From the NCBI GenBank assembly GCA_002256345.1, contig NKIY01000001.1, forward strand, positions 884,194 through 948,193: 64,000 bases of DNA. Direction: 5' to 3'. Below the pieces are notes generated by a model that was given only the letters and a program-made list of their open reading frames with translations, was not told the origin of the DNA and made no database searches. This DNA is from Bradyrhizobiaceae bacterium PARB1 (lineage in GTDB: Bacteria > Pseudomonadota > Alphaproteobacteria > Rhizobiales > Xanthobacteraceae). This document shows, piece after piece, positions 1 through 64,000 of this stretch (position 1 is the first letter of the stretch; every line of letters starts with the position of its first letter). The position numbers were made by a program, and so were the translations under genes.

Positions 1-659
1 GTGGATTCATGGCACATATTCGAACTGTCGGGCAGGTTGTTGCAGCCGTACATGCGGGCGAACAATGCGTACATGTACGACGTCTCGAGCGACGCGCGTC
101 CGGACGCGTAGAACACGACCGACTTCGGGTCGAGCGCCTTCAGTTCCCGGCCTATCTCGGCGAAGGCGTCGTCCCATTCGCAGCGGACGTACTTGTCCGA
201 TACGGGATCGTATCGCATTGGCGAGGTCAGGCGGCCCTGACGCTCCAGGTCGAAGTCGGGCCATGTCCGCAGTTCTGTCAGCGTGTGGCCGGCGAAGAAC
301 TCGGGTGTGCAACGATGTCGCGTGAGATCCCAGGCTGTCGCTTTGGCGCCGTTCTCGCATAATTCGGCGGGATGCGGCTCCCCCGGCTTTGCCCATGCGC
401 AGCTCACGCACATGAATCCATCGTGCTTGTTTTGCCGGAGGAGTTGCGCGCCTAGGCCCACGGGATTTGGCTCTTCACGCATCACTATGGCGCTAAGCCC
501 CTTCAGAGAGCCCCAGCCGCCGACCGCGCCGTCGTAGTGATGAGCTGCAGCGCTTTGCGCGGACGGAACGTCGTTTGGAGTAAAAGTCGTGAGAAAATCC
601 CGAAACGTAATTGGCCCGCTTCGGTCAACGCGCCCAAGGCGAGTACGTTCGTTCGGCAA
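1..659 (-). CDS. YdeP/FdhF-type molybdopterin oxidoreductase, 5' part only (cut by window edge)
   Basis: The reverse strand reads through without a stop from about position 704 to the window edge. It gives a protein that aligns along its whole visible length with the complete gene at 21824-24148. Shared stretches are GGWGSL (at about 520), GFMCVSCAW, CENGAKAT, RGRLTSPMRYD-like residues, FYASGRASLETSY and NNLPDSSNMCHE. In the family this N-terminal part carries cysteines for an iron-sulfur cluster and, at MCHE, the cysteine in the position of the metal ligand of formate dehydrogenase H. No ATG or GTG lies upstream of the conserved region in this frame; the only NTG start seen is a TTG at 659 without a good Shine-Dalgarno sequence. 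The true start is therefore unknown, and the gene could have lost its 5' end. The rest lies left of the window. Confidence 0.8.
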   Translation of the reverse strand, partial: MPNERTRLGRVDRSGPITFRDFLTTFTPNDVPSAQSAAAHHYDGAVGGWGSLKGLSAIVMREEPNPVGLGAQLLRQNKHDGFMCVSCAWAKPGEPHPAELCENGAKATAWDLTRHRCTPEFFAGHTLTELRTWPDFDLERQGRLTSPMRYDPVSDKYVRCEWDDAFAEIGRELKALDPKSVVFYASGRASLETSYMYALFARMYGCNNLPDSSNMCHES

Positions 660-1632
660 ACTGTTTATTGCGCCAGCAAGTCGTGCGCGAGACGCGACCT
701 CTTCTTAACAGCCGGTACGAAGCGGCCGTCCGCATAGAGCCGATCGGGCAGGCGGTTTGGGACACCTACAACTTTGCTGACGGATCCATTCGGCGGTAGG
801 AGAGCGCATTCCAAGACGGCTTTCCGGTCGTTGCGACCGCTGCGGACCGGAATGTGGAGCTGCGATCTGCGCTGTCGATCCGATGCGAACTTGCCAGTGG
901 TCTCAGCCGGGCCACGGCACCGCCGAGTAGCGCAGCTCCGAAAGCTTGATGCGTGCGCCGCGGATGAACAATGTCGGAATGCTTGCGTCCTCCAGCCCGC
1001 GACGACGATGGCTTGCCCGTCGGTGTGCGGAAAGCCGAGAAAACGAGGCTGACGATGCCGATAAGAGCCTTCTCGATCTGCGCTTGGGAGGGCGGAAATC
1101 TGATCGAGGCGGCCATTCGCATCAATTTCTGGACGGTGCGTAAAAGTTGAACTCTGAAATGACAGGGAAATTCTGCTGGATCTGGCGGGCCACATCGGCC
1201 GGTACGTCCCGAGACCGATTTTTGATCGGGTTGCAGGCCACTAACACAGAGCGGCGACCTGTTCGCGGTGCATGAGATCGGCGATGGTGGTCTTTTAGGA
1301 GGATGCCGTCGTTTCTCGCTAACGGAACTGCTGTCGCGACGGCAATTCCGCATGGGCGTACTCAGTGTCGTGGATACCGGTCGGCATCAGGGGCGGTCTT
1401 TGTTCGAATGCATGACGCAACTCGGCAACCCCGGGGTTCGAGAGAAGCGCGGTGATCAGTTGCGGCGACTATGAGAGAGCGCCGCAGTATCTTACTGGCG
1501 TGCGGCGCGATCCGCGTTTCGACATCTTCGGGCAACTGAGCGAAGCTGAGGAATGTGCAGCACCTTAAGGCCGAATTGGCGGGAACGGGTAGCTCCCTAC
1601 TTCATTGCATTCCAATATTGATAGGAGGCATC
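660..1632. other. About 970 bases without a convincing gene
   Basis: Overlapping minus-strand reading frames (up to 195 codons, 665-1353) are open here, but their translations are rich in Arg, Ser and Pro and contain no recognisable motif. Short stretches that look coding, such as the plus-strand tail ending with the stop just after 1560, are not preceded by a start. The region is probably decayed coding DNA between the oxidoreductase fragment and the small genes that follow. Confidence 0.5.
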
Positions 1633-1992
1633 ATGGACGATCATCGCATATGGGCGTTCGAGGAAGGTCTCTGGACCGGCAACGCTACGCACTATCGCGA
1701 AGCTATTGATGATGAGTGCCTCATGGTGTTGCCCGCCGCTCCATTCGTCATGACGGGCGGTCAGGCCATAGAGGCGGTGTCCAAGACGCCCCGCTGGTCG
1801 AAGATCGATTTATCCGAGCGACAGATCATGCGGCCCCAAGAAGGTTTGATCGTTGTCGCTTACAAAGCCGTCGCGGTCAAAGATCACTCTGCATACGAGG
1901 CTTACTGCACTTCGACCTATCGGCGAGTTTCGCACGAAAAATGGCGCGTCGTGCAGCATCAGCAGACGCTTCCGCCGCCTGTAAGGGCTTGA
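1633..1992 (+). CDS. Small SnoaL/DUF4440-like protein
   Basis: A 119-residue cytoplasmic protein. The start at 1633 is chosen because a strong AGGAGG-like sequence (1624-1628) sits just upstream. The N-terminus (WAFEEGLWTGN...HYREAID) and later the pattern of a single cone-shaped alpha+beta fold (CLMVLP, FVMTGGQAIEAV, WRVVQHQQTLP) fit the NTF2/SnoaL superfamily, where members bind or convert small molecules. No catalytic residue can be assigned, so the function is open. It stands alone, followed after about 100 bases by a tiny membrane protein. Confidence 0.7.
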   Translation: MDDHRIWAFEEGLWTGNATHYREAIDDECLMVLPAAPFVMTGGQAIEAVSKTPRWSKIDLSERQIMRPQEGLIVVAYKAVAVKDHSAYEAYCTSTYRRVSHEKWRVVQHQQTLPPPVRA

Positions 1993-2096
1993 TAGGCGAT
2001 CCGAAACCCAATCTCTGCCTTGGTTCGTCTTATGCTGAGGCAATTATCGGTCTGCCGAATTGTTCGCGTCGAGTTGCCTGGATGGAGAAGGATTGA

Positions 2097-2249
2097 ATGC
2101 CGGATATCAAAGGTGAACAGGTCACGGCAACGCCAACCGAAGCCCGACAAGGCGAGCGGGGGCCGTCCGTGCGCAATGTCCTTGTGACAAGCGTTGTGCT
2201 GGCGCTCGCTGCGATGGTCGCTATCTGGCTACTGTTCTTCAAAACCTGA
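2097..2249 (+). CDS. 50-residue single-span membrane protein
   Basis: The ATG follows GGAGAAGGATTGA, giving a good ribosome binding site. The first 27 residues are polar. They are followed by one hydrophobic segment (VLVTSVVLALAAMVAIWLLF) and a short KT tail, so the protein should sit in the inner membrane with its N-terminus probably inside. No function is known. Small tail-anchored-like proteins of this shape are common in Bradyrhizobium relatives. Confidence 0.6.
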   Translation: MPDIKGEQVTATPTEARQGERGPSVRNVLVTSVVLALAAMVAIWLLFFKT

Positions 2250-2381
2250 TCCGGACGATTTAAGAGGATAGCGCGCGTCTCCGGAGCGAGGCGTGATCAA
2301 AATGGCAAGATTCCGAGAGGTTGTCGATCCTCTCTTGCGTGACATCGACAATGGCTAAGTTTTCTGCAAGGAGAACCAGAA

Positions 2382-2810
2382 ATGACCAAGACGCTCGCCG
2401 ATATCGCACAGGACATGGCCGGTATCGACATCGCCATTCTCTCGACACACACCGAGAACGGCGAGATCGCCAACCGGCCCATGAGCAACAACGGTGACGT
2501 GGCCTATGACGGCACGTCGTACTATTTCAGCTACGAGCAGGCGCGTGCCATATCCGATATCGAGCGCGACCCCAAGGTGGCGCTCGGTTTCTCGTCGGAG
2601 GCGGGCCTTTTCTCCAAGGGCATCTATGTGGCGGTCGAGGGAACGGCCGAACTCATTCGGGACAAAGCGGCGTTCCAACAGCATTGGACCAGCGATCTCG
2701 ACAAGTGGTTCGACAAAGGCGTCGATACGCCGGGTATCGTCCTGATCAAGGTCAAGGCGAAACGCGTGACATACTGGAAGGGGCGAGACGAGGGCGAGGT
2801 CAAGCTCTGA
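2382..2810 (+). CDS. Pyridoxamine 5'-phosphate oxidase-like general stress protein
   Basis: A 142-residue protein with an AAGGAGAACC ribosome binding site in front. It matches the split-barrel FMN-binding family of general stress protein 26: N-terminal IAILSTHTENGEIANRPMS-type strand, central YYFSYEQARAISDIERDP and VALGFSS, then the strand IYVAVEGTAELI, and a C-terminal VLIKVKAKRVTYWKG. The family binds flavin or haem and is linked to oxidative stress. It probably forms a dimer in the cytoplasm. The next gene begins at its stop codon. The gene looks intact. Confidence 0.85.
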   Translation: MTKTLADIAQDMAGIDIAILSTHTENGEIANRPMSNNGDVAYDGTSYYFSYEQARAISDIERDPKVALGFSSEAGLFSKGIYVAVEGTAELIRDKAAFQQHWTSDLDKWFDKGVDTPGIVLIKVKAKRVTYWKGRDEGEVKL

Positions 2811-3073
2811 CCGTTCCAAAGACCCTTCGATGGTTCTTCTGCGATCGTAGAACCGGTACAGTCACGATCGTTCAAGCGCCCAATCTGGCGCTGTGGATTG
2901 TGATTGCCGCCGGCATGTTGCTCTTGCTCTGGCCGCAAAGCGGCGCGTTGACGGTCATCATGAAGGGAGGCCTGCTGGTCTGGAGTGCCGACGAGATGGC
3001 GCGAGGCGTCAATCCGTGGCGCCGATGTCTCGGCTTCGCCGATGCGGCCCATGAACTTTCCACCGTCCTGTAA
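2807..3073 (+). CDS. Small two-segment membrane protein, start codon uncertain
   Basis: The frame directly after the stress protein encodes LRWFFCDRRTGTVTIVQAPN, one clear hydrophobic helix (LALWIVIAAGMLLLL) and a second weaker one, then a conserved-looking WSADEMARGVNPWRRCLG. This layout is familiar from Bradyrhizobium small inner-membrane proteins of unknown role. No ATG, GTG or TTG lies at the expected start; a CTG overlapping the upstream stop (2807-2809) is the best candidate. Either initiation is non-standard and translationally coupled, or the start codon has been lost. Confidence 0.55.
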   Translation: MTVPKTLRWFFCDRRTGTVTIVQAPNLALWIVIAAGMLLLLWPQSGALTVIMKGGLLVWSADEMARGVNPWRRCLGFADAAHELSTVL

Positions 3074-3090
3074 GTGCATACGAGACTATC

Positions 3091-3447
3091 ATGTTCAAAG
3101 CCGTCATTTTCGATGTGGATGGAACGCTGCTGGATTCCGTCGATCTGCATGCACTCGCTTGGCATGAAGCCTTGGTGAAGTTCGGTCATGACGTCAGCTT
3201 GGAGCGTGTCAGAACCCATATCGGCAAAGGCGGAGACAAGCTCATTCCCATGTTCTTGTCGGCCGATGAGCAGCGCGACCATGGGAAGGAGCTCGAAGAT
3301 TGGCGCGGCAAACGTTTCAAGTCCGAACACCTACCGCTGCTACGTCCATTCTCTGCTTCGCTCAGGCAGGCCGGATGCGTCGCGGTCTATGCCGGCCCCG
3401 CGGCCTTGTTCGCTGGGTTCGCACAATCGGTGATCATGACACCGTAG
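3091..3447 (+). pseudogene. HAD-superfamily phosphatase with large internal in-frame deletion
   Basis: The first 85 or so residues are a normal HAD phosphatase N-terminus: catalytic FDVDGTLLDS (Asp8, Asp10), the helical cap with GKGGDKLIP, and FKSEHLPLLRPF. The last about 30 residues (SLRQAGCVAVYAGPAALF) look like the C-terminal end of the same family. The middle, roughly 100 residues with the Ser/Thr motif, the Lys motif and the acidic GDxxxD motif, is absent. The remaining protein is 118 residues instead of about 220. Without the Lys and acidic motifs it cannot be an active phosphatase. Confidence 0.75.
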
Positions 3448-3473
3448 TCCCCCCGCGCCGCCATTGCGATTGC

Positions 3474-3872
3474 TCAGGCGACTTGGACGGGTTTCGACGG
3501 ATGGAGCGTCCTGGGGTGACGGTCGTGCAGATAGACCGCCAGCGAGTTTGCGATGATGCCATCATCGACGGCCGCGGTGAACAGCCGCTCCTGAGCTTCG
3601 CGCGGGAGGTCGGGCCATGCTTTCAGCGCGGCGTGCCCCAGCAGCAAGGCGTAGCGTTCATGTTCTGTCAGTGCCGGTGCGTCCGGAGCGGCGGTGGTTG
3701 CTGCCGCAACAGGTTCAGGGTCGTGTGCGACTGTCGTATTTCCGTCGAAGCGCGCGGGATGAGGGGCTTCGCTATTGATCTGCCGCGAACCTTCCTCCGC
3801 GAGGGCGCCGTCGCCGACGATCTCTGCCACCAAACGTTTGGTCGTCCCGATGACTGTGTCCTTTGCACTCAT
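3474..3872 (-). CDS. CsbD-like N-terminus fused to an uncharacterised helical domain
   Basis: A 132-residue protein. The start at 3872 has GAGGAGGATTACG directly upstream. Residues 1-32 (SAKDTVIGTTKRLVAEIVGD, EEGSRQ) match the helical start of CsbD-type stress proteins. The middle is a Pro/Ala-rich linker (PVAAATTAAPDAPA). The C-terminal 60 residues (LTEHERYALLLGHAALKAWPDLP) form a predicted helical domain seen only in hypothetical proteins. It is in the same direction as the next two genes, so they may be co-transcribed with DUF2177 first. Cytoplasmic, function unknown. Confidence 0.6.
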   Translation of the reverse strand: MSAKDTVIGTTKRLVAEIVGDGALAEEGSRQINSEAPHPARFDGNTTVAHDPEPVAAATTAAPDAPALTEHERYALLLGHAALKAWPDLPREAQERLFTAAVDDGIIANSLAVYLHDRHPRTLHPSKPVQVA

Positions 3873-3903
3873 CGTAATCCTCCTCGGTGCCAAACCTGAT
3901 CTG

Positions 3904-4113
3904 TCATATCGCTCTCGGACTGTTCGCAAATCGTGCAGCGCGATAGTCGTCGAGGCGTTGAATGTCGGGGCCCGGCGCCGATTTCTTCGCCAGGAGATGG
4001 TAGACGCGGGCGACGGTGCGTTGCTTGTCGCGGATGCGGCCGCGGGGAAGCCGTCTCGCCTTCAAGGCCGCCGCGACGGCGTGTGCGCGAAAGTAGTCGT
4101 AGGCGTCGGACAT
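3904..4113 (-). CDS. 69-residue basic hypothetical protein
   Basis: The protein starts SDAYDYFRAHAVAAALKARR and continues with a basic stretch (GRIRDKQRTVARVYHLLAKK) and a C-terminal DIQRLDDYRAAR. It is helical, basic and soluble, with no known domain. GAAAGG lies ahead of the ATG. It lies between DUF2177 (upstream) and the CsbD-like gene on the same strand. Similar small proteins are usual in Bradyrhizobium genomes. Confidence 0.6.
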   Translation of the reverse strand: MSDAYDYFRAHAVAAALKARRLPRGRIRDKQRTVARVYHLLAKKSAPGPDIQRLDDYRAARFANSPRAI

Positions 4114-4124
4114 GATGCGGCCTT

Positions 4125-4553
4125 TCAGATACGGGAGATAATCCAGCCGGCGAGCAATTCACCCAGCGATGCGGCCGCAGCCGTCACCACCATGCCCCAG
4201 GCGATGTCCGGGATCACCAGCGACCACTGCCACTGTTTGAGGATCGCCATGTTGGTGAGCGCGAATGTCGAATAGCAGAACAGGCCGAGCAGTGCGCCCA
4301 GCAGCAGGTTCGCCGACCAGTTGGCGGGATGGGCGCCGTTCACAAATACGACGATTCCAGCGAGATAGAGTGCATAGAAGAGGATCGCGGCCGACACCCG
4401 CGGCGTATCCAGCATCAGCCCGCCGATATGGGATTGATACATTTTCTTGCCGACCGTGCCTAGAAACGCGAAGTCGAGGGGGAGCATGATGACGAGCGTG
4501 CTCAAATAGACGATCAAATAGCGCCTCGGTCCTCCGTGGCGCCTCAACGGCAC
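4125..4553 (-). CDS. DUF2177 family inner-membrane protein
   Basis: A 142-residue protein with four hydrophobic segments. The family signature is visible: YLIVYLSTLVIMLPLDFAFL at the first helix, MYQSHIGGLM, then ALYLAGIVVFVN, FCYSTFALTNMAILKQW (with the conserved YATYDLTN-like core) and a last WGMVVTAAAASLGE helix. Role unknown. The first about 9 residues (PLRRHGGPR) are probably not native, so translation may begin further inside. Confidence 0.75.
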   Translation of the reverse strand: MPLRRHGGPRRYLIVYLSTLVIMLPLDFAFLGTVGKKMYQSHIGGLMLDTPRVSAAILFYALYLAGIVVFVNGAHPANWSANLLLGALLGLFCYSTFALTNMAILKQWQWSLVIPDIAWGMVVTAAAASLGELLAGWIISRI

Positions 4554-4671
4554 AACACGCGACCTGTTCCGGCGCTAGACGCCGGATGGAACGGTGCTGA
4601 CGGAATGACGTTGCAGGGGCTCCCGCCTGTCCAGTCGCGGCACCAATGCGGAGCGCATTCCCGGTGACATC

Positions 4672-5008
4672 ATGACATTGCAGCATCCGGTCACGCCCGA
4701 CGGCCGGTATTTTGTCGTCCGTGGTCGGCTCTGGCGTCTTGCGGATCCGGGGCTGTCTGAAGACAGGAAAGCGGCGCTCGTCGCCGAACTGATGTCCGCG
4801 CCGGGCGGTCAAGGACGCCAAAGCCCAGGAAGCTCCAGCCGCCGAGGCTGCGGCGCATCGGACGGTGGATGAGGCGAAGCGGTCGCTTGGCGAGCGCGGA
4901 CCCGTCTGGTGGAACGATGGCGCGCCGGATCTCAACCGGCACATGGTCAAGAACACGCCCTATGCCGAGTGGTTTGCGGGGTTGAGGGGAAACCGGAGGC
5001 GGCAGTGA
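4672..5008 (+). pseudogene. Hypothetical protein split by a +1 frameshift
   Basis: The first frame gives TLQHPVTPDGRYFVVRGRLW and RKAALVAELMSA. From about 4800 the coding pattern continues one base later as VKDAKAQEAPAAEAAAHRTV, GPVWWNDGAPDLNRHMVKNT and YAEWFAGLRGNRR. Read together it is one protein of about 110 residues, as found next to exonuclease III in related genomes. The break lies in the GCGCCGGGCGG run near 4800. The corrected frame ends at 5006-5008, overlapping the GTG start of xthA, which supports a two-gene operon. Confidence 0.65.
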
Positions 5009-5774
5009 AGATCGCGACGTTCAACATCAACATCGTCAACAAGCGGCTGCCAAACCTGCTTGCGTGGTTGAAGTCATCTAAGCCGGATATCGTCTGTCTG
5101 CAGGAGCTCAAGGCCGCTCAGGCGGATTTTCCCCAAGATGCACTGTTGAAGGCCGGCTACACGTCGGCCTGGGTTGGGCAGCGGAAGTGGAACGGCGTCG
5201 CTATCCTCGCGCGCAACGCGGAGATCTTCATCACGCGGCGGCGGCTCCCGGGCGATCCCAAAGACGATCAGACCCGGTATATCGAGGCCGTCATCGACGG
5301 GATCGTGGTCGCGTGCCTCTATGCTCCGAACGGCAACCCGATGCCTGACCCGAAATTCGACTACAAGCTCGCCTGGCTGAAGCGTCTCAATCGACATGCG
5401 GCCACGCTTCGCAAGACCGGCGCCCCGATCGTGCTGGCCGGCGACTTCAACGTCGTGCCGACGGCGGCCGACATCTATCCGACGAAGTCGTGGGACAAGG
5501 ACGCGCTTGTTCAGCCCGAGGCGCGGAAGTTGCTGGTGGCCTTGCTCGCCAAAGGTTGGACGGACGCGCTGCGCGCGATGCATCCCGAAGCGGTGCCATA
5601 CACGTTCTGGACCTGTTGGCGGGGCCGGTTCGAACGCGATGCCGGCCTGCGGATCGACCACCTCTTTCTCGATCCGCAACTCGCCGATCGCTGAGGAAAG
5701 CGGGCGTCGATCGGAAAATTCGGGCCAAGCCGGAGGCCAGCGATCACGCCCCGCCATGGATTGTCCTGGAATGA
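5005..5774 (+). pseudogene. xthA: Exodeoxyribonuclease III, C-terminus frameshifted
   Basis: The GTG start at 5005 overlaps the stop of the preceding gene and follows GGAGG. The protein has the endonuclease/exonuclease/phosphatase fold: IATFNINIVNKR (Asn7), CLQELKA with the metal-binding Glu, the active-site tyrosine and asparagine region, LAGDFNVVPT (Asp/Asn) and RIDHLFLD. A stop follows LADR at 5692-5694. The remaining family C-terminus (LRKAGVDRKIRAKPEASDHA) is encoded just downstream in another frame to 5774, so one base is missing at about 5690. The lost SDHAP motif holds the catalytic histidine of the Asp-His pair, so the product should be inactive unless this is a sequencing error. It lies beside Ku, as in other NHEJ-associated clusters. 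Confidence 0.75.
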
Positions 5775-5775
5775 T

Positions 5776-6225
5776 CTACGCTTGCTTCCAGGCGTCCATG
5801 ATCTTCAGCGAAGCCTTGTCCTGCTCGCCGCCGTAATACCGCTTCAGAGCTTCTTTATATGGTGCGCCGCCGCGATCGGCTTCGCTGAACAACGTCATCG
5901 CCGACCTGAATTTTAGATCGTCGGGCGAACCGAAGATATCGTGCGCTGATTTGCCGGTCACGCTCAGCACCGCCTCGGTGCACTCCCTGAGCCGGATGCC
6001 CAGGAGGGGATGGGCGAGATAGGCCCGCGCCTCGTCCATCGAGCCGATCGCATATCGCTGCGCCGTCGCGCTGTGCCCGAGGCCGGCAGCCTGCGGGAAT
6101 ATGAACCACATCCAGTGGCTCCGCTTGTCGCCGGCCTTCAGCTCGGCGAGTGCGGTGGCGTAGGCGGGCTCTTGAGCGATGACGAAGCGTTGCAGGTCGA
6201 AGCGATTGCGCGTGTGCTCCATCAT
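5776..6225 (-). CDS. DUF1810 family protein
   Basis: A 149-residue soluble protein. It has the family core: FDLQRFVIAQEPAYATALAE, then SHWMWFIFPQAAGLG, YAIGSMDEARAYLAHPLLG, LRECTEAVL and KFRSAMTLFSEAD. In other bacteria the family is small and uncharacterised; some members are near stress or calpastatin-like annotations. The two-methionine start at 6225 is a few bases from the Ku stop (6231) on the same strand, so it likely shares a transcript with Ku. It looks intact. Confidence 0.85.
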   Translation of the reverse strand: MMEHTRNRFDLQRFVIAQEPAYATALAELKAGDKRSHWMWFIFPQAAGLGHSATAQRYAIGSMDEARAYLAHPLLGIRLRECTEAVLSVTGKSAHDIFGSPDDLKFRSAMTLFSEADRGGAPYKEALKRYYGGEQDKASLKIMDAWKQA

Positions 6226-6230
6226 GCGAT

Positions 6231-7040
6231 CTAGCCCGCCTTGCGTTTGCTGGCCGCCCGCGCACTCGTTTTTTTGGTCGCTGCGGCGGGTTTCTTTCCG
6301 CTGATCGGCAGCAGCATTTCTTTCTGGCCCGCGGCGCGCTTGGCGGCACGCTTCGGTTTTGCCGGCGTGGCTTCGGACGAATTGCCCTTGAGACTTTGCT
6401 TCAGTGCCGTCATCAGGTCGACCACGTTGGTGCCGGGACGCGCTTTGCCGTGTGCCTTCACCGTCGTGCCGGCGCGTTTCTGATTGATCAGTTCGATCAG
6501 GGCGGATTCGTAGCGGTCATCGAACTTGCTCGGGTCGAAATCGGCGGTCTTTTGCTGGACGATGTGTTGTGCGAGGTCGAGCATGTCCTTCGTCACCTTC
6601 ACGTCCTGGATGTCGTCGAAATAGTCGTCCTCGCTGCGGACCTCGTAGGGGTATCGCAGAAGCGTTCCCATAAGGCCGTTCTTGAGCGGCTCAAGCGCGA
6701 TGATGTGTTCGCGGCTTGTCAGCACCAAGCGCCCGATCGCGACCATGTCCATGCTGCGGATGGTCTCGCGGATGACGGCGTAGGCGTCGTGGCCGACCTT
6801 GCCGTCAGGAAAGAGGTAGTAGGGTCGGATGGCGTAGCGCTGATCTATGTCGTCCTTCGGGACGAATTCGTCGATCTCGATCGTCCGCGTGGAGTCGAGC
6901 GCGATGTTCTCCAGCTCCTCCTTTTCGACCTCGACATAGGTGTCGGCATCGACCTTGTATCCCTTGACGATGTCTTCGTTGGGGACTTCCTCGCCGGTGT
7001 CGGCATCCACCTTCGGATATTTTATCCGGTGGCCTGTGTT
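6231..7040 (-). pseudogene. ku: Ku protein (non-homologous end joining), 5' end missing
   Basis: Bacterial Ku forms a homodimeric ring on DNA ends and recruits ligase LigD. The frame contains the Ku core: KYPKVDADTGEEVP, IVKGYKVDADTYVEVEKEEL, TIEIDEFVPKDDIDQRY, GHDAYAVIRETI, REHIIALEPLKNGLMGTLLR, FDPSKFDDRYE and a Lys/Ala-rich tail with GQKEMLLPISGKK. The homologous sequence begins abruptly at NTGHRIKYPK (about 7040), so the first about 45 residues, which form the first strands of the DNA-encircling barrel, are missing. The first possible start is the GTG at 7010. Immediately beyond the breakpoint lies the tail of an unrelated plus-strand gene. No ligD is seen in the window. Confidence 0.8.
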
Positions 7041-7045
7041 TCGGG

Positions 7046-7150
7046 CCGGACACCTACTTGGAAAAGCTGAAGGATGTCACCAAGGCGGCGCCGCTTGGAA
7101 TGCTTGCGGTCGCCTTCATAGGCGGAATGCTGTTCGCGCGTCGTCGTTGA
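7046..7150 (+). pseudogene. 3' tail of a small DUF883/ElaB-like membrane protein
   Basis: The plus strand reads PDTYLEKLKDVTKAAPLG, then a hydrophobic glycine-zipper-like helix (MLAVAFIGGMLFARRR) and a stop. This is the typical end of small ribosome- or membrane-associated DUF883/ElaB-type proteins. The 5' part is absent: sequence left of 7046 belongs to the Ku gene on the other strand. The two truncated genes therefore mark a recombination junction at about 7040. Confidence 0.5.
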
Positions 7151-7375
7151 CCGCCGATAACGGCCACGGTTGTTCGCAAGCTGAAAGCTGATGCGTTCAA
7201 GCATGATGATGTCTCTGTTGTGAGTGAGACAATCAGCATGAGTCAGGAAATCGTATACCGCACCCTATTTTAGAGGGCGTCTAGCGGCACTGCGGTGCAT
7301 CAATGAATTCTATTAACCGCTCAGGAACTCAACCTCTATAACCGCATTGAGCAGAAAAATTGAGGGAGGGTCGAT

Positions 7376-7651
7376 ATGTCGATTGAAGAAGTAGCTGTCG
7401 AATTACCGGCTGCCGAAGCACCCCCGCTCGTGACAGAGGCGTTCGGCAATCGCGCTGTTTTCGAGATGGAGCTGGCTTTACAGAAAGCCTGCCAAATTCT
7501 CCCGCCCGAACTCGATAGCCACGAACACCGATGTTTCATTGCCCGCAGCATCCTCGCTCGGGTGGGCGGGGGCGAGCGGACTTTCGCAGGAATGGTGTCT
7601 GCTGGCATGGCCGCCGTCGAACAGCTGCGCCAACGTCAGGAGCAGGTCTAA
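7376..7651 (+). CDS. 91-residue helical hypothetical protein
   Basis: GAGGGAGGGTCGAT precedes the ATG, a strong ribosome binding site. The sequence (FEMELALQKACQILPPE, HEHRCFIARSILARVGGGER, GMVSAGMAAVEQLRQRQ) is helical and acidic. It resembles small proteins frequent in Bradyrhizobium, none with a known role. Its stop nearly touches the stop of the convergent small gene at 7653-7829. The roughly 220 bases in front are AT-richer and probably hold its promoter. Confidence 0.65.
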   Translation: MSIEEVAVELPAAEAPPLVTEAFGNRAVFEMELALQKACQILPPELDSHEHRCFIARSILARVGGGERTFAGMVSAGMAAVEQLRQRQEQV

Positions 7652-7652
7652 A

Positions 7653-7829
7653 TCACATCTCGTTGTCTTGGGAGACGATGGGAAGGGTGCCGACAGGCTT
7701 AATACTGCGGCGCGCCATGCGCTCGGCAATGTCCAGAAGCTTGCGGCGCCGTTCTGGCTCATGAATCTGAAGAAAAGCCGAGACTAGGCGTAATGCCTCG
7801 TCGTCAGGCACCCGGTTAGTATTCCTCAT
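7653..7829 (-). CDS. 58-residue hypothetical protein
   Basis: The reverse strand from 7829 gives RNTNRVPDDEALRLVSAFL, QIHEPERRRKLLDIAERMAR and SIKPVGTLPIVSQDNEM. The first half is a predicted amphipathic helix pair with an EPERRRKLLDIAERMA core, a pattern seen in many short DNA-associated or regulatory proteins of this family of bacteria. It converges with the previous gene, with one base between the stops. Function unknown. Confidence 0.6.
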   Translation of the reverse strand: MRNTNRVPDDEALRLVSAFLQIHEPERRRKLLDIAERMARRSIKPVGTLPIVSQDNEM

Positions 7830-8094
7830 GTCCCACCCCTGCGCCCTTGTGATGGCGCTTCAATGGGCCAATTGGGCGTGCGCACGGTATTCCGGCGCGG
7901 ATTGTTCGCAAGTTAAACTTGCGCGTTCCACGCGCGACTCGCGGGTTTGTGACAATTTCGCATCTGCTTGTGGCAAGGAACTCGATTGACGATATTCCTA
8001 GCGTGACTCACCTTGGCTTCAAGGCCGTGGTTCTGATGCGCTACGGCCCTCCAAACTAACTCGCATCGGTGGAGAACAATGAAAGCATCAGAAT

Positions 8095-9259
8095 GTGGCT
8101 CGCGCCCGCAATATTAAGCCTGGGTTTTTCACTAACCCCGAACTAGCAGACTGCAGCCCCCATGCGCGGCTGCTTTTTATTGGCCTTTGGCTCCTCGCTG
8201 ACCGTGAAGGTCGCCTCGAAGCACATCAAGGTTCACATCTTCCCCTGCGAAGACATCGACGTGGACTCGCTCCTTGGCGAGTTGCACTCGCGAGAGTTCG
8301 CGATCAGGTACGAAGCGCTCGGGAAGAGGTGCATCTACATTCCCGGTTTCATGAAACATCAGAAACCGCACCGGAACGAGGTTGCTTCCGATCTACCCGC
8401 ATTCTCGGCGGAAAACAGCCAACTCGCTGCAAGGGGCGAGCGCTCGAACCAAATCGTGAGCACTCCGGCTGAATCCATTTCCATTTCCCCAATCCTGAAT
8501 CCATCTCCTGAAGGAGTTCCGAGCAAACAAACGAAAGCATCTCGTCGTGGAACAACAACTCAAATCCGTCTTGAACAGCCTCTGCAAAACAGTGGAGGCT
8601 TCCCGGCTGTCGAGTGGGGAGAATGGGCTCACCAGCAATTCGGATGGGACGACAAGCGTATCAGCTTCGAATGGTCAGACTTCCACGACTACTGGACCAG
8701 CGGAAACGCAAAGGGCGGTGGCCTCAAATCCGACTGGCCCGCAACCTGGCGCGCTCACTGTCGTCGCTTCGCCTCGGACAGCCGCCGAGGCGGAGGCTCA
8801 AGCTCTGGCGCTAGTGGGCACCTCGCTGCCGCCATGCGTTCAAGCTTTCTTGCACGCAACGGAGCAACACAGTCTGGTGGCTCAGTCAGTGGGGGCAAAG
8901 CTCCGGCGATGCCGGTGCTGACGGCGGAGGAACGCGAGATCGTCTGCCAGTCGGTGAAATCCCTTTCTGATTTCCTGCAACCGGCTCGTGAGCGCGGTCC
9001 CGAACTGGAAAAGGCTGTCGGCGGCTTGATGGCGGCGATGAATGTCTTCACGGGCGACCAGGCCAAGCTGTCGCTGCAGGTTTGCGAATGGTGCCAGTAC
9101 TTGGAGGATTATCCGCTGTAGGCCATTCGTAAAGCGGCAAAGTGGACAGTCGTTAGCAGGGAAAGGCTGCCCAGCCTCGCCGTCTTCATTGCGGATGTGA
9201 AGCTCGCGATAGGATCGAATGTGCTGGAGCGGCAGCGCCTCCTGGCAAAGCTGCTTTAG
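8095..9259 (+). pseudogene. Phage-type replication protein, broken by a frameshift and an amber codon
   Basis: The start (GTG 8095) gives ARARNIKPGFFTNPELADCS and ARLLFIGLWLLADREGRLE, the usual N-terminus of phage replisome-organiser or conserved phage HTH proteins. At about 8222 the coding pattern jumps to another frame (KHIKVHIFPCEDIDVDSLL, KRCIYIPGFMKHQKPHRNE). The C-terminal part has the DnaT/O-like EWSDFHDYWTSGNAKGGG and KSDWPATWRAH. At 9119-9121 a TAG interrupts DYPL-stop-AIRKAAKW where relatives have Trp (TGG). The frame then continues to 9259 with LPSLAVFIADVKLAIG. Two independent lesions show a decayed prophage gene. No other phage structural gene is near. Confidence 0.65.
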
Positions 9260-9468
9260 GTCGGACGCTGCAAACCGGCGCTGTTCGCCCACGCCTGCGC
9301 GGCTTCATGATGGTTTCCAGCTATCTCTTCAACAATGTGCCCGCACTTGGGGCACTCGAACATCCGCTTCTCCATCCCGGCGGAGCGGGGAGAGATACGC
9401 ATCAAGCCCATGCGCGTGTGGCACTTGGGGCAATCGGGACGGGGAATATACGATGTGTTGGGAAGCAT
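9256..9468 (-). CDS. Small zinc-ribbon protein
   Basis: A 70-residue protein with two CxxC pairs, CPKCHTRM and CPKCGH, about 25 residues apart. This forms a rubredoxin-like zinc ribbon. The N-terminus (LPNTSYIPRPDCPKCHTRMG) is typical of a family common in Bradyrhizobium. A related protein is at 11109-11285. Role unknown; such ribbons bind nucleic acid or a partner protein. It overlaps the end of the phage pseudogene by four bases, tail to tail. Confidence 0.65.
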   Translation of the reverse strand: MLPNTSYIPRPDCPKCHTRMGLMRISPRSAGMEKRMFECPKCGHIVEEIAGNHHEAAQAWANSAGLQRPT

Positions 9469-9728
9469 CGACGCGCTCCTCGTTTGTTAACGGGCGGGAG
9501 CAATCGACTCTCATCACCGATGTTTGCCACGGTCCGTGCGGTGATGGGGTTATCATCTGCGGGGGGAAACAACATGCAAGCCAAATGTCCGGTGGCCGAC
9601 GCGCTAATTTGCAGCACTTTCGCCAGGCTGCATACGTTCGCTGCTCCGCGAAAGAATTCTCACCGATGGTTGTAGTCAGGGGAACGAGTCAACAAACCTG
9701 CCGTTTCGACCGTTGCAGGAGAAATGTT

Positions 9729-10088
9729 TTGGCAAAAGTATTGGTTGTAGAAGACGAGCCCCTCATCATCATCTGGGTCGAGGACGCCCTGCTCGATGCG
9801 GGCTACGAGGTAGCCACCGCATGCGATGCTGATGCGGCGATAAAGGTTTTGGAGACCGATAGTTCCATCAACGTGCTTTTTACCGATATCGACATGCCGG
9901 GGTCGATGGATGGCCTTCGTCTGGCGGCGGCAGTCCGTGACCGCTGGCCACCTGTCCCCATCATTATAGCGAGCGGGAAGCATCGCCCCGCCGTTTCGGA
10001 AATGCCCGAGCACGCGGTCTTTCTGGCCAAGCCGTATCTGTCTATCGACATGCTGGGCGCAGTTGATCGGGCCGCACGAGCCCATTGA
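9729..10088 (+). CDS. Single-domain response regulator
   Basis: A CheY-like receiver of 119 residues without output domain. The start is the TTG at 9729, seven bases after AGGAG (9717-9721); the open frame extends further upstream but without homology. Motifs: VLVVEDEP (acidic pair), LFTDIDMPG with the phospho-acceptor Asp53, PIIIASG (Thr/Ser switch) and VFLAKPY (Lys). The FxxD-M-PGSMDG form is typical of alphaproteobacterial stress-type receivers that pair with HWE/HisKA2 kinases. No kinase is nearby. Confidence 0.85.
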   Translation: MAKVLVVEDEPLIIIWVEDALLDAGYEVATACDADAAIKVLETDSSINVLFTDIDMPGSMDGLRLAAAVRDRWPPVPIIIASGKHRPAVSEMPEHAVFLAKPYLSIDMLGAVDRAARAH

Positions 10089-10136
10089 CTCTGGCGTTCT
10101 CTTTTTGTTCTGTGGGCCATCTTCAGGATTTGGCTC

Positions 10137-10394
10137 ATGACACTCGACCACATCAAGGCCGAGATCGCCCGCATGCGCGTGCAGATCAAACGGCAACAGC
10201 GTGACATCCTCGATCTCCAGCGGGCGGGTATCCCGACGTCGTCGGCGATTGCCTTGCTGGAGCGCATGCGGAACAAGACCGACGAACTGATCGGCGAGCG
10301 AAACCGGCTTACGGGTGAGGCGCGGGTCGCCGACCAGCATACCTACTCCAGCGGCAAAGCTATCCGCGGCGTCCCGGCATCCCGCAGGATGTGA
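10137..10394 (+). CDS. 85-residue coiled-coil hypothetical protein
   Basis: The N-terminal 65 residues form a heptad-rich helix (DHIKAEIARMRVQIKRQQRD, LLERMRNKTDELIGERNRL), followed by a short disordered tail. It is translationally coupled to the next gene (stop TGA and start ATG share one base at 10394). Families of this shape are frequent in Bradyrhizobium genomes without assigned function. A structural or DNA-bridging role is possible but not shown. Confidence 0.6.
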   Translation: MTLDHIKAEIARMRVQIKRQQRDILDLQRAGIPTSSAIALLERMRNKTDELIGERNRLTGEARVADQHTYSSGKAIRGVPASRRM

Positions 10395-10624
10395 TGGACA
10401 ACCTTCGGCGGTTTCCGGCGCCATGGCGGATGGAAGAGGGGCAGGACCAGTGCTTTCGGGTCTACGACGCCAGCGGGTTATTCATCCTCTATGTCTCACA
10501 CCGCGAGGATCTTCACGCCCGTAACTATCAGTACGCCGGGGAGCATCTGAGCAAGGAGGAGGCAAGGCGGATCGCCAAGGCTATCTCCCGGCTGCCGGAC
10601 TTGCTCAGGCGCCCACCTTATTGA
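10394..10624 (+). CDS. 76-residue hypothetical protein of a widespread rhizobial family
   Basis: The sequence reads DNLRRFPAPWRMEEGQDQCF, RVYDASGLFILYV and LSKEEARRIAKAISRLPDLL. The FPAPWR start, central beta-strand DA.G..L.YV and final KEEARRIA..I..LP.LL match a small family repeatedly found in rhizobial genomes, often as several paralogues. Function unknown. The ATG at 10394 is preferred to the GTG at 10391 because it makes the usual TGATG coupling. Confidence 0.7.
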   Translation: MDNLRRFPAPWRMEEGQDQCFRVYDASGLFILYVSHREDLHARNYQYAGEHLSKEEARRIAKAISRLPDLLRRPPY

Positions 10625-10682
10625 CCGATCCGGAACAACGCGGTTCCGCGCACGTTTTCCTAAATCATGACAGGAGGAAGCC

Positions 10683-10856
10683 GTGGACAATCTGTCAAAC
10701 CGTGGCCAGCCGGATCGCAGCAAGATCAACATGCACGAGGCTGATGAGGTCAAATACTGGACGCATCAGCTTGGCGTGACGAAAGATCAGCTGCAGAAGG
10801 TCGTCGATAAGGTCGGCAACTCGGCTGCCGCCGTTCGCAAGGAGTTGGCGGCATGA
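10683..10856 (+). CDS. DUF3606 family small protein
   Basis: A 57-residue protein that starts at a GTG preceded by AGGAGGAAGCC. It has the family pattern: DRSKINMHEADEVKYWTHQL, GVTKDQLQKVVDKVGNSAAA and VRKEL. DUF3606 proteins are short, three-helix, probably DNA- or RNA-contacting proteins of rhizobia and related bacteria. Its stop overlaps the start of the next gene (ATGA), so the two are likely co-translated. Confidence 0.8.
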   Translation: MDNLSNRGQPDRSKINMHEADEVKYWTHQLGVTKDQLQKVVDKVGNSAAAVRKELAA

Positions 10857-11105
10857 AGCCGCTTGTTCGGCGTTGGACTGAGCAAGACCTACAGAAGCTG
10901 CGGCTGCTGATGTCAAGGAGCCTCAGCCGCCAGGTGTGCTGCCGCCCTCAATCGCTCGGCCTCTTCAGTAAAGAAGACTGCACGTCAGCTCGGCGGAGAG
11001 CTGGCTGGTGTGCGTGAACTGAAGGCGCAACGCCGCGAGATGCTGCGACGGGAGGAAGAAAGCCTCCGGCCCGGACAGCGCCGAAACGACGGCACCTACG
11101 TGTAG
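10853..11105 (+). pseudogene. Small HTH (GcrA/SANT-like) protein with a frameshift
   Basis: The first frame gives KPLVRRWTEQDLQKLRLLMS. After about 10918 the coding pattern moves to another frame: GASAARCAAALNRSASSVKK, TARQLGGELAGVRELKAQRR and RREEESLRPGQRR, ending at 11105. The joined protein would be about 83 residues and has the W-T-x-x-D-x-x-x-L ... AA.LNRS..SVK..AR.LG pattern of GcrA-like helix-turn-helix proteins. An intact paralogue is at 38197-38403. The break is at the TCAAGGAGC stretch. Confidence 0.6.
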
Positions 11106-11108
11106 GCT

Positions 11109-11285
11109 CTAAGCGACCTCGTCGCGGGGCCAAGACGCTACGCCCGGCTGGGCTCGGCCGGGAAATGTCTTTTCCGTCCCGCACTGGCGGCACTCATACA
11201 CGCGGTTGACGTACCCCTTCATGCCGGGCTCGATCCGCTGCAGAAACAGCGACGATGTGCATTTCGGACAAGATCTATCAGCCAT
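11109..11285 (-). CDS. Small zinc-ribbon protein
   Basis: A 58-residue protein, ADRSCPKCTSSLFLQRIEPG then VNRVYECRQCGTEKTFPG. Two CxxC pairs form a zinc ribbon. It is a relative of 9256-9468. An upstream ATG at 11315 is in frame, but the residues before ADRS are not conserved in this family, so 11285 is preferred. Function unknown. Confidence 0.6.
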   Translation of the reverse strand: MADRSCPKCTSSLFLQRIEPGMKGYVNRVYECRQCGTEKTFPGRAQPGVASWPRDEVA

Positions 11286-11381
11286 CTTAACCCCCGTTGG
11301 CTCATTCCCGACCAAGAGAAGCAGAAAGGGCGCCGGAGTTCCCGACGCCCGTAACTATATGCCGGCTGTGGCGAGAAATCC

Positions 11382-11570
11382 TCACTGCGTTTTGGCTTTC
11401 TGCCACTTCTCGAGGTCCGGCTTCGGGGTATCTGCCGAACCCGAGTCCGTTGTGTTCTGCGGGTTCTTTTCCCAAGGCTTGTCGCTCTGGGCGAGGGAGC
11501 CTTTATCCTGCTCCGTACGCTGATCGGGTTTGACCTTGTCGCTTGGGCTGTTGTCTTCGACATTCTTCAT
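11382..11570 (-). CDS. 62-residue disordered hydrophilic protein
   Basis: The protein is almost entirely charged and polar (KNVEDNSPSDKVKPDQRTEQ, SDKPWEKNPQNTTDSGSAD), with no hydrophobic core, so it is predicted to be disordered. GGGAGACCGCC precedes the ATG. Comparable proteins occur next to general stress genes in Bradyrhizobium. A hydrophilin-like protective role is conceivable, but nothing proves it. Confidence 0.5.
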   Translation of the reverse strand: MKNVEDNSPSDKVKPDQRTEQDKGSLAQSDKPWEKNPQNTTDSGSADTPKPDLEKWQKAKTQ

Positions 11571-11663
11571 GGCGGTCTCCCGGCTAACTCACGACCTCAA
11601 CAGGCCTTCGTCGCATACGTTCCGGAAGGAGGAACGAAGCACGGAGATCCATCTTGGTTTTGC

Positions 11664-11909
11664 ATGCACTACACGTACGGCCAGCAACCAGACACGGCGG
11701 TCCTCATCGAAGAGGCCATTCAGATCGCGTGGGATTATCTGGAGCTGACCGGGGAGATCGACGACGGCGAAGTGTGCAGTCAAATCCTGCTCTATGATGT
11801 CGAGACGATGGTCCGACAGGGTGTGCGTAGCCGCCTGCTTCTGTCCAACAGGGCGATCTCCAGATACATGCAATTCAAAGCCTCCCGCGACCTGAAGGCT
11901 GCAAGCTGA
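11664..11909 (+). CDS. 81-residue hypothetical protein
   Basis: The sequence YGQQPDTAVLIEEAIQIAWD, YLELTGEIDDGEVCSQILLY, ETMVRQGVRSRLLLSNRAI and SRYMQF is helical and acidic and resembles a small family frequent in Bradyrhizobium. The opposing open frame at 11589-11936 is judged a shadow. A gene of this type has no known function. Confidence 0.65.
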   Translation: MHYTYGQQPDTAVLIEEAIQIAWDYLELTGEIDDGEVCSQILLYDVETMVRQGVRSRLLLSNRAISRYMQFKASRDLKAAS

Positions 11910-12009
11910 TGTCGATGGTAATGGGCGGCAAAACACAAGTTACCAAAAGAAACCCAACGGGGATTGGTTGGCTTTTGGACGTATGGCTCGCACGTTGTGA
12001 GGCTGAGAA

Positions 12010-12126
12010 ATGTTTAGTTCATTTGCCAAACAGGACGACGAATCTGAAGGGCTAGTTCTGGGTTTAGTGATGCTTGCTCTTCTCGTCATCAGCCTGCCAG
12101 CGCTGTTTCACACTATCGGCGCGTAA
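12010..12126 (+). CDS. 38-residue membrane peptide
   Basis: The frame FSSFAKQDDESEGLVLGLVM, LALLVISLPALFHTIGA is one polar head followed by a single hydrophobic helix. GAGGCTGAGAA precedes the ATG. Very short membrane proteins of this kind are repeatedly found in Bradyrhizobium but are usually missed by gene finders. Confidence 0.5.
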   Translation: MFSSFAKQDDESEGLVLGLVMLALLVISLPALFHTIGA

Positions 12127-12144
12127 GCATTGCCAGGTGCTGCT

Positions 12145-12249
12145 ATGTGGGCCAGAATCCAAATATGGTGGACAGACACGCAGGACCGAAGGCTAAAGGT
12201 GGAATTCGCCCTGGCGCTGGCCGTCGTCCTGGCAGCGTCGCTACGTTGA
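12145..12249 (+). CDS. 34-residue membrane peptide (tentative)
   Basis: An ATG at 12145, 18 bases after the previous stop, gives WARIQIWWTDTQDRRLKVEF followed by ALALAVVLAASLR. It has a basic amphipathic start and a short hydrophobic tail. Spacing suggests coupling with the preceding peptide. There is no family evidence, so this is tentative. Confidence 0.35.
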   Translation: MWARIQIWWTDTQDRRLKVEFALALAVVLAASLR

Positions 12250-12365
12250 GCATACGGTTCCTGTTCAAGTCCCTGTGAGCTTGCTTGCTGCCGTGCGCCG
12301 CCTCTTAGAGCTTGGCCCGCGCAAGCTTCCTCTCATTGATATGCACCAATGGAATGCGCCCGTGA

Positions 12366-12815
12366 GTGGGGCGTAAGTACGTCCTCGGTTTGGATCTTGG
12401 AAAGTCTCTCGGCGTTGCACGGGTGTTCACTGACGGAGAGATCGATGCGCAGACAGTTCGGCTTGAAGCAACAATCGGCGCTCGCACAGTCGGCGTCGCC
12501 GGGATCGTCAAACGCTTCGCCGGGCCTGACTGCATCGGCGTCTGCATCGAAGAGCCATTCTCCGGCCAGTTCTCCAGCGTCAAAGCACTCTTCCCAATGC
12601 TTGGAGCTGCCATCCTCGCCTGCGAGCTGGAGGGGCTCCCGTGGTCGGCAGTCCATCTCGCTCTACTGAAGAGACACGCGACCGGGAAGGGCAACGCAAA
12701 GAAGCACGAGATGCGGGCTACCGCTCAGGCTCGCTGGGACGTTTCGTTGAGGGAAGATGAGGCGGATGCCACGTGGGCTGGGGCATACGCGCTAGATACT
12801 CTCCTATTTGACTAA
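12366..12815 (+). CDS. RuvC-like Holliday junction resolvase (phage type)
   Basis: A 149-residue protein with the RNase H fold of RuvC. It has YVLGLDLGKSLGVA (first catalytic Asp, residue 10), CIEEPFSGQ (catalytic Glu), and near the C-terminus LREDEADATWAGAYA, the DEADA box with the last acidic residues. RuvC-like enzymes cut four-way DNA junctions, and short versions like this are typical of prophages and integrative elements. Start is a GTG. It fits the prophage remnant at 8095-9259. No lesion is visible. Confidence 0.75.
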   Translation: MGRKYVLGLDLGKSLGVARVFTDGEIDAQTVRLEATIGARTVGVAGIVKRFAGPDCIGVCIEEPFSGQFSSVKALFPMLGAAILACELEGLPWSAVHLALLKRHATGKGNAKKHEMRATAQARWDVSLREDEADATWAGAYALDTLLFD

Positions 12816-12859
12816 GGAACAGGGATGAAGAACCACTGTTGAACCCAACAGGAGAACTC

Positions 12860-13183
12860 ATGACTGAATCGCGGTTTGAGCGGAATGTCGGCGCGGCCAT
12901 GTTCGCGGCCTTGCTCGTAGCCGCCGCGGCGATTGGCCTGCACATTTACGTGCCCTGGGAGAATGAGACGCTACAAGCGCAGATGTCGTTCCCGATGGCG
13001 ATCCTTTGGGGCGCCGCTGCGATAGGGCTCGCCATGCTGCTTTTCACACTATTTCGCAGCCAGCACCACACCCAACATGACGTCCGGATTTCCGACGAAG
13101 ACACCCTCCGGCGTTTCGAAGAGGCGGACCGACAGTTGGATGCGGCTGATAGGCAGGAGCGGACTAAGCCGTTCCCCCCTTGA
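12860..13183 (+). CDS. Two-span membrane protein with charged C-terminal tail
   Basis: A 107-residue protein. AGGAGAACTC precedes the ATG at 12860; an upstream in-frame ATG at 12839 lacks such a site. It has an N-terminal ESRFERNVGAA, two hydrophobic helices (FAALLVAAAAIGLHIYV and FPMAILWGAAAIGLAMLLF) and a polar tail with DEDTLRRFEEADRQLDAADR. Function unknown. Its last 20 bases overlap the end of the convergent gene. Confidence 0.6.
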   Translation: MTESRFERNVGAAMFAALLVAAAAIGLHIYVPWENETLQAQMSFPMAILWGAAAIGLAMLLFTLFRSQHHTQHDVRISDEDTLRRFEEADRQLDAADRQERTKPFPP

Positions 13184-13538
13184 GCATTTCGACCTTTGCC
13201 TCGGCTTGACGGACTGTCGCAGCCCGTCCCAGCTCAGGGGGGCCGTTCAGTTCGGGCCAGACGGCCTTTAATGCTTCGCGGGCCCGATGCGCGGCCGTCT
13301 TGTGTCGGTCGGCTGTGTTCTCACGTATCGACTTGCACAAGATGTCTACAGCCTGACCCAGCTTGGAGCCGTCCGGCGGGCAGTAATTCAGCACCTTGTC
13401 GCCGAGGTCTCTCATGCGAATGCGGGTCCTGTCCCACTCCTCGTATTTCTTCGGGCCGTCCAAACGCGACACGGCTGCTTCGACGTGCATCCAATCTTGT
13501 CGGGCTTTGTCCATAATCCTTGCCATGTAGCCGTCCAA
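13164..13538 (-). CDS. Helical hypothetical protein
   Basis: A protein of up to 124 residues (ARIMDKARQDWMHVEAAVSR, YEEWDRTRIRMRDLGDKVL, HKTAAHRAREALKAVWPELN), rich in Arg and Lys, without membrane segment or known domain. The start could be 13538 or the ATG a few codons inside (ARIMDK). It converges with the membrane protein at 12860-13183. Confidence 0.5.
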   Translation of the reverse strand: MDGYMARIMDKARQDWMHVEAAVSRLDGPKKYEEWDRTRIRMRDLGDKVLNYCPPDGSKLGQAVDILCKSIRENTADRHKTAAHRAREALKAVWPELNGPPELGRAATVRQAEAKVEMLKGGTA

Positions 13539-13710
13539 AAACTGGATGTTGGACTAACATAGAACGTGAATTTGATTGCCAGCGATGTACGCACCGTTGC
13601 AGTCTCTGGGCACTGCCGTCGTAAAGCGTTTTCATGATTGGTCCGAAGCCAACATCAAAGGCGGGTTCTCTACCAACGTAAGGTAGACCCGCTCGGACGG
13701 CATTCAAGGT

Positions 13711-13830
13711 TCAGGTCTTACTTGCAGGATCGGCCTGACTCTGCTCACCGTCTGTGAATTTGCCGGTTGAGGTTTCTTTTACGGGCGGGGAGGTTTCGGT
13801 CACCTTCGGCGCCAGGCCCTTCTTCTGCAT
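13711..13830 (-). CDS. 39-residue disordered peptide (tentative)
   Basis: The reverse strand reads QKKGLAPKVTETSPPVKETS then TGKFTDGEQSQADPASKT. It is polar and proline-rich like the 11382-11570 protein. The frame extends upstream (APHDGTVRD) without a start codon, so the 5' end may be lost. Weak evidence. Confidence 0.35.
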   Translation of the reverse strand: MQKKGLAPKVTETSPPVKETSTGKFTDGEQSQADPASKT

Positions 13831-13926
13831 ATCTCGGACCGTCCCATCATGGGGCGCAGCCTTGATCTTTTCCAGTCATCGTATCTTCCAAAAGAAATTG
13901 GCCCCAGCGAACCGGGGCCAACTGCC

Positions 13927-14283
13927 TTAGACGAACGGCGTTCCGTAATAGTCGTCCACCTTGCGGTATCGACCGGTGTCCTGCCAGTCCCAATCCGCCT
14001 CGTTGTTGTACTTTGGGGCGCCTTCGAGCTGATCCGTCGTGACGTTGGTCAGGTAGCCACCCAGCTCGGTGTCATATTTAAGGTTCTGCCACGGGATCGG
14101 GTAATGGTCGTCGCCGATACCCAGAAAGCCGCCGAAGCTGAGCACGGCATATGATGCCTTGCCGCTGACCTTTTCCAGCATCACGCGCTCAATCGAGCCA
14201 ATCTTCTCACGGTCTGGGCTATATACCGCAGTGCCTTCGACCTTGTCGGTGCCGATGAGAGTGCCGGTTTCACGTTCTGCCAT
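13927..14283 (-). CDS. PRC-barrel domain protein
   Basis: A 118-residue cytoplasmic protein. It begins AERETGTLIGTDKVEGTAVY, then PDREKIGSIERVMLEKVSGK, ASYAVLSFGGFLGIGDDHYP and PWQNLKYDTELGGYL, which is the PRC-barrel beta fold of stress-induced single-domain proteins. GAGGCTAAA lies just before the ATG at 14283; the upstream ATG at 14343 adds unconserved residues. Single PRC-barrel proteins are common near DUF-type stress genes in rhizobia; their ligand is unknown. Confidence 0.8.
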   Translation of the reverse strand: MAERETGTLIGTDKVEGTAVYSPDREKIGSIERVMLEKVSGKASYAVLSFGGFLGIGDDHYPIPWQNLKYDTELGGYLTNVTTDQLEGAPKYNNEADWDWQDTGRYRKVDDYYGTPFV

Positions 14284-14342
14284 TTTAGCCTCCTTGGCTT
14301 GTGTGGCGGTAGAACAGTGAGGATTAGGCTTCGTTCCGAGCA

Positions 14343-14597
14343 ATGATGTCGCGCACTGAAGCTCGACCTTTCATTCAGCCGATCATCGTCACGCTACGCT
14401 GCATCGGGACCATCGCTCTCGTTGTAGCGCCTGTGACCGCACAAGCATGGGGCTGGCAGAACGGGACGACGGCGTGGTTTGGCATTCTGACAATGTCGTG
14501 CTCGGCGCTAATTAGTCTGCTCGCAGCAAATCCAACGGTAGCGCTCCTGCCGCTCGTCGGGCTTCCCATGGCCGCTATAATTGTCCTGCTCCGATAA
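14343..14597 (+). CDS. Small hydrophobic hypothetical protein (tentative)
   Basis: An 84-residue frame with three hydrophobic stretches (GTIALVVAPVTAQAWGW, WFGILTMSCSALISLLA, VALLPLVGLPMAAIIVLL). It is divergent from the PRC-barrel gene. No clear ribosome binding site and no family support. It ends just before the left end of the IS element. Confidence 0.35.
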   Translation: MMSRTEARPFIQPIIVTLRCIGTIALVVAPVTAQAWGWQNGTTAWFGILTMSCSALISLLAANPTVALLPLVGLPMAAIIVLLR

Positions 14598-14619
14598 GGC
14601 AGCAGCTCGCCTATGTCTC

Positions 14620-16149
14620 CTTATGGCGGATTGTGTTGAAAAACTCCCCTGTTGAGGTGGGGCGCCATCGCTGATTCAATCCCGCTATCGGCGGAGGCTG
14701 AATCGATGATGGGTCCGAAGCAGATTGATCAGGCGGCTCTGTTCTACGAGTTCTCGCTGGAGCGGCACGTACCATCCGCTCACATGCTGCGGAACCTCGA
14801 CCGGTTCGTCGATCTGTCAGTCATTCGGAGCGAGTTGGCGCCATTCTACAGTTCGACCGGACGGCCATCGATTGATCCTGAGTTGCTCGTCCGGATGCTG
14901 CTGGTCGGTTATTGCTATGGCATCAGGTCGGAGCGTCGGTTGTGCGAGGAGGTTCACCTGAACCTCGCTTATCGCTGGTTTTGTCGTCTTGGCCTCGATG
15001 GTGAGGTGCCGGACCATTCGACCTTCTCCAAGAACAGACACGGTCGCTTCCGTGATTGCGATCTCCTGCGCAAGCTGTTCGAGACGGTAGTGCGGCGTTG
15101 CATGGCAGAAGGGCTGATCGACGGAACGGCCTTTGCCGTCGATGCCAGCCTGATCGCTGCCGACGCCAACAGGCAGCGATCCGCTGTAGGGTCGGAGGAC
15201 CATGACTGGGACGCGCTTGCCCGGACGCGGCGGTCCGTCCGCGAGTACCTCGACACGCTGGACGAAGCGGCCTGGGGCGCGGCGAGCGAGACGATGCCGA
15301 AGTTCGTGTCCCGATCCGATCCGGCCGCGCAATGGACCGGGGCTCACAAAGGACGCCTTCTTTGCCTACGCCGACAATTACCTGATCGATCTGAAGGCTG
15401 CGATCATCGTCGATGTCGAGGCGACACGCGCCATTCGACAGGCCGAGGTCGGTGCGGCTCGCACGATGATTGAACGTACCGAGAAATGCTTCGGCATCCA
15501 TCCCGAGCGTCTGGCTGCCGACAGCGCTTATGGCTTAGCGGACATGCTGGGGTGGCTGGTCAACCAGCGCGCGATCGAGCCGCATATACCGGTGTTCGAC
15601 AAGTCGGCTCGCGAGGATGGGACATTCGCCCGCGACGACTTTGCCTACGATCCAGAGACCGACATCTATCGCTGCCCGGCAGGCAAAGTGCTGGCTTCAA
15701 CCGGAACACCGGTGAATGACGGAGCGACGCTTCTCTATCGCGCCAGCAAACGTGATTGCGACTTCTGCGAGCTCAAACCAAGGTGTTGTCCGAAGATGCC
15801 AGCCCGCAAGGTGCCGCGCTCGATCTACGAGAGTGCCAGGGACCTAGCGCGCGGGATTGCAAGGACAGAAGACTATGTAAAGTCGCGGCGCGAACGCGCG
15901 AAGATCGAGATGTTGTTCGCCCATCTGAAGTGTATCCTGCGCCTCGACCGGCTTCGTCTGAGAGGTCCTTGCGGTGCTCGCGACGAGTTCCTGCTCGCCG
16001 CAACTGCTCAGAACCTTCGAAAGCTGGCAAAACTGATCCCGGCGCCAACTCCAATGCCCATCTGAACTGGGGCAGACGCTCGCGTGCCGCCCCACTGTGC
16101 ACACCTCGACAGACAACTCGCCGACTTCTTCAACACAATTGGCGCAAAG
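14620..16149 (+). mobile_element. IS1182-family insertion sequence, copy 1
   Basis: Left end CTTATGGCGGATTGTGTTGA at 14620 and right end, reversed, CTTTGCGCCAATTGTGTTGA give imperfect terminal inverted repeats. The element is 1530 bases long and holds one transposase gene. The second copy at 25234-26764 has the same layout, orientation and nearly the same ends. No target-site duplication is evident at either end. Both copies differ at many third positions, so they did not come from one recent duplication. Confidence 0.75.
14652..16065 (+). pseudogene. IS1182-family transposase, frameshifted
   Basis: The first part has the N-terminal domain (LFYEFSLERHVPSAHMLRNL, GRPSIDPELLVRMLLVGYCY, CEEVHLNLAYRWFCRLGLDG) and the first catalytic Asp in GTAFAVDASLIAAD. 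At about 15350 two bases are missing compared with copy 2 (AAAGGACGCC instead of AAAGGCCACGCC). The frame then changes, and the remainder (YADNYLIDLKAAIIVDVEAT, RLAADSAYGLADMLGWL, YRCPAGKVL, CELKPRCCP, SRRERAKIEMLFAHLK with the final Glu) is in another frame to 16065. Inactive unless rescued by frameshifting. Confidence 0.85.
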
Positions 16150-16219
16150 CGGACGTGGTCAGCAGCCTCGTGCAGTCGGCGAATAAGCGGAACCGCGTCT
16201 TAGTGCTTCGCGTCGTGAA

Positions 16220-16555
16220 TCATACGCACGGAGTAACAAACGAAACCATGGATCCTGTCCACGCGGTGGTGATCGTTGCGGCTAAGGCCGACCAGAACGC
16301 AATTCTGCATGTAAACTGGAGAGGATCGGAAGCCGTACCCGTCATCCATTTTCGGCAATAAATGACAAGCGCGAAAAGTGCCGCGAGGTGCAGGGTCCAG
16401 ATCGCCAACATCATCGCGCGATGTGAGGCGATGGCCACATCCATCGCACATCCGACGGCCTGTGCTGCGTACATCGTCACGAAGGCCGATGCCCATAGCG
16501 CCCATCCGGCCAAGATCAGCAATAGCGAGGCAGGATGCTCCCGGCGATCCGTCAT
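16220..16555 (-). CDS. Small membrane protein of the oxidase operon
   Basis: A 111-residue protein with three hydrophobic helices (SLLLILAGWALWASAFVTMY, MMLAIWTLHLAALFALVIYC, WSALAATITTAWTGSMVSFV). Its start overlaps the stop of the oxidase I-III gene (ATGA at 16552-16555), so it is translated together with it. In other oxidase operons the last small gene encodes subunit IV or an assembly factor. This one has no recognisable family sequence. The stop is about 70 bases from the end of IS copy 1. Confidence 0.6.
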   Translation of the reverse strand: MTDRREHPASLLLILAGWALWASAFVTMYAAQAVGCAMDVAIASHRAMMLAIWTLHLAALFALVIYCRKWMTGTASDPLQFTCRIAFWSALAATITTAWTGSMVSFVTPCV

Positions 16556-19075
16556 GATCCCATCACCCGCGGAAGCCCGTAGACGACCAGCAAGGTTATG
16601 GCCCCGATGACGGCGGTGTAGCCATGCCAAAGCGACCCGATGCGCAGATCGACGCTTCGTATCTGTGAGATGTAGTCGGTCCTGCTGCGCCAGATCCCGA
16701 AGCCGGCCAGCAGAGCGCCGATTGCTGCGTGGATCGCCGCATAGATGACGATGATGAACATCGCCGCGGCATAGGCATGCCGCGTGACGTCCGGAAGCGT
16801 GAGGGTGATCGCAGCGCAGCCGATTACGGTCAGGAGATGCCCAGCCGCCGTCGCCAGCAGCGCGATTTCCCGGTCGCGAGAAACCGCCGCGCGGGGGGCT
16901 GCCATCTGCCCACTGATCATGCTCAGCGTCAGCCCGCTGATGGTCAGCAGCACCGGCATCGCCGACCATGTGACGAAGGCGGGGGGCGGCCAGTTCGGCG
17001 CCACGACCCACAGAAACAGGATCCCGAAAGTCAGGGAGGTGAATGCGGTTGCGTCGGCTGCGATTAGAAGCGCCATCGCCCACAGGGATGGCGGGTGTGC
17101 AGCTTCGCTGTGCAGAACGGCTGTTGCCCCATTTCCCACCGGCAGGGCGCCGCGGTCGCTGCGCTCTCCGGACGCTGGCGTCCAGATCAGGAATGTTACG
17201 GCCAGCGCCGCGAGCGCGACGAGTGCGAGCATGTAGAGTTTGAACAGGACTGAGAGAAAGAAGGCACCCGTCACCAGCGCACTGATCAAGGGAAGGAAGG
17301 TCCGGTTCGGCAAGCGGATGATCTGCTCGATCCGCCCCGACATCGCATCGACGCCCAGCGTTTCGAGCCAGCTATTGCGGGCGAAGCCGAGATAGCCGCC
17401 TCCTGCCGCGAGCCGGTTGCCGAGATCGTTGTTCTCGGCGAGCGGCACCCGCGAGGCGGCATCAGGCAGCGACGCGAAATTGTAGCTCGCTGGCGGGGTC
17501 GGCGTCGCCCATTCCAGTGTATTTGCCTTCCACGGATTGCGTGTGCTTCGCCGGCCGAAGCGCCATTGCAGCAGCACGTCGATGGGTGAATAGTGCAAAG
17601 CCAATGGCCATCACGAAGCCGCCGACCGAGGAGATCAGGTTGGGCCATTCCCAGCCGTTATCGGCCGCATAAGTGGTGATGCGGCGGCGCATGCCGAGCA
17701 GCCCGGTCCAGTGCATGACGAGGAATGTCAGATTGAAGCCGATGATGATCATCCAGAATGCGGGAATGGCGAGGCTGTGCCGCGCCGCGCGCCCGGTGAA
17801 ATGCGGCAGCCAGTAATAGGCCGCAGCCAGCATCGGGAAAATGAAGCCGCCGACCGGCACATAATGCATGTGCGCGACCACGAAATGGGTGTCGTGGACC
17901 TGCCAGTTGAACGGCACGACTGCCAGCATCACGCCGGTCAGGCCACCTAACACGAACACCGAGAAGAAGCCGAGCAGATAGATCATCGGCACTTTGAGCT
18001 GCGGCCTGCCCATCGCCAACGTGCCGATCCATGCGAAGATCTGCACCGCCGTCGGCACGGCGACCGCGGTACTCGCCGCAGAAAAGAACGCCAGCCCGAG
18101 ATGCGGGATGCCCACCGTGAACATGTGGTGGACCCAGAGCCCGAAGCTCAGGAATGCCAGCGCGACAATGCTGACCACGATCCAGCTATAGCCAACGATC
18201 TCGCGCCGCGCGAAGATCGGCAAGATCGTGGAGACCATCCCTGCTGCCGGCAGAAAGATGATGTAGACCTCGGGATGGCCGAACAGCCAGAACAGATGCT
18301 GCCACAGCAATGCGTCGCCGCCGCGCGTCGGATCGAAGAAGGGCAGGCCGAAAGCGCGCTCGATCTCCAGCAGGACCGAACCGAGGATCAGCGGCGGGAA
18401 GCCGAACAGCATCATGAAGGCGGTGACGAGCAGATACCACGCCAGTAACGGCATCTTGTGCAGCGCCATGCCAGGCGCCCGCATCTTCAGGATAGTTGTG
18501 ATGATCTCGATCGCCGCCGATAATGCCGAGATCTCGACGAAGGTGACGCCGATCAGCCAGAGATCGGCATTGATGCCCGGGCTGTAGGTCTTCGAGGTGA
18601 GCGGCGCATACATGAACCAGCCGCCATCCGGCGCAAGGCCGGTCAGCAAACCCATAATGAGGATGGAGCCGCCGAACAGGTAGCACCAGTAGCCATAGGC
18701 ACTGAGCCGCGGAAAGGCCATGTCGCGTGCGCCGAGCATTTTCGGCAGCAGATACATCGCCAGCCCTTCGAACATGGGTATGGCGAACAGGAACATCATC
18801 ACCGTGCCATGCATGGTGAAGATCTGGTTGTAGATGTCGGGGCCGAGAAATGCGCTGCGCGGCGTGGCCAACTGCGCGCGGATCAGCATCGCCAGCACAC
18901 CGCCAATGCCGAAAAACACGAAGGCTGTAATGATGAAGCGACGACCGATGATATTGTGATTCACCGCAGACAGCCGGCCGAGGCCGGGCGGCGTGCGCCA
19001 GATTGCATCGAGCTGCTTGTGCAGGCGGATCGCACTTGTCGGGCTGGCAGGCTGGGCCGTATTTTTGTCGATCAT
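16552..19075 (-). pseudogene. Heme-copper oxidase subunit I fused to subunit III, split by one extra base
   Basis: The subunit I part (19075 to about 17585) carries all metal-site motifs: GHPEVYIIFLP with the His-Tyr cross-link pair, WVHHMFTVG (two CuB His), and VHDTHFVVAHMHYV (haem ligands), in about 12 membrane helices. At 17584-17586 a run of three C breaks the frame. One C too many turns FT-IDVLLQWRFGRR into FTHRRAAAMALR. In the other frame the normal subunit I end (NPWKANTLEWATPTPPASYN) runs straight into a subunit III-like domain with five or more helices, ending at 16552. With the extra base removed the protein is about 840 residues, the usual size of I-III fusions. The start overlaps the subunit II stop (ATGA). 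Either a real null mutation or an assembly error. Confidence 0.8.
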
Positions 19076-19836
19076 GGCGCTTCCTGAGTGAGACGCCGTA
19101 ACTGATCGGCATAGGACACGCCTGGATGCGCCTCCACGGTGAACTGCATATTGGTGTAACCGGTGCCGCTGAATTCTGCGCTGACGCCATGATAGGTGCC
19201 CGGCTGTGATGCCGACAGCCGGATGACATTGATGTGCCCGGGGATGGCGTCAATCTTGCCACCGAGGCGCGGAACCCAGAATGAATGGATCACGTCCGCG
19301 CTTGTCACGCGCACATCCACGGGCCGGCCGGCAGGAATATGCAGCACGTTGCGCGACGCACGTGCGCCATTATCAGCATCGGGATAGGTGAAGGACCATT
19401 CCCATTGTCGGGCTCGCGCATCGATGCGGAGAACATCGCCGGCGCCGGGATGCGCCAGCAAGCGCTCGCCTGTGAAGAGGGCGTAGATGAGCAACGGCGT
19501 CAGCACGATAGCCGGCAGCACCAGCCCGCCCCCGATCAGCCACAGGTTCGGTGAGGTGGCTGCGGCTGCGCCCGGTTTAAGGAAGGTCCAGAGCAGCAAG
19601 CCCATCACGCCCGCAAACAGGAGACAGCCGCCGATTAGCATCACCCACCAGAGTTCGGCAATCGCACCTGCCGACGGGCCGGCCGGATCGAGCGTCGAAA
19701 GCGGTCCACCACAGCCGGCGAGCAACAGCGTCGTGGCCGCGACAGTAGAGATCGTGAACTTTAATCTGGTCTGGGGTGTTAGGTTTGGAAGAGGTGGCCG
19801 ATGCCGAATACGATCTCGGAAGAAATCGCCAAACAC
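19072..19836 (-). CDS. Oxidase subunit II without CuA ligands (quinol-oxidase-like), lipoprotein
   Basis: After a signal peptide with lipobox (TTLLLAGCGG) come two transmembrane helices (WWVMLIGGCLLFAGVMGLLL and LVLPAIVLTPLLIYALF) and a cupredoxin domain (RIDARARQWEWSFTYPD, DVIHSFWVPRLGGKIDAIPG). In cytochrome c oxidases the last loop holds CuA as C-x3-C-x3-H-x2-M. Here it reads VSAEFSGTGYTNMQF: both Cys are Ser and the His is Tyr. This is what subunit II of quinol oxidases looks like. The start is unclear: no ATG lies near the signal peptide; a GTG at 19836 would overlap the divergent DUF2231 gene by 36 bases. It is coupled to subunit I by ATGA. Confidence 0.7.
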   Translation of the reverse strand: MFGDFFRDRIRHRPPLPNLTPQTRLKFTISTVAATTLLLAGCGGPLSTLDPAGPSAGAIAELWWVMLIGGCLLFAGVMGLLLWTFLKPGAAAATSPNLWLIGGGLVLPAIVLTPLLIYALFTGERLLAHPGAGDVLRIDARARQWEWSFTYPDADNGARASRNVLHIPAGRPVDVRVTSADVIHSFWVPRLGGKIDAIPGHINVIRLSASQPGTYHGVSAEFSGTGYTNMQFTVEAHPGVSYADQLRRLTQEAP

Positions 19837-20277
19837 GATACGACGTCGGTCGTGGCGCTGGCGGGACATCCCATTCATGCCATGCTGGTTGCATTCCCGA
19901 TCGCGCTGGTGATCTCCACGCTCGGCTGCGACATTTTCTATTGGTGGAGCGGCGATCCATTCTGGGCGCGTGCCGGGTTGTGGGCGAGCGGCTTCGCATT
20001 TTGGCTGGGTATTGCGGCCAGCCTTGCAGGCACGGCGGAGTTGCTGCTGGTACCAGGCATCCGCAAGCGCGCCGCGAGCTGGACCCATGCCATCGCCGGG
20101 GTGACGTTGGTGTCCATCGCGGGCGCAAATTGGGGACTTCGCCTGATCGACCATGAGGACATCTTGCCGGTCGGCCCGGTGATATCCCTGCTCGGCGCGA
20201 TCTTTGTCGGCATTGCGGGCTGGCATGGTGGCAAGCTGGTGTTCGATCATGGCCTGGCGGTTTCGACGAATGACTGA
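19801..20277 (+). CDS. DUF2231 family membrane protein
   Basis: A 158-residue protein with four hydrophobic helices: GHPIHAMLVAFPIALVIST (the family signature G-H-P-x-H), FWLGIAASLAGTAELLLVP, WTHAIAGVTLVSIAGANWG and VISLLGAIFVGIAGWHGGKL. The conserved His residues may bind haem or metal. Role unknown, but the family is often near respiratory or redox genes. It sits between the oxidase genes on the opposite strand, overlapping the CopD-like gene tail to tail by 31 bases and facing the start of subunit II. Confidence 0.8.
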   Translation: MPNTISEEIAKHDTTSVVALAGHPIHAMLVAFPIALVISTLGCDIFYWWSGDPFWARAGLWASGFAFWLGIAASLAGTAELLLVPGIRKRAASWTHAIAGVTLVSIAGANWGLRLIDHEDILPVGPVISLLGAIFVGIAGWHGGKLVFDHGLAVSTND

Positions 20278-20738
20278 AGGCCGCCGGGCCGGCGCATCCA
20301 GTCCGGCAGGCCGTTAAGGTCCATCGGCGGCTTCCCGAGCACGAGGAGCAGGATGCAGCCGATCACGGCGATCGTGGCCACGGTGATCGCCGAACTCCGC
20401 CACGTCGCATACTGCCCTTGCGGCTTGAAGAGGTTCAGGATGAGGAAACCGGCGCGGATATGGATGATCACCAGCAGGCCCACGATGACCAACTTCAGCA
20501 TCATCCATGTCGTAAAGACCTCCCGCAAGAACAGGAGGGCTGTGCCGGCAAGCACTGCGATGAAAGCGGCGGGAGAGGTGACGTGGATGAATACGCGCCG
20601 CACATGCCGCTGCAGCTCCAGCATGCGCTCACCGTCCCCGGCGGTGCTGCGCTGGCTAAACAGGCTCGGCAGCACCAGCAGGCCGCCACACCAGAAGATC
20701 AGTCCCAGAATATGCAGGGCTTTGAGCAGGGCAATCAT
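20247..20738 (-). CDS. CopD/HemJ-like membrane protein
   Basis: A 163-residue protein. The start at 20738 overlaps the CtaG-like stop (ATGA). Four hydrophobic helices are visible: LLKALHILGLIFWCGGLLVL with the early conserved His, then FIHVTSPAAFIAVLAGTAL, WMMLKLVIVGLLVIIHIRAG and ITVATIAVIGCILLLVLGKP. This is the layout of CopD and protoporphyrinogen-oxidase-like HemJ proteins. In an oxidase operon it may take part in copper or haem supply; this is inference from position. Confidence 0.7.
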   Translation of the reverse strand: MIALLKALHILGLIFWCGGLLVLPSLFSQRSTAGDGERMLELQRHVRRVFIHVTSPAAFIAVLAGTALLFLREVFTTWMMLKLVIVGLLVIIHIRAGFLILNLFKPQGQYATWRSSAITVATIAVIGCILLLVLGKPPMDLNGLPDWMRRPGGLQSFVETARP

Positions 20739-21493
20739 CGGCTCGCTTCGTCGGCGACGTTCAACTGGATGCGTCCGGCGAGCAATGCCAGCGCTGCGGC
20801 CAGGTAGGGGATTGCGCCGGGGACCCACATGATCAGGCCCCCCAGTTGTTGATCCTGAAGCGCGCTCAGTCCCCAGGGCTCGGTCACGGAAACATGCGCA
20901 GCATAGAGCGGCACGCGGGCAAAGGTGACGATGGCACCAAGCGCCCCCATCTGGATCACCGTCCCGAGCATGATGCCGAGCGCCGAGCCGAGGGGCGCGG
21001 CCGTTGCCAGCACGGATATCCAGAGCCACATGGCGCTGCACAGCAGGCTCAACTCCATTACCCAGAAGATGCGGCTATCGGCCAATGCGGCAGCATAAGG
21101 TGCGGGCGCGTGCCAGAACCAGAGCACTACCATATGCGTGAAAAAGGCGAAGGCGCCGAAGCGTCCAAGCGGCGTCAGTCGCCACGCAGAGGGGAATGAC
21201 GTCACTAGCAGGGGCGCGATCACAGCAACCAGCACCACATGATGCGCCACCCGCGCTGAGAATAGGGCCGAGGTCAGCGCGCAAAGCGGTGAGACGAACA
21301 AAATGGCGAGCAAAGTCCAGGCCGTGATCGCTGCGCCAAGGCGCTGGCCGCGACCGTGAATTGGCTCGCGCCAAAGCGTGAACAGTTGAAAGCCGGCAGT
21401 GCCGGCGATCAACGCCAACAGCGTGAAATCGAGATTCCAGCGCGACAGCCATTCCGCCGGGACGGGGGCTGATCCGCAATAGGGATCGATCAT
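20735..21493 (-). CDS. CtaG-type cytochrome oxidase assembly protein
   Basis: A 252-residue protein with seven hydrophobic helices. It fits the caa3-type CtaG family: the start DPYCGSAPVPAEWLSRWNLD, FVSPLCALTSALFSARVAHH (with the conserved SxxxxxxHH-like His pair), PLLVTSFPSAWRL, VVLWFWHAPAPYAAAL and GGLIMWVPGAIPYLAAAL. These proteins help insert copper into heme-copper oxidases. First gene of the oxidase operon on the minus strand; the promoter should lie between 21494 and the molybdo-oxidoreductase gene. Confidence 0.8.
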   Translation of the reverse strand: MIDPYCGSAPVPAEWLSRWNLDFTLLALIAGTAGFQLFTLWREPIHGRGQRLGAAITAWTLLAILFVSPLCALTSALFSARVAHHVVLVAVIAPLLVTSFPSAWRLTPLGRFGAFAFFTHMVVLWFWHAPAPYAAALADSRIFWVMELSLLCSAMWLWISVLATAAPLGSALGIMLGTVIQMGALGAIVTFARVPLYAAHVSVTEPWGLSALQDQQLGGLIMWVPGAIPYLAAALALLAGRIQLNVADEASR

Positions 21494-21823
21494 GTCGCGT
21501 CTCCAGACTTAAACCTCGCGACCATGCGTCGCCGCGATCATCGCGATGCGTAGGCGACTGAAAAGCATCGGATGGTCATGACGCAATCCACTTCAGCAGC
21601 CAAACGTTCAATCGGGTGTTTCGATGCAACGGCCGAAGGTGACATATGGCCACAGCCAAGATCCGGACCGGATATCAACCCCAATGTCGCCTCCCGTACG
21701 ATTCTCGAGATGGATCGGATGTCGCGCGACGATATGAGCCTGCGTATCATCCCGCGAGCCCGGAACGCCGCAGGTGAACGCATGTTGACGCCGAACGATG
21801 GAACGGCAGCGAGGCGTCAGAGA
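21494..21823. other. Divergent intergenic region between oxidase operon and molybdo-oxidoreductase
   Basis: 330 bases between two divergent start codons. An in-frame extension of the oxidoreductase is open from 21572, but its residues are not conserved. It should hold both promoters. I see no TTGAT-N4-ATCAA FNR box here. Confidence 0.5.
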
Positions 21824-24148
21824 ATGACTGGATTACAAGCAGGGACCAACCTTCGTACCGACGCCAAAAAGGACCCTGCTGCACGTGATACCGTGGAATA
21901 TACAGGCGCATCGGGCGGTTGGGGTTCGCTGCGCGGGATTGCCGAGACATTCGGAAAGTCCTGGAACACCCCGGCCGTCACCGAAACCTTGCTCAGGCAG
22001 AACAAGCCGAAAGGCTTCATGTGCGTGTCCTGCTCATGGAGCAAGCCTGCAGATCATCATGCCATCGAATTCTGCGAGAACGGCGCCAAGGCGACGCTCT
22101 GGGAGTTGACGACGAAGCGCTGCACGCCGGCCTTTTTCGCCAAACACGCGGTCAGCGAGTTGCAACAATGGAGCGACTTCGACCTGGAAGACCAGGGACG
22201 CCTCACGCATCCGCTGCGCTACGATGCGGCAACCGACCATTACGTGCCGTGCGAATGGGACGAAGCATTCTCAGCCATCGGCGCAGAGCTGCGCGGGCTC
22301 GATCCGGACTCGACTGTCTTCTATGCCTCCGGTCGCGCCAGTCTCGAAACATCCTATCTCTATGCGCTGTTCGCGCGCCTGTATGGCACAAACAATCTGC
22401 CCGACAGTTCCAACATGTGTCATGAGACGACGTCGGTGGCGCTCAAGGAGACCATCGGCGTCTCGGTCGGCACCATCGTTTTCGAGGATCTCGCCAAATG
22501 CGACGCGATGTTCTTCTTCGGTCAGAACACCGGCACCAATAGCCCGCGCTTTCTGCATCCGCTGCAGGATGCCGCCAAACGCGGCGTCAAGATCATCACC
22601 TTCAATCCGCTGCGGGAGAAGGGGCTGGTGAGCTTCATCAATCCGCAAAATCCGTCCGAAATGCTGACCGGGGATGCGACCCCGATCTCGTCGCAATATC
22701 ACCAGGTGAAGGTCGGCGGCGACATCGCTGTGATCCTCGGCATCTGCAAGCACGTCTTTGCCGCCGACGACGTGGCAAAAAACGCCGGCGCCAAGCGGGT
22801 GATCGATGTCGATTTCATCGCCCAGCACACGGACGGCCTCGAAGAATTCGAAGCCCGTGTCCGCGCCATGTCATGGGACTCCATCGAGACGGCATCGGGC
22901 CTGTCGCGATCGGCGATCGAACAGGCCGCGCAGGTTTACGTGGACGCCGAGCGGGTGATCGGCATCTACGGCATGGGCCTGACGCAGCATGCCCACGGCT
23001 TCGAGAATGTCGCGATGCTCGTCAATATGCTGCTGCTACGCGGCAATATCGGCCGCGAGGGCGCCGGCATTTCGCCTGTGCGAGGCCATTCCAATGTGCA
23101 GGGTCAGCGCACCGTCGGCATCGCCGAGAAGCCCGACCTGGTGCCGCTCGACAGGCTGGCCGAACAGTTCGGTTTTGAGCCGCCGCGCCATGAAGGCATG
23201 AACACGGTTGCTGTCTGCGAAGGTCTGCTTGAGGGCAAGGTGAAAGCCTTTATCGGCCTTGGCGGCAATTTCGTGCGCGCGATTCCCGATAACTCCGTGG
23301 TGAAGCTTGCCTGGAGCCGGATGCATTTGACTGTGCAGATTGCCACCAAGCTCAATCACAGCCATCTCGCGACCGGGAAGGCGGCCTATCTGCTGCCATG
23401 CCTCGGTCGTTCCGAGGAAGACATGCAGGCGTCGGGGCCGCAGGCGGTCACGATGGAAGACACGTTCAGCCACATCCACGGATCGATCGGCCGCCGCTCA
23501 CCGGCGAGCAAGCATCTTAAGTCGGAAATTGCCATCGTCGCAGAGTTGGCCAAAGCCACATTGCCGGCGCATCCAAAGGTGCTGTGGGATGAGTGGGTCG
23601 CGGATTACTGCCGCGTGCGAGACCTGATCGCCGAAACCTATCCAGAAGAATTCTCGGACTTCAACGAACGGATGTTTACGCCCGGTGGCTTTTATCGGGG
23701 CAATGCTGCGCGCGAACGCATCTGGAAGACCGAAAGCGGCAAGGCTGCTTTCACCATCCCCAACGACAGCTCCTCGACCGGCTTCCGCGACGCGCCAGGG
23801 CGCTTCCGTCTGATCACCTTGCGCAGCAATGACCAGTTCAACACGACGGTCTACGGCACCAGCGACCGGCTTCGCGGGATCGAAGGCAAAAGGGATGTCT
23901 TGCTAATCAACCATGACGACATTGTTCGTGCGGGATTGACGGTGGGGCAGCGCGTATCGCTCGTCAGCGATGCCGGCGACAACGTGCATCGTCGAGTTGG
24001 GCCGCTCGAGGTCACGCCGTTTCGTCTGCCGGACGGTTGTCTTGGCGCTTATTACCCCGAAGCAAATCCGTTGGTCGCGCTTGCCAATCACGATACCAAA
24101 TCACAGACGCCGGGATACAAGTCTGTGCCTGTCAGGATCGTGGCATAA
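21824..24148 (+). CDS. YdeP/FdhF-type molybdopterin oxidoreductase
   Basis: A complete 774-residue enzyme of the FdhF/YdeP group, which is related to formate dehydrogenase H. It is cytoplasmic: no Tat signal is present. Visible elements: GGWGSLRG (residues 31-38), cysteines CVSC (67, 70) and CENGAK (84) of the iron-sulfur site, FYASGRASLETSY, NNLPDSSNMCHETTS with Cys199 where the metal ligand is expected, FFFGQNTGTNSPR, the molybdopterin-guanine-dinucleotide motifs IYGMGLTQHAHGFENV, RGNIGREGAGISPVRGHSNV and a C-terminal dinucleotide domain (RSNDQFNTTVYG). Substrate of YdeP is not established in E. coli, where it supports acid resistance. The convergent formate transporter supports formate. 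The start at 21824 is chosen because homology begins there. A paralogue is cut at the left window edge. Confidence 0.85.
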   Translation: MTGLQAGTNLRTDAKKDPAARDTVEYTGASGGWGSLRGIAETFGKSWNTPAVTETLLRQNKPKGFMCVSCSWSKPADHHAIEFCENGAKATLWELTTKRCTPAFFAKHAVSELQQWSDFDLEDQGRLTHPLRYDAATDHYVPCEWDEAFSAIGAELRGLDPDSTVFYASGRASLETSYLYALFARLYGTNNLPDSSNMCHETTSVALKETIGVSVGTIVFEDLAKCDAMFFFGQNTGTNSPRFLHPLQDAAKRGVKIITFNPLREKGLVSFINPQNPSEMLTGDATPISSQYHQVKVGGDIAVILGICKHVFAADDVAKNAGAKRVIDVDFIAQHTDGLEEFEARVRAMSWDSIETASGLSRSAIEQAAQVYVDAERVIGIYGMGLTQHAHGFENVAMLVNMLLLRGNIGREGAGISPVRGHSNVQGQRTVGIAEKPDLVPLDRLAEQFGFEPPRHEGMNTVAVCEGLLEGKVKAFIGLGGNFVRAIPDNSVVKLAWSRMHLTVQIATKLNHSHLATGKAAYLLPCLGRSEEDMQASGPQAVTMEDTFSHIHGSIGRRSPASKHLKSEIAIVAELAKATLPAHPKVLWDEWVADYCRVRDLIAETYPEEFSDFNERMFTPGGFYRGNAARERIWKTESGKAAFTIPNDSSSTGFRDAPGRFRLITLRSNDQFNTTVYGTSDRLRGIEGKRDVLLINHDDIVRAGLTVGQRVSLVSDAGDNVHRRVGPLEVTPFRLPDGCLGAYYPEANPLVALANHDTKSQTPGYKSVPVRIVA

Positions 24149-24167
24149 GCGAGACGGCTGCGACAGC

Positions 24168-25019
24168 TCATTCTTGCTTGCGCAGATAAGCGAGTGCATA
24201 GGCGGTAGCGATCAGAAAGCCGCCAACGATATTGCCGAGGGTAACAGGAACCAGGTTGGCGATGAAACCTGCAACAGATATGGATGGAAATGATCCGGCC
24301 GTGATGCCTGCGGTTTGCCAGAATTGAACGTCTGCAAAGCTCTTGATCATCCATCCATAGGGAATGAGGTACATGTTCGCGACCGAGTGCTCCAGACCTG
24401 CAGCGACGAAGGCAGAAATTGGCAGCAGGACCGCGAAGATCTTGTCGGTAACTGACTTGGCGCCGTAGCTTATCCACACCGCCAGACAGACCAGCATATT
24501 GGCGAGCACGCCGCTGGCAAAAGCCGGCAGGAAGCCCGGCGCGCCCTTTGTTTCTGCAAGTTTGAGCGCAGCGTGACCGACAGTCCCATCGCCAGCCAGA
24601 TGTACCTCCGATACAAGAACCAGTATCGCGATCAGCAATGCACCGGCCAGATTGGCCAAATAGGCCACACCCCACGCCGCGAGCATCTCGCGCAATGTTA
24701 ATCGGCGGGCAATGAGAAGTCCGGCCATCAACGTATTACCCGTAAACAGCTCGGCGCCCGCGACAATCACCAAGACAAGGCCCAGTACAAAGACCAAACC
24801 TGCTAGTATCTGGCTCAGACCATGGGGCAAGGCGTCTCCGCCCGCCAGAGCAATGGTCGCGAAAAGAGCACCGAATGCGATGTAGGCGCCTGCAACCACG
24901 CCAAGTATCGTAGCGGTGGTCAATGGGAGGGAAGCCTTCTCCTTAAGCGCATCGCTGACGTCTTCGGCTAGAGACAATGGCTTTGGAGCAGCAAGAGCTT
25001 CGACCGGATCGTGAACCAT
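24168..25019 (-). CDS. Formate/nitrite transporter family channel
   Basis: A 283-residue protein with six hydrophobic helices: LTTATILGVVAGAYIAFGAL, AGLVFVLGLVLVIVAGAELF followed by TGNTLM, AWGVAYLANLAGALLIAILV, FASGVLANMLVCLAVWISYG, ISAFVAAGLEHSVANMYLIP (conserved His of the pore) and VTLGNIVGGFLIATAYAL. This matches pentameric FocA/NirC channels that pass formate, nitrite or hydrosulfide. It ends 20 bases from the end of the molybdo-oxidoreductase gene. The pairing suggests formate uptake for that enzyme. Intact. Confidence 0.9.
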   Translation of the reverse strand: MVHDPVEALAAPKPLSLAEDVSDALKEKASLPLTTATILGVVAGAYIAFGALFATIALAGGDALPHGLSQILAGLVFVLGLVLVIVAGAELFTGNTLMAGLLIARRLTLREMLAAWGVAYLANLAGALLIAILVLVSEVHLAGDGTVGHAALKLAETKGAPGFLPAFASGVLANMLVCLAVWISYGAKSVTDKIFAVLLPISAFVAAGLEHSVANMYLIPYGWMIKSFADVQFWQTAGITAGSFPSISVAGFIANLVPVTLGNIVGGFLIATAYALAYLRKQE

Positions 25020-25233
25020 ACTATTCTCATCTTCCTATTGGCAGAGGCAAGCGATGCGCGTGTACTTCGCTGCGGATTTGGAGGCAGACCCCGCACGGGT
25101 ACAAGCGGCCAACAAGAAGCCACCCGGAAAGTTTCTGAACGTTGCCGCGACTATCGAGCGCGCCCATAGGGTCATAGTGGATCTGTCTGCTTCCGCTAGG
25201 CGCAAGCTTTCGATGCGAATTCCGCAATGCCCG

Positions 25234-26764
25234 CTTCTGGCGGATTGTGTTGAAAAACTCCCCTGTTGAAGCGGGGCGCCATCGCTGATTCAATCCCGCT
25301 ATCGGCGGAGGCTGAATCGATGATGGGTCCACAGCAGACTGATCAGGCGGCTCTGTTCTACGAATTCTCGCTGGAGCGACACGTACCAGCCGCCCATATG
25401 CTGCGGAACATCGACCGGTTCGTCGATCTGTCTGTCGTTCGGAGCGAGTTGGCGCCCTTCTACAGTTCGATCGGACGGCCATCGATTGATCCTGAGCTGC
25501 TCGTCCGGATGCTGCTGGTTGGCTACTGTTGCGGCATCCGGTCGGAGCGCCGGTTGTGCGAGGAGGTTCACCTGAACCTCGCTTATCGCTGGTTTTGCCG
25601 TCTTGGCCTCGACGGTGAGGTGCCGGATCATTCCACCTTCTCAAAGAACAGACATGGTCGCTTCCGTGATTGCAATCTCCTGCGCAAGCTGTTCGAGACA
25701 GTAGTGCGACGCTGCATGGCAGAGGGGCTGGTCGATGGAACGGCCTTCGCCGTCGATGCCAGCCTGATCGCTGCCGACGCCAACAAGCAGCGCTCCGCTG
25801 TGGGGACTGAGGACCATGACTGGGACGCGCTTGCCCGGGCGCGGCGGTCCGTCCGCGAGTACCTCGACACACTGGACGAAGCGGCCTGGGGTGCAGCGAG
25901 CGAGACGGTGCCGAAGTTTGTCTCTCGATCCGATCCGGCCGCGCAATGGACCGGGGCTCACAAAGGCCACGCCTTTTTTGCCTACGCCGACAACTACCTG
26001 ATCGATCTGAAGGCTGCGGTGATCGTCGATGTCGAGGCGACACGCGCCATTCGACCGGCCGAGGTCGGTGCTGCACGCACGATGATCGCGCGTACAAAGG
26101 ATCGCTTCGGCATCCATCCCGAGCGCCTAGCTGCCGACAGCGCTTACGGATCAGCCGACATGCTGGCCTGGTTGGTGGACCAGCGTAAAATTGAGCCGCA
26201 CATACCCGTGTTCGACAAATCGGCTCGCGAGGATGGGACGTTTGCCCGCGATGAATTCACCTACGATCGGGAGGCTGACATCTATCGCTGCCCGGCGGGC
26301 AAGCTGCTGACTTCAACTGGAACACTGGTGAATGACGGAGCGACGCTTCACTATCGCGCCAGCAAGCGGGACTGCGACATCTGCGAACTCAAGCCACGGT
26401 GTTGTCCGAAGATGCCAGCTCGCAAGGTACCACGCTCGATCTACGAGAGCGCTCGCGATGTGGCGCGCGGGATCGCCAGAACGGAAGCCTACGTAACCTC
26501 GCGACGTGAACGCAAAAAGATCGAAATGTTGTTCGCTCATCTAAAGCGTATCCTGCGCCTCGACCGGCTTCGTCTGAGAGGTCCTTGCGGTGCTCGCGAC
26601 GAGTTCCTGCTCGCTGCCACCGCTAAGAACCTTCGAAGCTGGCAAAATTGATCCCGACACCGGCTCCGATGCCCATCTGAACTGGGACAGACACTTGCAC
26701 GCCGCTCCTCTGCGCACTGGCCGATAGCCAACTAGCTGACTTGTTCAACACAATCGGCGCTAAG
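25234..26764 (+). mobile_element. IS1182-family insertion sequence, copy 2
   Basis: 1531 bases, same orientation as copy 1. Left end CTTCTGGCGGATTGTGTTGA at 25234; right end, reversed, CTTAGCGCCGATTGTGTTGA at 26764. Together with copy 1 it brackets the oxidase and formate genes. No target duplication is seen. The left flank (25054-25230) is an open frame of unclear nature that the insertion may have interrupted. Confidence 0.8.
25266..26651 (+). CDS. IS1182-family transposase, nearly complete
   Basis: A 461-residue DDE transposase. It has the N-terminal DUF772-like domain (GRPSIDPELLVRMLLVGYCC, EVHLNLAYRWFCRLGLDGEV), first Asp in GTAFAVDASLIAADANKQRS, second in AADSAYGSADMLAWL, zinc-binding CDICELKPRCCP and final Glu in RKKIEMLFAHLKRIL. 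All catalytic residues are in frame. Only the last residues differ: one base is missing (CTTCGAAGC instead of CTTCGAAAGC), so the protein ends NLRSWQN rather than NLRKLAKLIP. It could still be active. The first codon annotated is TTG; an ATG pair lies 54 bases further on. Confidence 0.85.
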   Translation: MKRGAIADSIPLSAEAESMMGPQQTDQAALFYEFSLERHVPAAHMLRNIDRFVDLSVVRSELAPFYSSIGRPSIDPELLVRMLLVGYCCGIRSERRLCEEVHLNLAYRWFCRLGLDGEVPDHSTFSKNRHGRFRDCNLLRKLFETVVRRCMAEGLVDGTAFAVDASLIAADANKQRSAVGTEDHDWDALARARRSVREYLDTLDEAAWGAASETVPKFVSRSDPAAQWTGAHKGHAFFAYADNYLIDLKAAVIVDVEATRAIRPAEVGAARTMIARTKDRFGIHPERLAADSAYGSADMLAWLVDQRKIEPHIPVFDKSAREDGTFARDEFTYDREADIYRCPAGKLLTSTGTLVNDGATLHYRASKRDCDICELKPRCCPKMPARKVPRSIYESARDVARGIARTEAYVTSRRERKKIEMLFAHLKRILRLDRLRLRGPCGARDEFLLAATAKNLRSWQN

Positions 26765-26844
26765 CAGTCATTCAGCCGGAGGTTCTAGTCTTCACAAGCT
26801 CGCTGGGAGCGACGCGGTGGGAAGGGTGGAGTGAGGCCAGCTCT

Positions 26845-26952
26845 ATGCCCGCTTGGAATAAGGGTCAAATTACTGGCCAAAAACTGCCCCTCAAACCGAG
26901 GGAAGTCTGGGGGATGATAAGGGCGAGATTGGAAGCCGCCTCAAACTCGCGA
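26845..26952 (+). pseudogene. N-terminal remnant of a small tyrosine recombinase
   Basis: The frame begins PAWNKGQITGQKLPLKPREV then WGMIRARLEAA. This strongly resembles the start of short integrases that open with W-N-K-G-x-x-x-G-Q-K-x-P-L-K-x-x-x-V-W-x-I-R. The following residues up to 27177 show no recombinase features: the catalytic Arg, His and Tyr are absent. It is taken as a remnant, about 80 bases right of IS copy 2. Confidence 0.45.
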
Positions 26953-27349
26953 GAGCATGAACACACAGAGCCTTCGACTCAACCGATGAAACATCGTGAG
27001 ATAAGCGGCGAGGACATTCCGCTCCGGCAGGAAGTGAGTTCGTCGTTAACCATCCAGCCAGGCGAACTCTCTGCATCCAGTTCGGCTGTCAGAATGAATG
27101 TAGGGGCGGTGCTGTCGGTCATCGCTAGACCGGCAATTGGCCAACCTGTCGGCGGATCTGGTTCTGCGTCGAGATAGTTAGCTGCATCGTAAATGCAGTA
27201 GAGTGTGATTCTTTAAATGGCACCGTTATGTCGCAAAAATCGAGATCGGTTAAATTGAGAATGAATAATCGCCGATCGTTGACGTTCAAATCGACAGAGC
27301 GTCGCGCGGACATGCGCGGCGCTCCTACTATGACTGAAGTCTGCCCAGT
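26953..27349. other. About 400 bases with no recognised gene
   Basis: Only short frames without homology, among them a 62-codon minus frame at 27125-27313 (SARRSVDLNVNDRRLFILNL) which lacks family support. AT content is higher than around. Likely debris between the IS and the replication block. Confidence 0.45.
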
Positions 27350-27640
27350 TCAGATCGGCCAAAACTCCATCTGACGCGGGTCGATCTGTGAATCGTGTTT
27401 CTTAGTACGCGTCCGCTGCTTCTTCTGATTTTTGTGCCATTCATTCCAACGGTCCAGCAACTGCGTAGGAACGACGTACCTTGATGTCCCATGGCCATTT
27501 CTGCTGGCGTCCCGGATCAGGGCTAATTCTTTCAGCAAAGTAATTGCCTCCATTGATGTCGGCGTGCGGCCGCGAACGATTCGATCAAATGCTTTGCGCG
27601 CCGCGGTAGGCAGTCCAGTGCAGGGGTGCTGCGTACTCAT
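27350..27640 (-). CDS. 96-residue basic hypothetical protein
   Basis: Starts STQHPCTGLPTAARKAFDRI, then GRTPTSMEAITLLKELALIR, DASRNGHGTSRYVVPTQLLD and a Lys/Arg tail. The start at 27640 follows GGAGTTGAGT; more upstream starts add low-quality residues. The basic C-terminus suggests nucleic acid binding. Nothing known. Confidence 0.5.
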   Translation of the reverse strand: MSTQHPCTGLPTAARKAFDRIVRGRTPTSMEAITLLKELALIRDASRNGHGTSRYVVPTQLLDRWNEWHKNQKKQRTRTKKHDSQIDPRQMEFWPI

Positions 27641-27894
27641 ACTCAACTCCAAAAAATGAGGGTAATCATTGTCTTGGTGAGTGCTCAACTTGTATCTAGG
27701 CATGGTGATAGACAAGCGCGTCGTGAAGGTTCTTGCGATCGAAACTGTGGAGACCAACTAAGAATCTTCGCGATGAGCAGTTAACTGTCGTTAGCTGCCC
27801 ATTAGTACGTAGGAACATGCCGGCGATCTGCTTTGGTTGGACGAGCGACAGTCAACTCCGGCGTTCGCCCTAGAAAATCAGACGCAGCAAAGTT

Positions 27895-28200
27895 TCAGTT
27901 GTAGCTCAACTGTGCTTGTGGAAATGCCGAAAATCTTCTGTCCACCCTCGGCTTCCGGAGCGACGGTCGGACGAACCGGTTGATCACGTCATGGACGGGC
28001 GCTTCGCGGTACGCCGGGTTCGCGGCCACGTTCGACGCGGCCCTGTTGATCAGTTCGGCCGGATCGACACTGGTTTCCCCGGCTTCACGTGCCTCAAGCA
28101 GCGCCGCCATGCAGGCGTTCGCTGCGACGTAGGTCGGAGGCTCGCCGGCCGCCTTCAGCCTTGCCCGGTAGTCGTGATCTCGATTGCGTTTCTCGCTCAT
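27895..28200 (-). CDS. 101-residue hypothetical protein of the mobile block
   Basis: Sequence SEKRNRDHDYRARLKAAGEP, TYVAANACMAALLEAREAGE and AELINRAASNVAANPAY. Helical, without known domain. It is downstream of the replication protein and the 28246 gene on the same strand, so it may be the last gene of that operon. Confidence 0.55.
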   Translation of the reverse strand: MSEKRNRDHDYRARLKAAGEPPTYVAANACMAALLEAREAGETSVDPAELINRAASNVAANPAYREAPVHDVINRFVRPSLRKPRVDRRFSAFPQAQLSYN

Positions 28201-28245
28201 GACCGGCAGCGTCGCAGGCGACGCGGCAGGAAACTGTCCGCTCGC

Positions 28246-28674
28246 CTACGGTCCGGACGGCGGGAAAAAGACTCCGCGGTCGCGCAGCAGGCCGTCCCGT
28301 CGGCGCTTCAGGACGTAGTCGATCTGCTTCCGGTCGTAGCCGGCCGTCATCAGTTCCGAGAACACCGTCCGGACCAGATCAGCGACTCTCAGCTCGGTCC
28401 GACCGGCCTTATCATCGATGCCGTCCATCAGCAGCAGCGCGTCGAGGACCGCCGATGCGACCACGTCGCCCTGCGGTCGCTTTGCGTCGTCGGCCGACTT
28501 GCGCCAGGCGGCGGTCCGCAGTCTGCCTTTGGCTCGCTTGACCTCAATGGGCTGCACCTGACGGCGGCGGGCGGCACGCGGCGAAGCCGGGCGGTCCGGC
28601 GAGCGGGCGAAATGCTCCGCTCGGACGCGGTCGCAATCGGAGATGAGGTCGGCGGTGGAAGGTTTTTTGATCAT
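28246..28674 (-). CDS. 142-residue basic hypothetical protein
   Basis: Begins IKKPSTADLISDCDRVRAEH, then a basic middle (RAARRRQVQPIEVKRAKGRL) and a C-terminal helical part (AVLDALLLMDGIDDKAGRTE, LVRTVFSELMTAGYDRKQID). The tail resembles a small DNA-contacting fold, but no family is certain. It directly follows the replication protein and may assist it. An upstream start at 28758 is possible. Confidence 0.55.
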   Translation of the reverse strand: MIKKPSTADLISDCDRVRAEHFARSPDRPASPRAARRRQVQPIEVKRAKGRLRTAAWRKSADDAKRPQGDVVASAVLDALLLMDGIDDKAGRTELRVADLVRTVFSELMTAGYDRKQIDYVLKRRRDGLLRDRGVFFPPSGP

Positions 28675-28805
28675 GGCCGGAATCTTAAGGGCGGCCGCTG
28701 CAAGTCGGAAGGGAAGAAGAAGGTCAGTCGCGATGACCGGATCGGGAGGCAGGACCATCGATAGTGATGCTGTCCACCGGGCGGGCCTGCGAAGCCGCCC
28801 GTAGC

Positions 28806-31238
28806 TCAGCGCAGCGTCAGCCGGTCCGGATGGAGATGAGATGCGCGCAGCGCGCCGACGGCCGCCCAGAGCTGTTGCGACAGGGGATGGCGCGATCGGG
28901 CAATGATCGGACGTGGATCGTCGTTACCGGGACCGGAGGACCGTTCGGATGGGTTGTCGGCAGGCAGGTTCGAGGTGTTGACCGGATCGATGATCGTCTC
29001 GACCGGCTGGATGGTGGGCTGGTCGGATATCAGATCAGTGGTTCTGACCGGCATAGTGGTAAGGGAAGTGTCCTGCTTTTTATCATGGGCAGTATCGTGG
29101 ACAACGGCCGGGACCGGCATTGGAACGGCGTAGATCATGCGGTTGCGCGCACGTTTTGCAGCGTTCTCGGCTTCCTTGTAGGCCAGCAGGCGCGCGGCTT
29201 CCTCGCGTTCAATCCGTTCCATGATCGAGGGGACGTGTCCGACGGCCGCATCGTAGCGCTGATACGCGTACGACCGGCTCACCACCTTCGTCGCGATCAG
29301 ACGCTTGACGACCGCCGCCTTGTTCGTGAGCCCGAGCATGTTCGCTTGCGCGATCGCTTCGGCGATGCGCGGGAGGCTGGTCTCGCGACGGATGCGCCCG
29401 GTCTCGGTCCCGCCGACGCTCTTCGCCGTCCTCTCGGCCGTCACCGGGTCCGATAGGCGGCGGCCGGCGAAAAACGGGTCACGGGCGACGACCGCTTTGC
29501 AGTCGCGACCGCGGCGTTTTCTGAGAGCGAGGCCGTTCTCGTCCAACTTCCAGACGCGACGGGTGAGGCGACAGCGCAGGCGGAGCATGCGGTCGAAGCC
29601 GGTGCCACCGCCAGTGACGCGCATCGCCTCGTCCCGGATCTGCGTAGCGAGCCATTCGCCGAACGTGTCGCGGTTCGCCCATGCGGCCAGGAACGCCGGA
29701 TTGCGCGTTCGCTGCGCGTTCTTCATGAAGTCGATGACGACGTTGCCGAGCTCGATCCATGCCCGCTGACTGCCGATCGCGTCCTTGAACCCACGCAACG
29801 CCGAGCGCTCGACCATGGCCTCGGTCTTGGCATTCATGTCTATGAGGGGCTCGACCATCGGGGTGCCGCCGCTATCGAGCACCGCCCGCCCTTGTTCGTC
29901 GCGGACTGGTCGTATTGCGTCGCGCCAGTCAGCCAACGACATCCAGTTGTCGTGGATCGAGAAGGTCGCATAGATGAGGCACAACGGGTTTTTCGTACGC
30001 CCGTGGTGAGCGTAGAGCGGATCGGCGCCGATCTCTCCCAGTCGATCGCAGATGCCGCGCTGAACGCGACGCAGCAAGTAAACGAATTTGGCCTGGGCCT
30101 TCTTGTTACCGGTGCCCTTATCCTCATCGTAGAGGTCATTGAGCACTGCGGCATTCGGCGGCAGCCACCAGATGAGATGCGGTCGGATGAGCACGCCATC
30201 GATGATTTTGCATGTGATCAAGTTCGGCCAAAAGCGGCCGTCGGGGATCAGGCGCGCGATGTGCGCCATCAGGTATCCGATCGATTCCCAACATGAGTCC
30301 AATTCCTGGATGATGTAGCTCACCATCCGGGTGAGGAGCTGAACGTAAGGCTTATCAAGCGTCAGGCACTTCGACAGCCCCTCGTTGACGTAAATTTTGT
30401 CGTCGCCCCCGCGCGCCTTCTTGTCAGTCGCTGCCGGAATGCGACCGAGGGACGCGGCGAATGCCGATCGGAAAGGCGCACCATCCGGCAGAACCTCAGC
30501 CATCGCCGGCATGCGATGACCACCAAGCACACCGCCGTCGGTGCGCTGGCCATGCTTCATGCGATCGGCGATGGCATGACTGATCCGGCGATTTTTCGCG
30601 ATCGAGCGCTCTTTCGTTTCCTGTGCGTCGGCGCGCTTCTCCGCTTCCAGCTTCAGCGCCTTCTCGCGTTCCCAGTCCGACAGCCCAGGGGCTTCGCTCG
30701 GCAGCGGCGCTTCGATCTTCTTCTGCTTTCGCTTTTTCGGATTGTTCGCAGGCGCTGCCTCGCGCTCGGCCTTGCGCTCCAGCTTGCGGCGTTCGCGACG
30801 AATCTTCGCGAACCGCTTTTCCGAGCGGGCCTCATCGGCGGCAGTCCAGAAGCCTTGGCAGCCCTGCGGCAGCGCGCCGGCCTCGACGGGATTCAGGATC
30901 GGGATGGTTACATCGCGCGGGTTGAACCTGAAAACACCGGTCGTGTAGCGAGAGCGGTCCTCGGGCGGCGCGGCGACGTGATGCGGCACAGTAGCGAGAT
31001 CGTCGACCATGGAAGGCGGCAGCGCGCGGCCCACAAGACCGCAGCAGCCCGCGGCTTTGAACCGGAGTGCGAGGCGTCCCTCAGGCGAGCCCTCTGGCAT
31101 CGCCGCAGCGATCTGATCCCACTTATGCGTCAGCAACGCGCCGGGAGGCACGTTTGCAAAGGCAGCGTCGACGGTCGACTGGAGCACGGTCGGATGAATC
31201 CTTGGCCAAGGCAGCCAGTCAGCGTCATGGCCCAGCAT
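28806..31238 (-). CDS. Putative replication protein with replicase/primase-like domain
   Basis: An 810-residue protein. N-terminus DWLPWPRIHPTVLQSTVDAA, then a long Lys/Arg/Glu linker (about 155-245: RRERRKLERKAEREAA, PKKRKQKKIE). The middle (about 300-420) contains RPHLIWWLPPNAAV (about residue 350) followed by YLLRRVQRGICDRLGEIGAD and PLYAHHGRTKNPL (about 400). The order H-L-x-W ... L-x-x-x-x-G-A-D-P-x-Y-x-x-x-x-x-K-N-P fits the replicase/primase domain of plasmid replication initiators. Further on lies a helix-turn-helix-like part (LPRIAEAIAQANMLGLTNKA, VVSRSYAYQRYDA), then a disordered tail. The assignment is from motifs only. It is preceded by a 430-base leader with repeats. Confidence 0.6.
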   Translation of the reverse strand: MLGHDADWLPWPRIHPTVLQSTVDAAFANVPPGALLTHKWDQIAAAMPEGSPEGRLALRFKAAGCCGLVGRALPPSMVDDLATVPHHVAAPPEDRSRYTTGVFRFNPRDVTIPILNPVEAGALPQGCQGFWTAADEARSEKRFAKIRRERRKLERKAEREAAPANNPKKRKQKKIEAPLPSEAPGLSDWEREKALKLEAEKRADAQETKERSIAKNRRISHAIADRMKHGQRTDGGVLGGHRMPAMAEVLPDGAPFRSAFAASLGRIPAATDKKARGGDDKIYVNEGLSKCLTLDKPYVQLLTRMVSYIIQELDSCWESIGYLMAHIARLIPDGRFWPNLITCKIIDGVLIRPHLIWWLPPNAAVLNDLYDEDKGTGNKKAQAKFVYLLRRVQRGICDRLGEIGADPLYAHHGRTKNPLCLIYATFSIHDNWMSLADWRDAIRPVRDEQGRAVLDSGGTPMVEPLIDMNAKTEAMVERSALRGFKDAIGSQRAWIELGNVVIDFMKNAQRTRNPAFLAAWANRDTFGEWLATQIRDEAMRVTGGGTGFDRMLRLRCRLTRRVWKLDENGLALRKRRGRDCKAVVARDPFFAGRRLSDPVTAERTAKSVGGTETGRIRRETSLPRIAEAIAQANMLGLTNKAAVVKRLIATKVVSRSYAYQRYDAAVGHVPSIMERIEREEAARLLAYKEAENAAKRARNRMIYAVPMPVPAVVHDTAHDKKQDTSLTTMPVRTTDLISDQPTIQPVETIIDPVNTSNLPADNPSERSSGPGNDDPRPIIARSRHPLSQQLWAAVGALRASHLHPDRLTLR

Positions 31239-31312
31239 TCGTCAAGCAACCGCGCTGCCTACTAATGATGGCATTTCGCGCGAGCTACATGAGCACGAAA
31301 CCTATCGGCGAC

Positions 31313-31413
31313 GATGCAAGATTCAAATCGTGAACACGTCTCCGAGCCCCTGGGAGTCGATGTGTCTGTCGCCGCCGCGGTCACGACCGTCGCCGATCTG
31401 GATGCAAGATTCA
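31313..31413. repeat. Direct repeat GATGCAAGATTCA, two copies
   Basis: Exact 13-base copies at 31313-31325 and 31401-31413, 88 bases apart. A looser copy (ACAAGATTTGCA) lies near 31498. Could be iterons for the replication protein; two copies only, so weak. Confidence 0.5.
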
Positions 31414-31573
31414 GACTGTTCTCAGATCGGACCGAACTCTACAAAAACCGGACACCGAACGACCTGATAGTCGCAATGTTGCATCGTTGGGATCGTACAA
31501 GATTTGCAAAATGCTGTTATTACTACGCTTTTCGACTCCAGTAATGCAAATATTGCACGATCAAAATTAGGAC

Positions 31574-31612
31574 CGACTACGGGCCTATCGTCCAGGATGT
31601 AGTCGATAGCCC
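31574..31612 (-). promoter_or_regulatory. Crossing inverted repeats, possible H-type pseudoknot in the rep leader
   Basis: CGACTAC (31574-31580) pairs with GTAGTCG (31599-31605). GGGCCTATCG (31581-31590) pairs with CGATAGCCC (31604-31612) with one bulged C. The order is A, B, A', B', so the two stems cross, with an 8-base linker. The transcript of the replication gene would contain it about 340 bases before the start codon. Confidence 0.4.
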
Positions 31613-31665
31613 TACAACCTACTCCGGAAACCTGGAAAATATTTTTGGGTTTTCCCCGTAGTTCG

Positions 31666-32100
31666 TCAGCGACCTTTCTTCGGACGCGTCGGAGGGACAC
31701 GACCCTTTGCGGCAGCTCGCAGTCCCGCGAGACCGCCCTTAGGCGGGTCTTCCAGCCAGTCGGTCCCGGCGTCCTTGGGCGCTGCCTTCTCAGGGGGGCG
31801 TATCTCCGCATCGACCTTCTTTCGCCCGATGCTGTCCAGTTGCGCGTCTTCTTTGATGTTTAGGAACAGCAACAAAATTTGCTCCACGTAGAGACTGCGC
31901 GTCATGCGCGCCGCTGCGGCGCATTCGGTAAGGACCTCAAGCAGATCCGGATGCACGCGCAGCACCAGCCGCTCGGACCTGATGTCGAGCGGGTCTCCCG
32001 GTGGGCGGCCGGTCGCGACAAATCCTTTCTGAGCTCGCCGAGGCATCTCAGCCCCCTTGACAGCTTTCGCAGGCTTCCTCGCTCTCGAATCTTTAACCAT
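31666..32100 (-). CDS. Ribbon-helix-helix-like DNA-binding protein
   Basis: A 144-residue basic protein. N-terminal Lys/Arg-rich tail (KDSRARKPAKAVKGAE, PRRAQKG), then a strand-helix-helix core DIRSERLVLRVHPDLLEVLT, ECAAAARMTRSLYVEQILLL, and a flexible Pro/Lys tail ending TRPKKGR. The core fits CopG/Arc-type RHH proteins, which act as repressors, partition proteins or relaxosome accessory proteins. It is upstream of the replication gene on the same strand and divergent from the AAA+ operon, a good place for a regulator of both. Confidence 0.65.
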   Translation of the reverse strand: MVKDSRARKPAKAVKGAEMPRRAQKGFVATGRPPGDPLDIRSERLVLRVHPDLLEVLTECAAAARMTRSLYVEQILLLFLNIKEDAQLDSIGRKKVDAEIRPPEKAAPKDAGTDWLEDPPKGGLAGLRAAAKGRVPPTRPKKGR

Positions 32101-32187
32101 ACCGTAATCGAATCCTTGATTTGTTACACGTTACGTTGCAACGTAAACATACCGAACCTGTCAACAAATTATCTGAGTCCTTGAGCC

Positions 32188-32409
32188 ATGGCGAGTCCCG
32201 ATCGCGATGAATTGCTGATGCTCGTCCTCGAGGACCGGGCCGAGAGCGCGTCTCCCTGGCGGTCGTTCGCGGAGGCCGCGAACGAGGTCATGCGGTGCGT
32301 GATCCGGAGGCGGAATGTCGATTTGGAAGCGAGCGCGGGCAGCGGTCAGGAGATGGAAAATCATGACGAACAACCGAACGCTGCCCGTCCGGCTACTCGA
32401 ACTCGCTGA
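32188..32409 (+). CDS. 73-residue hypothetical protein, first gene of the AAA+ operon
   Basis: Frame ASPDRDELLMLVLEDRAESA, SPWRSFAEAANEVMRCVIRR and DLEASAGSGQEMENHDEQPN. Its last 47 bases overlap the start of the AAA+ ATPase in another frame, as in tightly coupled operons. Divergent from the RHH gene. No family known. Moderately supported by composition and position. Confidence 0.5.
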   Translation: MASPDRDELLMLVLEDRAESASPWRSFAEAANEVMRCVIRRRNVDLEASAGSGQEMENHDEQPNAARPATRTR

Positions 32410-34285
32410 CGACCGTTTCGGCGCCGGCGACATCGCGTGGGTTTTCGTCGGAGATCTCCTCGACGTTCTGGATCAGGATGATCGGCGCGAACTGCGGCTC
32501 GCGATGACCAGCGAAGATTTTGGTGATCATGCGAAGCGCCGGACGCCGATTATCCTGGCCGCGGAGAATCTCAGGCTGGCGAACCATCATGCCGAGGCGC
32601 TCGCGCTGCGGATGCTGGCCGTCCGCTGTTGCGATGCCGACGAACTCGATGGGATCTACGACGCCATCGAGAAGCGTGCGCTCGCCTTCGTTTCGACCGT
32701 CCCGGTCGAGCAGAAGGACAGGGCGGACCGGATCGTCCGAGCGCTGGAAGTCTGGGAAGCGGCGGCGCTCGGCGCGTTCCCAGCGGACGAGCGGTCTTTG
32801 TTCGACAGGGTTGCCGAGCAGGGCGAGCGCCCAATCGATTTCAACATGAAGTTCGTGGACCCCGCCGTGGCCGCCGCCTTGCCGATGCCGCTTGAGCTGC
32901 TTCTGCTGAAGCGCTGGGACGACGCCATCGAGACCGCGTGGCAGCGGACGCAGCTTCTCGCGAGCGAGGGCGACGTGCTGATGATTGAGGCGCTTTTCCG
33001 CCAGCACGGCTACCCGTCCAGGGACGAATGGGCGTCGGCGATTGACATCGTGGTGCAGTCGCTGGATCAGCGCGGCTACGTCGAGCACGCCACCGCCTGG
33101 CGGATGCTGCGGGTCGACGCGCAAGACCCGTTCTCGGTGATGGCGATGCTGCCCCATCTCTATTGGCATCTCGACCGGGCAACGCTGGACGAGTCCACGA
33201 AAAGCGAGCTGCGACACAGGTTGCACTATTGGAATGAGATCGCGAACGGGAAATGGATCGACTCAGAGTTTTCGGTCTTCCGAATCGCCGGCGTCGAAGG
33301 CCCAAACCGCTCGAAGGAGCGGCAAGCCGCGGGCGGCGCGCCCAAGGGAATATGGGCGGCGGTCAATAAGGAGCCGGAGGAAGGCGTTGTCAGCGGCGAG
33401 ACCAAGCTGCTGCCGAGGGGCCTGCCGCCCGGCATCATCGTGATCCCGAAGGCAGGCGCGACGACGCTCCGACGCGATACGCATGGCGAATACCGAGACC
33501 TCGTCGGCCAGCATCTGTCGTTCGTGATGACGCCGAACCTGTCTGAGGTCCGAGCGGCGCTGCTGCGCGAGTATCCGCACGCGGTGCGCGAGATCGGTGT
33601 GCTGCTGCGCGACCTCAAGCAGGGGACGCCAGCCGTTATGAAGCCGATGCTGATCGTCGGCGAGCCCGGCGGCGGCAAGTCGCGCGTGGTCCGGCGGCTT
33701 GGCGAGGCCTTAGGTTTGTTCGTCTACCGCTACGATGCCAGCGCGGCCATGGACAACATGTTCGGAGGCGTCAGCAAGTCGTGGTCGAGCACCGTCCCCT
33801 CGGTGCCGACGCGTGCGCTTGCCATGGCGAAAAGTGCGAATGCCATCGTGATGGTAGACGAGATCGAGAAGGCTGGATCGTCACGGCACAACGGGAATTT
33901 GTGGCAGGCGATGGGGCCGTTTTTGGAACGCGAGACTTCGAGCCGATATCGCGACGTGTCGCTCGACTGCGAGGTGAACCTTGCACACGTCTCCACGATC
34001 GCGACGGCGAACTCGCTCGACGGTTTGCCAGCGTTCCTGCTCGACCGCTTTCGGATCATCCGCTGGCCGATGCCGACGCTCGCGCACCTGCCGCAGCTTG
34101 CAGCCGGCGTCCTGGCGGAGATCGAGCGCGAGACGGACGAGCAAGGATTCAATTTACCGCTGGATCCCGACGAGCTCGAAGCGATCGGCCGCCTCTGGGC
34201 GCGGCAGAAATTCAGCATGCGTCGCCTGCGACGGATGATCGAAGCCACGCTCGACGCGCGCGCAGCAACCGCACCGAGGCACTGA
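32363..34285 (+). CDS. AAA+ ATPase with Lon-like ATPase module and long helical N-terminus
   Basis: A 640-residue cytoplasmic protein. AGGAG precedes the ATG at 32363. Residues 1-300 are helical (repeat-like: ELADDRFGAGDIAWVFVGDL, ENLRLANHHAEALALRML, WDDAIETAWQRTQLLASEG) and probably bind a partner. The AAA+ domain covers about 380-625: Walker A GEPGGGKS (433-440), Walker B VMVDEIEKAG (Asp499, Glu500), sensor 1 STIATANSLDGLP, arginine finger LLDRFRIIRWP, sensor 2 SMRRLRRMIE. The sequence around these is nearest to the ATPase part of Lon, but no protease domain follows. It should act as a remodeller or loader. It heads a run of six genes that overlap by 1-8 bases, in an element with its own replication protein. 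Confidence 0.8.
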   Translation: MTNNRTLPVRLLELADDRFGAGDIAWVFVGDLLDVLDQDDRRELRLAMTSEDFGDHAKRRTPIILAAENLRLANHHAEALALRMLAVRCCDADELDGIYDAIEKRALAFVSTVPVEQKDRADRIVRALEVWEAAALGAFPADERSLFDRVAEQGERPIDFNMKFVDPAVAAALPMPLELLLLKRWDDAIETAWQRTQLLASEGDVLMIEALFRQHGYPSRDEWASAIDIVVQSLDQRGYVEHATAWRMLRVDAQDPFSVMAMLPHLYWHLDRATLDESTKSELRHRLHYWNEIANGKWIDSEFSVFRIAGVEGPNRSKERQAAGGAPKGIWAAVNKEPEEGVVSGETKLLPRGLPPGIIVIPKAGATTLRRDTHGEYRDLVGQHLSFVMTPNLSEVRAALLREYPHAVREIGVLLRDLKQGTPAVMKPMLIVGEPGGGKSRVVRRLGEALGLFVYRYDASAAMDNMFGGVSKSWSSTVPSVPTRALAMAKSANAIVMVDEIEKAGSSRHNGNLWQAMGPFLERETSSRYRDVSLDCEVNLAHVSTIATANSLDGLPAFLLDRFRIIRWPMPTLAHLPQLAAGVLAEIERETDEQGFNLPLDPDELEAIGRLWARQKFSMRRLRRMIEATLDARAATAPRH

Positions 34286-34572
34286 TGACCGAGCATTACA
34301 AAACGGAGGCCCTGGTGAACGCGCTGATGATGACCGGCGCCGGGCCGTCGGCGGAGGCGATCGCGGCGGCGCCGGAGCTGACGGACTGGCGGTATGAGGT
34401 GAACGAACTGACCGGCGTGATCGTGCTGACCGGGCGGAGCGAGGGGCACCCGTCGATCCCGAGCACTGAACTAATGTCGACGACGCGGGTCCGGTACGTC
34501 GAGCCCGAATTTGCGTTCGCCATTACCAGCAATCGCATCTATCGCCTCGGTCCGCGGAGGCCGCGGGGATGA
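34285..34572 (+). CDS. DUF6634-like protein
   Basis: A 95-residue protein whose ATG shares one base with the ATPase stop. It shows the pattern ALMMTGAGPSAEAIAAAPEL, TDWRYEVNELTGVIVLTGRS, EGHPSIPSTELMSTT and FAFAITSNRIYRLGP. The G-P-(T/S)-A-x-x-(L/I)-A-x-A-P-x-L-x-x-W ... G-H-P ... S-T-E-L ... S-x-x-Y-R-L-G order is that of DUF6634, found on rhizobial plasmids and islands. Function unknown. Confidence 0.65.
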   Translation: MTEHYKTEALVNALMMTGAGPSAEAIAAAPELTDWRYEVNELTGVIVLTGRSEGHPSIPSTELMSTTRVRYVEPEFAFAITSNRIYRLGPRRPRG

Positions 34573-34850
34573 GGGCCGGCATCGAGGCATTGATCGAGAA
34601 GCTGCAGCGCGGCTGGAATCCGGACGCGAGGCAAATCTATGTCCCGCAGCAGGACGTGCTGGACTGGTCTTGGTGGCCGAACTCGGAGGCGCAGACTCTG
34701 TTCGTGCGCGGCGTCGATCTCGACGGCGGGATGGTGCTGCATGAAGTCCTGTGGATCGACCGGCACCTGGAATGGGCAGTCGCGCCGTCCGCTTTTCTCT
34801 GGCTTTACGACCCTGAAGAGTCGCAAAAGGTGAGGTATCTCGGTGGCTGA
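34569..34850 (+). CDS. 93-residue hypothetical protein
   Basis: Starts with ATGA overlap to the previous gene. Sequence RAGIEALIEKLQRGWNPDAR, VPQQDVLDWSWWPNSEAQTL, VRGVDLDGGMVLHEVLWIDR and EWAVAPSAFLWLYDPEE. Mixed alpha/beta, Trp-rich, soluble. No known family. Its place inside the overlapping run implies a stoichiometric partner of the neighbours. Confidence 0.6.
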   Translation: MRAGIEALIEKLQRGWNPDARQIYVPQQDVLDWSWWPNSEAQTLFVRGVDLDGGMVLHEVLWIDRHLEWAVAPSAFLWLYDPEESQKVRYLGG

Positions 34851-35106
34851 ATTCGAACGACCATTCGGCGGCTTGCTGCATGCGGCGGAAGAAAAGGTGA
34901 AGCTGCAGGTGGCAATCGACATGATCTCGCGTGTTGTTGAAGCGCGCTTTCCGGAGCGAGGCATCGTCAATCACCTGGTCGCAATGAAGCTGCACGCGGC
35001 CATGAATGAGCTTCTGACAAAGGCGACGTTGGCCAAGACATTCGAGGAAATCTTCGACCTAACGGCAGCTAAGCCGCCTTCACGTAACAAGCGGAAACGA
35101 AAGTGA
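34843..35106 (+). CDS. 87-residue hypothetical protein
   Basis: GTG start, eight bases inside the previous gene, with GAGG upstream. Sequence AEFERPFGGLLHAAEEKVKL, QVAIDMISRVVEARFPERGI, VNHLVAMKLHAAMNELLTKA and a basic tail (PPSRNKRKRK). All helical, probably an oligomerising or nucleic-acid-contacting protein. Unknown function. Confidence 0.6.
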   Translation: MAEFERPFGGLLHAAEEKVKLQVAIDMISRVVEARFPERGIVNHLVAMKLHAAMNELLTKATLAKTFEEIFDLTAAKPPSRNKRKRK

Positions 35107-35660
35107 AGACGTGGGCTGACGTCGATCGTGCTGTCTCGATCGCGCTGCGCGAGATCGGTTTCGTCTTGCGCGCCGCCGACCGGCCCGTCCCGGCGGACGA
35201 GTTCGATGCATGGAAGCGGACGGCTGCCATGGTATTCGGGCTCAATCGATCGTTCCGACTTCTGCAGGACGCCATGCTCGCGATCGCCGAGATCACCGGC
35301 GTAGACGGCTGGGGCGACGCGGACGTCGAGATCGATATGGACTGCCTGTTCGAAGCCGAGGTCCGGCTGCCGAAAGCCGTCGATGCCGCGCGCCGTCTCC
35401 AGGTCTCGGTGCCTGAGAAGGTCGCGTACCACAAGTCGAGATGGGACCAGGACCGGGTGCGTCTGGATCGCACGTATGCGATGGCGCGCGCCGCGCTTGA
35501 AGGGCGCGATGAGGATTGCATCGATGGCGAGGTAGTGATGCTGTGGCGGGTCCTGGGACTGCCGCCGAAGCCGGTAACGCGGTGGCAGCGCGTGAAGCGC
35601 TGGTTCTCGCATCGGCGGTGGCGGGTCTATTTCTGGTGGAAGCATAGGAGAGATCGGTGA
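35103..35660 (+). CDS. 185-residue hypothetical protein with basic aromatic tail
   Basis: GTG start overlapping the previous stop (GTGA). Sequence KTWADVDRAVSIALREIGFV, then KRTAAMVFGLNRSFRLLQDA, MLAIAEITGVDGWGDADVEI. The C-terminal 30 residues (RWQRVKRWFSHRRWRVYFWW, KHRRDR) are strikingly basic and Trp-rich, which suggests membrane-surface or nucleic acid binding. No family known. Intact. Confidence 0.6.
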   Translation: MKTWADVDRAVSIALREIGFVLRAADRPVPADEFDAWKRTAAMVFGLNRSFRLLQDAMLAIAEITGVDGWGDADVEIDMDCLFEAEVRLPKAVDAARRLQVSVPEKVAYHKSRWDQDRVRLDRTYAMARAALEGRDEDCIDGEVVMLWRVLGLPPKPVTRWQRVKRWFSHRRWRVYFWWKHRRDR

Positions 35661-36145
35661 GGACATTCGTGATCGCCGAAATCGGTGGAGACCATCGCAC
35701 GCGAACGTTGCAGTATGATGGGATCCGCCTGATCATTGGCGATGCCGGCAACGACTACGCATTGCATCAGTCGCAGCCGCGACTGGACGTGGAGACGGCC
35801 ACACCGTGGGAGATACTCTCCCTCGTTACGCCGGTTGTCGCGATGGAGGTGAACAGGCGAATTGCCCTCGACGAATTGGCCCAGCGCTGCCGCAAAGGAT
35901 GGAAGGCGACGCCTGGTGAGATACCCTCAAAAGTTCACCAAAGAACCCTGAGCAACGCGAAGCTCGCTGTCGATGGGCTCGCGTATCCGGATGATATGGA
36001 CGGACTTTATTATCTGCCGGCGACCCGCATCATGGGTATAGCGACCGACGGCGGGCGAGGGTGGACCGGCGAGATACTCTGGATCGCCGCCGATCAAAGT
36101 TACGCGGTCTGCGACAACGGATTTTACTGGCTGCCGTCGACATGA
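35657..36145 (+). CDS. 162-residue hypothetical protein, last gene of the overlapping run
   Basis: GTG start overlapping the previous stop by four bases. Sequence RTFVIAEIGGDHRTRTLQYD, GIRLIIGDAGNDYALHQSQP, PWEILSLVTPVVAMEVNRRI and later TRIMGIATDGGRGWTGEILW, YAVCDNGFYWLPS. Beta-rich and soluble. No known domain. A large inverted repeat follows two bases after its stop and may end the operon. Confidence 0.6.
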   Translation: MRTFVIAEIGGDHRTRTLQYDGIRLIIGDAGNDYALHQSQPRLDVETATPWEILSLVTPVVAMEVNRRIALDELAQRCRKGWKATPGEIPSKVHQRTLSNAKLAVDGLAYPDDMDGLYYLPATRIMGIATDGGRGWTGEILWIAADQSYAVCDNGFYWLPST

Positions 36146-36146
36146 A

Positions 36147-36212
36147 GTCGCCGAGTGGCGACATTCAACGGCGATCAATCTCTTGGCCCACAAAATGTCG
36201 CCGCTCGGCAAC
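36147..36212. repeat. 19-base inverted repeat whose arms are themselves hairpins
   Basis: GTCGCCGAGTGGCGACATT at 36147-36165 and AATGTCGCCGCTCGGCAAC at 36194-36212 are inverted with two mismatches. Each arm also folds on itself (GTCGCC-GAGT-GGCGAC). It starts right after the stop of the 35657 gene, so it could act as a terminator, a protein binding site or a transfer/replication site. Confidence 0.6.
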
Positions 36213-36423
36213 ATGGAAATACGTAGTAGATGTGAAGCTAACTACACTTAGCTGCCCTATGGAAAATATTGTTCGCGATCGAGTCCTTGAGGTGTTGACG
36301 CATTCAGAGAGTGGCCTGATGATTCGCGTCGCAGGCGACGTTTAAGAAGCCGGGATACGAACGTCGTGAGCGCAGCACGCGCGAGAGCCAAGCCTGCCCC
36401 CGCACTTTTTCGGAGAAGATGAA

Positions 36424-36807
36424 GTGACATCCAAGCGCTCGCCTCATTGCCCGTCGTGCGGAGCCGAAGCCGGTTTCACTGTCGCATACTCTCCCTATCG
36501 AAGCCGCGGAAACCTTGATGGCGTCGTCATCCGCGAGGTCACCTTTTCTTGCTCGCACAAGAACGATTGTCGCGACGCGAATCTTAGGGTCGCGTGCAAT
36601 TTCACGTTCGATCACAAGGCCGGCACGATCACCCTCTTGGTCGAGGGAAACGAGAGTTGGTTCGAAAACAGGTATGCGCGTCGCGCTGCGGGAGAGCGCG
36701 TCGAAGACCATGCGCCATGGACGTCCGGCGTTTTGCCGAAGGTCGGCGACACCGTGATCATGTTCGGCGAGCCGAAAGTCGTTAAATCCGTAACGGTGGC
36801 TGGCTGA
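36424..36807 (+). CDS. Zinc-ribbon-containing hypothetical protein
   Basis: GTG start after GGAGAAGATGAA. A 127-residue protein: HCPSCGAEAGF (CxxC), then SCSHKNDC with two more Cys after a strand VVIREVTFS, giving one zinc ribbon. The C-terminal half is a beta domain (TITLLVEGNESWFENRYARR, VGDTVIMFGEPKVVKSVTV). Function unknown. Start of the second gene group of the block; the next gene overlaps by one base. Confidence 0.55.
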   Translation: MTSKRSPHCPSCGAEAGFTVAYSPYRSRGNLDGVVIREVTFSCSHKNDCRDANLRVACNFTFDHKAGTITLLVEGNESWFENRYARRAAGERVEDHAPWTSGVLPKVGDTVIMFGEPKVVKSVTVAG

Positions 36808-37274
36808 TGTCTCGCTCCGACATGACTGCTTCCGACAACCGCATTCTGGCTGCGATGGCGGCAGGGTGTCGGGCGACCGAATGCTTTTCGAGCGGCGACA
36901 AAGAGAGATCGTGGTGGGCCTTCTTCGTCGTTCATCCGGACCGCCGCCGTCGGAATCATGGCACCCCAGCGTTCGATAGATTGATAGAAGCTGGCGCAAT
37001 CAAGGTCGGCCGGCGCGTCGCAGATTGGGACGGCCTGAGCAGTCAGCGCCACAAGCTGCTGCTGCTGACCGAGGTCGGAGCCGAGCGTGCATCCACCGTC
37101 CGCGACTTCGATGTCGATCAGCACTTCGCCGGCAAGCGGGTCTGGATGCCGACTGACGAGCATCGGGCCAGCGCATACTATGCGCAGCGCGATCTCGAAA
37201 AGGAACAGATACTCGAAGCGATGGAACGCCTCGGGTACCGGATTCCTCACCCCGATCTTGACCTCCCGTTTTAG
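36807..37274 (+). CDS. 155-residue hypothetical protein
   Basis: ATG shares one base with the stop of the zinc-ribbon gene. Sequence SRSDMTASDNRILAAMAAGC, RSWWAFFVVHPDRRRRNHGT, FDRLIEAGAIKVGRRVADWD. The central part looks like a winged helix (LIEAGAIKV ... HKLLLLTEVGAE), so a DNA-binding role is possible, but it is not proven. Confidence 0.5.
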   Translation: MSRSDMTASDNRILAAMAAGCRATECFSSGDKERSWWAFFVVHPDRRRRNHGTPAFDRLIEAGAIKVGRRVADWDGLSSQRHKLLLLTEVGAERASTVRDFDVDQHFAGKRVWMPTDEHRASAYYAQRDLEKEQILEAMERLGYRIPHPDLDLPF

Positions 37275-37282
37275 GAACGATG

Positions 37283-37657
37283 ATGTCCGAACTGTCCCGC
37301 CGCGATCTCATCGCCGGAGCCGCCGCCACTGTGGCGGTCGCCGTTATGCCTGCGACTGTGCTCGCCGCGGTCGAGCCTCCGCTCGATTCCTACGACTGGA
37401 TGCTGCAGCAGATCGCCCGCGAGGCGCGGCGGCCTTTTCCGCCCGCGCCTTGGGTCGACCGGCAGACGTTCTGCGACGGCGAGTGTCACTGGACTTTTTA
37501 CAAGGCCCGCCTGGAGTGGGTTGGCATCAGGTATGCGACGCTTACGGACGCCGACTTCGCGGATATGGAGAAGCCGTTGCCACCGTCTCCTGACGACTAC
37601 AGCCTCGCCGACCTTGATGACGATGGGATACTGACGCGACCAAAGGCGGAGGAATGA
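37283..37657 (+). CDS. Hypothetical protein with Tat-like signal peptide
   Basis: The protein begins SELSRRDLIAGAAATVAVAV, MPATVLAA, which has a twin-arginine motif (SRRDLI), a hydrophobic stretch and an Ala-x-Ala site. Export by Tat is likely. The mature part (about 95 residues) has DSYDWMLQQIAREARRP, two Cys in FCDGECHW and an acidic tail. No family known. An exported protein inside a mobile block of cytoplasmic proteins is unusual. An ATG three bases earlier (37280) is also possible. Confidence 0.55.
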   Translation: MSELSRRDLIAGAAATVAVAVMPATVLAAVEPPLDSYDWMLQQIAREARRPFPPAPWVDRQTFCDGECHWTFYKARLEWVGIRYATLTDADFADMEKPLPPSPDDYSLADLDDDGILTRPKAEE

Positions 37658-37800
37658 TGCCCGCCCACCAGTGGCACCTCTCGTTCGACCGCGTGATTTG
37701 CCGCGCGTGCGGCGCTCGGTTCTCGGACGGGGACGGGATGGCTTGCAAGGGCACCGGGAAGGTGAGGCCGCGGGCCACGGCCGTCAGACCGGTGGCGGAA
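37657..37800 (+). pseudogene. 5' fragment of a small Cys-containing protein (tentative)
   Basis: An ATG overlapping the previous stop gives PAHQWHLSFDRVICRACGAR then FSDGDGMACKGTGKVRP, which looks coding (CxxC and a third Cys). The frame stays open to 38352, but beyond about 37800 it covers the methyltransferase tail in another frame and looks like noise. A deletion may have fused this start to foreign DNA. Confidence 0.35.
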
Positions 37801-37837
37801 CTCGGACGCGTGATTACTGTATGTTCACAAGTGGTCC

Positions 37838-38023
37838 CGCTTGATCTCGTCGCGGGAGACCGCGCGATTGATGGGACTTCCGGACACCTACCGGTTGCCG
37901 CCGAACTACAACGAGGCGTACCATCTAACAGGGGACGGAGTCGTCGTCCCCGTGGTGCGCCACCTGGCCGAGAACATCTTCGAACCGATCTTGGCTCCCT
38001 TCCGAGTGCGCGCCGCAGCCTAA
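37838..38023 (+). pseudogene. C-terminal remnant of a DNA (cytosine-5)-methyltransferase
   Basis: The frame reads LISSRETARLMGLPDTYRLP, then NYNEAYHLTGDGVVVPVVRH and LAENIFEPIL. This is the conserved end of C5 methyltransferases (motifs IX-X: R-E-x-A-R-L-x-G-x-P-D-x-Y and G-x-G-V-x-x-P-V). The first about 300 residues with the Pro-Cys catalytic loop and target recognition domain are absent. It is a relic of a modification gene carried by the element. Confidence 0.75.
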
Positions 38024-38196
38024 GCTGGGGTCCAATGTCTGCGCCTATCATCCCGTGCGAGAAGAACGCCGATCGCGAACGAAGTCCTATGCGACATCGC
38101 TCGACGACGCCAAGGCCGCGTTCAAGGACCGATGGGAGCGTCTGCTGCAGCAGGGCGGCGTGCCGGCGCATCTACGCTGAGCCGGCAGAGTGCCGG

Positions 38197-38403
38197 TTAG
38201 TTGGCTCGGTTCTCGAGTTGCCGGATCGCCGCTTTGGCTTGCCTGGTTCCGACCAACGAAAGGCCGAGCTGCCGCGCCATCTTCCGCACGGAGCCGGTTT
38301 TCCTGTTCAGCGCGGCCGCCGCGCGAACTACCGATGCGCCTTCGCTCGATAGTTTCCGCAGCCGCTCGATGTCGGCCTCGGTCCAGCTACGACTGTTCGT
38401 CAT
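38197..38403 (-). CDS. Small GcrA/SANT-like HTH protein
   Basis: A 68-residue protein: TNSRSWTEADIERLRKLSSE, GASVVRAAAALNRKTGSVRK, MARQLGLSLVGTRQAKAAIR. The W-T-E-x-D ... A-A-x-L-N-R-x-x-x-S-V-R-K-x-A-R-x-L-G pattern is that of GcrA-like DNA-binding proteins in rhizobia. Paralogue of the broken gene at 10853-11105. Probably a small regulator. Confidence 0.7.
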   Translation of the reverse strand: MTNSRSWTEADIERLRKLSSEGASVVRAAAALNRKTGSVRKMARQLGLSLVGTRQAKAAIRQLENRAN

Positions 38404-38413
38404 GTCTATTCCG

Positions 38414-38602
38414 CTACTTCGGTGGCTGCAGGGCCGGCGAGTTCGCCCACTTTTCTATCTTGGCGAAGAGCTCTTCCTGCAACGCCAGCTCGTCGTGCCG
38501 GTCGCGTTCGGCAGGTGCGACCTTGCTCGCGCCGCCAGCATCTGCTTCGATCTTGCGGAGCGGCTTCTCGGATCGTGCAATATGGTTTCGACGCTCAAAC
38601 AT
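38414..38602 (-). CDS. 62-residue hypothetical protein
   Basis: Sequence FERRNHIARSEKPLRKIEAD, then ERDRHDELALQEELFAKIEK and WANSPALQPPK. Charged, helical and soluble. It lies 11 bases upstream of the HTH gene on the same strand, so both may be one transcript. Unknown function. Confidence 0.5.
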   Translation of the reverse strand: MFERRNHIARSEKPLRKIEADAGGASKVAPAERDRHDELALQEELFAKIEKWANSPALQPPK

Positions 38603-38772
38603 TCACAGCGCCTCTCTGTCGGATGAAATCTGGAGGGCGGGCGAAATTTAGCGGGTCATCAGGGACGACCGCTGACGCATCGGACACCTGCGCGGGAGCG
38701 GAGTCCAGCGATCTTTTATTTCTTATTTCTGGAACATATCGCCCGCGAGCGCTTCTCGCTGTCGAGGTGCGG

Positions 38773-38946
38773 ATGTTTCGATGGCTATTCGGCAAGTTGA
38801 CCGATTCGGAAGGGGATGAGACGGTATCTGTCGCACCTCTCGAATCCTTGGTGGACCGCTCGGCGCTGGCGGATTTCGTCCGGCTTCTCCGCAAGGCGGA
38901 AACCGATGAGACGGATGATGGCAAGGAATCGCCGTCTCTGGAATAA
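38773..38946 (+). CDS. 57-residue acidic hypothetical protein (tentative)
   Basis: ATG at 38773 gives FRWLFGKLTDSEGDETVSVA, PLESLVDRSALADFVRLLRK and AETDETDDGKESPSLE. Amphipathic start and acidic tail. Its stop touches the stop of the opposite gene. Only moderate support. Confidence 0.4.
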   Translation: MFRWLFGKLTDSEGDETVSVAPLESLVDRSALADFVRLLRKAETDETDDGKESPSLE

Positions 38947-39111
38947 TCACTCCGGCGGGCCGTCCGTCTCCGCGGCTTCCGCCTTCGCAAGCTGGCTCTC
39001 GATCTCCGCGACGAGCATGGTCAACCTGCCCTTGGTGAGCGGATCGATGGGTTCGGCAACCATGCGCCACGCCTGCTCCAGGCGCCGGTAGAGCTCTTTC
39101 TTGTCTTCCAC
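38947..39111 (-). CDS. 54-residue hypothetical protein
   Basis: GTG start at 39111. Sequence EDKKELYRRLEQAWRMVAEP, IDPLTKGRLTMLVAEIESQL and AKAEAAETDGPPE. Two helices with an acidic end; similar short proteins are seen in Bradyrhizobium. Function unknown. Confidence 0.55.
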   Translation of the reverse strand: MEDKKELYRRLEQAWRMVAEPIDPLTKGRLTMLVAEIESQLAKAEAAETDGPPE

Positions 39112-39178
39112 GCTGCCATCTTTCTACACGTCTCGGACTCTCTACGTGGACAGGGTCGCATCGTTCGATCTGCAGCCA

Positions 39179-39361
39179 TTATTCTTTCGCAGGAGCGTGA
39201 ATCACGCCGACCTTTCTCGCCAGGTGCCAAAGTTCGATATCGTGGCCGTCGAGCAGCGCATGCGCGGCTCGCAACGCCTCCGCGTCGTCGACTGCATCGA
39301 TCGGCTTGAAATCCATGAAGCGTCCGTCTGGACCGACGATGTAGGCTCGGTAGTCGGGCAT
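39179..39361 (-). CDS. 60-residue hypothetical protein
   Basis: Sequence PDYRAYIVGPDGRFMDFKPI, DAVDDAEALRAAHALLDGHD and IELWHLARKVGVI. The YRAYIVGPDG(R/H)F ... D-A-E-A-x-x-A-A ... G-H-D-I-E-L-W pattern is a widespread small family in Bradyrhizobium, often in many copies per genome. Role unknown. Confidence 0.7.
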   Translation of the reverse strand: MPDYRAYIVGPDGRFMDFKPIDAVDDAEALRAAHALLDGHDIELWHLARKVGVIHAPAKE

Positions 39362-39455
39362 CGGCGCCCCTTTCCGGCTGTGCCGTTTTGCTCACGGATA
39401 ACGTCCAGCGGTTCCGATCCGCCATGCAGCCGGCGCAGTTTCGCATTCGGGAACC

Positions 39456-39896
39456 CTAAGCGCTGCGCCATTCCGGCCAGCACCCATCGTCATCGCGGTT
39501 GCCCGTCCGCGACTGGCAGCCGCCCTCAAGTAGGGTCTTCCCGACCTCCTTCCAGACAGCATGCTCGCCGTAGAGGCGCAGCGCGTCGGCCGTCTGGATC
39601 TCGACGATCCGGAAGCAGCGGAGGCACTCGACGCGCAGCACCGGCCGCGGGATCTCTGACAGCCGCCGGTTCTGAATTGGGATGCCCGGCCTGGCGCGAG
39701 CCCGAGGGTCGCTCAGGATGGCGTCCCAGTAAGCGTCGGGCATGGGGTCGGCCGGGCCGATGGCGTCCGTAGTATGTACACCATCGCTAACTCTCTGATT
39801 TTGCTGAGCGGCCCGCTGCATGTTGCGCGCAGTGTCCTCGGCACGGGTTTGCTTCTCGGTGGGGAATCTCCAGTCGGCCACACGTCGTCCAGCCAT
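39456..39896 (-). CDS. Cys-containing hypothetical protein
   Basis: A 146-residue protein with PVLRVECLRCFRIVEIQTAD then YGEHAVWKEVGKTLLEGGCQ and DDDGCWPEW. The four conserved Cys (two as CLRC) may bind zinc. The first half is polar and variable. This family is typical of Bradyrhizobium islands. Function unknown. Confidence 0.65.
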   Translation of the reverse strand: MAGRRVADWRFPTEKQTRAEDTARNMQRAAQQNQRVSDGVHTTDAIGPADPMPDAYWDAILSDPRARARPGIPIQNRRLSEIPRPVLRVECLRCFRIVEIQTADALRLYGEHAVWKEVGKTLLEGGCQSRTGNRDDDGCWPEWRSA

Positions 39897-40104
39897 GTCA
39901 TCCCTCCAACTTAGGCCATCTCAAGCGATTGAGACGGCAAAGGATTCGCCGGAATACGTGGAAACATAGGCCGCAGTCCGCGCCGTCTCTAATAAGAACA
40001 ATTAGAGAACGGATCGCGGAGGAGTCAACGAGGAACTCTTGACGGATCGGTCGAAACCGCCGCCAACCTTGAATCGTCCAACGATTCAAGCGAGCGGCCA
40101 TCCA

Positions 40105-40923
40105 TCAGAAAGGCCGCGGCCGCGGCGTCCAGTCCGGAAGCTCGACGACGAGATCCTCGATGAAGCCGGCGTTCTCTGACATCCCGACGCCGCGCGCGTA
40201 GCCGCGGGGATTGCAGACGATGCGGGTGGAGCCGACTTCGTAGTCGTGGTTGTCGTGAACGTGCCCGTGCAGCCAGAGCGCAGGCTGGTGCTCCGCGATG
40301 ACGTCGGACAGGTCGCTGATGAAGCTTGCGTTCAAGGCGCCGTCATTGTCGTAGCGTTCATGCAATGACCCTGGATGCGGAGCGTGGTGGGTGACGACTA
40401 CGGTAGGGCCGTCGTGATTCTCCGCCAGGCGATCGGTCATCCACCGCCGCTCGCGCCAGTGACGCTCGAAGGCCTCGCGCGGCGTGAGCGGGCGAGGGAA
40501 GTCGCCGCCCTCGGCGACCGTAATGAAGCGGTGGTCGTTGATGTTTCCGCCGGCGCGGAATCCTTCGAGCTGCGACCGGGCCATGAAGAGGTAGTCCGTC
40601 CAAAGCGTGCAGCCGACGAAGCGCACGCCGTCGATCACGGGCACCTCGTCCGCATCTAGAAAAGTCACATTGGTGCCGCGACACGCGCCGCGGATCAGCG
40701 ATGCCACGTCCTGCAAGAGGCCGCGATAGTATTCGTGGTTGCCGGCGACGAACATGACGGGACGGTCGCGCAGCGCCTTCTGCCCGAGCAGCCAATCGAC
40801 TGCCGCCGGTCCTCGACCGATATCGCCGGCGAAGACCGCGACGTCGAAGTCGAGACCTTGGGGGATGTCGTAGCCGTGCGGGCCCATCTCGCCATGCAGA
40901 TCAGAGGCCGTGAAAATTCTCAT
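40105..40923 (-). CDS. Calcineurin-like metallophosphoesterase
   Basis: A 272-residue protein. It has the full metal-site set of the family: ASDLHGE (D-x-H), AGDIGRGPAAVDWLL (G-D), VAGNHEYYRGLLQ (G-N-H-E), VVVTHHAPHPGSLH (H) and WLHGHVHDNHDYEVG (G-H-x-H). The substrate is unknown; members are phosphodiesterases or nucleotidases. Cytoplasmic, no signal peptide. It stands alone near the edge of the mobile block. Confidence 0.85.
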   Translation of the reverse strand: MRIFTASDLHGEMGPHGYDIPQGLDFDVAVFAGDIGRGPAAVDWLLGQKALRDRPVMFVAGNHEYYRGLLQDVASLIRGACRGTNVTFLDADEVPVIDGVRFVGCTLWTDYLFMARSQLEGFRAGGNINDHRFITVAEGGDFPRPLTPREAFERHWRERRWMTDRLAENHDGPTVVVTHHAPHPGSLHERYDNDGALNASFISDLSDVIAEHQPALWLHGHVHDNHDYEVGSTRIVCNPRGYARGVGMSENAGFIEDLVVELPDWTPRPRPF

Positions 40924-40936
40924 GACCGGAGTGTCC

Positions 40937-41029
40937 AGTGTAAATCTGCAAGTCGGAACAGGCGCTGGTGCAGAAAAAGCATCAGCGGTGCAGAAAAAGC
41001 CTGATTGGCGGTCGCCGGTGTAGAAATCC
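40937..41029. repeat. Short tandem-like repeats resembling an IS21-family end
   Basis: GGTGCAGAAAAAGC occurs exactly at 40967-40980 and 40987-41000, with looser copies GTGTAAATC (about 40938) and GGTGTAGAAATCC (41017-41029). Multiple spaced copies of such a motif are typical of the ends of IS21-type elements. No istA or istB is near, so this would be a solo end. Confidence 0.4.
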
Positions 41030-41076
41030 TGACGACCTGAACATCTGCTACGGATTTGCTACGAGCTTCGGACAGC

Positions 41077-41100
41077 AAAAAGCCCGCTGGCTGGCGGGCT
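41077..41100 (-). terminator. Rho-independent terminator after tRNA-Met
   Basis: AGCCCGC at 41081-41087 pairs with GCGGGCT at 41094-41100. On the minus strand the hairpin is followed by a run of T. It lies 30 bases past the 3' end of the tRNA. Confidence 0.7.
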
Positions 41101-41130
41101 GCGTAACATGCTGACGTGGCTGCAAATTTT

Positions 41131-41207
41131 TGGTAGCGGGAGAGGGACTCGAACCCCCGACCCCAGGATTATGATTCCCGTGCTCTAACCAGCTGAGCTA
41201 CCCCGCC
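41131..41207 (-). tRNA. tRNA-Met (anticodon CAT)
   Basis: The minus strand folds into a full cloverleaf: acceptor GGCGGGG, D-arm GCTCAGCTGGTTAGAGC, anticodon arm with CAT in the loop between CGGGAAT and AATCCTG, T-arm GGGGGTTCGAGTCCCTC and encoded CCA. 77 bases. The accessory block lies on its 3' side, as is usual for tRNA-integrated elements. Confidence 0.95.
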
Positions 41208-41388
41208 ACAGGGCTGCGACGGCCAGGATGCCGCGCCGCGAATGGGCAGCTTATAAGGAGGGCCGGGACTCCCTGTCAAGCAAAGGACGCACTGGAAATC
41301 CGCTTTTCCGTCATCCAGTTAGCGGATTCCATGGAGAGCGCTGATTGCATCGCTTCGCCAAGGACTTGGCGAAGCGCCGACGATGGAT

Positions 41389-41868
41389 CTAGTCGCCGTC
41401 GAATGCCTTTTTCAACGCCGCCATATTGAGCTTGATCATGCCCATCATGGCGGTCATGGCCCGCTTGGCGCCCTCGCCGTTCTCGCTGGCGAGCAGTTCC
41501 GTAAAGCCGTTCGGGACGATCTGCCAGGGCACGCCCCAGCGGTCGTTGATCCAGCCGCAGGCGTTGGCCTTGCCGCCATTCGCGAGAATGGTGTCCCACA
41601 CACGATCGACCTCGGCCTGGTCTTCGCAATGGATGGTGAAGGACACCGCCGTGCTGAATGTGGCGGGGCTGCCGCCATTGAGGCCGATGAAGGTCTGGCC
41701 GGCCAGCGTGAAGCCGACCACCAGCACGTTGCCGGCCTTGCCGCCGGGATAATCGATCGGGGCGCGCTGCACGCGATCGATGGAGGAATTGGGCACGAGC
41801 GAGCAATAGAACTTCGCGGCCTCTTCGGCCTCGGTCTCGTACCAGATGCAGGGGGAAATCTTCGACAT
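41389..41868 (-). CDS. VOC-superfamily (PhnB-like) protein
   Basis: A 159-residue protein. AGGAGAAGAT precedes the ATG at 41868. It has the PhnB/3-demethylubiquinone-methyltransferase-like vicinal oxygen chelate fold: ISPCIWYETEAEEAAKFYCS, FIGLNGGSPATFSTAVSFTI, VDRVWDTILANGGKANACGW and INDRWGVPWQIVPN. Function of this group is not settled; it may bind metal and small hydrophobic substrates. Adjacent to a second VOC gene on the same strand, 14 bases away, so an operon is likely. Confidence 0.8.
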   Translation of the reverse strand: MSKISPCIWYETEAEEAAKFYCSLVPNSSIDRVQRAPIDYPGGKAGNVLVVGFTLAGQTFIGLNGGSPATFSTAVSFTIHCEDQAEVDRVWDTILANGGKANACGWINDRWGVPWQIVPNGFTELLASENGEGAKRAMTAMMGMIKLNMAALKKAFDGD

Positions 41869-41882
41869 AGATCTTCTCCTGT

Positions 41883-42302
41883 TCAGCTTGCCATCGCGGC
41901 CTGCGCAGCCGCCATGTCCATCCACATCACTTCCCAGATATGACCGTCAGGATCTTCGTAGCTGCGGCCATACATGAAGCCGAAGTCCTGCGTGGGTGTC
42001 GGATCGGCATTGCCGCCGGCACCGACGGCCTTCTTCACGAGACCATCGACCTCATCGCGGCTTTCGGCCGAGACGCAGATCAGCACCTCGCTCGAGGTCT
42101 TCGCATCGACGATCGTCTTCGAGGTGAACTGTTTGTACTTCTCATGCGTGAGCAGCATCGCGTGGATGGTGTCGGAGAACACCATGCAGGCCGCGGTGTC
42201 GTCGGAGAATTGCGGATTTTTGGTCGCGCCGACGGCTTCATAGAATGCGACTGCGCGCGGCAGATCGCTGACCGGCAGGTTCACGAAGATCATCTTGCTC
42301 AT
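41883..42302 (-). CDS. VOC family (glyoxalase/bleomycin-resistance-like) protein
   Basis: A 139-residue protein with GAGGGAATATTTC before the start at 42302. It shows the VOC pattern FVNLPVSDLPRAVAFYEAVG, ACMVFSDTIHAMLLTHEKYK, EVDGLVKKAVGAGGNADPTP, FGFMYGRSYEDPDGHIWEVM. The last Glu and the Y-x-D-P-D-G-H motif are the metal-site side of the fold. Substrate unknown. First gene of a two-gene operon. Confidence 0.85.
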   Translation of the reverse strand: MSKMIFVNLPVSDLPRAVAFYEAVGATKNPQFSDDTAACMVFSDTIHAMLLTHEKYKQFTSKTIVDAKTSSEVLICVSAESRDEVDGLVKKAVGAGGNADPTPTQDFGFMYGRSYEDPDGHIWEVMWMDMAAAQAAMAS

Positions 42303-42625
42303 GAAATATTCCCTCTCGCATAGTGTGGTACTGCACCAAGGACGAAGCTGGCGACGGCGATCCGACACGCGCTGCCAAAAAATCTCCCATCCACCTGTCG
42401 TTGTTGTGACACGCAGTCCGATGCCATGACGTGCGGACGGTTTGTCGCATGCGCGATGGTCCATCGGAATTGCGGCGGCGCGTAAATCATCGTTCATTGC
42501 CAACACGGCGGTGTTACGACGGAAGACGCACTTTGCGGCGATGATTTCCGCGTTACACTGCCGACACAACAAAAAGGTCCGGACACGAGCCGCGGCCCAA
42601 AGAACTAAATGAGGGAGGGATCAAG
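42303..42625. other. Divergent intergenic region, no gene
   Basis: 323 bases between the VOC operon and tctC. The last part before tctC contains GAGGGAGG, its ribosome binding site. Must hold both promoters; no clear operator is visible. Confidence 0.5.
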
Positions 42626-43618
42626 ATGCTGCAACGCAATCGCTTTGCGTTTTCATTTGGCTTGTCATTCGCTTTGGGGGCTGCCGCCATTGCCACGCTT
42701 GGCACTGCGACCATTGTCCGTGCGCAGGAATATCCGACAAAACCGATCACATTGATCGTGCCGTGGCCAGCCGGCGGCTCCACCGACATCTCGATGCGCG
42801 CAATTGCCGATGCGGCCTCGAAACATCTCGGCCAGCCCATCGCGATCGATAACAAGGGCGGCGGCGGTGGCACCGTTGGCCCCGCAACCATGGCTGCTGC
42901 AGCGAAGCCGGATGGCTATACGATCTCGCAGATTCCGATCACCGTGTTCCGCCTGCCCTTGATGCAGGAGGTGTCGTGGAATCCGGACAAGGACTTCTCC
43001 TACATTATCCATCTCACCGGCTACACTTTCGGCATCACCACCAATGCGGAGTCGCAGTTCAAGACCTGGAAAGATGTGGTCGATTTCGCAAAGGCGAATC
43101 CCGGCAAGGTGACCTATGCGACGCCGGGCACCGGCACCTCGCTGCATGTAGGCATGGAGCAGATCGCGGCACTTGCCGGAATCAAGCTGACACAGGTGCC
43201 GTTCAAGGGCGGCGCGGAAACCAATGCCGCCGTGCTCGGCAATCACACCATGCTGCAGGCGGATTCCACCGGCTGGCGTCCGCTGGTCGATGCGGGCAAG
43301 CTGCGCCTCCTGATGGTGTGGACTGACAAGCGTTCGCCGAACTTCCCGGATGCGCCGACGCTGAAGGAAAGCGGCTATCCGATGGTGTATGACTCACCAT
43401 TCGGCATCGCCGGTCCCAAAGGCATGGATCCGAAGATTGTCGCCAAGCTGCATGATGCCTTCAAGAAGGCGATCGAGGATCCCGCGGTGGTCGCGACGCT
43501 GGCCAAATACGACATGGTGCCGAACTACAAGAACACCGAGGACTACAAGAAGTTCGTGGTGGAGGTCACCAATTCGGAGCGCAAGGTGATCGAGAGCATC
43601 GGGCTCGCGAAGAAGTAG
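42626..43618 (+). CDS. tctC: Tripartite tricarboxylate transporter substrate-binding protein
   Basis: A 330-residue periplasmic Bug-type receptor. Signal peptide LSFALGAAAIATLGTATIVR ending at AQEYP. Then YPTKPITLIVPWPAGGSTDI, IDNKGGGGGTVGP (ligand loop), YATPGTGTSLHVGMEQIAAL, VPFKGGAETNAAVLGNH and a C-terminal EDPAVVATLAKYDMVP. It captures a carboxylate such as citrate or a related acid and hands it to TctAB. First gene of the tctCBA set. A repeat lies between it and tctB. Confidence 0.9.
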   Translation: MLQRNRFAFSFGLSFALGAAAIATLGTATIVRAQEYPTKPITLIVPWPAGGSTDISMRAIADAASKHLGQPIAIDNKGGGGGTVGPATMAAAAKPDGYTISQIPITVFRLPLMQEVSWNPDKDFSYIIHLTGYTFGITTNAESQFKTWKDVVDFAKANPGKVTYATPGTGTSLHVGMEQIAALAGIKLTQVPFKGGAETNAAVLGNHTMLQADSTGWRPLVDAGKLRLLMVWTDKRSPNFPDAPTLKESGYPMVYDSPFGIAGPKGMDPKIVAKLHDAFKKAIEDPAVVATLAKYDMVPNYKNTEDYKKFVVEVTNSERKVIESIGLAKK

Positions 43619-43627
43619 GCCGGTTAT

Positions 43628-43739
43628 CGTCCCCGCGAAAGCGGGGACCCATAACCTCCGTAACCGCAGTTTGAACTCGCATTCATCTGTCATCGCATCA
43701 TTTCGACGGTGTCTATGGATCCCCGCTTTCGCGGGGACG
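43628..43739. repeat. Perfect 20-base inverted repeat (REP-like)
   Basis: CGTCCCCGCGAAAGCGGGGA at 43628-43647 and its exact reverse complement at 43720-43739. Each arm is a hairpin by itself (CCCCGC-GAAA-GCGGGG). This motif is a common intergenic repeat in Bradyrhizobium and Rhodopseudomonas genomes. It sits between tctC and tctB and may tune mRNA stability. Confidence 0.75.
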
Positions 43740-43790
43740 ACACCTGAGTGGACTGCTGCGGCAAGGATGCAATGTATCGAAAGCCTCCCC

Positions 43791-44270
43791 ATGCCCACCC
43801 GTCCTCCCTTTCGACTGAACAATTCCGAATTCTGGACCGGGGTGATCGGCCTCGCGCTCGGAGCTTTCGTGATCCGCTCCGGCCTCAAGTTGAAGCTCGG
43901 GACCATCAACGATCCCGGCTCCGGCTTCATGCTGTTCTATATCGGCATCCTGATGTGTGCCTTCGCTATCAGTATCGTGCTCGCCTCCATCACTGAAGGC
44001 GGACCGACCTTCGGCTCGCGCTGGGAGGATGCGCGATGGAGCAAGCCGGTGCTGATCATCGCTTGCCTGATCGCCTATGCCTTCACGCTCGAGCCGCTCG
44101 GGTTCCTGATCGCGACCATCCCGCTGATGCTTCTCCTGCTGCGCATCATCGATCCCGTGCGCTGGACGCTGGCGCTGCCGCTCGCGGTGCTGGCGCCGCT
44201 CGGCGTGTGGTGGGTGCTCAAGCATGGTCTGGCGATCATGCTGCCCACGGGTGTGTTCGAGATCGGTTGA
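43791..44270 (+). CDS. tctB: Tripartite tricarboxylate transporter small membrane subunit
   Basis: A 159-residue protein with four hydrophobic helices: NNSEFWTGVIGLALGAFVIR, FMLFYIGILMCAFAISIVLA, VLIIACLIAYAFTLEPLGFL and LPLAVLAPLGVWWVLKHGLA. The G-(T/S)-x-x-x-P-G-x-x-F core (NDPGSGF) fits TctB. ATG at 43791 chosen because the homology starts at PFRLN. 12 bases before tctA, so co-translated. Confidence 0.85.
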   Translation: MPTRPPFRLNNSEFWTGVIGLALGAFVIRSGLKLKLGTINDPGSGFMLFYIGILMCAFAISIVLASITEGGPTFGSRWEDARWSKPVLIIACLIAYAFTLEPLGFLIATIPLMLLLLRIIDPVRWTLALPLAVLAPLGVWWVLKHGLAIMLPTGVFEIG

Positions 44271-44282
44271 GGGAGCAGCATC

Positions 44283-45791
44283 ATGGACGTTCTCGTCAAC
44301 GTATTTCATGGCTTCGGCGTCGCGCTTCAGCCGGTCAACCTGATCTACTGCTTCATCGGCGTGTTCATCGGCACGCTGGTCGGCGTATTGCCCGGCATCG
44401 GCCCGATCTCGGCGATGTCGCTGCTGCTGCCGGTGACGCTCTCCGGCACGCCGGAGTCCGGCATCATCATGATGGCCGGCATCTATTACGGCTCCATGTA
44501 TGGCGGCTCGACCACCTCGATCCTCGTCAACATTCCGGGCGAAGCGGCGTCCGTCGTTACCTGTATCGACGGTCACCAGATGGCGAAGAAAGGCCGGGCC
44601 GGCCCGGCGCTCGGCATCTCTGCGCTCGGCTCCTTCATCGCCGGCACCTTTGCACTCGTTGCCTTGATGCTGGTCGCGCCATCGCTGGCTGCAGTCGCCA
44701 TTGCCTTCGGCCCGGCCGAATATGCCAGCCTTATGGTGCTGGGCCTCGTGGTGCTCACCTTTCTGACGCAAGGCTCGATGGCCAAGGCGCTGCTGATGGC
44801 CTGTATCGGCATTGTGCTCGGCCTTGTCGGCCTCGACAGCATCACTGCGCAGCCGCGGCTCACTTTCGGTCGCATCGAGCTGATCGATGGCATAGGTCTC
44901 GTTCCTGTGGTGATGGGGCTGTTCGGCCTCGCCGAAGTGCTGCTCAACACCGAGCAGGCGATCAAGCGCGACATCATCAATACGAAAATCACGCAACTAC
45001 TGCCGAACAAGGAGGACTGGAAACGGAGTGCCGGGCCGATCGGCCGCGGCACCATTCTCGGCTTTTTCCTCGGCATCCTGCCGGGCGGCGGCGCAGTTGT
45101 GGCCTCGTTCGCGTCCTATGCGCTGGAGAAGCGCCTTTCGAAGAAGCCGCAGGAATTCGGCCATGGTGCCATCGAAGGCGTTGCGGGGCCGGAAGCCGCG
45201 AACAACTCCGCGGCGGGCGGCGCCTTCATCCCGCTGATGACGCTAGGCATCCCGCCCAACGTCGTGATGGCGCTGCTCCTCGGCGCTTTCGTCATTCACG
45301 GCCTGCAGCCGGGGCCGCTGCTTATCACGCAAAATCCCGGCCTGTTCTGGGGCATCGTTGCCAGCATGTATATCGGCAACGCGATGCTGCTGGTCTTGAA
45401 CCTGCCGCTGATCGGCATGTGGGTGAAGCTGCTCAAGCTGCCCTATAATGTGCTGTTCCCGCTGATCGTGCTGTTCACGATCATCGGCGTCTATTGCAGC
45501 AGCAACAATGTGTTCGACGTGCATGTGATGATTGCCTTCGGCATCGTCGGCTATTTCATGCGGAAATTCGGCTATGAGCCGGCGCCGCTGGTGCTGGCTT
45601 TCGTGCTCGGCCCGCTCCTGGAGAACAATTTGCGCAAGTCGCTGATCCTGTCGCAGGGCAGCCTCACGACGTTCATCGAGCGGCCGATTTCGGCCGCGTG
45701 CCTCGCGCTCGCTGTAATCCTGCTGATTGCGCCGCTGCTGCCGGCGCTGCGGAGGAAGCGCGAGATGGTGGCGCTGGACGAGGGGGCGTAG
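44283..45791 (+). CDS. tctA: Tripartite tricarboxylate transporter large membrane subunit
   Basis: A 502-residue inner-membrane protein with about 11 helices. Signature stretches are [60 protein letters not shown] and [37 protein letters not shown]. It forms the transport pore with TctB and uses the proton or sodium gradient. Full length; start 12 bases after the tctB stop. Confidence 0.95.
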
Positions 45792-45898
45792 GCGGCCAGC
45801 TTGCCTTGGGCACGGAACCGGGTAGAACTCCCCCACGCTCGTTTTTTCTGCGAGCCACACCGCCCGCGACGCCGCGGGCTGGTTCATAGTGGTCAACG

Positions 45899-47056
45899 GT
45901 GATCGCGCTTCAATCTCTGTCTGCGCGTTTCCGGTCCACATCGATGTCGAAATCCAAAGGTCCCAAGGACGCCTTGGCGCAGCCGCGCCGTGGCTTCCGG
46001 CTGTTTGCTCCAGTTCTTGCCGGTGCCAGCCTGCGCGAGCGTATGGTCGCGTGTGTCGGCGCGCTGGTCGGCATCGCGTTGACCGGATTGATCTGCCGCT
46101 TCGTGCTCGGCGACCATACCAGCCTGCCGCTGATCGTGGCGCCGCTTGGCGCCTCCGCGGTGCTGCTGTTCGCCGTGCCCGCCAGTCCGCTGGCACAGCC
46201 ATGGTCGATCATTGGCGGCAATACGATCTCGGCCCTGATCGGTGTCATCGTCGCGCATCTGGTGCATGACCAGATCCTTGCGATCGGCTTCGGCGTCTCC
46301 ATCGCCATCGCCGCCATGTCCTTTGCGCGTTGCCTGCATCCCCCCGGAGGCGCAACGGCGCTCACGGCCATCATTGGCGGTCCAGCGGTGACATCGGCCG
46401 GCTTCCTGTTTCCTTTCGTGCCTGTCGGACTGAACTCGCTGCTGCTGGTGGCGCTCGGTCTGCTGTTTCACAAGGTATCACGCCACACCTATCCGCATCG
46501 GGCGGTCGCGCCGGCGCCGAGTACGCATCGGACTGCCGATATCAGCTCCGCACTGCGTGGCGGCTTCACGCCGGAAGATATCGACAAGGCGCTGGAGACT
46601 TTGAAGGAGACGTTCGACATCAGCCCCGAGGACATCGACAGTCTGCTCAGGCAGGTTGAACTGCAGGCGCTGCTGCGGACCCATGGCGACATTCTGTGCG
46701 AAGACATCATGTCGCGCGATGTGGTGACTGTGGGCATATGGGACGATGTCGAACTCGCGCGCACGCGATTGTTGAAGCACAATGTACGCGCATTGCCGGT
46801 GATCGATCGACAGGGGCATCTCGTCGGCACCATCGGCTTGCGCGAGATCCTGAGCAAGACGGGCGACATCAGTGTCCGGATGGCGCCCGCTGCTGCTGTT
46901 TCGGAACGCACGCCAGCCGTGGCCCTGCTGCCGGCTTTGACCGATGGGCGGACCCATGCGGTCATCGTTGTCGATCATGATCAAACCATCGCCGGCCTGA
47001 TCACGCAGACCGATCTTCTCAGTGCCATCGCGAAGCTGGTGCCGGCTGCGGCATGA
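45899..47056 (+). CDS. HPP-family membrane protein with C-terminal CBS pair
   Basis: A 385-residue protein. Four membrane helices form the HPP domain: VACVGALVGIALTGLICRFV, LPLIVAPLGASAVLLFAVPA, IIGGNTISALIGVIVAHLV and FARCLHPPGGATALTAIIGG, which contains the name-giving His-Pro-Pro. The cytoplasmic part has an acidic linker and two CBS motifs (DIMSRDVVTVGIWDDVELAR, ALPVIDRQGHLVGTIGLREI; VIVVDHDQTIAGLITQTDLL) that bind adenosine nucleotides. HPP proteins are linked to nitrite transport in plastids; the substrate here is unknown. ATG at 45944 is an alternative start. Confidence 0.85.
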   Translation: MIALQSLSARFRSTSMSKSKGPKDALAQPRRGFRLFAPVLAGASLRERMVACVGALVGIALTGLICRFVLGDHTSLPLIVAPLGASAVLLFAVPASPLAQPWSIIGGNTISALIGVIVAHLVHDQILAIGFGVSIAIAAMSFARCLHPPGGATALTAIIGGPAVTSAGFLFPFVPVGLNSLLLVALGLLFHKVSRHTYPHRAVAPAPSTHRTADISSALRGGFTPEDIDKALETLKETFDISPEDIDSLLRQVELQALLRTHGDILCEDIMSRDVVTVGIWDDVELARTRLLKHNVRALPVIDRQGHLVGTIGLREILSKTGDISVRMAPAAAVSERTPAVALLPALTDGRTHAVIVVDHDQTIAGLITQTDLLSAIAKLVPAAA

Positions 47057-47062
47057 GCCGTG

Positions 47063-48169
47063 TCAGATCCCCGTGCTCGATTCCAGCCGCTCATTGAGCT
47101 TCTGATCAACCACATCGACGGTACGGTCGATATTGGAGTTGGTCATGCCGAGCTGATGCGAGATCAGCTTCACCAGCAAATCCACGCGCTCGATGAACGG
47201 CGCGCCGGCGGCCACCGCACGCGCGGCCGATGACGGCTTCAGCAGACTCTCCGCGGCCTTGGCATATTTCGCGAACGGCACCTGATCCTCGGGATCGGCG
47301 CCCAGTTTTCGCGCGATGGCATCGACATGATCGTAGATCGACTGCGACACCGCGATGTCGCCATGCACGGCCTCGCGGATCGATTGCGGCTCTTCCGGCG
47401 TGATGCAGCGATAATTGCCGGTCAGCAGCATCGACCATTTCGCCAGCGGCACGAACAGCGAGTCGAACACCTTCAGTTTCACCGGCACATCCTGGCCGTC
47501 GAGCCTCACGGCGTCGATACCCGCTTCCAGCTCGCGCAGGATCTTGTTGTGTGCTTCGTCGGCGAAAGCAGCGGCCTTGAAATTGGTGGGCAGGCCGACA
47601 TGCAGCACATTGGCCGCTTCCTCCGGCGGGCGGAACGCCTGTGGGTCGGGCGAGCACAGCGTCACCAGAGCGGGCTCGAAACGTTCCCACACCGAGGCAT
47701 TGGTATAGGCTTCCTCGAGGTCCATGTCCTTCAGCGCCGAGATGCGCTTCAGATAGGGCAGCGGCGGCATGTTCATGATCGACAGGCACGGCAGCTTGGT
47801 CGCGGCGATCTTGATCATCAGCACGCGAATGGTGTGATTGGTGTATTGCGGCTCCTGCATGGCGAGGCCGACGAGGTCATAGCGCTTCAGGTCGACCTGA
47901 TCGGGCGAGGTCGCATCCAGTTTGCCGGGCAGATCGCGGGAGAAGATCGAGCGGTGGTCCTTCTCGTCGCGCAGCTTGATGCGGACTTCGGTACCGTCGC
48001 GGTTGATCAGCTCCGCAGTCTTCTTGCGGCAGACCAGGGTCACGTTGTGACCGGCCATCAGCAGCTTGGTTGCCAGCAGCGAGCCGTAGGAGGCTCCAAG
48101 AATCAGGATATTGCGCGCCACGTTTTCCCCCGGGAAAGATTTGGCCATCGCTTCGGTCCGGAAAACCAC
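47063..48169 (-). CDS. Ketopantoate reductase-like NAD(P)-binding protein
   Basis: A 368-residue protein. The Rossmann start NILILGASYGSLLATKLLMA, GHNVTLVCRKK fits the ApbA/PanE superfamily. A helical C-terminal domain follows (LAKWSMLLTGNYRCITPEEP, SIYDHVDAIARKLGADPEDQ, AGAPFIERVDLLVKLI). It is longer than PanE (about 300 residues) and lacks a clear pantoate Lys/Asn set, so its substrate is probably different. The first about 19 residues look dispensable; ATG near 48148 is an alternative start. Confidence 0.75.
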   Translation of the reverse strand: MVFRTEAMAKSFPGENVARNILILGASYGSLLATKLLMAGHNVTLVCRKKTAELINRDGTEVRIKLRDEKDHRSIFSRDLPGKLDATSPDQVDLKRYDLVGLAMQEPQYTNHTIRVLMIKIAATKLPCLSIMNMPPLPYLKRISALKDMDLEEAYTNASVWERFEPALVTLCSPDPQAFRPPEEAANVLHVGLPTNFKAAAFADEAHNKILRELEAGIDAVRLDGQDVPVKLKVFDSLFVPLAKWSMLLTGNYRCITPEEPQSIREAVHGDIAVSQSIYDHVDAIARKLGADPEDQVPFAKYAKAAESLLKPSSAARAVAAGAPFIERVDLLVKLISHQLGMTNSNIDRTVDVVDQKLNERLESSTGI

Positions 48170-48245
48170 GGGCGACGGTCCTGTTGATCCGGGCAGCCTA
48201 GCGCATCGTGGGCCGGCAATCCAGATGCTGGTATACCAGATACAT

Positions 48246-48641
48246 CTAGGCTGCGGGGACGGCGGTAGGGGGCAGTGGTACCTGGAACGGCTGCTCGATG
48301 GCGATGGACCGGCACCCCAGTTGTGCTTTCAGGCGGTCGATACAGGCAACCAGTGACCGGTCGATCTGCGAACCCGGAATCTGTGCCACGATGAGCTGTG
48401 CGATGCACAACTGACGCTGGCCTTGAATGTCGAAATCGACACGATAGGCAAACAAGGCGTGGATGATATCGGCACGGTCGCGGAATTCGATCAGGCCGGT
48501 TCCATCGCCGCTGGTTCTGCGCCGGACGAAATCGAGCCATGCATCCAGTGTGACGCTGGGATCGTGCAGATAAACCAGCGGATAGGCGAGGGGAGCCTCG
48601 GTGCAGGCGATGGGGCGTGCCTGATATTCCTCGTCTTTCAT
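48246..48641 (-). CDS. 131-residue hypothetical protein
   Basis: Sequence KDEEYQARPIACTEAPLAYP, LDAWLDFVRRRTSGDGTGLI, FAYRVDFDIQGQRQLCIAQL and SLVACIDRLKAQLGCRSIAI. Mixed alpha/beta and soluble. Unknown family. Divergent from the FNR-type regulator, with the FNR box between them, so it could belong to that regulon. Confidence 0.55.
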   Translation of the reverse strand: MKDEEYQARPIACTEAPLAYPLVYLHDPSVTLDAWLDFVRRRTSGDGTGLIEFRDRADIIHALFAYRVDFDIQGQRQLCIAQLIVAQIPGSQIDRSLVACIDRLKAQLGCRSIAIEQPFQVPLPPTAVPAA

Positions 48642-48692
48642 GGCCGTTTCCCGCATGGGGCGCTAGACTGACGGCGAAAGACTGAGCCGGCA

Positions 48693-48706
48693 TTGATCTG
48701 GATCAA
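48693..48706. promoter_or_regulatory. FNR/FixK-type box TTGATCTGGATCAA
   Basis: A perfect TTGAT-N4-ATCAA palindrome, 18 bases before the regulator's ATG and 52 bases before the divergent gene. A second half-overlapping TTGATCAA lies at 48717-48724, touching the start codon. This points to autoregulation, and its closeness to the start suggests repression. Confidence 0.85.
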
Positions 48707-48724
48707 GGCGTTGCGGATTGATCA

Positions 48725-49540
48725 ATGTCAAAAGGTACGAAGATATTTCGGAACCTGGCTGATATGACCCTCGCGAGCTTCGAAACGACCACGGACCACG
48801 CCATGACCTTCGCGGAACTCCCCGTCGACACCTGCGGCACGGCGGATTGCAAGCATGCCCGCGGTGCCTGCGAGGACTGCAAGGTTCGCCTGTTCAGCGT
48901 CTGCGCGGCATTGGACCCCGATGAGCTGGACGAACTCGATCGCCTCAGCCAGGTCAAGCTCTATCCCGCCAAGACCATGCTGTTCGATCAGGGCGCACAG
49001 GCTGGCGCCGTGTTCAATGTCACCGAAGGCGTCGTCCGCCTCTACAAGTCGCTGCCGGATGGTCGCCGCCAGATCGTCGGTTTCGCACTCCCCGGGGACT
49101 TCCTCGGCCTTGCGATGATGGACCGCTACGGCGTCGCCGCCGAGGCTGTGAGCCCGGTGCGGGTGTGTCGCTTCTCCCGCCAGGCATTCCTGAGCTATGT
49201 TGACGGCAAGCCGCATCTGCTGCGCCGGATGCATGAATTCGCCGGCCACGAACTGAGCCTCGCCCAGGATCAGATGCTTCTGCTCGGCCGCCGCAATGCG
49301 GACGAGAAGGTCGCGGCCTTCCTGCTCAACCTGCAGGCCCGCTACGCCCGCATCGGCCAGAAGTCGGTGACCGTGCCGCTGCCGATGAGCCGGCAGGACA
49401 TCGCCGATTATCTCGGCCTGACCATCGAGACCGTGAGCCGCACGCTGACCAAGCTCGCCAAGGAGAAGGCCCTCGTGGTGGTGCCGGATGGCGTCCGGTT
49501 GCTGTCGATGGAGCGGCTGGACGCGCTGGCGGCAACGTAG
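48725..49540 (+). CDS. CRP/FNR-family anaerobic regulator with N-terminal iron-sulfur cysteines
   Basis: A 271-residue transcription factor. N-terminus has the Cys cluster of oxygen-sensing FNR proteins: CGTADCKHARGACEDC (within residues about 37-52) and CAALDPDEL. Then the cyclic-nucleotide-like barrel (VFNVTEGVVRLYKSLPDGRR, QIVGFALPGDFLG), a dimerisation helix, and a C-terminal HTH with MSRQDIADYLGLTIETVSRT, LTKLAKEKALV (E-x-V-S-R for TTGAT recognition). This is the FnrN/AadR type. It should sense oxygen and activate genes for micro-aerobic or anaerobic growth. An FNR box lies directly in front. Confidence 0.9.
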   Translation: MSKGTKIFRNLADMTLASFETTTDHAMTFAELPVDTCGTADCKHARGACEDCKVRLFSVCAALDPDELDELDRLSQVKLYPAKTMLFDQGAQAGAVFNVTEGVVRLYKSLPDGRRQIVGFALPGDFLGLAMMDRYGVAAEAVSPVRVCRFSRQAFLSYVDGKPHLLRRMHEFAGHELSLAQDQMLLLGRRNADEKVAAFLLNLQARYARIGQKSVTVPLPMSRQDIADYLGLTIETVSRTLTKLAKEKALVVVPDGVRLLSMERLDALAAT

Positions 49541-49546
49541 TTCTAA

Positions 49547-49570
49547 CCTCTCCCTGCGGGCAGGGAGAGG
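49547..49570. terminator. Hairpin after the FNR-type gene
   Basis: CCTCTCCCTG-CGGG-CAGGGAGAGG is a perfect 10-base-pair stem directly after the regulator stop. No T-run follows, so termination is likely but not certain; the same sequence type is a common intergenic repeat. Confidence 0.6.
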
Positions 49571-49648
49571 CAAGACCGGGCTGCTTTGTCCCCTAAAACA
49601 TGCCATGACTCCCGCTCGGGCTTCGGCTCGCCGCTTTAAGGAGACTTC

Positions 49649-51298
49649 ATGGCTGCTCACGTCCATCCGCTGGCCGGCAAAACGATCGACCCCTCCCAGC
49701 TCGTGAACGTGCCGCGGCTCGTCTCGGCCTATTTCGCCGGCAAGCCCGATCCCTCCGTCGCCACCCAGCGCGTTGCCTTCGGCACCTCCGGCCATCGCGG
49801 CTCGGCGCTGCATAATTCCTTCAATGAGAATCATATTCTGGCTGTGAGCCAGGCGATCTGCGACTACCGCAAGAGCGCCGGCATCGACGGGCCGCTGTTT
49901 CTGGGCATCGACACCCACGCATTGGCCGAGCCGGCGCTGGTCTCGGCGCTGGAAGTGTTCGCCGCCAATGGCGTTCATGTGATGGTCGACAAGGACGGTG
50001 GCTATACGCCGACGCCGGTGATCTCTCACGCCATCCTCACTTACAACAAGGGCCGCAGCTCGGGCCTCGCCGACGGCGTCGTCGTCACGCCTTCGCACAA
50101 TCCGCCTGAAGACGGCGGCTTCAAATACAATCCGCCGAACGGCGGTCCGGCCGATACGGACATCACCGGCCTGATGGAGAAAGCCGCCAACGGTTTCCTC
50201 GAAGCCGACATGGCCGGTGTGAAGCGCATCCCGCTGGCGCGGGCTCGGGCATCCGAATTCGTCAAGCTCTACGACTACATTACGCCCTATGTCAGCGATC
50301 TCGCTGATGTCGTGGATATGGATGCGATCCGCGGCTCCGGTGTGAAGATCGGCATCGATCCGCTTGGCGGCGCCGGCGTGCATTACTGGGAGCCGGTGAT
50401 CGAGCGCTATAAGCTCGACGCCACGATCGTGAACACGGCGATCGATCCGACCTTCCGCTTCATGACGCTGGACTGGGACGGCAAGATCCGCATGGACTGT
50501 TCGTCGCCTTACGCGATGGCGCAGCTCATCAACATGCGCGACAGGTTCGACGTCGCTTTCGCCAATGACACCGACGCGGACCGCCACGGCATCGTCACCC
50601 GCACCGGCGGGCTGATGAATCCGAACCACTATCTGGCGACGTCGATCGACTATCTGTTCGCGCATCGCCCGAACTGGCGCAAGGATGCTGCGGTGGGCAA
50701 GACCATCGTCTCCAGCGCGATCATCGACCGTGTGGTGAAGAAGCTCGGCCGCAAGCTGGTGGAGACGCCGGTGGGCTTCAAGTGGTTCGTGAACGGCCTT
50801 GTCGACGGCTCATTCGGCTTCGGCGGTGAGGAGAGTGCCGGCGCGTCGTTCCTGCGCAAGGACGGAACAGTGTGGACCACGGACAAGGATGGTCTGATCC
50901 TCGGCCTGCTGGCCGCGGAGATCACCGCGGTGACCGGGGAAAATCCGAGCCAGCGTTTCGAGAAGCTGACGCAGGAATTCGGCACGCCCTATTACGAGCG
51001 CATCGACGCTGCGGCGACGCCGGAGCAGAAGAACGTGCTCAAGAAGGTGACGCCCGAGCAGATTGGCATGACGGAGCTTGCCGGCGATCCCGTCACAGTC
51101 ACCGAGAGCAAGGCCTCCGGCAACGGTCAATCGTTCGGCGGCATCAAGGTCTCGACCGCCAATGGCTGGTTCGCAGCGCGCCCGTCGGGGACCGAGGACG
51201 TCTACAAGATCTATGCGGAAAGCTTCCGCAACGAGGCGCATCTGAAGCAGATCCAGAGCGACGCGCAAGCGGCGATATCGAAGGTGTTCGCGAAGTAA
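49649..51298 (+). CDS. pgm: Phosphoglucomutase (alpha-D-glucose phosphate specific)
   Basis: A 549-residue enzyme that interconverts glucose 1-phosphate and glucose 6-phosphate. AAGGAGACTTC precedes the ATG. Domain order of the phosphohexomutase family is complete: [40 protein letters not shown] (phospho-serine), [15 protein letters not shown] (metal loop), [14 protein letters not shown] (sugar loop) and [18 protein letters not shown] (phosphate-binding). Length is normal. It links glycogen and cell-surface sugar synthesis to glycolysis. Confidence 0.95.
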
Positions 51299-51379
51299 CA
51301 ACGCTGAGGTTCCGGGGGCGTTCCGCCGCCCTCGGCGTCGGGCGCTGGCGAAAAGAAATAAGAAACGCGAGGAAATCCC

Positions 51380-52156
51380 ATGTCCCGTCGCCTCATCGAC
51401 ATCTCCGTTCCCCTGCAGAACGACGTTCCCGCCGATCCGCCGGGCAATCATCCCACCATCAATTATGTCGATCATCAGCAGGGCCTGCCGCGCATGCTGC
51501 AGTTCTTCGACGGGCTGAAGAAGGAAGACCTGCCGGACGGCGAGGGCTGGGCGGTGGAGCTGGTGCAGCTCTCGACTCACAACGGCACGCATCTCGATGC
51601 GCCCTGGCACTTCCATCCCACCATGAATCGCGGCGAGCGCTCATGGACCATCGACGAAGTGCCGCTGGAATGGTGTTTCCAGCCGGGTGTGAAGCTTGAC
51701 TTCCGACATTTGCCGGACGGCTATGTCGCTACCGCCAAGGACGTTGAAGAAGAACTCAAGCGTATCGGCCATACTTTGAGTCCGCTGGAGATCGTCGTCG
51801 TCAACACCTCCGCCGGCGTCAAATACGGCCAGCAGGATTACGTCACCTCTGGCTGCGGCATGGGCTATGAGGCCACCATGTATCTCTTGGAACGCGGCGT
51901 ACGTCTCACCGGTATCGACGGCTGGAGCTGGGACGCGCCGTTCGTCTACACCGCGAAAAAATATGCCGAGACCAAAGACGCCAGCCTGATCTGGGAAGGC
52001 CACAAGGCCGGCCGTCATATCGGCTATTGCCATATCGAGAAGCTGCACAATCTCGAGCAACTGCCGTCCACGGGTTTCATGGTGTCGTGCTTCCCGGTGA
52101 AGATCGAGAAGGCGTCGGCAGGATGGACCCGCGCGGTGGCGATTATCGACGACTGA
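51380..52156 (+). CDS. Cyclase/kynurenine-formamidase-like metal hydrolase
   Basis: A 258-residue protein. GAGGAAATCCC lies before the ATG. The metal site [16 protein letters not shown] (H-x-G-T-H-x-D-x-P-x-H) identifies the cyclase family (kynurenine formamidase, isatin hydrolase). Other family parts are [37 protein letters not shown] and [10 protein letters not shown]. Substrate unknown; kynurenine pathway genes are not nearby. Confidence 0.85.
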
Positions 52157-52168
52157 GGTTGACCGTCC

Positions 52169-52960
52169 TCAGGTCGCGCTGAAGCCGCCATCCGCCGATA
52201 ACACATGGCCGACGATGTAGCCGGCATCGTCGGATGCGAGCCACACCACGGCTTCGGCGACTTCATGCGGCTGCCCCATGCGGCGGATCGGCAGACCGGC
52301 GGCAACTGCCGACATGTCCGCGATCCCCGAGGCGAGCATCATGTCGGTAACCACGCGGCCCGGCGCCACCGCATTGATGCGGATGCCGCGCGGCCCGCAT
52401 TCCATCGCAGCCGAACGCATCAGCGAGATCACCGCTGCTTTCGATGCGGAATACAGCGCGAGGCCGGGATTGGGATTGCGGATGCCGCTCACCGACGCAT
52501 TGATGACGATGCGGCCGCCGCCATTCAGCTCCATGGCCTGGATCTGATGCTTCAGGCCAAGAAACACCGAGCGGACATTGGCATCGAACACAGTGTCATA
52601 GACCGCGCTGGTCTGCTGCTCGACCGACGCGCGCCGTTCCTGATAACCGGCATTGTTGAAGGCAACATCGAGCCGCCCGAAACGGGACATCACGGCCTGC
52701 ACCAGACTGGCGACCTCGGCCTCTTCGGTCACATCGGTGCGGACGAACAGCGTCTCGGTGCCGAACCGACCGCAGTCTTCGGCGGCCGCCTCTCCCTCGG
52801 CCACGCGACGGCCTGCGATCACCACGGCAGCTGCGCCTTCCTGCGCCATCAGCAGCGCAGCTGCCCGGCCGATGCCGGTGCCGCCGCCGGTCACGAGGCA
52901 GATGCGTCCGGCCATGCGGTCGCGAGCGCGGAACTGGGCTGCGCTGGTTGTCATGGTCAT
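52169..52960 (-). CDS. Short-chain dehydrogenase/reductase
   Basis: A 263-residue NAD(P)-dependent enzyme of the classical SDR type: GRICLVTGGGTGIGRAAALL (T-G-x3-G-x-G), FNNAGYQERRA (N-N-A-G), VINASVSGIRNPNPG (Ser), LALYSASKAAVISLMRSAAM (Y-x3-K), and the C-terminal HVLSADGGFSAT. Substrate unknown. Start is the ATG pair at 52954/52960. Divergent from the MarR gene with a palindrome between them, so it is probably repressed by that protein. Confidence 0.9.
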   Translation of the reverse strand: MTMTTSAAQFRARDRMAGRICLVTGGGTGIGRAAALLMAQEGAAAVVIAGRRVAEGEAAAEDCGRFGTETLFVRTDVTEEAEVASLVQAVMSRFGRLDVAFNNAGYQERRASVEQQTSAVYDTVFDANVRSVFLGLKHQIQAMELNGGGRIVINASVSGIRNPNPGLALYSASKAAVISLMRSAAMECGPRGIRINAVAPGRVVTDMMLASGIADMSAVAAGLPIRRMGQPHEVAEAVVWLASDDAGYIVGHVLSADGGFSAT

Positions 52961-53007
52961 TCCTTGCATTGATCGTGCTAACATGATCGCTATTCGTCGT
53001 CAGCAAT

Positions 53008-53028
53008 ATAGTTGTATCGTGCAACTAT
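53008..53028. promoter_or_regulatory. Palindromic operator between SDR and MarR genes
   Basis: ATAGTTG-TATCGTG-CAACTAT, 7-base arms with a 7-base spacer, in the short gap between two divergent starts. Size and place match a MarR-family binding site controlling both genes. Confidence 0.7.
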
Positions 53029-53045
53029 CGTCAAGGAGCCCGCGA

Positions 53046-53528
53046 TTGTCCGATGTTGACGCCGATTTGATCGATCACATCCGCGCCGCGTCGCGTCTGA
53101 TGGTGCGCGAACTCGGCTTCATGCAGGCAACGGTTGCAGCGACCGGCTATCCGCCATCGGCGGTGCATGCGTTGCTGGAAATAGGCGCGCGCGAAGCGAT
53201 GACCGCAGTCGAACTGTCGGCGTTTCTCGGCCTGGAGAAATCCAGCGTCAGCCGGATGATCCGCAAGCTGATCGACGCCGGTGAGCTGAAGGAAGCCGCC
53301 AGCGCCGGCGACGGCCGCCTCAAGCGGCTGCTGCTCACGGCCAAGGGGCGGCGTACCCGCGAGGCCATCGAGGCCTATGGGCAGCGGCAGGTCACCAATG
53401 CCTTGCAGCAATTGACCCCAGCGCAGCGTCAGAAGGTGGCGGAAGGTCTGGGGCTCTATGCCGAGGCACTGGAAGCGCATCGGCTGGATGCACAGACGCC
53501 GGACCGGACATTGGCCAGACGGCCTTGA
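53046..53528 (+). CDS. MarR-family transcriptional regulator
   Basis: A 160-residue winged-helix repressor. The TTG at 53046 is preferred because AAGGAG sits eight bases before it and because an earlier ATG (52983) would place the operator inside the gene. Features: IRAASRLMVRELGFMQATVA, REAMTAVELSAFLGLEKSSV (recognition helix region), SRMIRKLIDAGELKEAASAG, DGRLKRLLLTAKGRRTREAI. The wing D-G-R-x-K-R-L-x-L-T is typical. It probably senses a small molecule handled by the neighbouring SDR. Confidence 0.85.
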   Translation: MSDVDADLIDHIRAASRLMVRELGFMQATVAATGYPPSAVHALLEIGAREAMTAVELSAFLGLEKSSVSRMIRKLIDAGELKEAASAGDGRLKRLLLTAKGRRTREAIEAYGQRQVTNALQQLTPAQRQKVAEGLGLYAEALEAHRLDAQTPDRTLARRP

Positions 53529-53622
53529 ATCGCTACAGTCGAATACGGCACACGTGACAGGCTTGACTGGTTCGCGCCGTGCAAAAGCAAGTCGTGCCAA
53601 AGCAAAAAGAAACAGGGATGGA

Positions 53623-55365
53623 ATGATGCCGGACCACAAGAAGACCCCCGACCAACTCCGCAGCGCCCGCTGGTTTGCGCCGGATGATCTGCGCTCCTTC
53701 GGTCATCGCTCGCGCGCGATGCAGCAGGGTTATGCGCCGGAGGAGTGGAAGGGCCGGCCGGTCATCGCGATCCTGAATACGTGGTCGGAAGCACAACCCT
53801 GCCACATGCATTTCAAGACCCGCGTGGACGATGTGAAGCGCGGCATCCTGATGGCCGGCGGTTTTCCGATGGAGTTGCCGGCGCTATCGTTGTCGGAGAG
53901 CTTCCTCAAGCCGACGACGATGCTCTATCGCAACATGCTGGCGATGGATGCGGAGGAGCTGCTGCGCGGCCATCCCGTGGATGGCGTGGTGCTCATGGGC
54001 GGCTGCGACAAGACCACGCCGGGCCTGCTGCTGGGCGCCACCTCCGCCGGTTATCCCGCCATCTATCTGCCAGCCGGCCCGATGCTGCGCGGCAACTGGA
54101 AGGGCAAGACGCTCGGTTCCGGCTCCGATGGCTGGAAATACTGGGACGAGCGCCGCGCCGGCAACATCTCCGAAAAAGAGTGGCTAGAAGTCGAAGGCGG
54201 CATCGCCCGCAGTTATGGCACCTGCATGACCATGGGCACGGCTTCGACCATGACCGCGATCGCGGAGAGCATCGGCATGTCGCTGCCCGGCGCGTCGTCG
54301 ATTCCCGCGGCGGATGCCGGCCACATCCGCATGGCGTCGGCCTGCGGTCGCCGCATCGTCGAGATGGTGTGGGAGGATCTCACGCCCGCCAAGATCCAGA
54401 CGCGAAAGGCGTTCGAGAATGCCATCACCGTGGCGATGGCCATGGGTTGCTCCACGAATGCGATCATCCATCTGATCGCGCAGGCGCGCCGCGCCGGGCA
54501 GGATATCGGCCTCGACGACTTCGAGCGCGCCAGCCGCAAGGTGCCTGTCATCGCCAATGTGCGCCCGTCCGGCGACACCTATCTGATGGAAGATTTCTTC
54601 TATGCCGGCGGCCTGCCGGGCCTGATGAATCGCGTCAAGGATCACCTGCATCTCGATGTGATGACCGTCACCGGCAAGACGCTCGGCGAAAATATCGCCG
54701 GCGCGGAAGTTCACAACGACGATGTGATCCGCACCGTGGAGAATGCAATCTATGCTGAAGGCGCGCTCGCGGTGCTGAAGGGCAATCTCGCCCCCGATGG
54801 TTGCGTGATCAAGCCTTCGGCTTGCGATCCGCGTTTTCTCAAACATACCGGTCCGGCGCTGGTGTTCGATGACTATCCGAGCATGAAGAAGGCGATTGAC
54901 GATGAGAGTCTCGACGTCACGGCCGATCATGTGCTGATCCTGCGCAATGCCGGCCCGCAGGGCGGCCCGGGTATGCCGGAATGGGGCATGCTGCCGATCC
55001 CGAAAAAGCTGGTGAAGCAGGGCGTGCGCGACATGGTGCGCATTTCCGATGCGCGCATGAGTGGCACCAGCTACGGCGCCTGCATCCTGCATGTGGCACC
55101 GGAATCCTTCATCGGCGGACCGTTGGCCCTGGTGCAGAACGGCGACATGATCACGCTCGACGTTGATGCGCGCACGATCAATCTCGATATTTCGAACGAG
55201 GAGATGGCCAAGCGTCGCGCCGCGTGGAAGGCGCCGGAGAAGAATTATGAGCGCGGCTATGGCTGGATGTTCTCGAAACATATCCAGCAGGCCAATGAGG
55301 GCTGCGACTTCGACTTCCTGCGCAGCGATTTCGGTGGCCCGGTGAAGGAGCCGTCGATCTATTAG
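53623..55365 (+). CDS. IlvD/Edd family dehydratase (sugar-acid dehydratase type)
   Basis: A 580-residue iron-sulfur dehydratase. The three cluster Cys are visible: EAQPCHMHFKTR, MGGCDKTTPGLLLGAT and SYGTCMTMGTASTMTAIAES. The active-site Lys/Ser region is present in RISDARMSGTSYGACILHVA. The start R-S-x-x-W-F (SARWFAPDDLRSFGHRSR) and the length fit the arabonate/xylonate dehydratase branch rather than IlvD itself, which is inference. It removes water from a dihydroxy or sugar acid. ATG pair at 53623/53626. Confidence 0.85.
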   Translation: MMPDHKKTPDQLRSARWFAPDDLRSFGHRSRAMQQGYAPEEWKGRPVIAILNTWSEAQPCHMHFKTRVDDVKRGILMAGGFPMELPALSLSESFLKPTTMLYRNMLAMDAEELLRGHPVDGVVLMGGCDKTTPGLLLGATSAGYPAIYLPAGPMLRGNWKGKTLGSGSDGWKYWDERRAGNISEKEWLEVEGGIARSYGTCMTMGTASTMTAIAESIGMSLPGASSIPAADAGHIRMASACGRRIVEMVWEDLTPAKIQTRKAFENAITVAMAMGCSTNAIIHLIAQARRAGQDIGLDDFERASRKVPVIANVRPSGDTYLMEDFFYAGGLPGLMNRVKDHLHLDVMTVTGKTLGENIAGAEVHNDDVIRTVENAIYAEGALAVLKGNLAPDGCVIKPSACDPRFLKHTGPALVFDDYPSMKKAIDDESLDVTADHVLILRNAGPQGGPGMPEWGMLPIPKKLVKQGVRDMVRISDARMSGTSYGACILHVAPESFIGGPLALVQNGDMITLDVDARTINLDISNEEMAKRRAAWKAPEKNYERGYGWMFSKHIQQANEGCDFDFLRSDFGGPVKEPSIY

Positions 55366-55450
55366 TAGGGCGGATTAGCCGAAGGCGTAATCCGCCGCTC
55401 TTCGCAACACAGAGGCGGCCGGCGGATTACGCTTCGCTAATCCGCCCTAC
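55365..55450. repeat. Intergenic inverted repeat GTAGGGCGGATTAGC...
   Basis: Left arm at 55365-55397 and inverted right arm at 55420-55450 share GTAGGGCGGATTAGC and GTAATCCGCCG. This motif is a widespread bacterial intergenic repeat. It begins at the stop of the dehydratase and may act as a transcript-ending hairpin for the two convergent genes. Confidence 0.75.
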
Positions 55451-55478
55451 GGCAAGGTCGTGCGAATTGTCGGCCGCT

Positions 55479-57140
55479 TCAGTTCACCCGCGAAATCCGG
55501 TCCACGAGACCGGGTGACACCGGGCTGTTGGTGCGCAGATAGGCGCTGAGTGCATCGACGTCATAGGCGCCGATCACTGGATCCTTGCCGTCCTTCAACA
55601 CGGTGAATCCATCGCCGCCGACAGCGAGGAAATTGTTGACCGTGACACGATAGGTACCGGCGGGATCAATCGGCACACCGCCGAGTTTCATGCTGTCGGC
55701 GACGATCCGGTTGCCGTCGCTGCCGGCATTGTCCCATGTATAGCTGAAGCCCCTGGAGACCTGCAGGATGCGCGGGCGTTTCGGATCGCGCCATTGCTGC
55801 TCCAGCATTGCCTTGATCTGCGCACCGGTGAGCGTCAGTGTGACGAGCTGGTTGCGGAATGGCTGTGCGGCGAAGACGTCGCCATAGGAGACCTCGGCAT
55901 CTGGCTTCTTGATGATGTCGCCACGAATGCCGCCCGGATTGGTGAAGGCGATGACGGCGCGTCCGCTGTCCTGCGCAGAGGTAGCCGCAAGATGAGCATC
56001 GGCAATGACGTCGCCGAGCGGACTTTCGCCGGTCTCCATATTCGGCATCCGCGATAGCGTCGCAGTGATGACACCCGCGGGCTGTGCGGCGATCGGGCCC
56101 GCGACCTTGTCATAGGCAGCGAGCAGCGCCGTCTGCGCGGAATCCGCGGGCAGGGACGTATGCACGATGACGTTGTTTGCCTTTGCGCTGACGATGTCGC
56201 GCGTGCTGCGGTCGAGCTTGAGATCGATTTTCGTGATGAGCGTGCCGTATTTGTCGCCGGAGGTGACGAGGCGACCGTCGATCTCGCATGTATAGGCACG
56301 ATGCGTATGGCCACTGATGACCAGGTCCACCGCCTTGTCGAACTTCTTGACGATATCGACGATGGGACCGGAAATGCCCGGACATTCATTGTAGTCGCCG
56401 GTGGGAAAGCCGCCTTCGTGGATCAGAACCACAATGGCCTCGACGCCCTTGGCCTTGAGTTCGGGTACCAGCGCATTCACTGTTTCGGCCTCATCGCGAA
56501 ATTCGAGGCCGGCAATGCCCGGCGGGGCGACGAGATTGGGCGTGCTCTTGAGCGTCAGGCCGATGAAGGCGATGGGGACGCCTTCGAAATCTCTGATCTC
56601 GTAAGGCGGGAGCAGCGGCTTGCCAGTCTTCGTGTCGATGGTGCTGGCGGCAAGATAGCGGAACGTCGCGCCCTGGAAGGGATGCGGCCCCTTGCAACCG
56701 TCGACGGGATGGCAGCCGCCGTTCTGCATGCGCAGAAGTTCCTCGCGGCCTTCGTCGAATTCGTGATTGCCGACGGATGCGATCTCCAGTCCCATCATGG
56801 ACAGCGCCTCGATGGTCGGTTCGTCATGAAACAGTGCGGAGAGAAATGGACTTGCGCCGATCAGATCGCCGGCGGCGACAAAGGCGGTGTTCTTCTTTTC
56901 CGCACGCAGCTGCTTCACCAGCGTTGCCATATGCTCGGCGCCGCCCGCTGGAACGGTGATCTTCTTCGTCCTGTCGGCGGGGTCGTCGATAACGATGCCG
57001 CCGGGGGCGGGGCGCAGATAACCGTGAAAGTCGTTGATTGCGAGCAGCGTGACATCGACCGGTTCGGTCGATGTCTGGGCATGGGCGAACGGCGCGCAGA
57101 ACAGCGAGGCAGCAGCGAGTATCGCGTGGAGTCGGGTCAT
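55479..57140 (-). CDS. Periplasmic 5'-nucleotidase / cyclic phosphodiesterase (UshA-like)
   Basis: A 553-residue exported enzyme. Signal peptide TRLHAILAAASLFCAPFAHA. N-terminal metallophosphoesterase domain: LLAINDFHGYL (D-x-H), FVAAGDLIGASPF, VGNHEFDEGREEL (G-N-H-E-F-D-E-G), LVISGHTHRAYT (G-H-T-H). C-terminal nucleotide-binding domain: ITATLSRMPNMETGESPLGD, ITFTNPGGIRGD-like FTNPGGIRGDI, and TYRVTVNNFLAVGGDGF. It frees phosphate and nucleosides from nucleotides outside the cell. Full length. Confidence 0.9.
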   Translation of the reverse strand: MTRLHAILAAASLFCAPFAHAQTSTEPVDVTLLAINDFHGYLRPAPGGIVIDDPADRTKKITVPAGGAEHMATLVKQLRAEKKNTAFVAAGDLIGASPFLSALFHDEPTIEALSMMGLEIASVGNHEFDEGREELLRMQNGGCHPVDGCKGPHPFQGATFRYLAASTIDTKTGKPLLPPYEIRDFEGVPIAFIGLTLKSTPNLVAPPGIAGLEFRDEAETVNALVPELKAKGVEAIVVLIHEGGFPTGDYNECPGISGPIVDIVKKFDKAVDLVISGHTHRAYTCEIDGRLVTSGDKYGTLITKIDLKLDRSTRDIVSAKANNVIVHTSLPADSAQTALLAAYDKVAGPIAAQPAGVITATLSRMPNMETGESPLGDVIADAHLAATSAQDSGRAVIAFTNPGGIRGDIIKKPDAEVSYGDVFAAQPFRNQLVTLTLTGAQIKAMLEQQWRDPKRPRILQVSRGFSYTWDNAGSDGNRIVADSMKLGGVPIDPAGTYRVTVNNFLAVGGDGFTVLKDGKDPVIGAYDVDALSAYLRTNSPVSPGLVDRISRVN

Positions 57141-57164
57141 GCCGTTTCGTTTAAGGCAGGAATG

Positions 57165-57929
57165 TTACGCTTTCTTGCGCGTGAAAAACGCCTGGAACGC
57201 GGCAATCGCCTCCTGCGATTTCATACGCTCGCCGAACAGGTGGCTCTCCTGATCGATGCGGCGGGTGAGGTCTTCCGGCGGTAGTTTGAGCAGTTTGCGC
57301 GAGATCGCCACGGCTTCGGCCGGCAGCGCGCAGATTTCACGCGCGACCTTGCGAGCCTCGACTTCCGTATGGCCCGGCGCGACGACCTCATTGACGAAGC
57401 CGGCGGTACGCGCATCTTCCGCATGCATGGTGCGGCCCATCACCAGCGTGGCGAACGCACGTTGGTGGCCCATGGTGCGCGGGAACAGCAGGCTCGAAGC
57501 GCCTTCCGGCACCAGGCCGAGATGGATAAAGGGCGTCGTGAAGGTGGCGGTAGTGGAGGCCAGCACGTAGTCGCAGTGGAACAACATGGTCGTGCCAATG
57601 CCGATGGCGATGCCATCCACGGCAGCGATGATCGGCTTGGTGTTATGGGCCAGCGAATAGAGGAACTTGATCGCGTTCGAAGAGCGAAATTCCGCCGAGC
57701 GGGCGTCCGTGCCGTCTTTCAGAAAATCCTGCAGATCGTTACCAGCGGTGAAGACACCGGAGCCGCCGGTGATGATGAAGCAGCGGATGTCCGGATTGTT
57801 CTGCGCGGTGTCGATGGCGTCCGACATGGCGCGATACATGTCCTGGGTGAGCGCATTCTTCTTTTCCGGCCGGCGCAGCGTGATCACGCGCGTCGCTTCT
57901 TCGTCGGTCACGATCAGATGTTCGGTCAT
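57165..57929 (-). CDS. Enoyl-CoA hydratase/isomerase family protein
   Basis: A 254-residue crotonase-fold protein: VITLRRPEKKNALTQDMYRA, FIITGGSGVFTAGNDLQDFL (first oxyanion part), KPIIAAVDGIAIGIGTTMLF (second part), FTTPFIHLGLVPEGASSLLF, AGFVNEVVAPG. The Glu in VPEGAS is one of the two catalytic Glu; the first position is G rather than E, so isomerase or other crotonase chemistry is possible. Start at 57929 after GGGGACGAC. Probably fatty acid or ring-acid beta-oxidation, with the acyl-CoA dehydrogenase upstream. Confidence 0.85.
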   Translation of the reverse strand: MTEHLIVTDEEATRVITLRRPEKKNALTQDMYRAMSDAIDTAQNNPDIRCFIITGGSGVFTAGNDLQDFLKDGTDARSAEFRSSNAIKFLYSLAHNTKPIIAAVDGIAIGIGTTMLFHCDYVLASTTATFTTPFIHLGLVPEGASSLLFPRTMGHQRAFATLVMGRTMHAEDARTAGFVNEVVAPGHTEVEARKVAREICALPAEAVAISRKLLKLPPEDLTRRIDQESHLFGERMKSQEAIAAFQAFFTRKKA

Positions 57930-58046
57930 GTCGTCCCCTTGGCCCGTCCCATTCGTCATCATGCGCGCGGCACTGCGTGCATCAGCATCTTACGGCTCGG
58001 ACATTACATCAATCCGAACCGGCGGATAGTTGGAAATGCGTATCGC

Positions 58047-59822
58047 TCAGCCGAGCAAAGCGGCGTCGGCGGCCATCACGGCTTCGGCGGCATCCATCAC
58101 CGTGCGTTCCAGCGCTCCGGCCTGAACTGCGACATTCTCGGCGAAGAAGCGCGCGACGGAGACATAGCGCGCGCTGTCATCTTCACCCTCACGGGCCGCC
58201 ATGGCTTCATTCGCCAGCATGCAGCCGCCCAGCGCGGAAGCGAACAGGCGGAGATAGGGCGTCGCACCGGCCAGTGCGTCATTGGGGGCCGTCGCCATTG
58301 TCTCCAGCAGCCATTTGCTGCTGCGTTCCAGGCTGCCCAGCGCATCGCGCAGCTTGGCGCCGGTGGTGCCGAATGCGGGGTCGTTCGATCCTTCGACCCG
58401 GGCGACGATGCCCTTCAATTCATCGAGCAGCGACCAGACCGATGCGCCGCCTGATGCCGCGAGTTTGCGCGTCACAAGGTCGATGGACTGGATACCGTTG
58501 GTGCCTTCATAGATCGCGGTGATGCGGGCATCGCGGTAATGCTGGGCTGCGCCGGTCTCCTCGATGAAGCCCATGCCGCCGTGAATCTGTACGCCGAGCG
58601 ACGTCACCTCGTTGCCGATATCGGTAGAGAAGGCCTTTGCGATCGGCGTCAGCAGGGCGCCGCGGGCGGCCGCTTTGGTGCGCGTTTCCGCATCGGGCGA
58701 GCGTGCGGCGACATCGAGCGCGACTGCAGTGGCGTAGCAGATGGTGCGCGCGGCAGCAGTGAGCGAGCGCATCTGCATCAGCATGCGCTTGACGTCGGGA
58801 TGTACGATGATCGGGTCCATACCCGCGGTCTTGCTGCCGATGCCGCGGCCTTGCTTGCGCTCCTGCGCGAAAGCGAGCGCCTGCTGATAGGCGCGATCGG
58901 CGATGCCGACGCCCTCGAGGCCGACGCCCAGGCGAGCCTGGTTCATCATCGTGAACATGCATAGCATGCCGCGATTTTCCTCGCCGATGATATAGCCGAC
59001 GGCGCCGCCGGCATCGCCCATGGTCATGGTGCAGGTTGGCGAGGCATGCATGCCGAGCTTGTGCTCAACGCCGGAGGCATAAATGTCATTGCGTGCGCCG
59101 AGCGAGCCGTCGGCATTGACGAGGAATTTCGGGATCAGGAACAGCGAGAGGCCCTTGGTGCCGGCCGGCGCATCGGGCAGGCGCGCGAGCACGAAATGAA
59201 CGATGTTGTCGGTCATGTCGTGATCGCCATAGGTGATGAAGATCTTGGTGCCGAACACGCGGTAGCTGCCGTCAGGCTGCCGCTCGGCGCGCGAGCGCAG
59301 CGCGCCGACGTCGGAGCCAGCCTGCGGCTCAGTGAGCTGCATGGTGCCGGTCCATTCGCCGGTGACGAGCTTCTCGAGATAGATGTTCTTCAGCTCCTCG
59401 CTGCCATGGGCGTCGAGCGCCTCGATGGCGGAGAGGGTCAGTAACGGGCAGAGCCCGAACGACATGTTCGAGGCGCTCCAGATTTCGGTGCAGGCGGCGT
59501 TCACGGCCAGCGGCAGCCCCTGGCCGCCGAAGGCTTCGGGGCCCGAGACCGCGTTCCAGCCGGCCTCGGTCCAGCGCTTATAGGCATCTGGCCAGCCCGG
59601 CGCGGTGGTGACCTTGTTATCCTTGAGCTTGATACCATTCTGATCGCCGACGCGGTTCAGGGGGGCGAGCACGTCCGCAGCGAAACGGCCAGCCTCCTCG
59701 AGCACCGGGGCGGTCATTTCGGCGTCGAAATCGCCGTAGTGGCCGGCCTTGAGCGCAGCCTGGAGCCCGGCGCCGTGATTCAGGGCCAGCAGAATGTCGT
59801 TGATTGGCGCGCGGTAGGTCAT
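58047..59822 (-). CDS. Acyl-CoA dehydrogenase (long form)
   Basis: A 591-residue FAD enzyme. Domains: N-terminal helices (MTAPVLEEAGRFAADVLAPL), middle (GTMQLTEPQAGSDVGALRSR, the family signature), FVLARLPDAPAGTKGLSLFL, RLGVGLEGVGIADRAYQQAL, the catalytic-base region IQIHGGMGFIEETGAAQHY-type (VQIHGGMGFIEETG) and RITAIYEGTNGIQSIDLVT. The C-terminal extension fits the 590-residue class that includes methylmercaptopropionyl-CoA dehydrogenases. Introduces the double bond in beta-oxidation. Start MTYRAPIND at 59822 is the family start. Confidence 0.9.
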   Translation of the reverse strand: MTYRAPINDILLALNHGAGLQAALKAGHYGDFDAEMTAPVLEEAGRFAADVLAPLNRVGDQNGIKLKDNKVTTAPGWPDAYKRWTEAGWNAVSGPEAFGGQGLPLAVNAACTEIWSASNMSFGLCPLLTLSAIEALDAHGSEELKNIYLEKLVTGEWTGTMQLTEPQAGSDVGALRSRAERQPDGSYRVFGTKIFITYGDHDMTDNIVHFVLARLPDAPAGTKGLSLFLIPKFLVNADGSLGARNDIYASGVEHKLGMHASPTCTMTMGDAGGAVGYIIGEENRGMLCMFTMMNQARLGVGLEGVGIADRAYQQALAFAQERKQGRGIGSKTAGMDPIIVHPDVKRMLMQMRSLTAAARTICYATAVALDVAARSPDAETRTKAAARGALLTPIAKAFSTDIGNEVTSLGVQIHGGMGFIEETGAAQHYRDARITAIYEGTNGIQSIDLVTRKLAASGGASVWSLLDELKGIVARVEGSNDPAFGTTGAKLRDALGSLERSSKWLLETMATAPNDALAGATPYLRLFASALGGCMLANEAMAAREGEDDSARYVSVARFFAENVAVQAGALERTVMDAAEAVMAADAALLG

Positions 59823-60064
59823 GGCATCTCGCTCCCAGGCATTCTTTGGGTACACTTTTCAGCTTTCTGCCGTCTTCCCACGATTTGGGACGGCTCTCAA
59901 CACGCCAAAGGGCGGATTTCGGCCGGGCTCGATCCGCCTTTACCGGAAACGCCGGAGGAGTCGTGGAACATTCCCCTCAGGTGGTTGAAATCGTGGATGT
60001 CTCTCTGTAGACCGGCGGAGCCGATGCGAGCTGTGGGAGTGCCATCATCTCGCGCCGCGGCCGT

Positions 60065-60139
60065 TGGGGCGTAGCCAAGTGGTAAGGCAGGGGATTTTGA
60101 TTCCCCCATGCGGAGGTTCGACCCCTCCCGCCCCAGCCA
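60065..60139 (+). tRNA. tRNA-Gln (anticodon TTG)
   Basis: Cloverleaf with acceptor TGGGGCG/CGCCCCA, D-arm GCCAAGTGGTAAGGC, anticodon arm GGGGATT-TTG-ATTCCCC, T-arm GGAGGTTCGACCCCTCC-like and encoded CCA. 75 bases. No island sign on either side. Confidence 0.95.
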
Positions 60140-60476
60140 GATTAATCAAGTAAAATCAAATCCTTACGCGAACGAAAAATATTTCATTCTGAATGTGAAA
60201 TCCCCTGCCTTCTGAAATGAACAGGACCTCTGAGCATCCGAATGCAATGATGCACTCGCAAAGCGAGGTCGCTCTCCGTCAACAGCAAGCATGAAAATGT
60301 TGCTTCGCTTTAGCAACGAAGCTAGTGCGCGTTTGTCTCGATTGGCAGGCAACGGGACCGTTTCGAAGCGTATCGTCGAACAAGGGGCTATCGAGCATTT
60401 CGAAGCATACTCCCGCTCTAGCGGTGCAGGTTACATTGGCGATTTTCGCCGGAATCGGGATCGGGCCTAGCTTTGG
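60140..60476. other. Intergenic region, no gene seen
   Basis: 337 bases after tRNA-Gln, AT-richer at first, with only short frames. It includes the lost 3' half region of the truncated monooxygenase gene; nothing recognisable. Confidence 0.5.
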
Positions 60477-60905
60477 TTATGGCGTCGGTCTCGTCGCAAA
60501 GCCCAGCCGATGCGCCTTTGCGTCAGATGATCGAGTGTCGAAAAAGTGGCGGGCGAAATGGTAGGGATGATCCAGCGTCAGGTTTGCGGTGATACCGAAG
60601 CCGAGATGCTTGGTCACGAGTGCCATCGCTGAGACGAACAGGGTCGGATCGGCCTTGGGAATTTGCACGCCGTGACGAATGGCGGTGTCGGGGCTGTCGC
60701 CGAATACGTCGTAAACGCCGAAAACATCCGCCAGAAAAATCCCGTCGAGCAGTCTGCGCTCGGCAGTTTTCGCAAATTCCGTCCAGTAACCTAGCGTGTT
60801 GTAGTCGGTTGATGCGTCGCGCGGATGTGACCACAGCTCCGCCCAGTTGTGGCTCGGAGCTGTCATGTTGAAAGCGTTAAAGCGGAGTGCCCGTTTTGAC
60901 GTCAT
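60477..60905 (-). pseudogene. N-terminal fragment of a NtaA/SnaA-type flavin monooxygenase
   Basis: The first about 115 residues are normal for FMN-dependent NtaA/SnaA/DszA monooxygenases: KRALRFNAFNMTAPSHNWAE, LWSHPRDASTDYNTLGYWTE, RRLLDGIFLADVFGVYDVFG, GFGITANLTLDHPYHFAR. Where the family continues with a long barrel domain (total about 440 residues) this frame runs into unrelated residues and stops at 60477. The rest of the barrel and the flavin site are missing. It lies about 100 bases from a complete flavin monooxygenase on the same strand. Confidence 0.75.
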
Positions 60906-61005
60906 GCGGTCCGATGCGGTGGGTAAGGGCAGGTGGATTCGCGATCCGCCTTTCTGCTCCCATATGAAAGGGATAAATGCGGGACGCTGCCCGTCCCCGA
61001 ACAGG

Positions 61006-62097
61006 TCAGCCGGCTTCGTCGCGGAGCATGGGCAGTAGAGTGGATCCTTGTCGCTCGATTTCGGTGAGATAGGGCGTGTCGGACAGAATGAATGTCCGGA
61101 TGCCGAGATCGCGATATTTCTTTAGCGATCGGGCCACCTCTTCGGCGGATCCAACCAGCCATGTGGTGCCCGCGCCAGCCGCACCGTATTTGCCGGGTGC
61201 TGTATAGAGATTGTTGTCGAGAATCTCGCCGCGAGACTGCAGATCAAGCAGGCGCCGCTGGCCGACGGCGATTGGCGGACCATGATCGTTCCAGCCGGCG
61301 CCGGCCTTTGCAGCCATCTCGGCAACCTTCGCTTCGGCAACGGCCCAGGCCTCGCGCGAAGTGTCGCGTACCACGGTGGTGATGCGAAGACCGAATTCCA
61401 GCGGAGCAAGATCGCGATCGAGACGTGCGCTGAGCTCCGTCAAGCGGGTGATGCGCTCCTTCACATCGGCCAGTGGTTCCCCCCAGAACAGCTGTACATC
61501 GGCCTCTGTTGCGGCGACGCGCTCTGCCGCCTCCGATGCGCCGCCGAAATAGAGTTTTGGATGACGTCGTTCGCCCCGCGCTGAAATGCGCGGCGCGGCG
61601 GTGGAATTGGCGACGCGGAAGTACTGGCCATCATAGGAGACACTCTCCTCGGTCCACAGGCGGCGAACCAGGCGCATGAACTCCTTGGTGCGATCATAGC
61701 GCTGCGTGGAGTCTGCTTCCTGGTCGCCGTAAGCGGCAAGGTCATCCTTGCCGGAGACGATATTGACGCGGACGCGGCCGCCCGTGAGCTGGTCGAGCGT
61801 GGCGGCGGCCGATGCAAAATGAGCGGGACGCCAATAGCCCGGCCGGACGGCGATCAGCGGTTCGAACGCCGTGGTGCGTGTGGCCAAGGCTGCGGCGACC
61901 GTGAACGTGTCCGGCCGTCCCCATCCGGTGCCGATCAATGCGCCGCGCCAGCCATGACGTTCAAGCGCCTGAGCATGCTCCGATAGCGTGGCGAGGCTAT
62001 TGTGATTAGCATCGGCTGTGTCCCCACGGTGACCGGCCTTGAGGTCATTCGGGATGTACCACAGGAATTCCGACTGAACGCTCAAGGTGATCTCCAC
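61006..62097 (-). CDS. LLM-class flavin-dependent monooxygenase (SsuD-like)
   Basis: A 363-residue TIM-barrel protein that uses reduced FMN. SsuD-like parts: EFLWYIPNDLKAGHRGD, LIGTGWGRPDTFTVAAALAT, IAVRPGYWRPAHFASAAATL, GRVRVNIVSGKDDLAAYGDQ, YDGQYFRVANSTAAPRI, LYFGGASEAAERVAATEADV and a C-terminal TWLVGSAEEVARSLKKYRDL, GIRTFILSDTPYLTE. Alkanesulfonate-type desulfonation is likely; the flavin reductase SsuE and ABC transporter are not in the window. Confidence 0.85.
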   Translation of the reverse strand: MEITLSVQSEFLWYIPNDLKAGHRGDTADANHNSLATLSEHAQALERHGWRGALIGTGWGRPDTFTVAAALATRTTAFEPLIAVRPGYWRPAHFASAAATLDQLTGGRVRVNIVSGKDDLAAYGDQEADSTQRYDRTKEFMRLVRRLWTEESVSYDGQYFRVANSTAAPRISARGERRHPKLYFGGASEAAERVAATEADVQLFWGEPLADVKERITRLTELSARLDRDLAPLEFGLRITTVVRDTSREAWAVAEAKVAEMAAKAGAGWNDHGPPIAVGQRRLLDLQSRGEILDNNLYTAPGKYGAAGAGTTWLVGSAEEVARSLKKYRDLGIRTFILSDTPYLTEIERQGSTLLPMLRDEAG

Positions 62098-62170
62098 AAT
62101 GTTAGTCGCGGGGCAGGCAGGCGCGGCACGGCGCTCCGTGACACGTCATGCACGCTTTGCGTGTCATGTG

Positions 62171-62377
62171 TCAGGCGGCCCGCAGACGGCGCGAGCCGGT
62201 CCGGCTGTTGTCGAGAAGCGCGCGAACTGCGCGTTCGACCGCGCGGGCCGATCCGAAACGCGTTCCTTCGAGCGAATTGAAATCGGTTTCCGACGAAAAG
62301 AAGCGGAAGCCACGTTCTTCGGCGACGACGATGCCGGCGGTACGATTGGCGATCTCGATAATATAGGCATGAGGCAT
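62171..62377 (-). CDS. 68-residue hypothetical protein
   Basis: Sequence PHAYIIEIANRTAGIVVAEE, RGFRFFSSETDFNSLEGTRF and SARAVERAVRALL. The (A/T)-G-I-V ... G-(F/Y)-R-F-F-(S/A)-(S/A)-E ... F-x-S-L-E-G ... A-x-x-A pattern is a small family common in Bradyrhizobium genomes with many copies. Role unknown. Confidence 0.7.
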   Translation of the reverse strand: MPHAYIIEIANRTAGIVVAEERGFRFFSSETDFNSLEGTRFGSARAVERAVRALLDNSRTGSRRLRAA

Positions 62378-62719
62378 GTGTGTATGTCGCTGCGTGGCAG
62401 CGATTCCATCCAGATATAATGATGTCGTGAAGCGAAGATTGGTGTCTGGCTGGAATCAACAACACGCGCCTGTGGCTGCAGACACGCAGCGGCGGGTCAC
62501 GCTTTTGCGTAACTCACTCACTCCTGGTCTGCTGATCGCGGTCATGTGGGTGCCCCTGAAGCACGGGTTGTCGACTCAAGAATCGTCGGAATGGCCGTCT
62601 CGGTCAATGAAATGGCCGTCCAAATTGGATAGCAAAACGGGCCAGGCATTCTGCAGGAGGTGTGCCCGACAGAATGCCACCTGCGTCACCGCGTGTGGCC
62701 ACTGCCCGGCGGATACAAG
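62378..62719. other. Intergenic region, no gene seen
   Basis: 342 bases with short frames only. A 123-codon plus frame (62376-62747) crosses it, but its residues show no coding character. Confidence 0.5.
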
Positions 62720-62721
62720 TC

Positions 62722-63312
62722 TTAGCTGTCGAAACCCGCTGCAATGAAGGCCGGCAGCTTTTCATCAATGACGAGGCCGTTATCGAGGGTGCGATCAATG
62801 ATTAGGGCCGACTTCGGATCGCCGCCAGCCGGAATGAGATAGGTAATATTCACGAGGGCGAGCGTGACATCGTCCAGCGAACGATAGTTCTGTGCCGGAT
62901 CGAGTTCGACGATCTTCAGGTTCTTGGGATTCTCGACGATATCGAACTTCGATACTGAGAATCTCCTGCCCGGCGTGAGCTTCACCAGCGTGTCTGATAT
63001 CTCGGCGACTGGCGGATACTCTTCATGGTCAATGCCATCATGGAGCGATGGACTGAGGCGGTTGCTCGCTCGATTTGCGTGCCGCTTGTGCCCGCTTTTC
63101 AGCAACGATCCAGTGTCTTTCCTGCGACAGGTTGCCACGAGGGGAAGGATGTTCTCCATGTGCGGCGGAGTGCTTCGTTTGTGTTTGCTCCGGATTGAAT
63201 GTTCGGAAATTCCATTTTTGGTTGCTTCAAGCAGACGATTGACGCCCTCACTGTGCGGTGACGTGATGCACAAGACGATAGCGAGCCCGCACGACACAAA
63301 CGGAGCTGCCAT
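62722..63312 (-). CDS. Hypothetical protein, possibly exported
   Basis: Up to 196 residues. The N-terminus APFVSCGLAIVLCITSPHSE resembles a weak signal peptide. The C-terminal half looks best: ISDTLVKLTPGRRFSVSKFD, IVENPKNLKIVELDPAQNYR, LDDVTLALVNITYLIPAGGD, LIIDRTLDNGLVIDEKLPAF. Beta-rich, family unknown. The start is uncertain. Confidence 0.45.
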   Translation of the reverse strand: MAAPFVSCGLAIVLCITSPHSEGVNRLLEATKNGISEHSIRSKHKRSTPPHMENILPLVATCRRKDTGSLLKSGHKRHANRASNRLSPSLHDGIDHEEYPPVAEISDTLVKLTPGRRFSVSKFDIVENPKNLKIVELDPAQNYRSLDDVTLALVNITYLIPAGGDPKSALIIDRTLDNGLVIDEKLPAFIAAGFDS

Positions 63313-63344
63313 CGGAACAGCATTTTAATCATGGAGATCATATT

Positions 63345-64000
63345 GTGATTATCAAGTCGGTCATGGCAGCGGCCCTAGCGCTGAGCGTGGCGGCGGTCGG
63401 CTTCGTTGCCCCGTCGCAGGCGCAGGCCAATGCCAACAGCCCGCTGGTGAATGGCGAGTGGCTGGAGAAGAACCTGAGCGATCCAAAGCTGCGGATCGTG
63501 GAAGTCAGCGTCGAGCCCGGTCTGTTCGAGCGCGGCCACATCCCCGGCGCGCAGAATGTGGTCTGGCACACCGATCTCGTGGACACCGTGAAGCGCGATG
63601 TCGCGTCGAAGGAGAAATTCCAGGATCTGGTGAAGAAGCTCGGCATCAATCAGGACAGCACGGTCGTCCTGTATGGCGACAACAACAACTGGTTCGCCGC
63701 CTGGGGCGCCTGGGTGTTCGACGTCTATGGCGTGAAGAACGTCAAGCTGCTGGATGGCGGCCGCAAGAAGTGGGAGGCCGACAAGCGCCCGCTCGACACG
63801 CGCAATGCCAGCGTGGCGCCCGGTACGCTCAAGGTGGCCGATGCCGATCATAAGCTGCGTGCCCGTCTCGCCGATGTGCGCGCGGCGTCCGACAGCAAGA
63901 ATATCACGCTCGTCGATATCCGCTCGCCGGATGAATATTCGGGCAAGATCTTTGCGCCGCCCGGCTCGCAGGAATTGACCGTGCGCGCCGGCCATGTGCC
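63345..64000 (+). CDS. Secreted rhodanese-type sulfurtransferase, 3' end outside window
   Basis: GTG start at 63345, eight bases after GGAG. Signal peptide VMAAALALSVAAVGFVAPSQ ending AQAN. Then a first rhodanese repeat: LVNGEWLEKNLSDPKLRIVE, FERGHIPGAQNVVWHTDLVD, VVLYGDNNNWFAAWGAWVFD, YGVKNVKLLDGGRKKWEADK. A second repeat begins with ITLVDIRSPDEYSGKI. Two-domain thiosulfate sulfurtransferases have the catalytic Cys in the second domain, which lies beyond the edge. Likely periplasmic sulfur metabolism. Confidence 0.85.
   Translation, partial: MIIKSVMAAALALSVAAVGFVAPSQAQANANSPLVNGEWLEKNLSDPKLRIVEVSVEPGLFERGHIPGAQNVVWHTDLVDTVKRDVASKEKFQDLVKKLGINQDSTVVLYGDNNNWFAAWGAWVFDVYGVKNVKLLDGGRKKWEADKRPLDTRNASVAPGTLKVADADHKLRARLADVRAASDSKNITLVDIRSPDEYSGKIFAPPGSQELTVRAGHV

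Follow-up and report, generated by a model that had tools for sequence, protein, structure and literature searches.

The 64-kb window (the whole stretch of DNA that was analysed) contains a gene for a predicted replication protein (Rep), a gene for a ribbon-helix-helix (RHH) protein and, divergent from both, an operon of overlapping genes that starts with a Lon-like AAA+ ATPase. The frames reported in the first-pass annotation (an 810-aa protein, an RHH protein, six overlapping genes and a 73-codon gene) are all present, and the features of the locus are as follows:

28246-28758, minus strand: basic protein of 170 aa, adjoining rep on the same strand
28806-31238, minus strand: Rep, 810 aa, remote ColE2-type/AEP-like replicase (PF03090 in relatives)
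31239-31665, no strand: rep-RHH gap with TGCAA-type palindromes (pattern scan), candidate RHH operator or origin region
31666-32100, minus strand: RHH (CopG-like) protein, 144 aa
32188-32409, plus strand: 73-codon gene with an LEDRAES motif (motif scan of loci)
32315-34285 (or from 32363), plus strand: Lon-like AAA+ ATPase without protease domain, 656 aa (PF00004, TIGR00763)
34285-34572, plus strand: DUF6634 protein (PF20339)
34569-34850, plus strand: 93-aa protein with a domain that is also C-terminal in the 35657-36145 product (alignment and clustering)
34843-35106, plus strand: 87-aa protein
35103-35660, plus strand: 185-aa protein with a Trp-rich basic tail
35657-36145, plus strand: 162-aa protein
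39456-39896, minus strand: 146-aa protein, present in 8/16 relatives
40105-40923, minus strand: metallophosphoesterase (PF00149, 7.6e-11) adjoining the attachment site
41129-41175, no strand: attR, a 47-bp repeat with an identical copy at G000:C22:780054-780100
41131-41207, minus strand: tRNA-Met gene (tRNA call), the integration target

Successive genes of the ATPase operon overlap by 1, 4, 8, 4 and 4 nt. The 73-codon gene overlaps the ATPase gene by 95 nt with an ATPase start at 32315, which would shrink to 47 nt with the alternative start at 32363, preceded by a GGAG. Between 27000 and 38000, Tandem Repeats Finder returned only four short low-score arrays, none of them inside the rep-RHH gap. 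The 16 relatives used for comparison are the best ATPase matches (L052-L066 and the plasmid locus L072), and cluster counts in these and in the Rep-free loci described below rest on a simple ORF picker. By this measure the 170-aa protein clusters with a gene in 9/16 relatives and the metallophosphoesterase in 4/16; the former has no Pfam family, with one chance-level match for one member.

Based on remote homology through its relatives, the window Rep is predicted to be a ColE2-type (primase-like) replicase, though ColE2 Rep is far shorter than the 810-aa protein. The window protein itself falls below the curated cut-off of PF03090 and matched zero families in Pfam, NCBIfam, PADLOC or PHROG at E ≤ 1, and a Rep profile run against PDB chains gave nothing usable (best, 0.0065 over 18 residues). 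Two of nine aligned members matched PF03090 at E ≤ 1, the better at 1.2e-5 (L052; 25.8 bits against a cut-off of 26), while an Acidiphilium homologue exceeded the cut-off (7e-9, 36.3 bits), is annotated as a plasmid replication initiation protein and resembles the Reps of 4-kb enterobacterial plasmids. The replicase/primase-like identity first proposed is thus supported by the PF03090 matches in relatives and by the homology of the window Rep to annotated plasmid initiators. Residues D314, P353-H354, G404 and D406 are invariant across the nine aligned Reps; among them D314, H354 and D406, which we take to be AEP motif positions, would supply one member of an acidic pair, the histidine and the third acid, with the other member of the pair varying between D and E. 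Shorter Reps adjoin a Phage_integrase ORF at L107 (1e-7), L108 (5e-8) and L109 (6e-5, below the cut-off), and at L124 an integrase match lies ~1 kb before Rep.

The assignment of the 144-aa protein to the RHH class holds through its relatives, as 6 of 11 members matched RHH_1 (best, 2e-4) while the window protein did not. The rep-RHH gaps of the relatives contain 13-bp palindromes of a TTCGA type, which number 41 over 5,411 bp of such gaps as against 133 over 260,031 bp elsewhere, a comparison in which the motif was derived from the regions where it was counted, the region bounds were set by hand for L055-L057, L061-L064 and L072, L058, L060 and L066 (without RHH and Rep) were left out and the shuffles preserve base content only. 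At least two sites occur in the region in 12/13 relatives. The palindromes track the RHH gene, with eight sites at another RHH-bearing locus and, among nine Rep loci without RHH (absence judged by tblastn alone), none in eight and one in the ninth; by tblastn, L109 has a 37-aa RHH match at 0.001. The window gap has zero TTCGA-type sites, and all 4 matches in the 64-kb window to TGCAANATT, a pattern picked after inspection of the window, fall at 31315-31557. When each locus was scanned for its own palindromes, the rep-RHH region ranked first only in L056, L059 and L065 and, with n = 2, in the window, no better than in shuffles.

The ATPase matched AAA (PF00004, 9e-11). It also matched Lon (TIGR00763) in its ATPase region, at 4.6e-13 and far under the Lon cut-off, and this second match, limited to profile positions 356-554 of 795 and followed by only 13 residues, bears out the earlier description of a Lon-like ATPase lacking the Lon protease domain. 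Residues K455, D515-E516, N566, R578, R580, R636 and the C-terminal R655-H656 are invariant in 16 aligned sequences. The motif (L/V)x1-2(E/D)DR(A/L)E(S/F/N/G/C), composed after viewing examples, has 14 matches in 641,012 six-frame codons from 17 loci, one in each of 14 loci and always at the ATPase 5' end, and due to this recurrence the 73-codon gene looks real. In five relatives the motif shares the reading frame of the ATPase. Downstream, the DUF6634 call stands (PF20339, 4.5e-08), while a single complex of the six operon products, as first proposed, is unsupported, as the genes after DUF6634 vary. The domain shared by the 93-aa and 162-aa proteins was found in 6/16 relatives (five by clustering, L054 by tblastn), the tail of the 185-aa protein in one (L052, 48% over 54 aa) and the 87-aa protein in none of the 16 nor elsewhere in the fetched loci.

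The search for the same gene order elsewhere, as the first-pass annotation had suggested, succeeded for Rep, RHH, ATPase and DUF6634. Beside the ATPase, RHH was present in 13/16 relatives and Rep in 11/16. Across 391 genomes of the family, all 11 long Reps have an ATPase at a start-to-start distance of 2.3-3.5 kb (nine of the 11 are themselves rows of the search profile), and four Rep relatives lack the ATPase. The ATPase occupies 65 places in these genomes and is commoner without Rep than with it (of the 64 places besides that of the window, 40 were fetched and 24 were unread); 27/59 DUF6634 places and 25/65 ATPase places fall within 4 kb of each other. In an order-wide sample (347 genomes), full-length Rep occurred only in the genome of the window itself, nothing matching the ATPase, RHH or DUF6634 lay within ~10 kb of the five partial Rep places in four other genomes (frames of 472-696 aa), and the ATPase profile was swamped by apparently genuine Lon frames of ~800 aa. 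All six plasmid records retrieved by a search with the Roseomonas Rep are among the 56 of 72,556 with the ATPase, at a Rep-ATPase distance of 11-42 kb on five of the six; three of the six are from Acidiphilium and one of the ATPases is truncated (31% covered). Viral contigs contained at least five weak relatives of the ATPase core and phage records seven matches, all to that core, while the ATPase-based search of genome contigs returned no relative.

The module sits close to one end of a 145-kb island in the tRNA-Met gene. The 3' end of this tRNA is found exactly once more in the genome, and this second copy extends to the perfect 47-bp repeat. An integrase ORF (PF00589, 1.4e-4; 22.1 bits where the cut-off is 27.1) lies ~130 bp inside the far repeat, such that the element has both features that define tRNA-integrated islands, an integrase and a direct repeat of the tRNA 3' end at either end. 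The far end, the integrase and the second repeat all lie outside the 64-kb window. Of 13 further genomes with the module that were tested, four (G135, G374, G159 and G046) contain an integrase matching at E ≤ 3e-89. In each of the four, 31-48 bp of the 3' part of tRNA-Met are repeated next to the integrase, and in G374 the tRNA, module, integrase and second copy share one contig over ~46 kb. A tRNA (Met, Ser, Tyr or Lys) lies downstream of the ATPase in 8/17 loci, always with its 3' end facing the module, a tally from which two calls were set aside, an additional tRNA-Thr of L055 and, in L065, a 'tRNA-Stop'; for the tRNAs of the other loci, no att copy was present in the fetched 13-20 kb around them. 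Neither the G000 island nor the G374 island matched any of six VirB/VirD4 queries (the VirB4 one out of frame), one LPD7 query or an additional part of VirB4.

Taken together, the module probably forms the plasmid-like core of an integrative element, serving as its replicon and for its maintenance, in agreement with the earlier suggestion of a replication/partition system on such an element. From the anatomy of the island, the integrase would recombine the two 47-bp repeats and free the 145-kb island as a circle. Rep would then start replication of the circle by priming at a putative site near the rep-RHH region, which would let the element survive extrachromosomally until it reintegrates. Given that RHH and palindromes co-occur, the RHH protein is predicted to bind putative palindrome sites in the gap that separates its gene from rep and thereby to control Rep synthesis, and may also act in segregation. 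The weakest step, which we put forward tentatively, is that the ATPase, coupled to the microprotein and DUF6634, remodels a nucleoprotein complex of the replicon, for example the one formed by Rep at the origin, or acts in helicase loading.

A role for the ATPase operon as a replication partner is favoured over one in defence, the reading tried first. The ten module proteins had no family in PADLOC 2.0.0 (best E, 0.038, for the ATPase), such that the earlier suggestion of a defence system was not borne out; due to the neighbours in Rep-free loci, however, a separate defence or anti-defence cassette on mobile elements, for which Rep and RHH are merely carriers, is kept as a rival and judged rather unlikely. 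Among the neighbours of the ATPase in 30 loci read as Rep-free are a metallophosphoesterase (14 loci), DUF6634 (11), a GIY-YIG-like protein (11; Pfam, 0.008, under the cut-off), DUF2130 (10) and an exonuclease (three). Neighbours in these loci match the PADLOC candidates PDC-S14 (1.3e-26), PDC-S48 (1.9e-9) and PDC-S10 (1.6e-8), the last also matched by the window metallophosphoesterase (8.7e-11), yet neither DUF6634 nor the small genes have a PADLOC family and every long Rep found adjoins the ATPase.

A degraded island that can no longer move, with the module surviving in it by chance, is improbable: insertion sequences lie within the island, its integrase scores under the Pfam cut-off and seven T4SS/relaxase queries and one part of VirB4 found nothing, but the 47-bp repeat is perfect, the integrase, Rep and ATPase frames are open with raised third-position GC, and Rep and the ATPase retain their conserved residues. 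An RHH protein with a cluster of repeats is the anatomy of some plasmid centromeres, and the ATPase gene is divergent from the RHH gene, which would suit a partition system driven by the AAA+ protein; this reading is very improbable, as the ATPase is a Lon-like AAA+ protein that is common without RHH, and no ParA or ParM family was among the matches. For the preferred reading of a replicon core, a bolder form holds that the module is an undescribed ATPase-assisted replicon, combining a long ColE2-type primase with a Lon-derived AAA+ remodeller, the EDRAES microprotein, DUF6634 and an RHH/palindrome switch, with variants at work across Alphaproteobacteria in integrative elements, in plasmids and in a phage-like plasmid; this we consider doubtful. 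No paper describing a Rep-RHH-ATPase module was among the literature matches listed, and the literature searched made no mention of DUF6634. With ends, integrase and core now defined for an alphaproteobacterial island family with its own replicon, excision, replication and the role of the ATPase and DUF6634 become directly testable, and if the ATPase were a required partner of Rep, this would be a new way of starting plasmid-like replication.

Islands that sit in tRNA genes and bring a replicon of their own are already known, and the present one is a variant of these. According to PMC4538821, ColE2 Rep is an AEP that makes an RNA primer at the plasmid origin; the window Rep shares remote homology and conserved acidic, PH and GAD positions with this type, but differs in residing in a chromosomal island with RHH, palindromes and an adjoining ATPase. 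The AICEs of actinomycetes, as outlined in PMC3218068, pair an integrase with their own replication protein, partly of the Prim-Pol type, which resembles the window element by description, though AICEs belong to another phylum. A similar likeness by description links the window island to SGI1, a genomic island with plasmid-like replication (PMC7826253, PMC8409611). SGI1 is helper-dependent and integrates at trmE; the window island occupies a tRNA-Met gene. The AAA+ module of the ATPase aligns with the ATPase domain of the Lon protease, but unlike Lon the window protein stops after this alignment, with the RH end that is invariant in 16 sequences.

The gene positions proposed in the first-pass annotation were confirmed in the sequence, and the module comprises the following:

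28806-31238 (-): rep, encoding Rep, an 810-aa remote ColE2-type replicase
31666-32100 (-): gene for RHH, a ribbon-helix-helix protein
32188-32409 (+): 73-codon gene
32315-36145 (+): operon of a Lon-like AAA+ ATPase without a protease domain, followed by DUF6634 and genes for 93-, 87-, 185- and 162-aa proteins

Neighbouring genes in the operon overlap by 1, 4, 8, 4 and 4 nt. Pfam/NCBIfam gave meaningful E-values for two proteins only, DUF6634 and the ATPase, the latter through AAA and through Lon's ATPase region, and PADLOC returned a single match for ten module proteins, the ATPase (E 0.038). The ATPase retains the residues expected to be catalytic, and its RH end is invariant in all 16 aligned sequences. 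The window Rep had no family match, while PF03090 matched the Rep of a relative (L052) at 1.2e-5, slightly below the cut-off, and an Acidiphilium homologue at 7e-9, above it. All nine aligned Rep sequences share D314, P353-H354, G404 and D406, positions that we take to be archaeo-eukaryotic primase (AEP) motifs. The ColE2 Rep is described as an AEP that synthesises a primer at its own origin (PMC4538821).

At E<=1e-20 the ATPase occurs at 65 places in 49 of the 391 family genomes, the window included; 40 of the 64 other places were fetched, plus, initially, three plasmid regions. Among 16 relatives (L052-L066 and the plasmid place L072), RHH is divergent from the ATPase in 13, a Rep homologue is present in 11 (tblastn or profile) and DUF6634 in 12. 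The 185-aa protein was matched solely in L052, and the 87-aa protein in none of the fetched loci. The 170-aa protein adjoining rep recurs in nine, and a domain common to the 93- and 162-aa proteins in six. In thirty ATPase loci (L032-L051, L067-L071, L073, L074 and, from the 16 relatives, L058, L060 and L066 on re-reading), the window Rep and RHH as queries gave no match; here the ATPase is accompanied by a metallophosphoesterase (14 loci), DUF6634 (11), a GIY-YIG-like protein (11), DUF2130 (10) or an exonuclease (3). Neighbours of the Rep-free operons in L032-L051, L067-L071, L073 and L074 matched PADLOC candidate families.

A nine-Rep profile found 16 places in 14 of the 391 family genomes, with the ATPase 2.3-3.5 kb away, start to start, from ten long matches (three read through one stop in the search frame) and one match cut by a contig end; nine of these eleven Reps are rows of the profile, the independent cases being in G181 and G159. 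One further piece is probably the remainder of the cut match, and none of the last four places, whose frames measure 476-568 aa, is near an ATPase. In the order sample (347 genomes), five places in four other genomes encode Rep homologues in 472-696-aa frames; there tblastn found no ATPase, RHH or DUF6634 relative within ~10 kb, and an integrase match lies near two (L124 and L125). Because the shorter Reps (472-696 aa) stand without an ATPase nearby, the pairing belongs to the long Reps of the sampled family and not to Reps in general. One locus (L106, genome G038) gave no match to the ATPase yet encodes RHH, a 546-aa Rep and DUF6634 twice, and contains eight palindromes. At L107, L108, L109 and L124 a ~475-aa Rep lies near a large integrase, and these loci are probably integrative elements of a smaller type that also replicate; in L107-L109 the short Rep immediately adjoins a Phage_integrase ORF, which supports the same general type of element as the island described below.

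Among 72,556 plasmid records, a Roseomonas Rep query matched six alphaproteobacterial ones, two of which were also matched by the window Rep. An ATPase search at E<=1e-12 (query, relative L065) gave 56 records, and these include all six. Three of the six are Acidiphilium, so that about four lines are represented, and one of the ATPases is truncated. Rep adjoins the ATPase in the Roseomonas record and lies ~11, 21, 28, 41 and 42 kb from it in the other five. The Roseomonas plasmid (NZ_CP147878.1, L092), on which the ATPase and Rep genes adjoin that of an HTH regulator at 35293-39816, also has capsid, portal, tail and terminase genes and is apparently a phage-plasmid carrying this replicon. An Acidiphilium Rep query also matched 28 non-alphaproteobacterial records, chiefly small enterobacterial plasmids, which we take to be its ColE2-type relatives.

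The rep-RHH gaps of the relatives hold 41 TTCGA-N3-TCGAA palindromes (<=2 mismatches) in 5,411 bp, versus 133 in 260,031 bp elsewhere, the motif having been derived from the same gaps in which it was counted. At least two sites occur in 12 of 13 relatives and one in L063, with none in the window's gap. In an RHH-bearing locus outside this set, whose Rep is shorter, the 900 bp ahead of rep contain eight palindromes, and nine Rep loci lacking RHH have none (eight loci) or one (one locus). The palindromes thus accompany the RHH protein. A free-choice palindrome scan of each locus ranked the gap top only in L056, L059, L065 and the window, where the rank reflects two sites, a number that shuffles also reach. 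The window has a different palindrome, based on TGCAANATT, with all four matches in the 64 kb falling in the rep-RHH gap, although the pattern was picked after inspection and the count itself is not significant (at least four in 11 of 100 shuffles).

Of 17 loci, 14 have the motif of the 73-codon frame at the 5' end of the ATPase gene, and it is absent elsewhere in those loci. Nine of the 14 carry it in a different frame from the ATPase (for L062 this was worked out from the frame positions) and five in the same frame (L055, judged from the alignment, and L057, L061, L063 and L064), which points to a joint function of microprotein and ATPase.

The window (C22:884194-948193 of the host genome) contains the tRNA-Met gene at one end of the island. 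Judging by plasmid matches and the first-pass annotation, the host is probably a relative of Bradyrhizobium. The 3' end of the tRNA is repeated exactly at a single further site in the genome (C22:780056-780080), as part of a perfect 47-bp repeat, the two repeats lying 145,268 bp apart, start to start. An integrase ORF (frame of 622 aa) begins ~130 bp inside the far repeat and matches Phage_integrase at 1.4e-4, under the cut-off. Relatives of this integrase in 13 other genomes tested were strong in four (E<=3e-89), weak in two (5e-21, 1e-11) and absent from seven, including all four with the module at Ser, Tyr or Lys tRNAs. A tRNA-Met copy of 31-48 bp adjoins the integrase in each of the four strong-match genomes. 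Module and integrase lie on separate contigs in G135 and G159, and the whole set spans ~46 kb of a single contig in G374, whose island also carries a patatin-like phospholipase gene (L095, 7299-8510; 2.3e-17) without a PADLOC match. Conjugation queries, a weak test, gave no match in the host and G374 islands. Within the window, two direct insertion sequence copies (14620-16150 and 25234-26765; 89% identity) flank cytochrome oxidase, molybdopterin oxidoreductase and formate/nitrite transporter genes, and may form a composite transposon inside the island. Close to the integrase end, a second metallophosphoesterase-like gene (C22:787380-788306, L080; 24% identity match) mirrors the one beside attR.

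The analysis establishes the anatomy, the linkage within this family and the conservation of the motifs. In the proposed mechanism the island would be excised and the resulting circle would replicate, with RHH as a putative binding protein and the ATPase as a candidate remodeller. No description of this gene combination appeared among the open-access journal papers listed by the literature searches. Islands with their own replicon have precedents in AICEs and SGI1.
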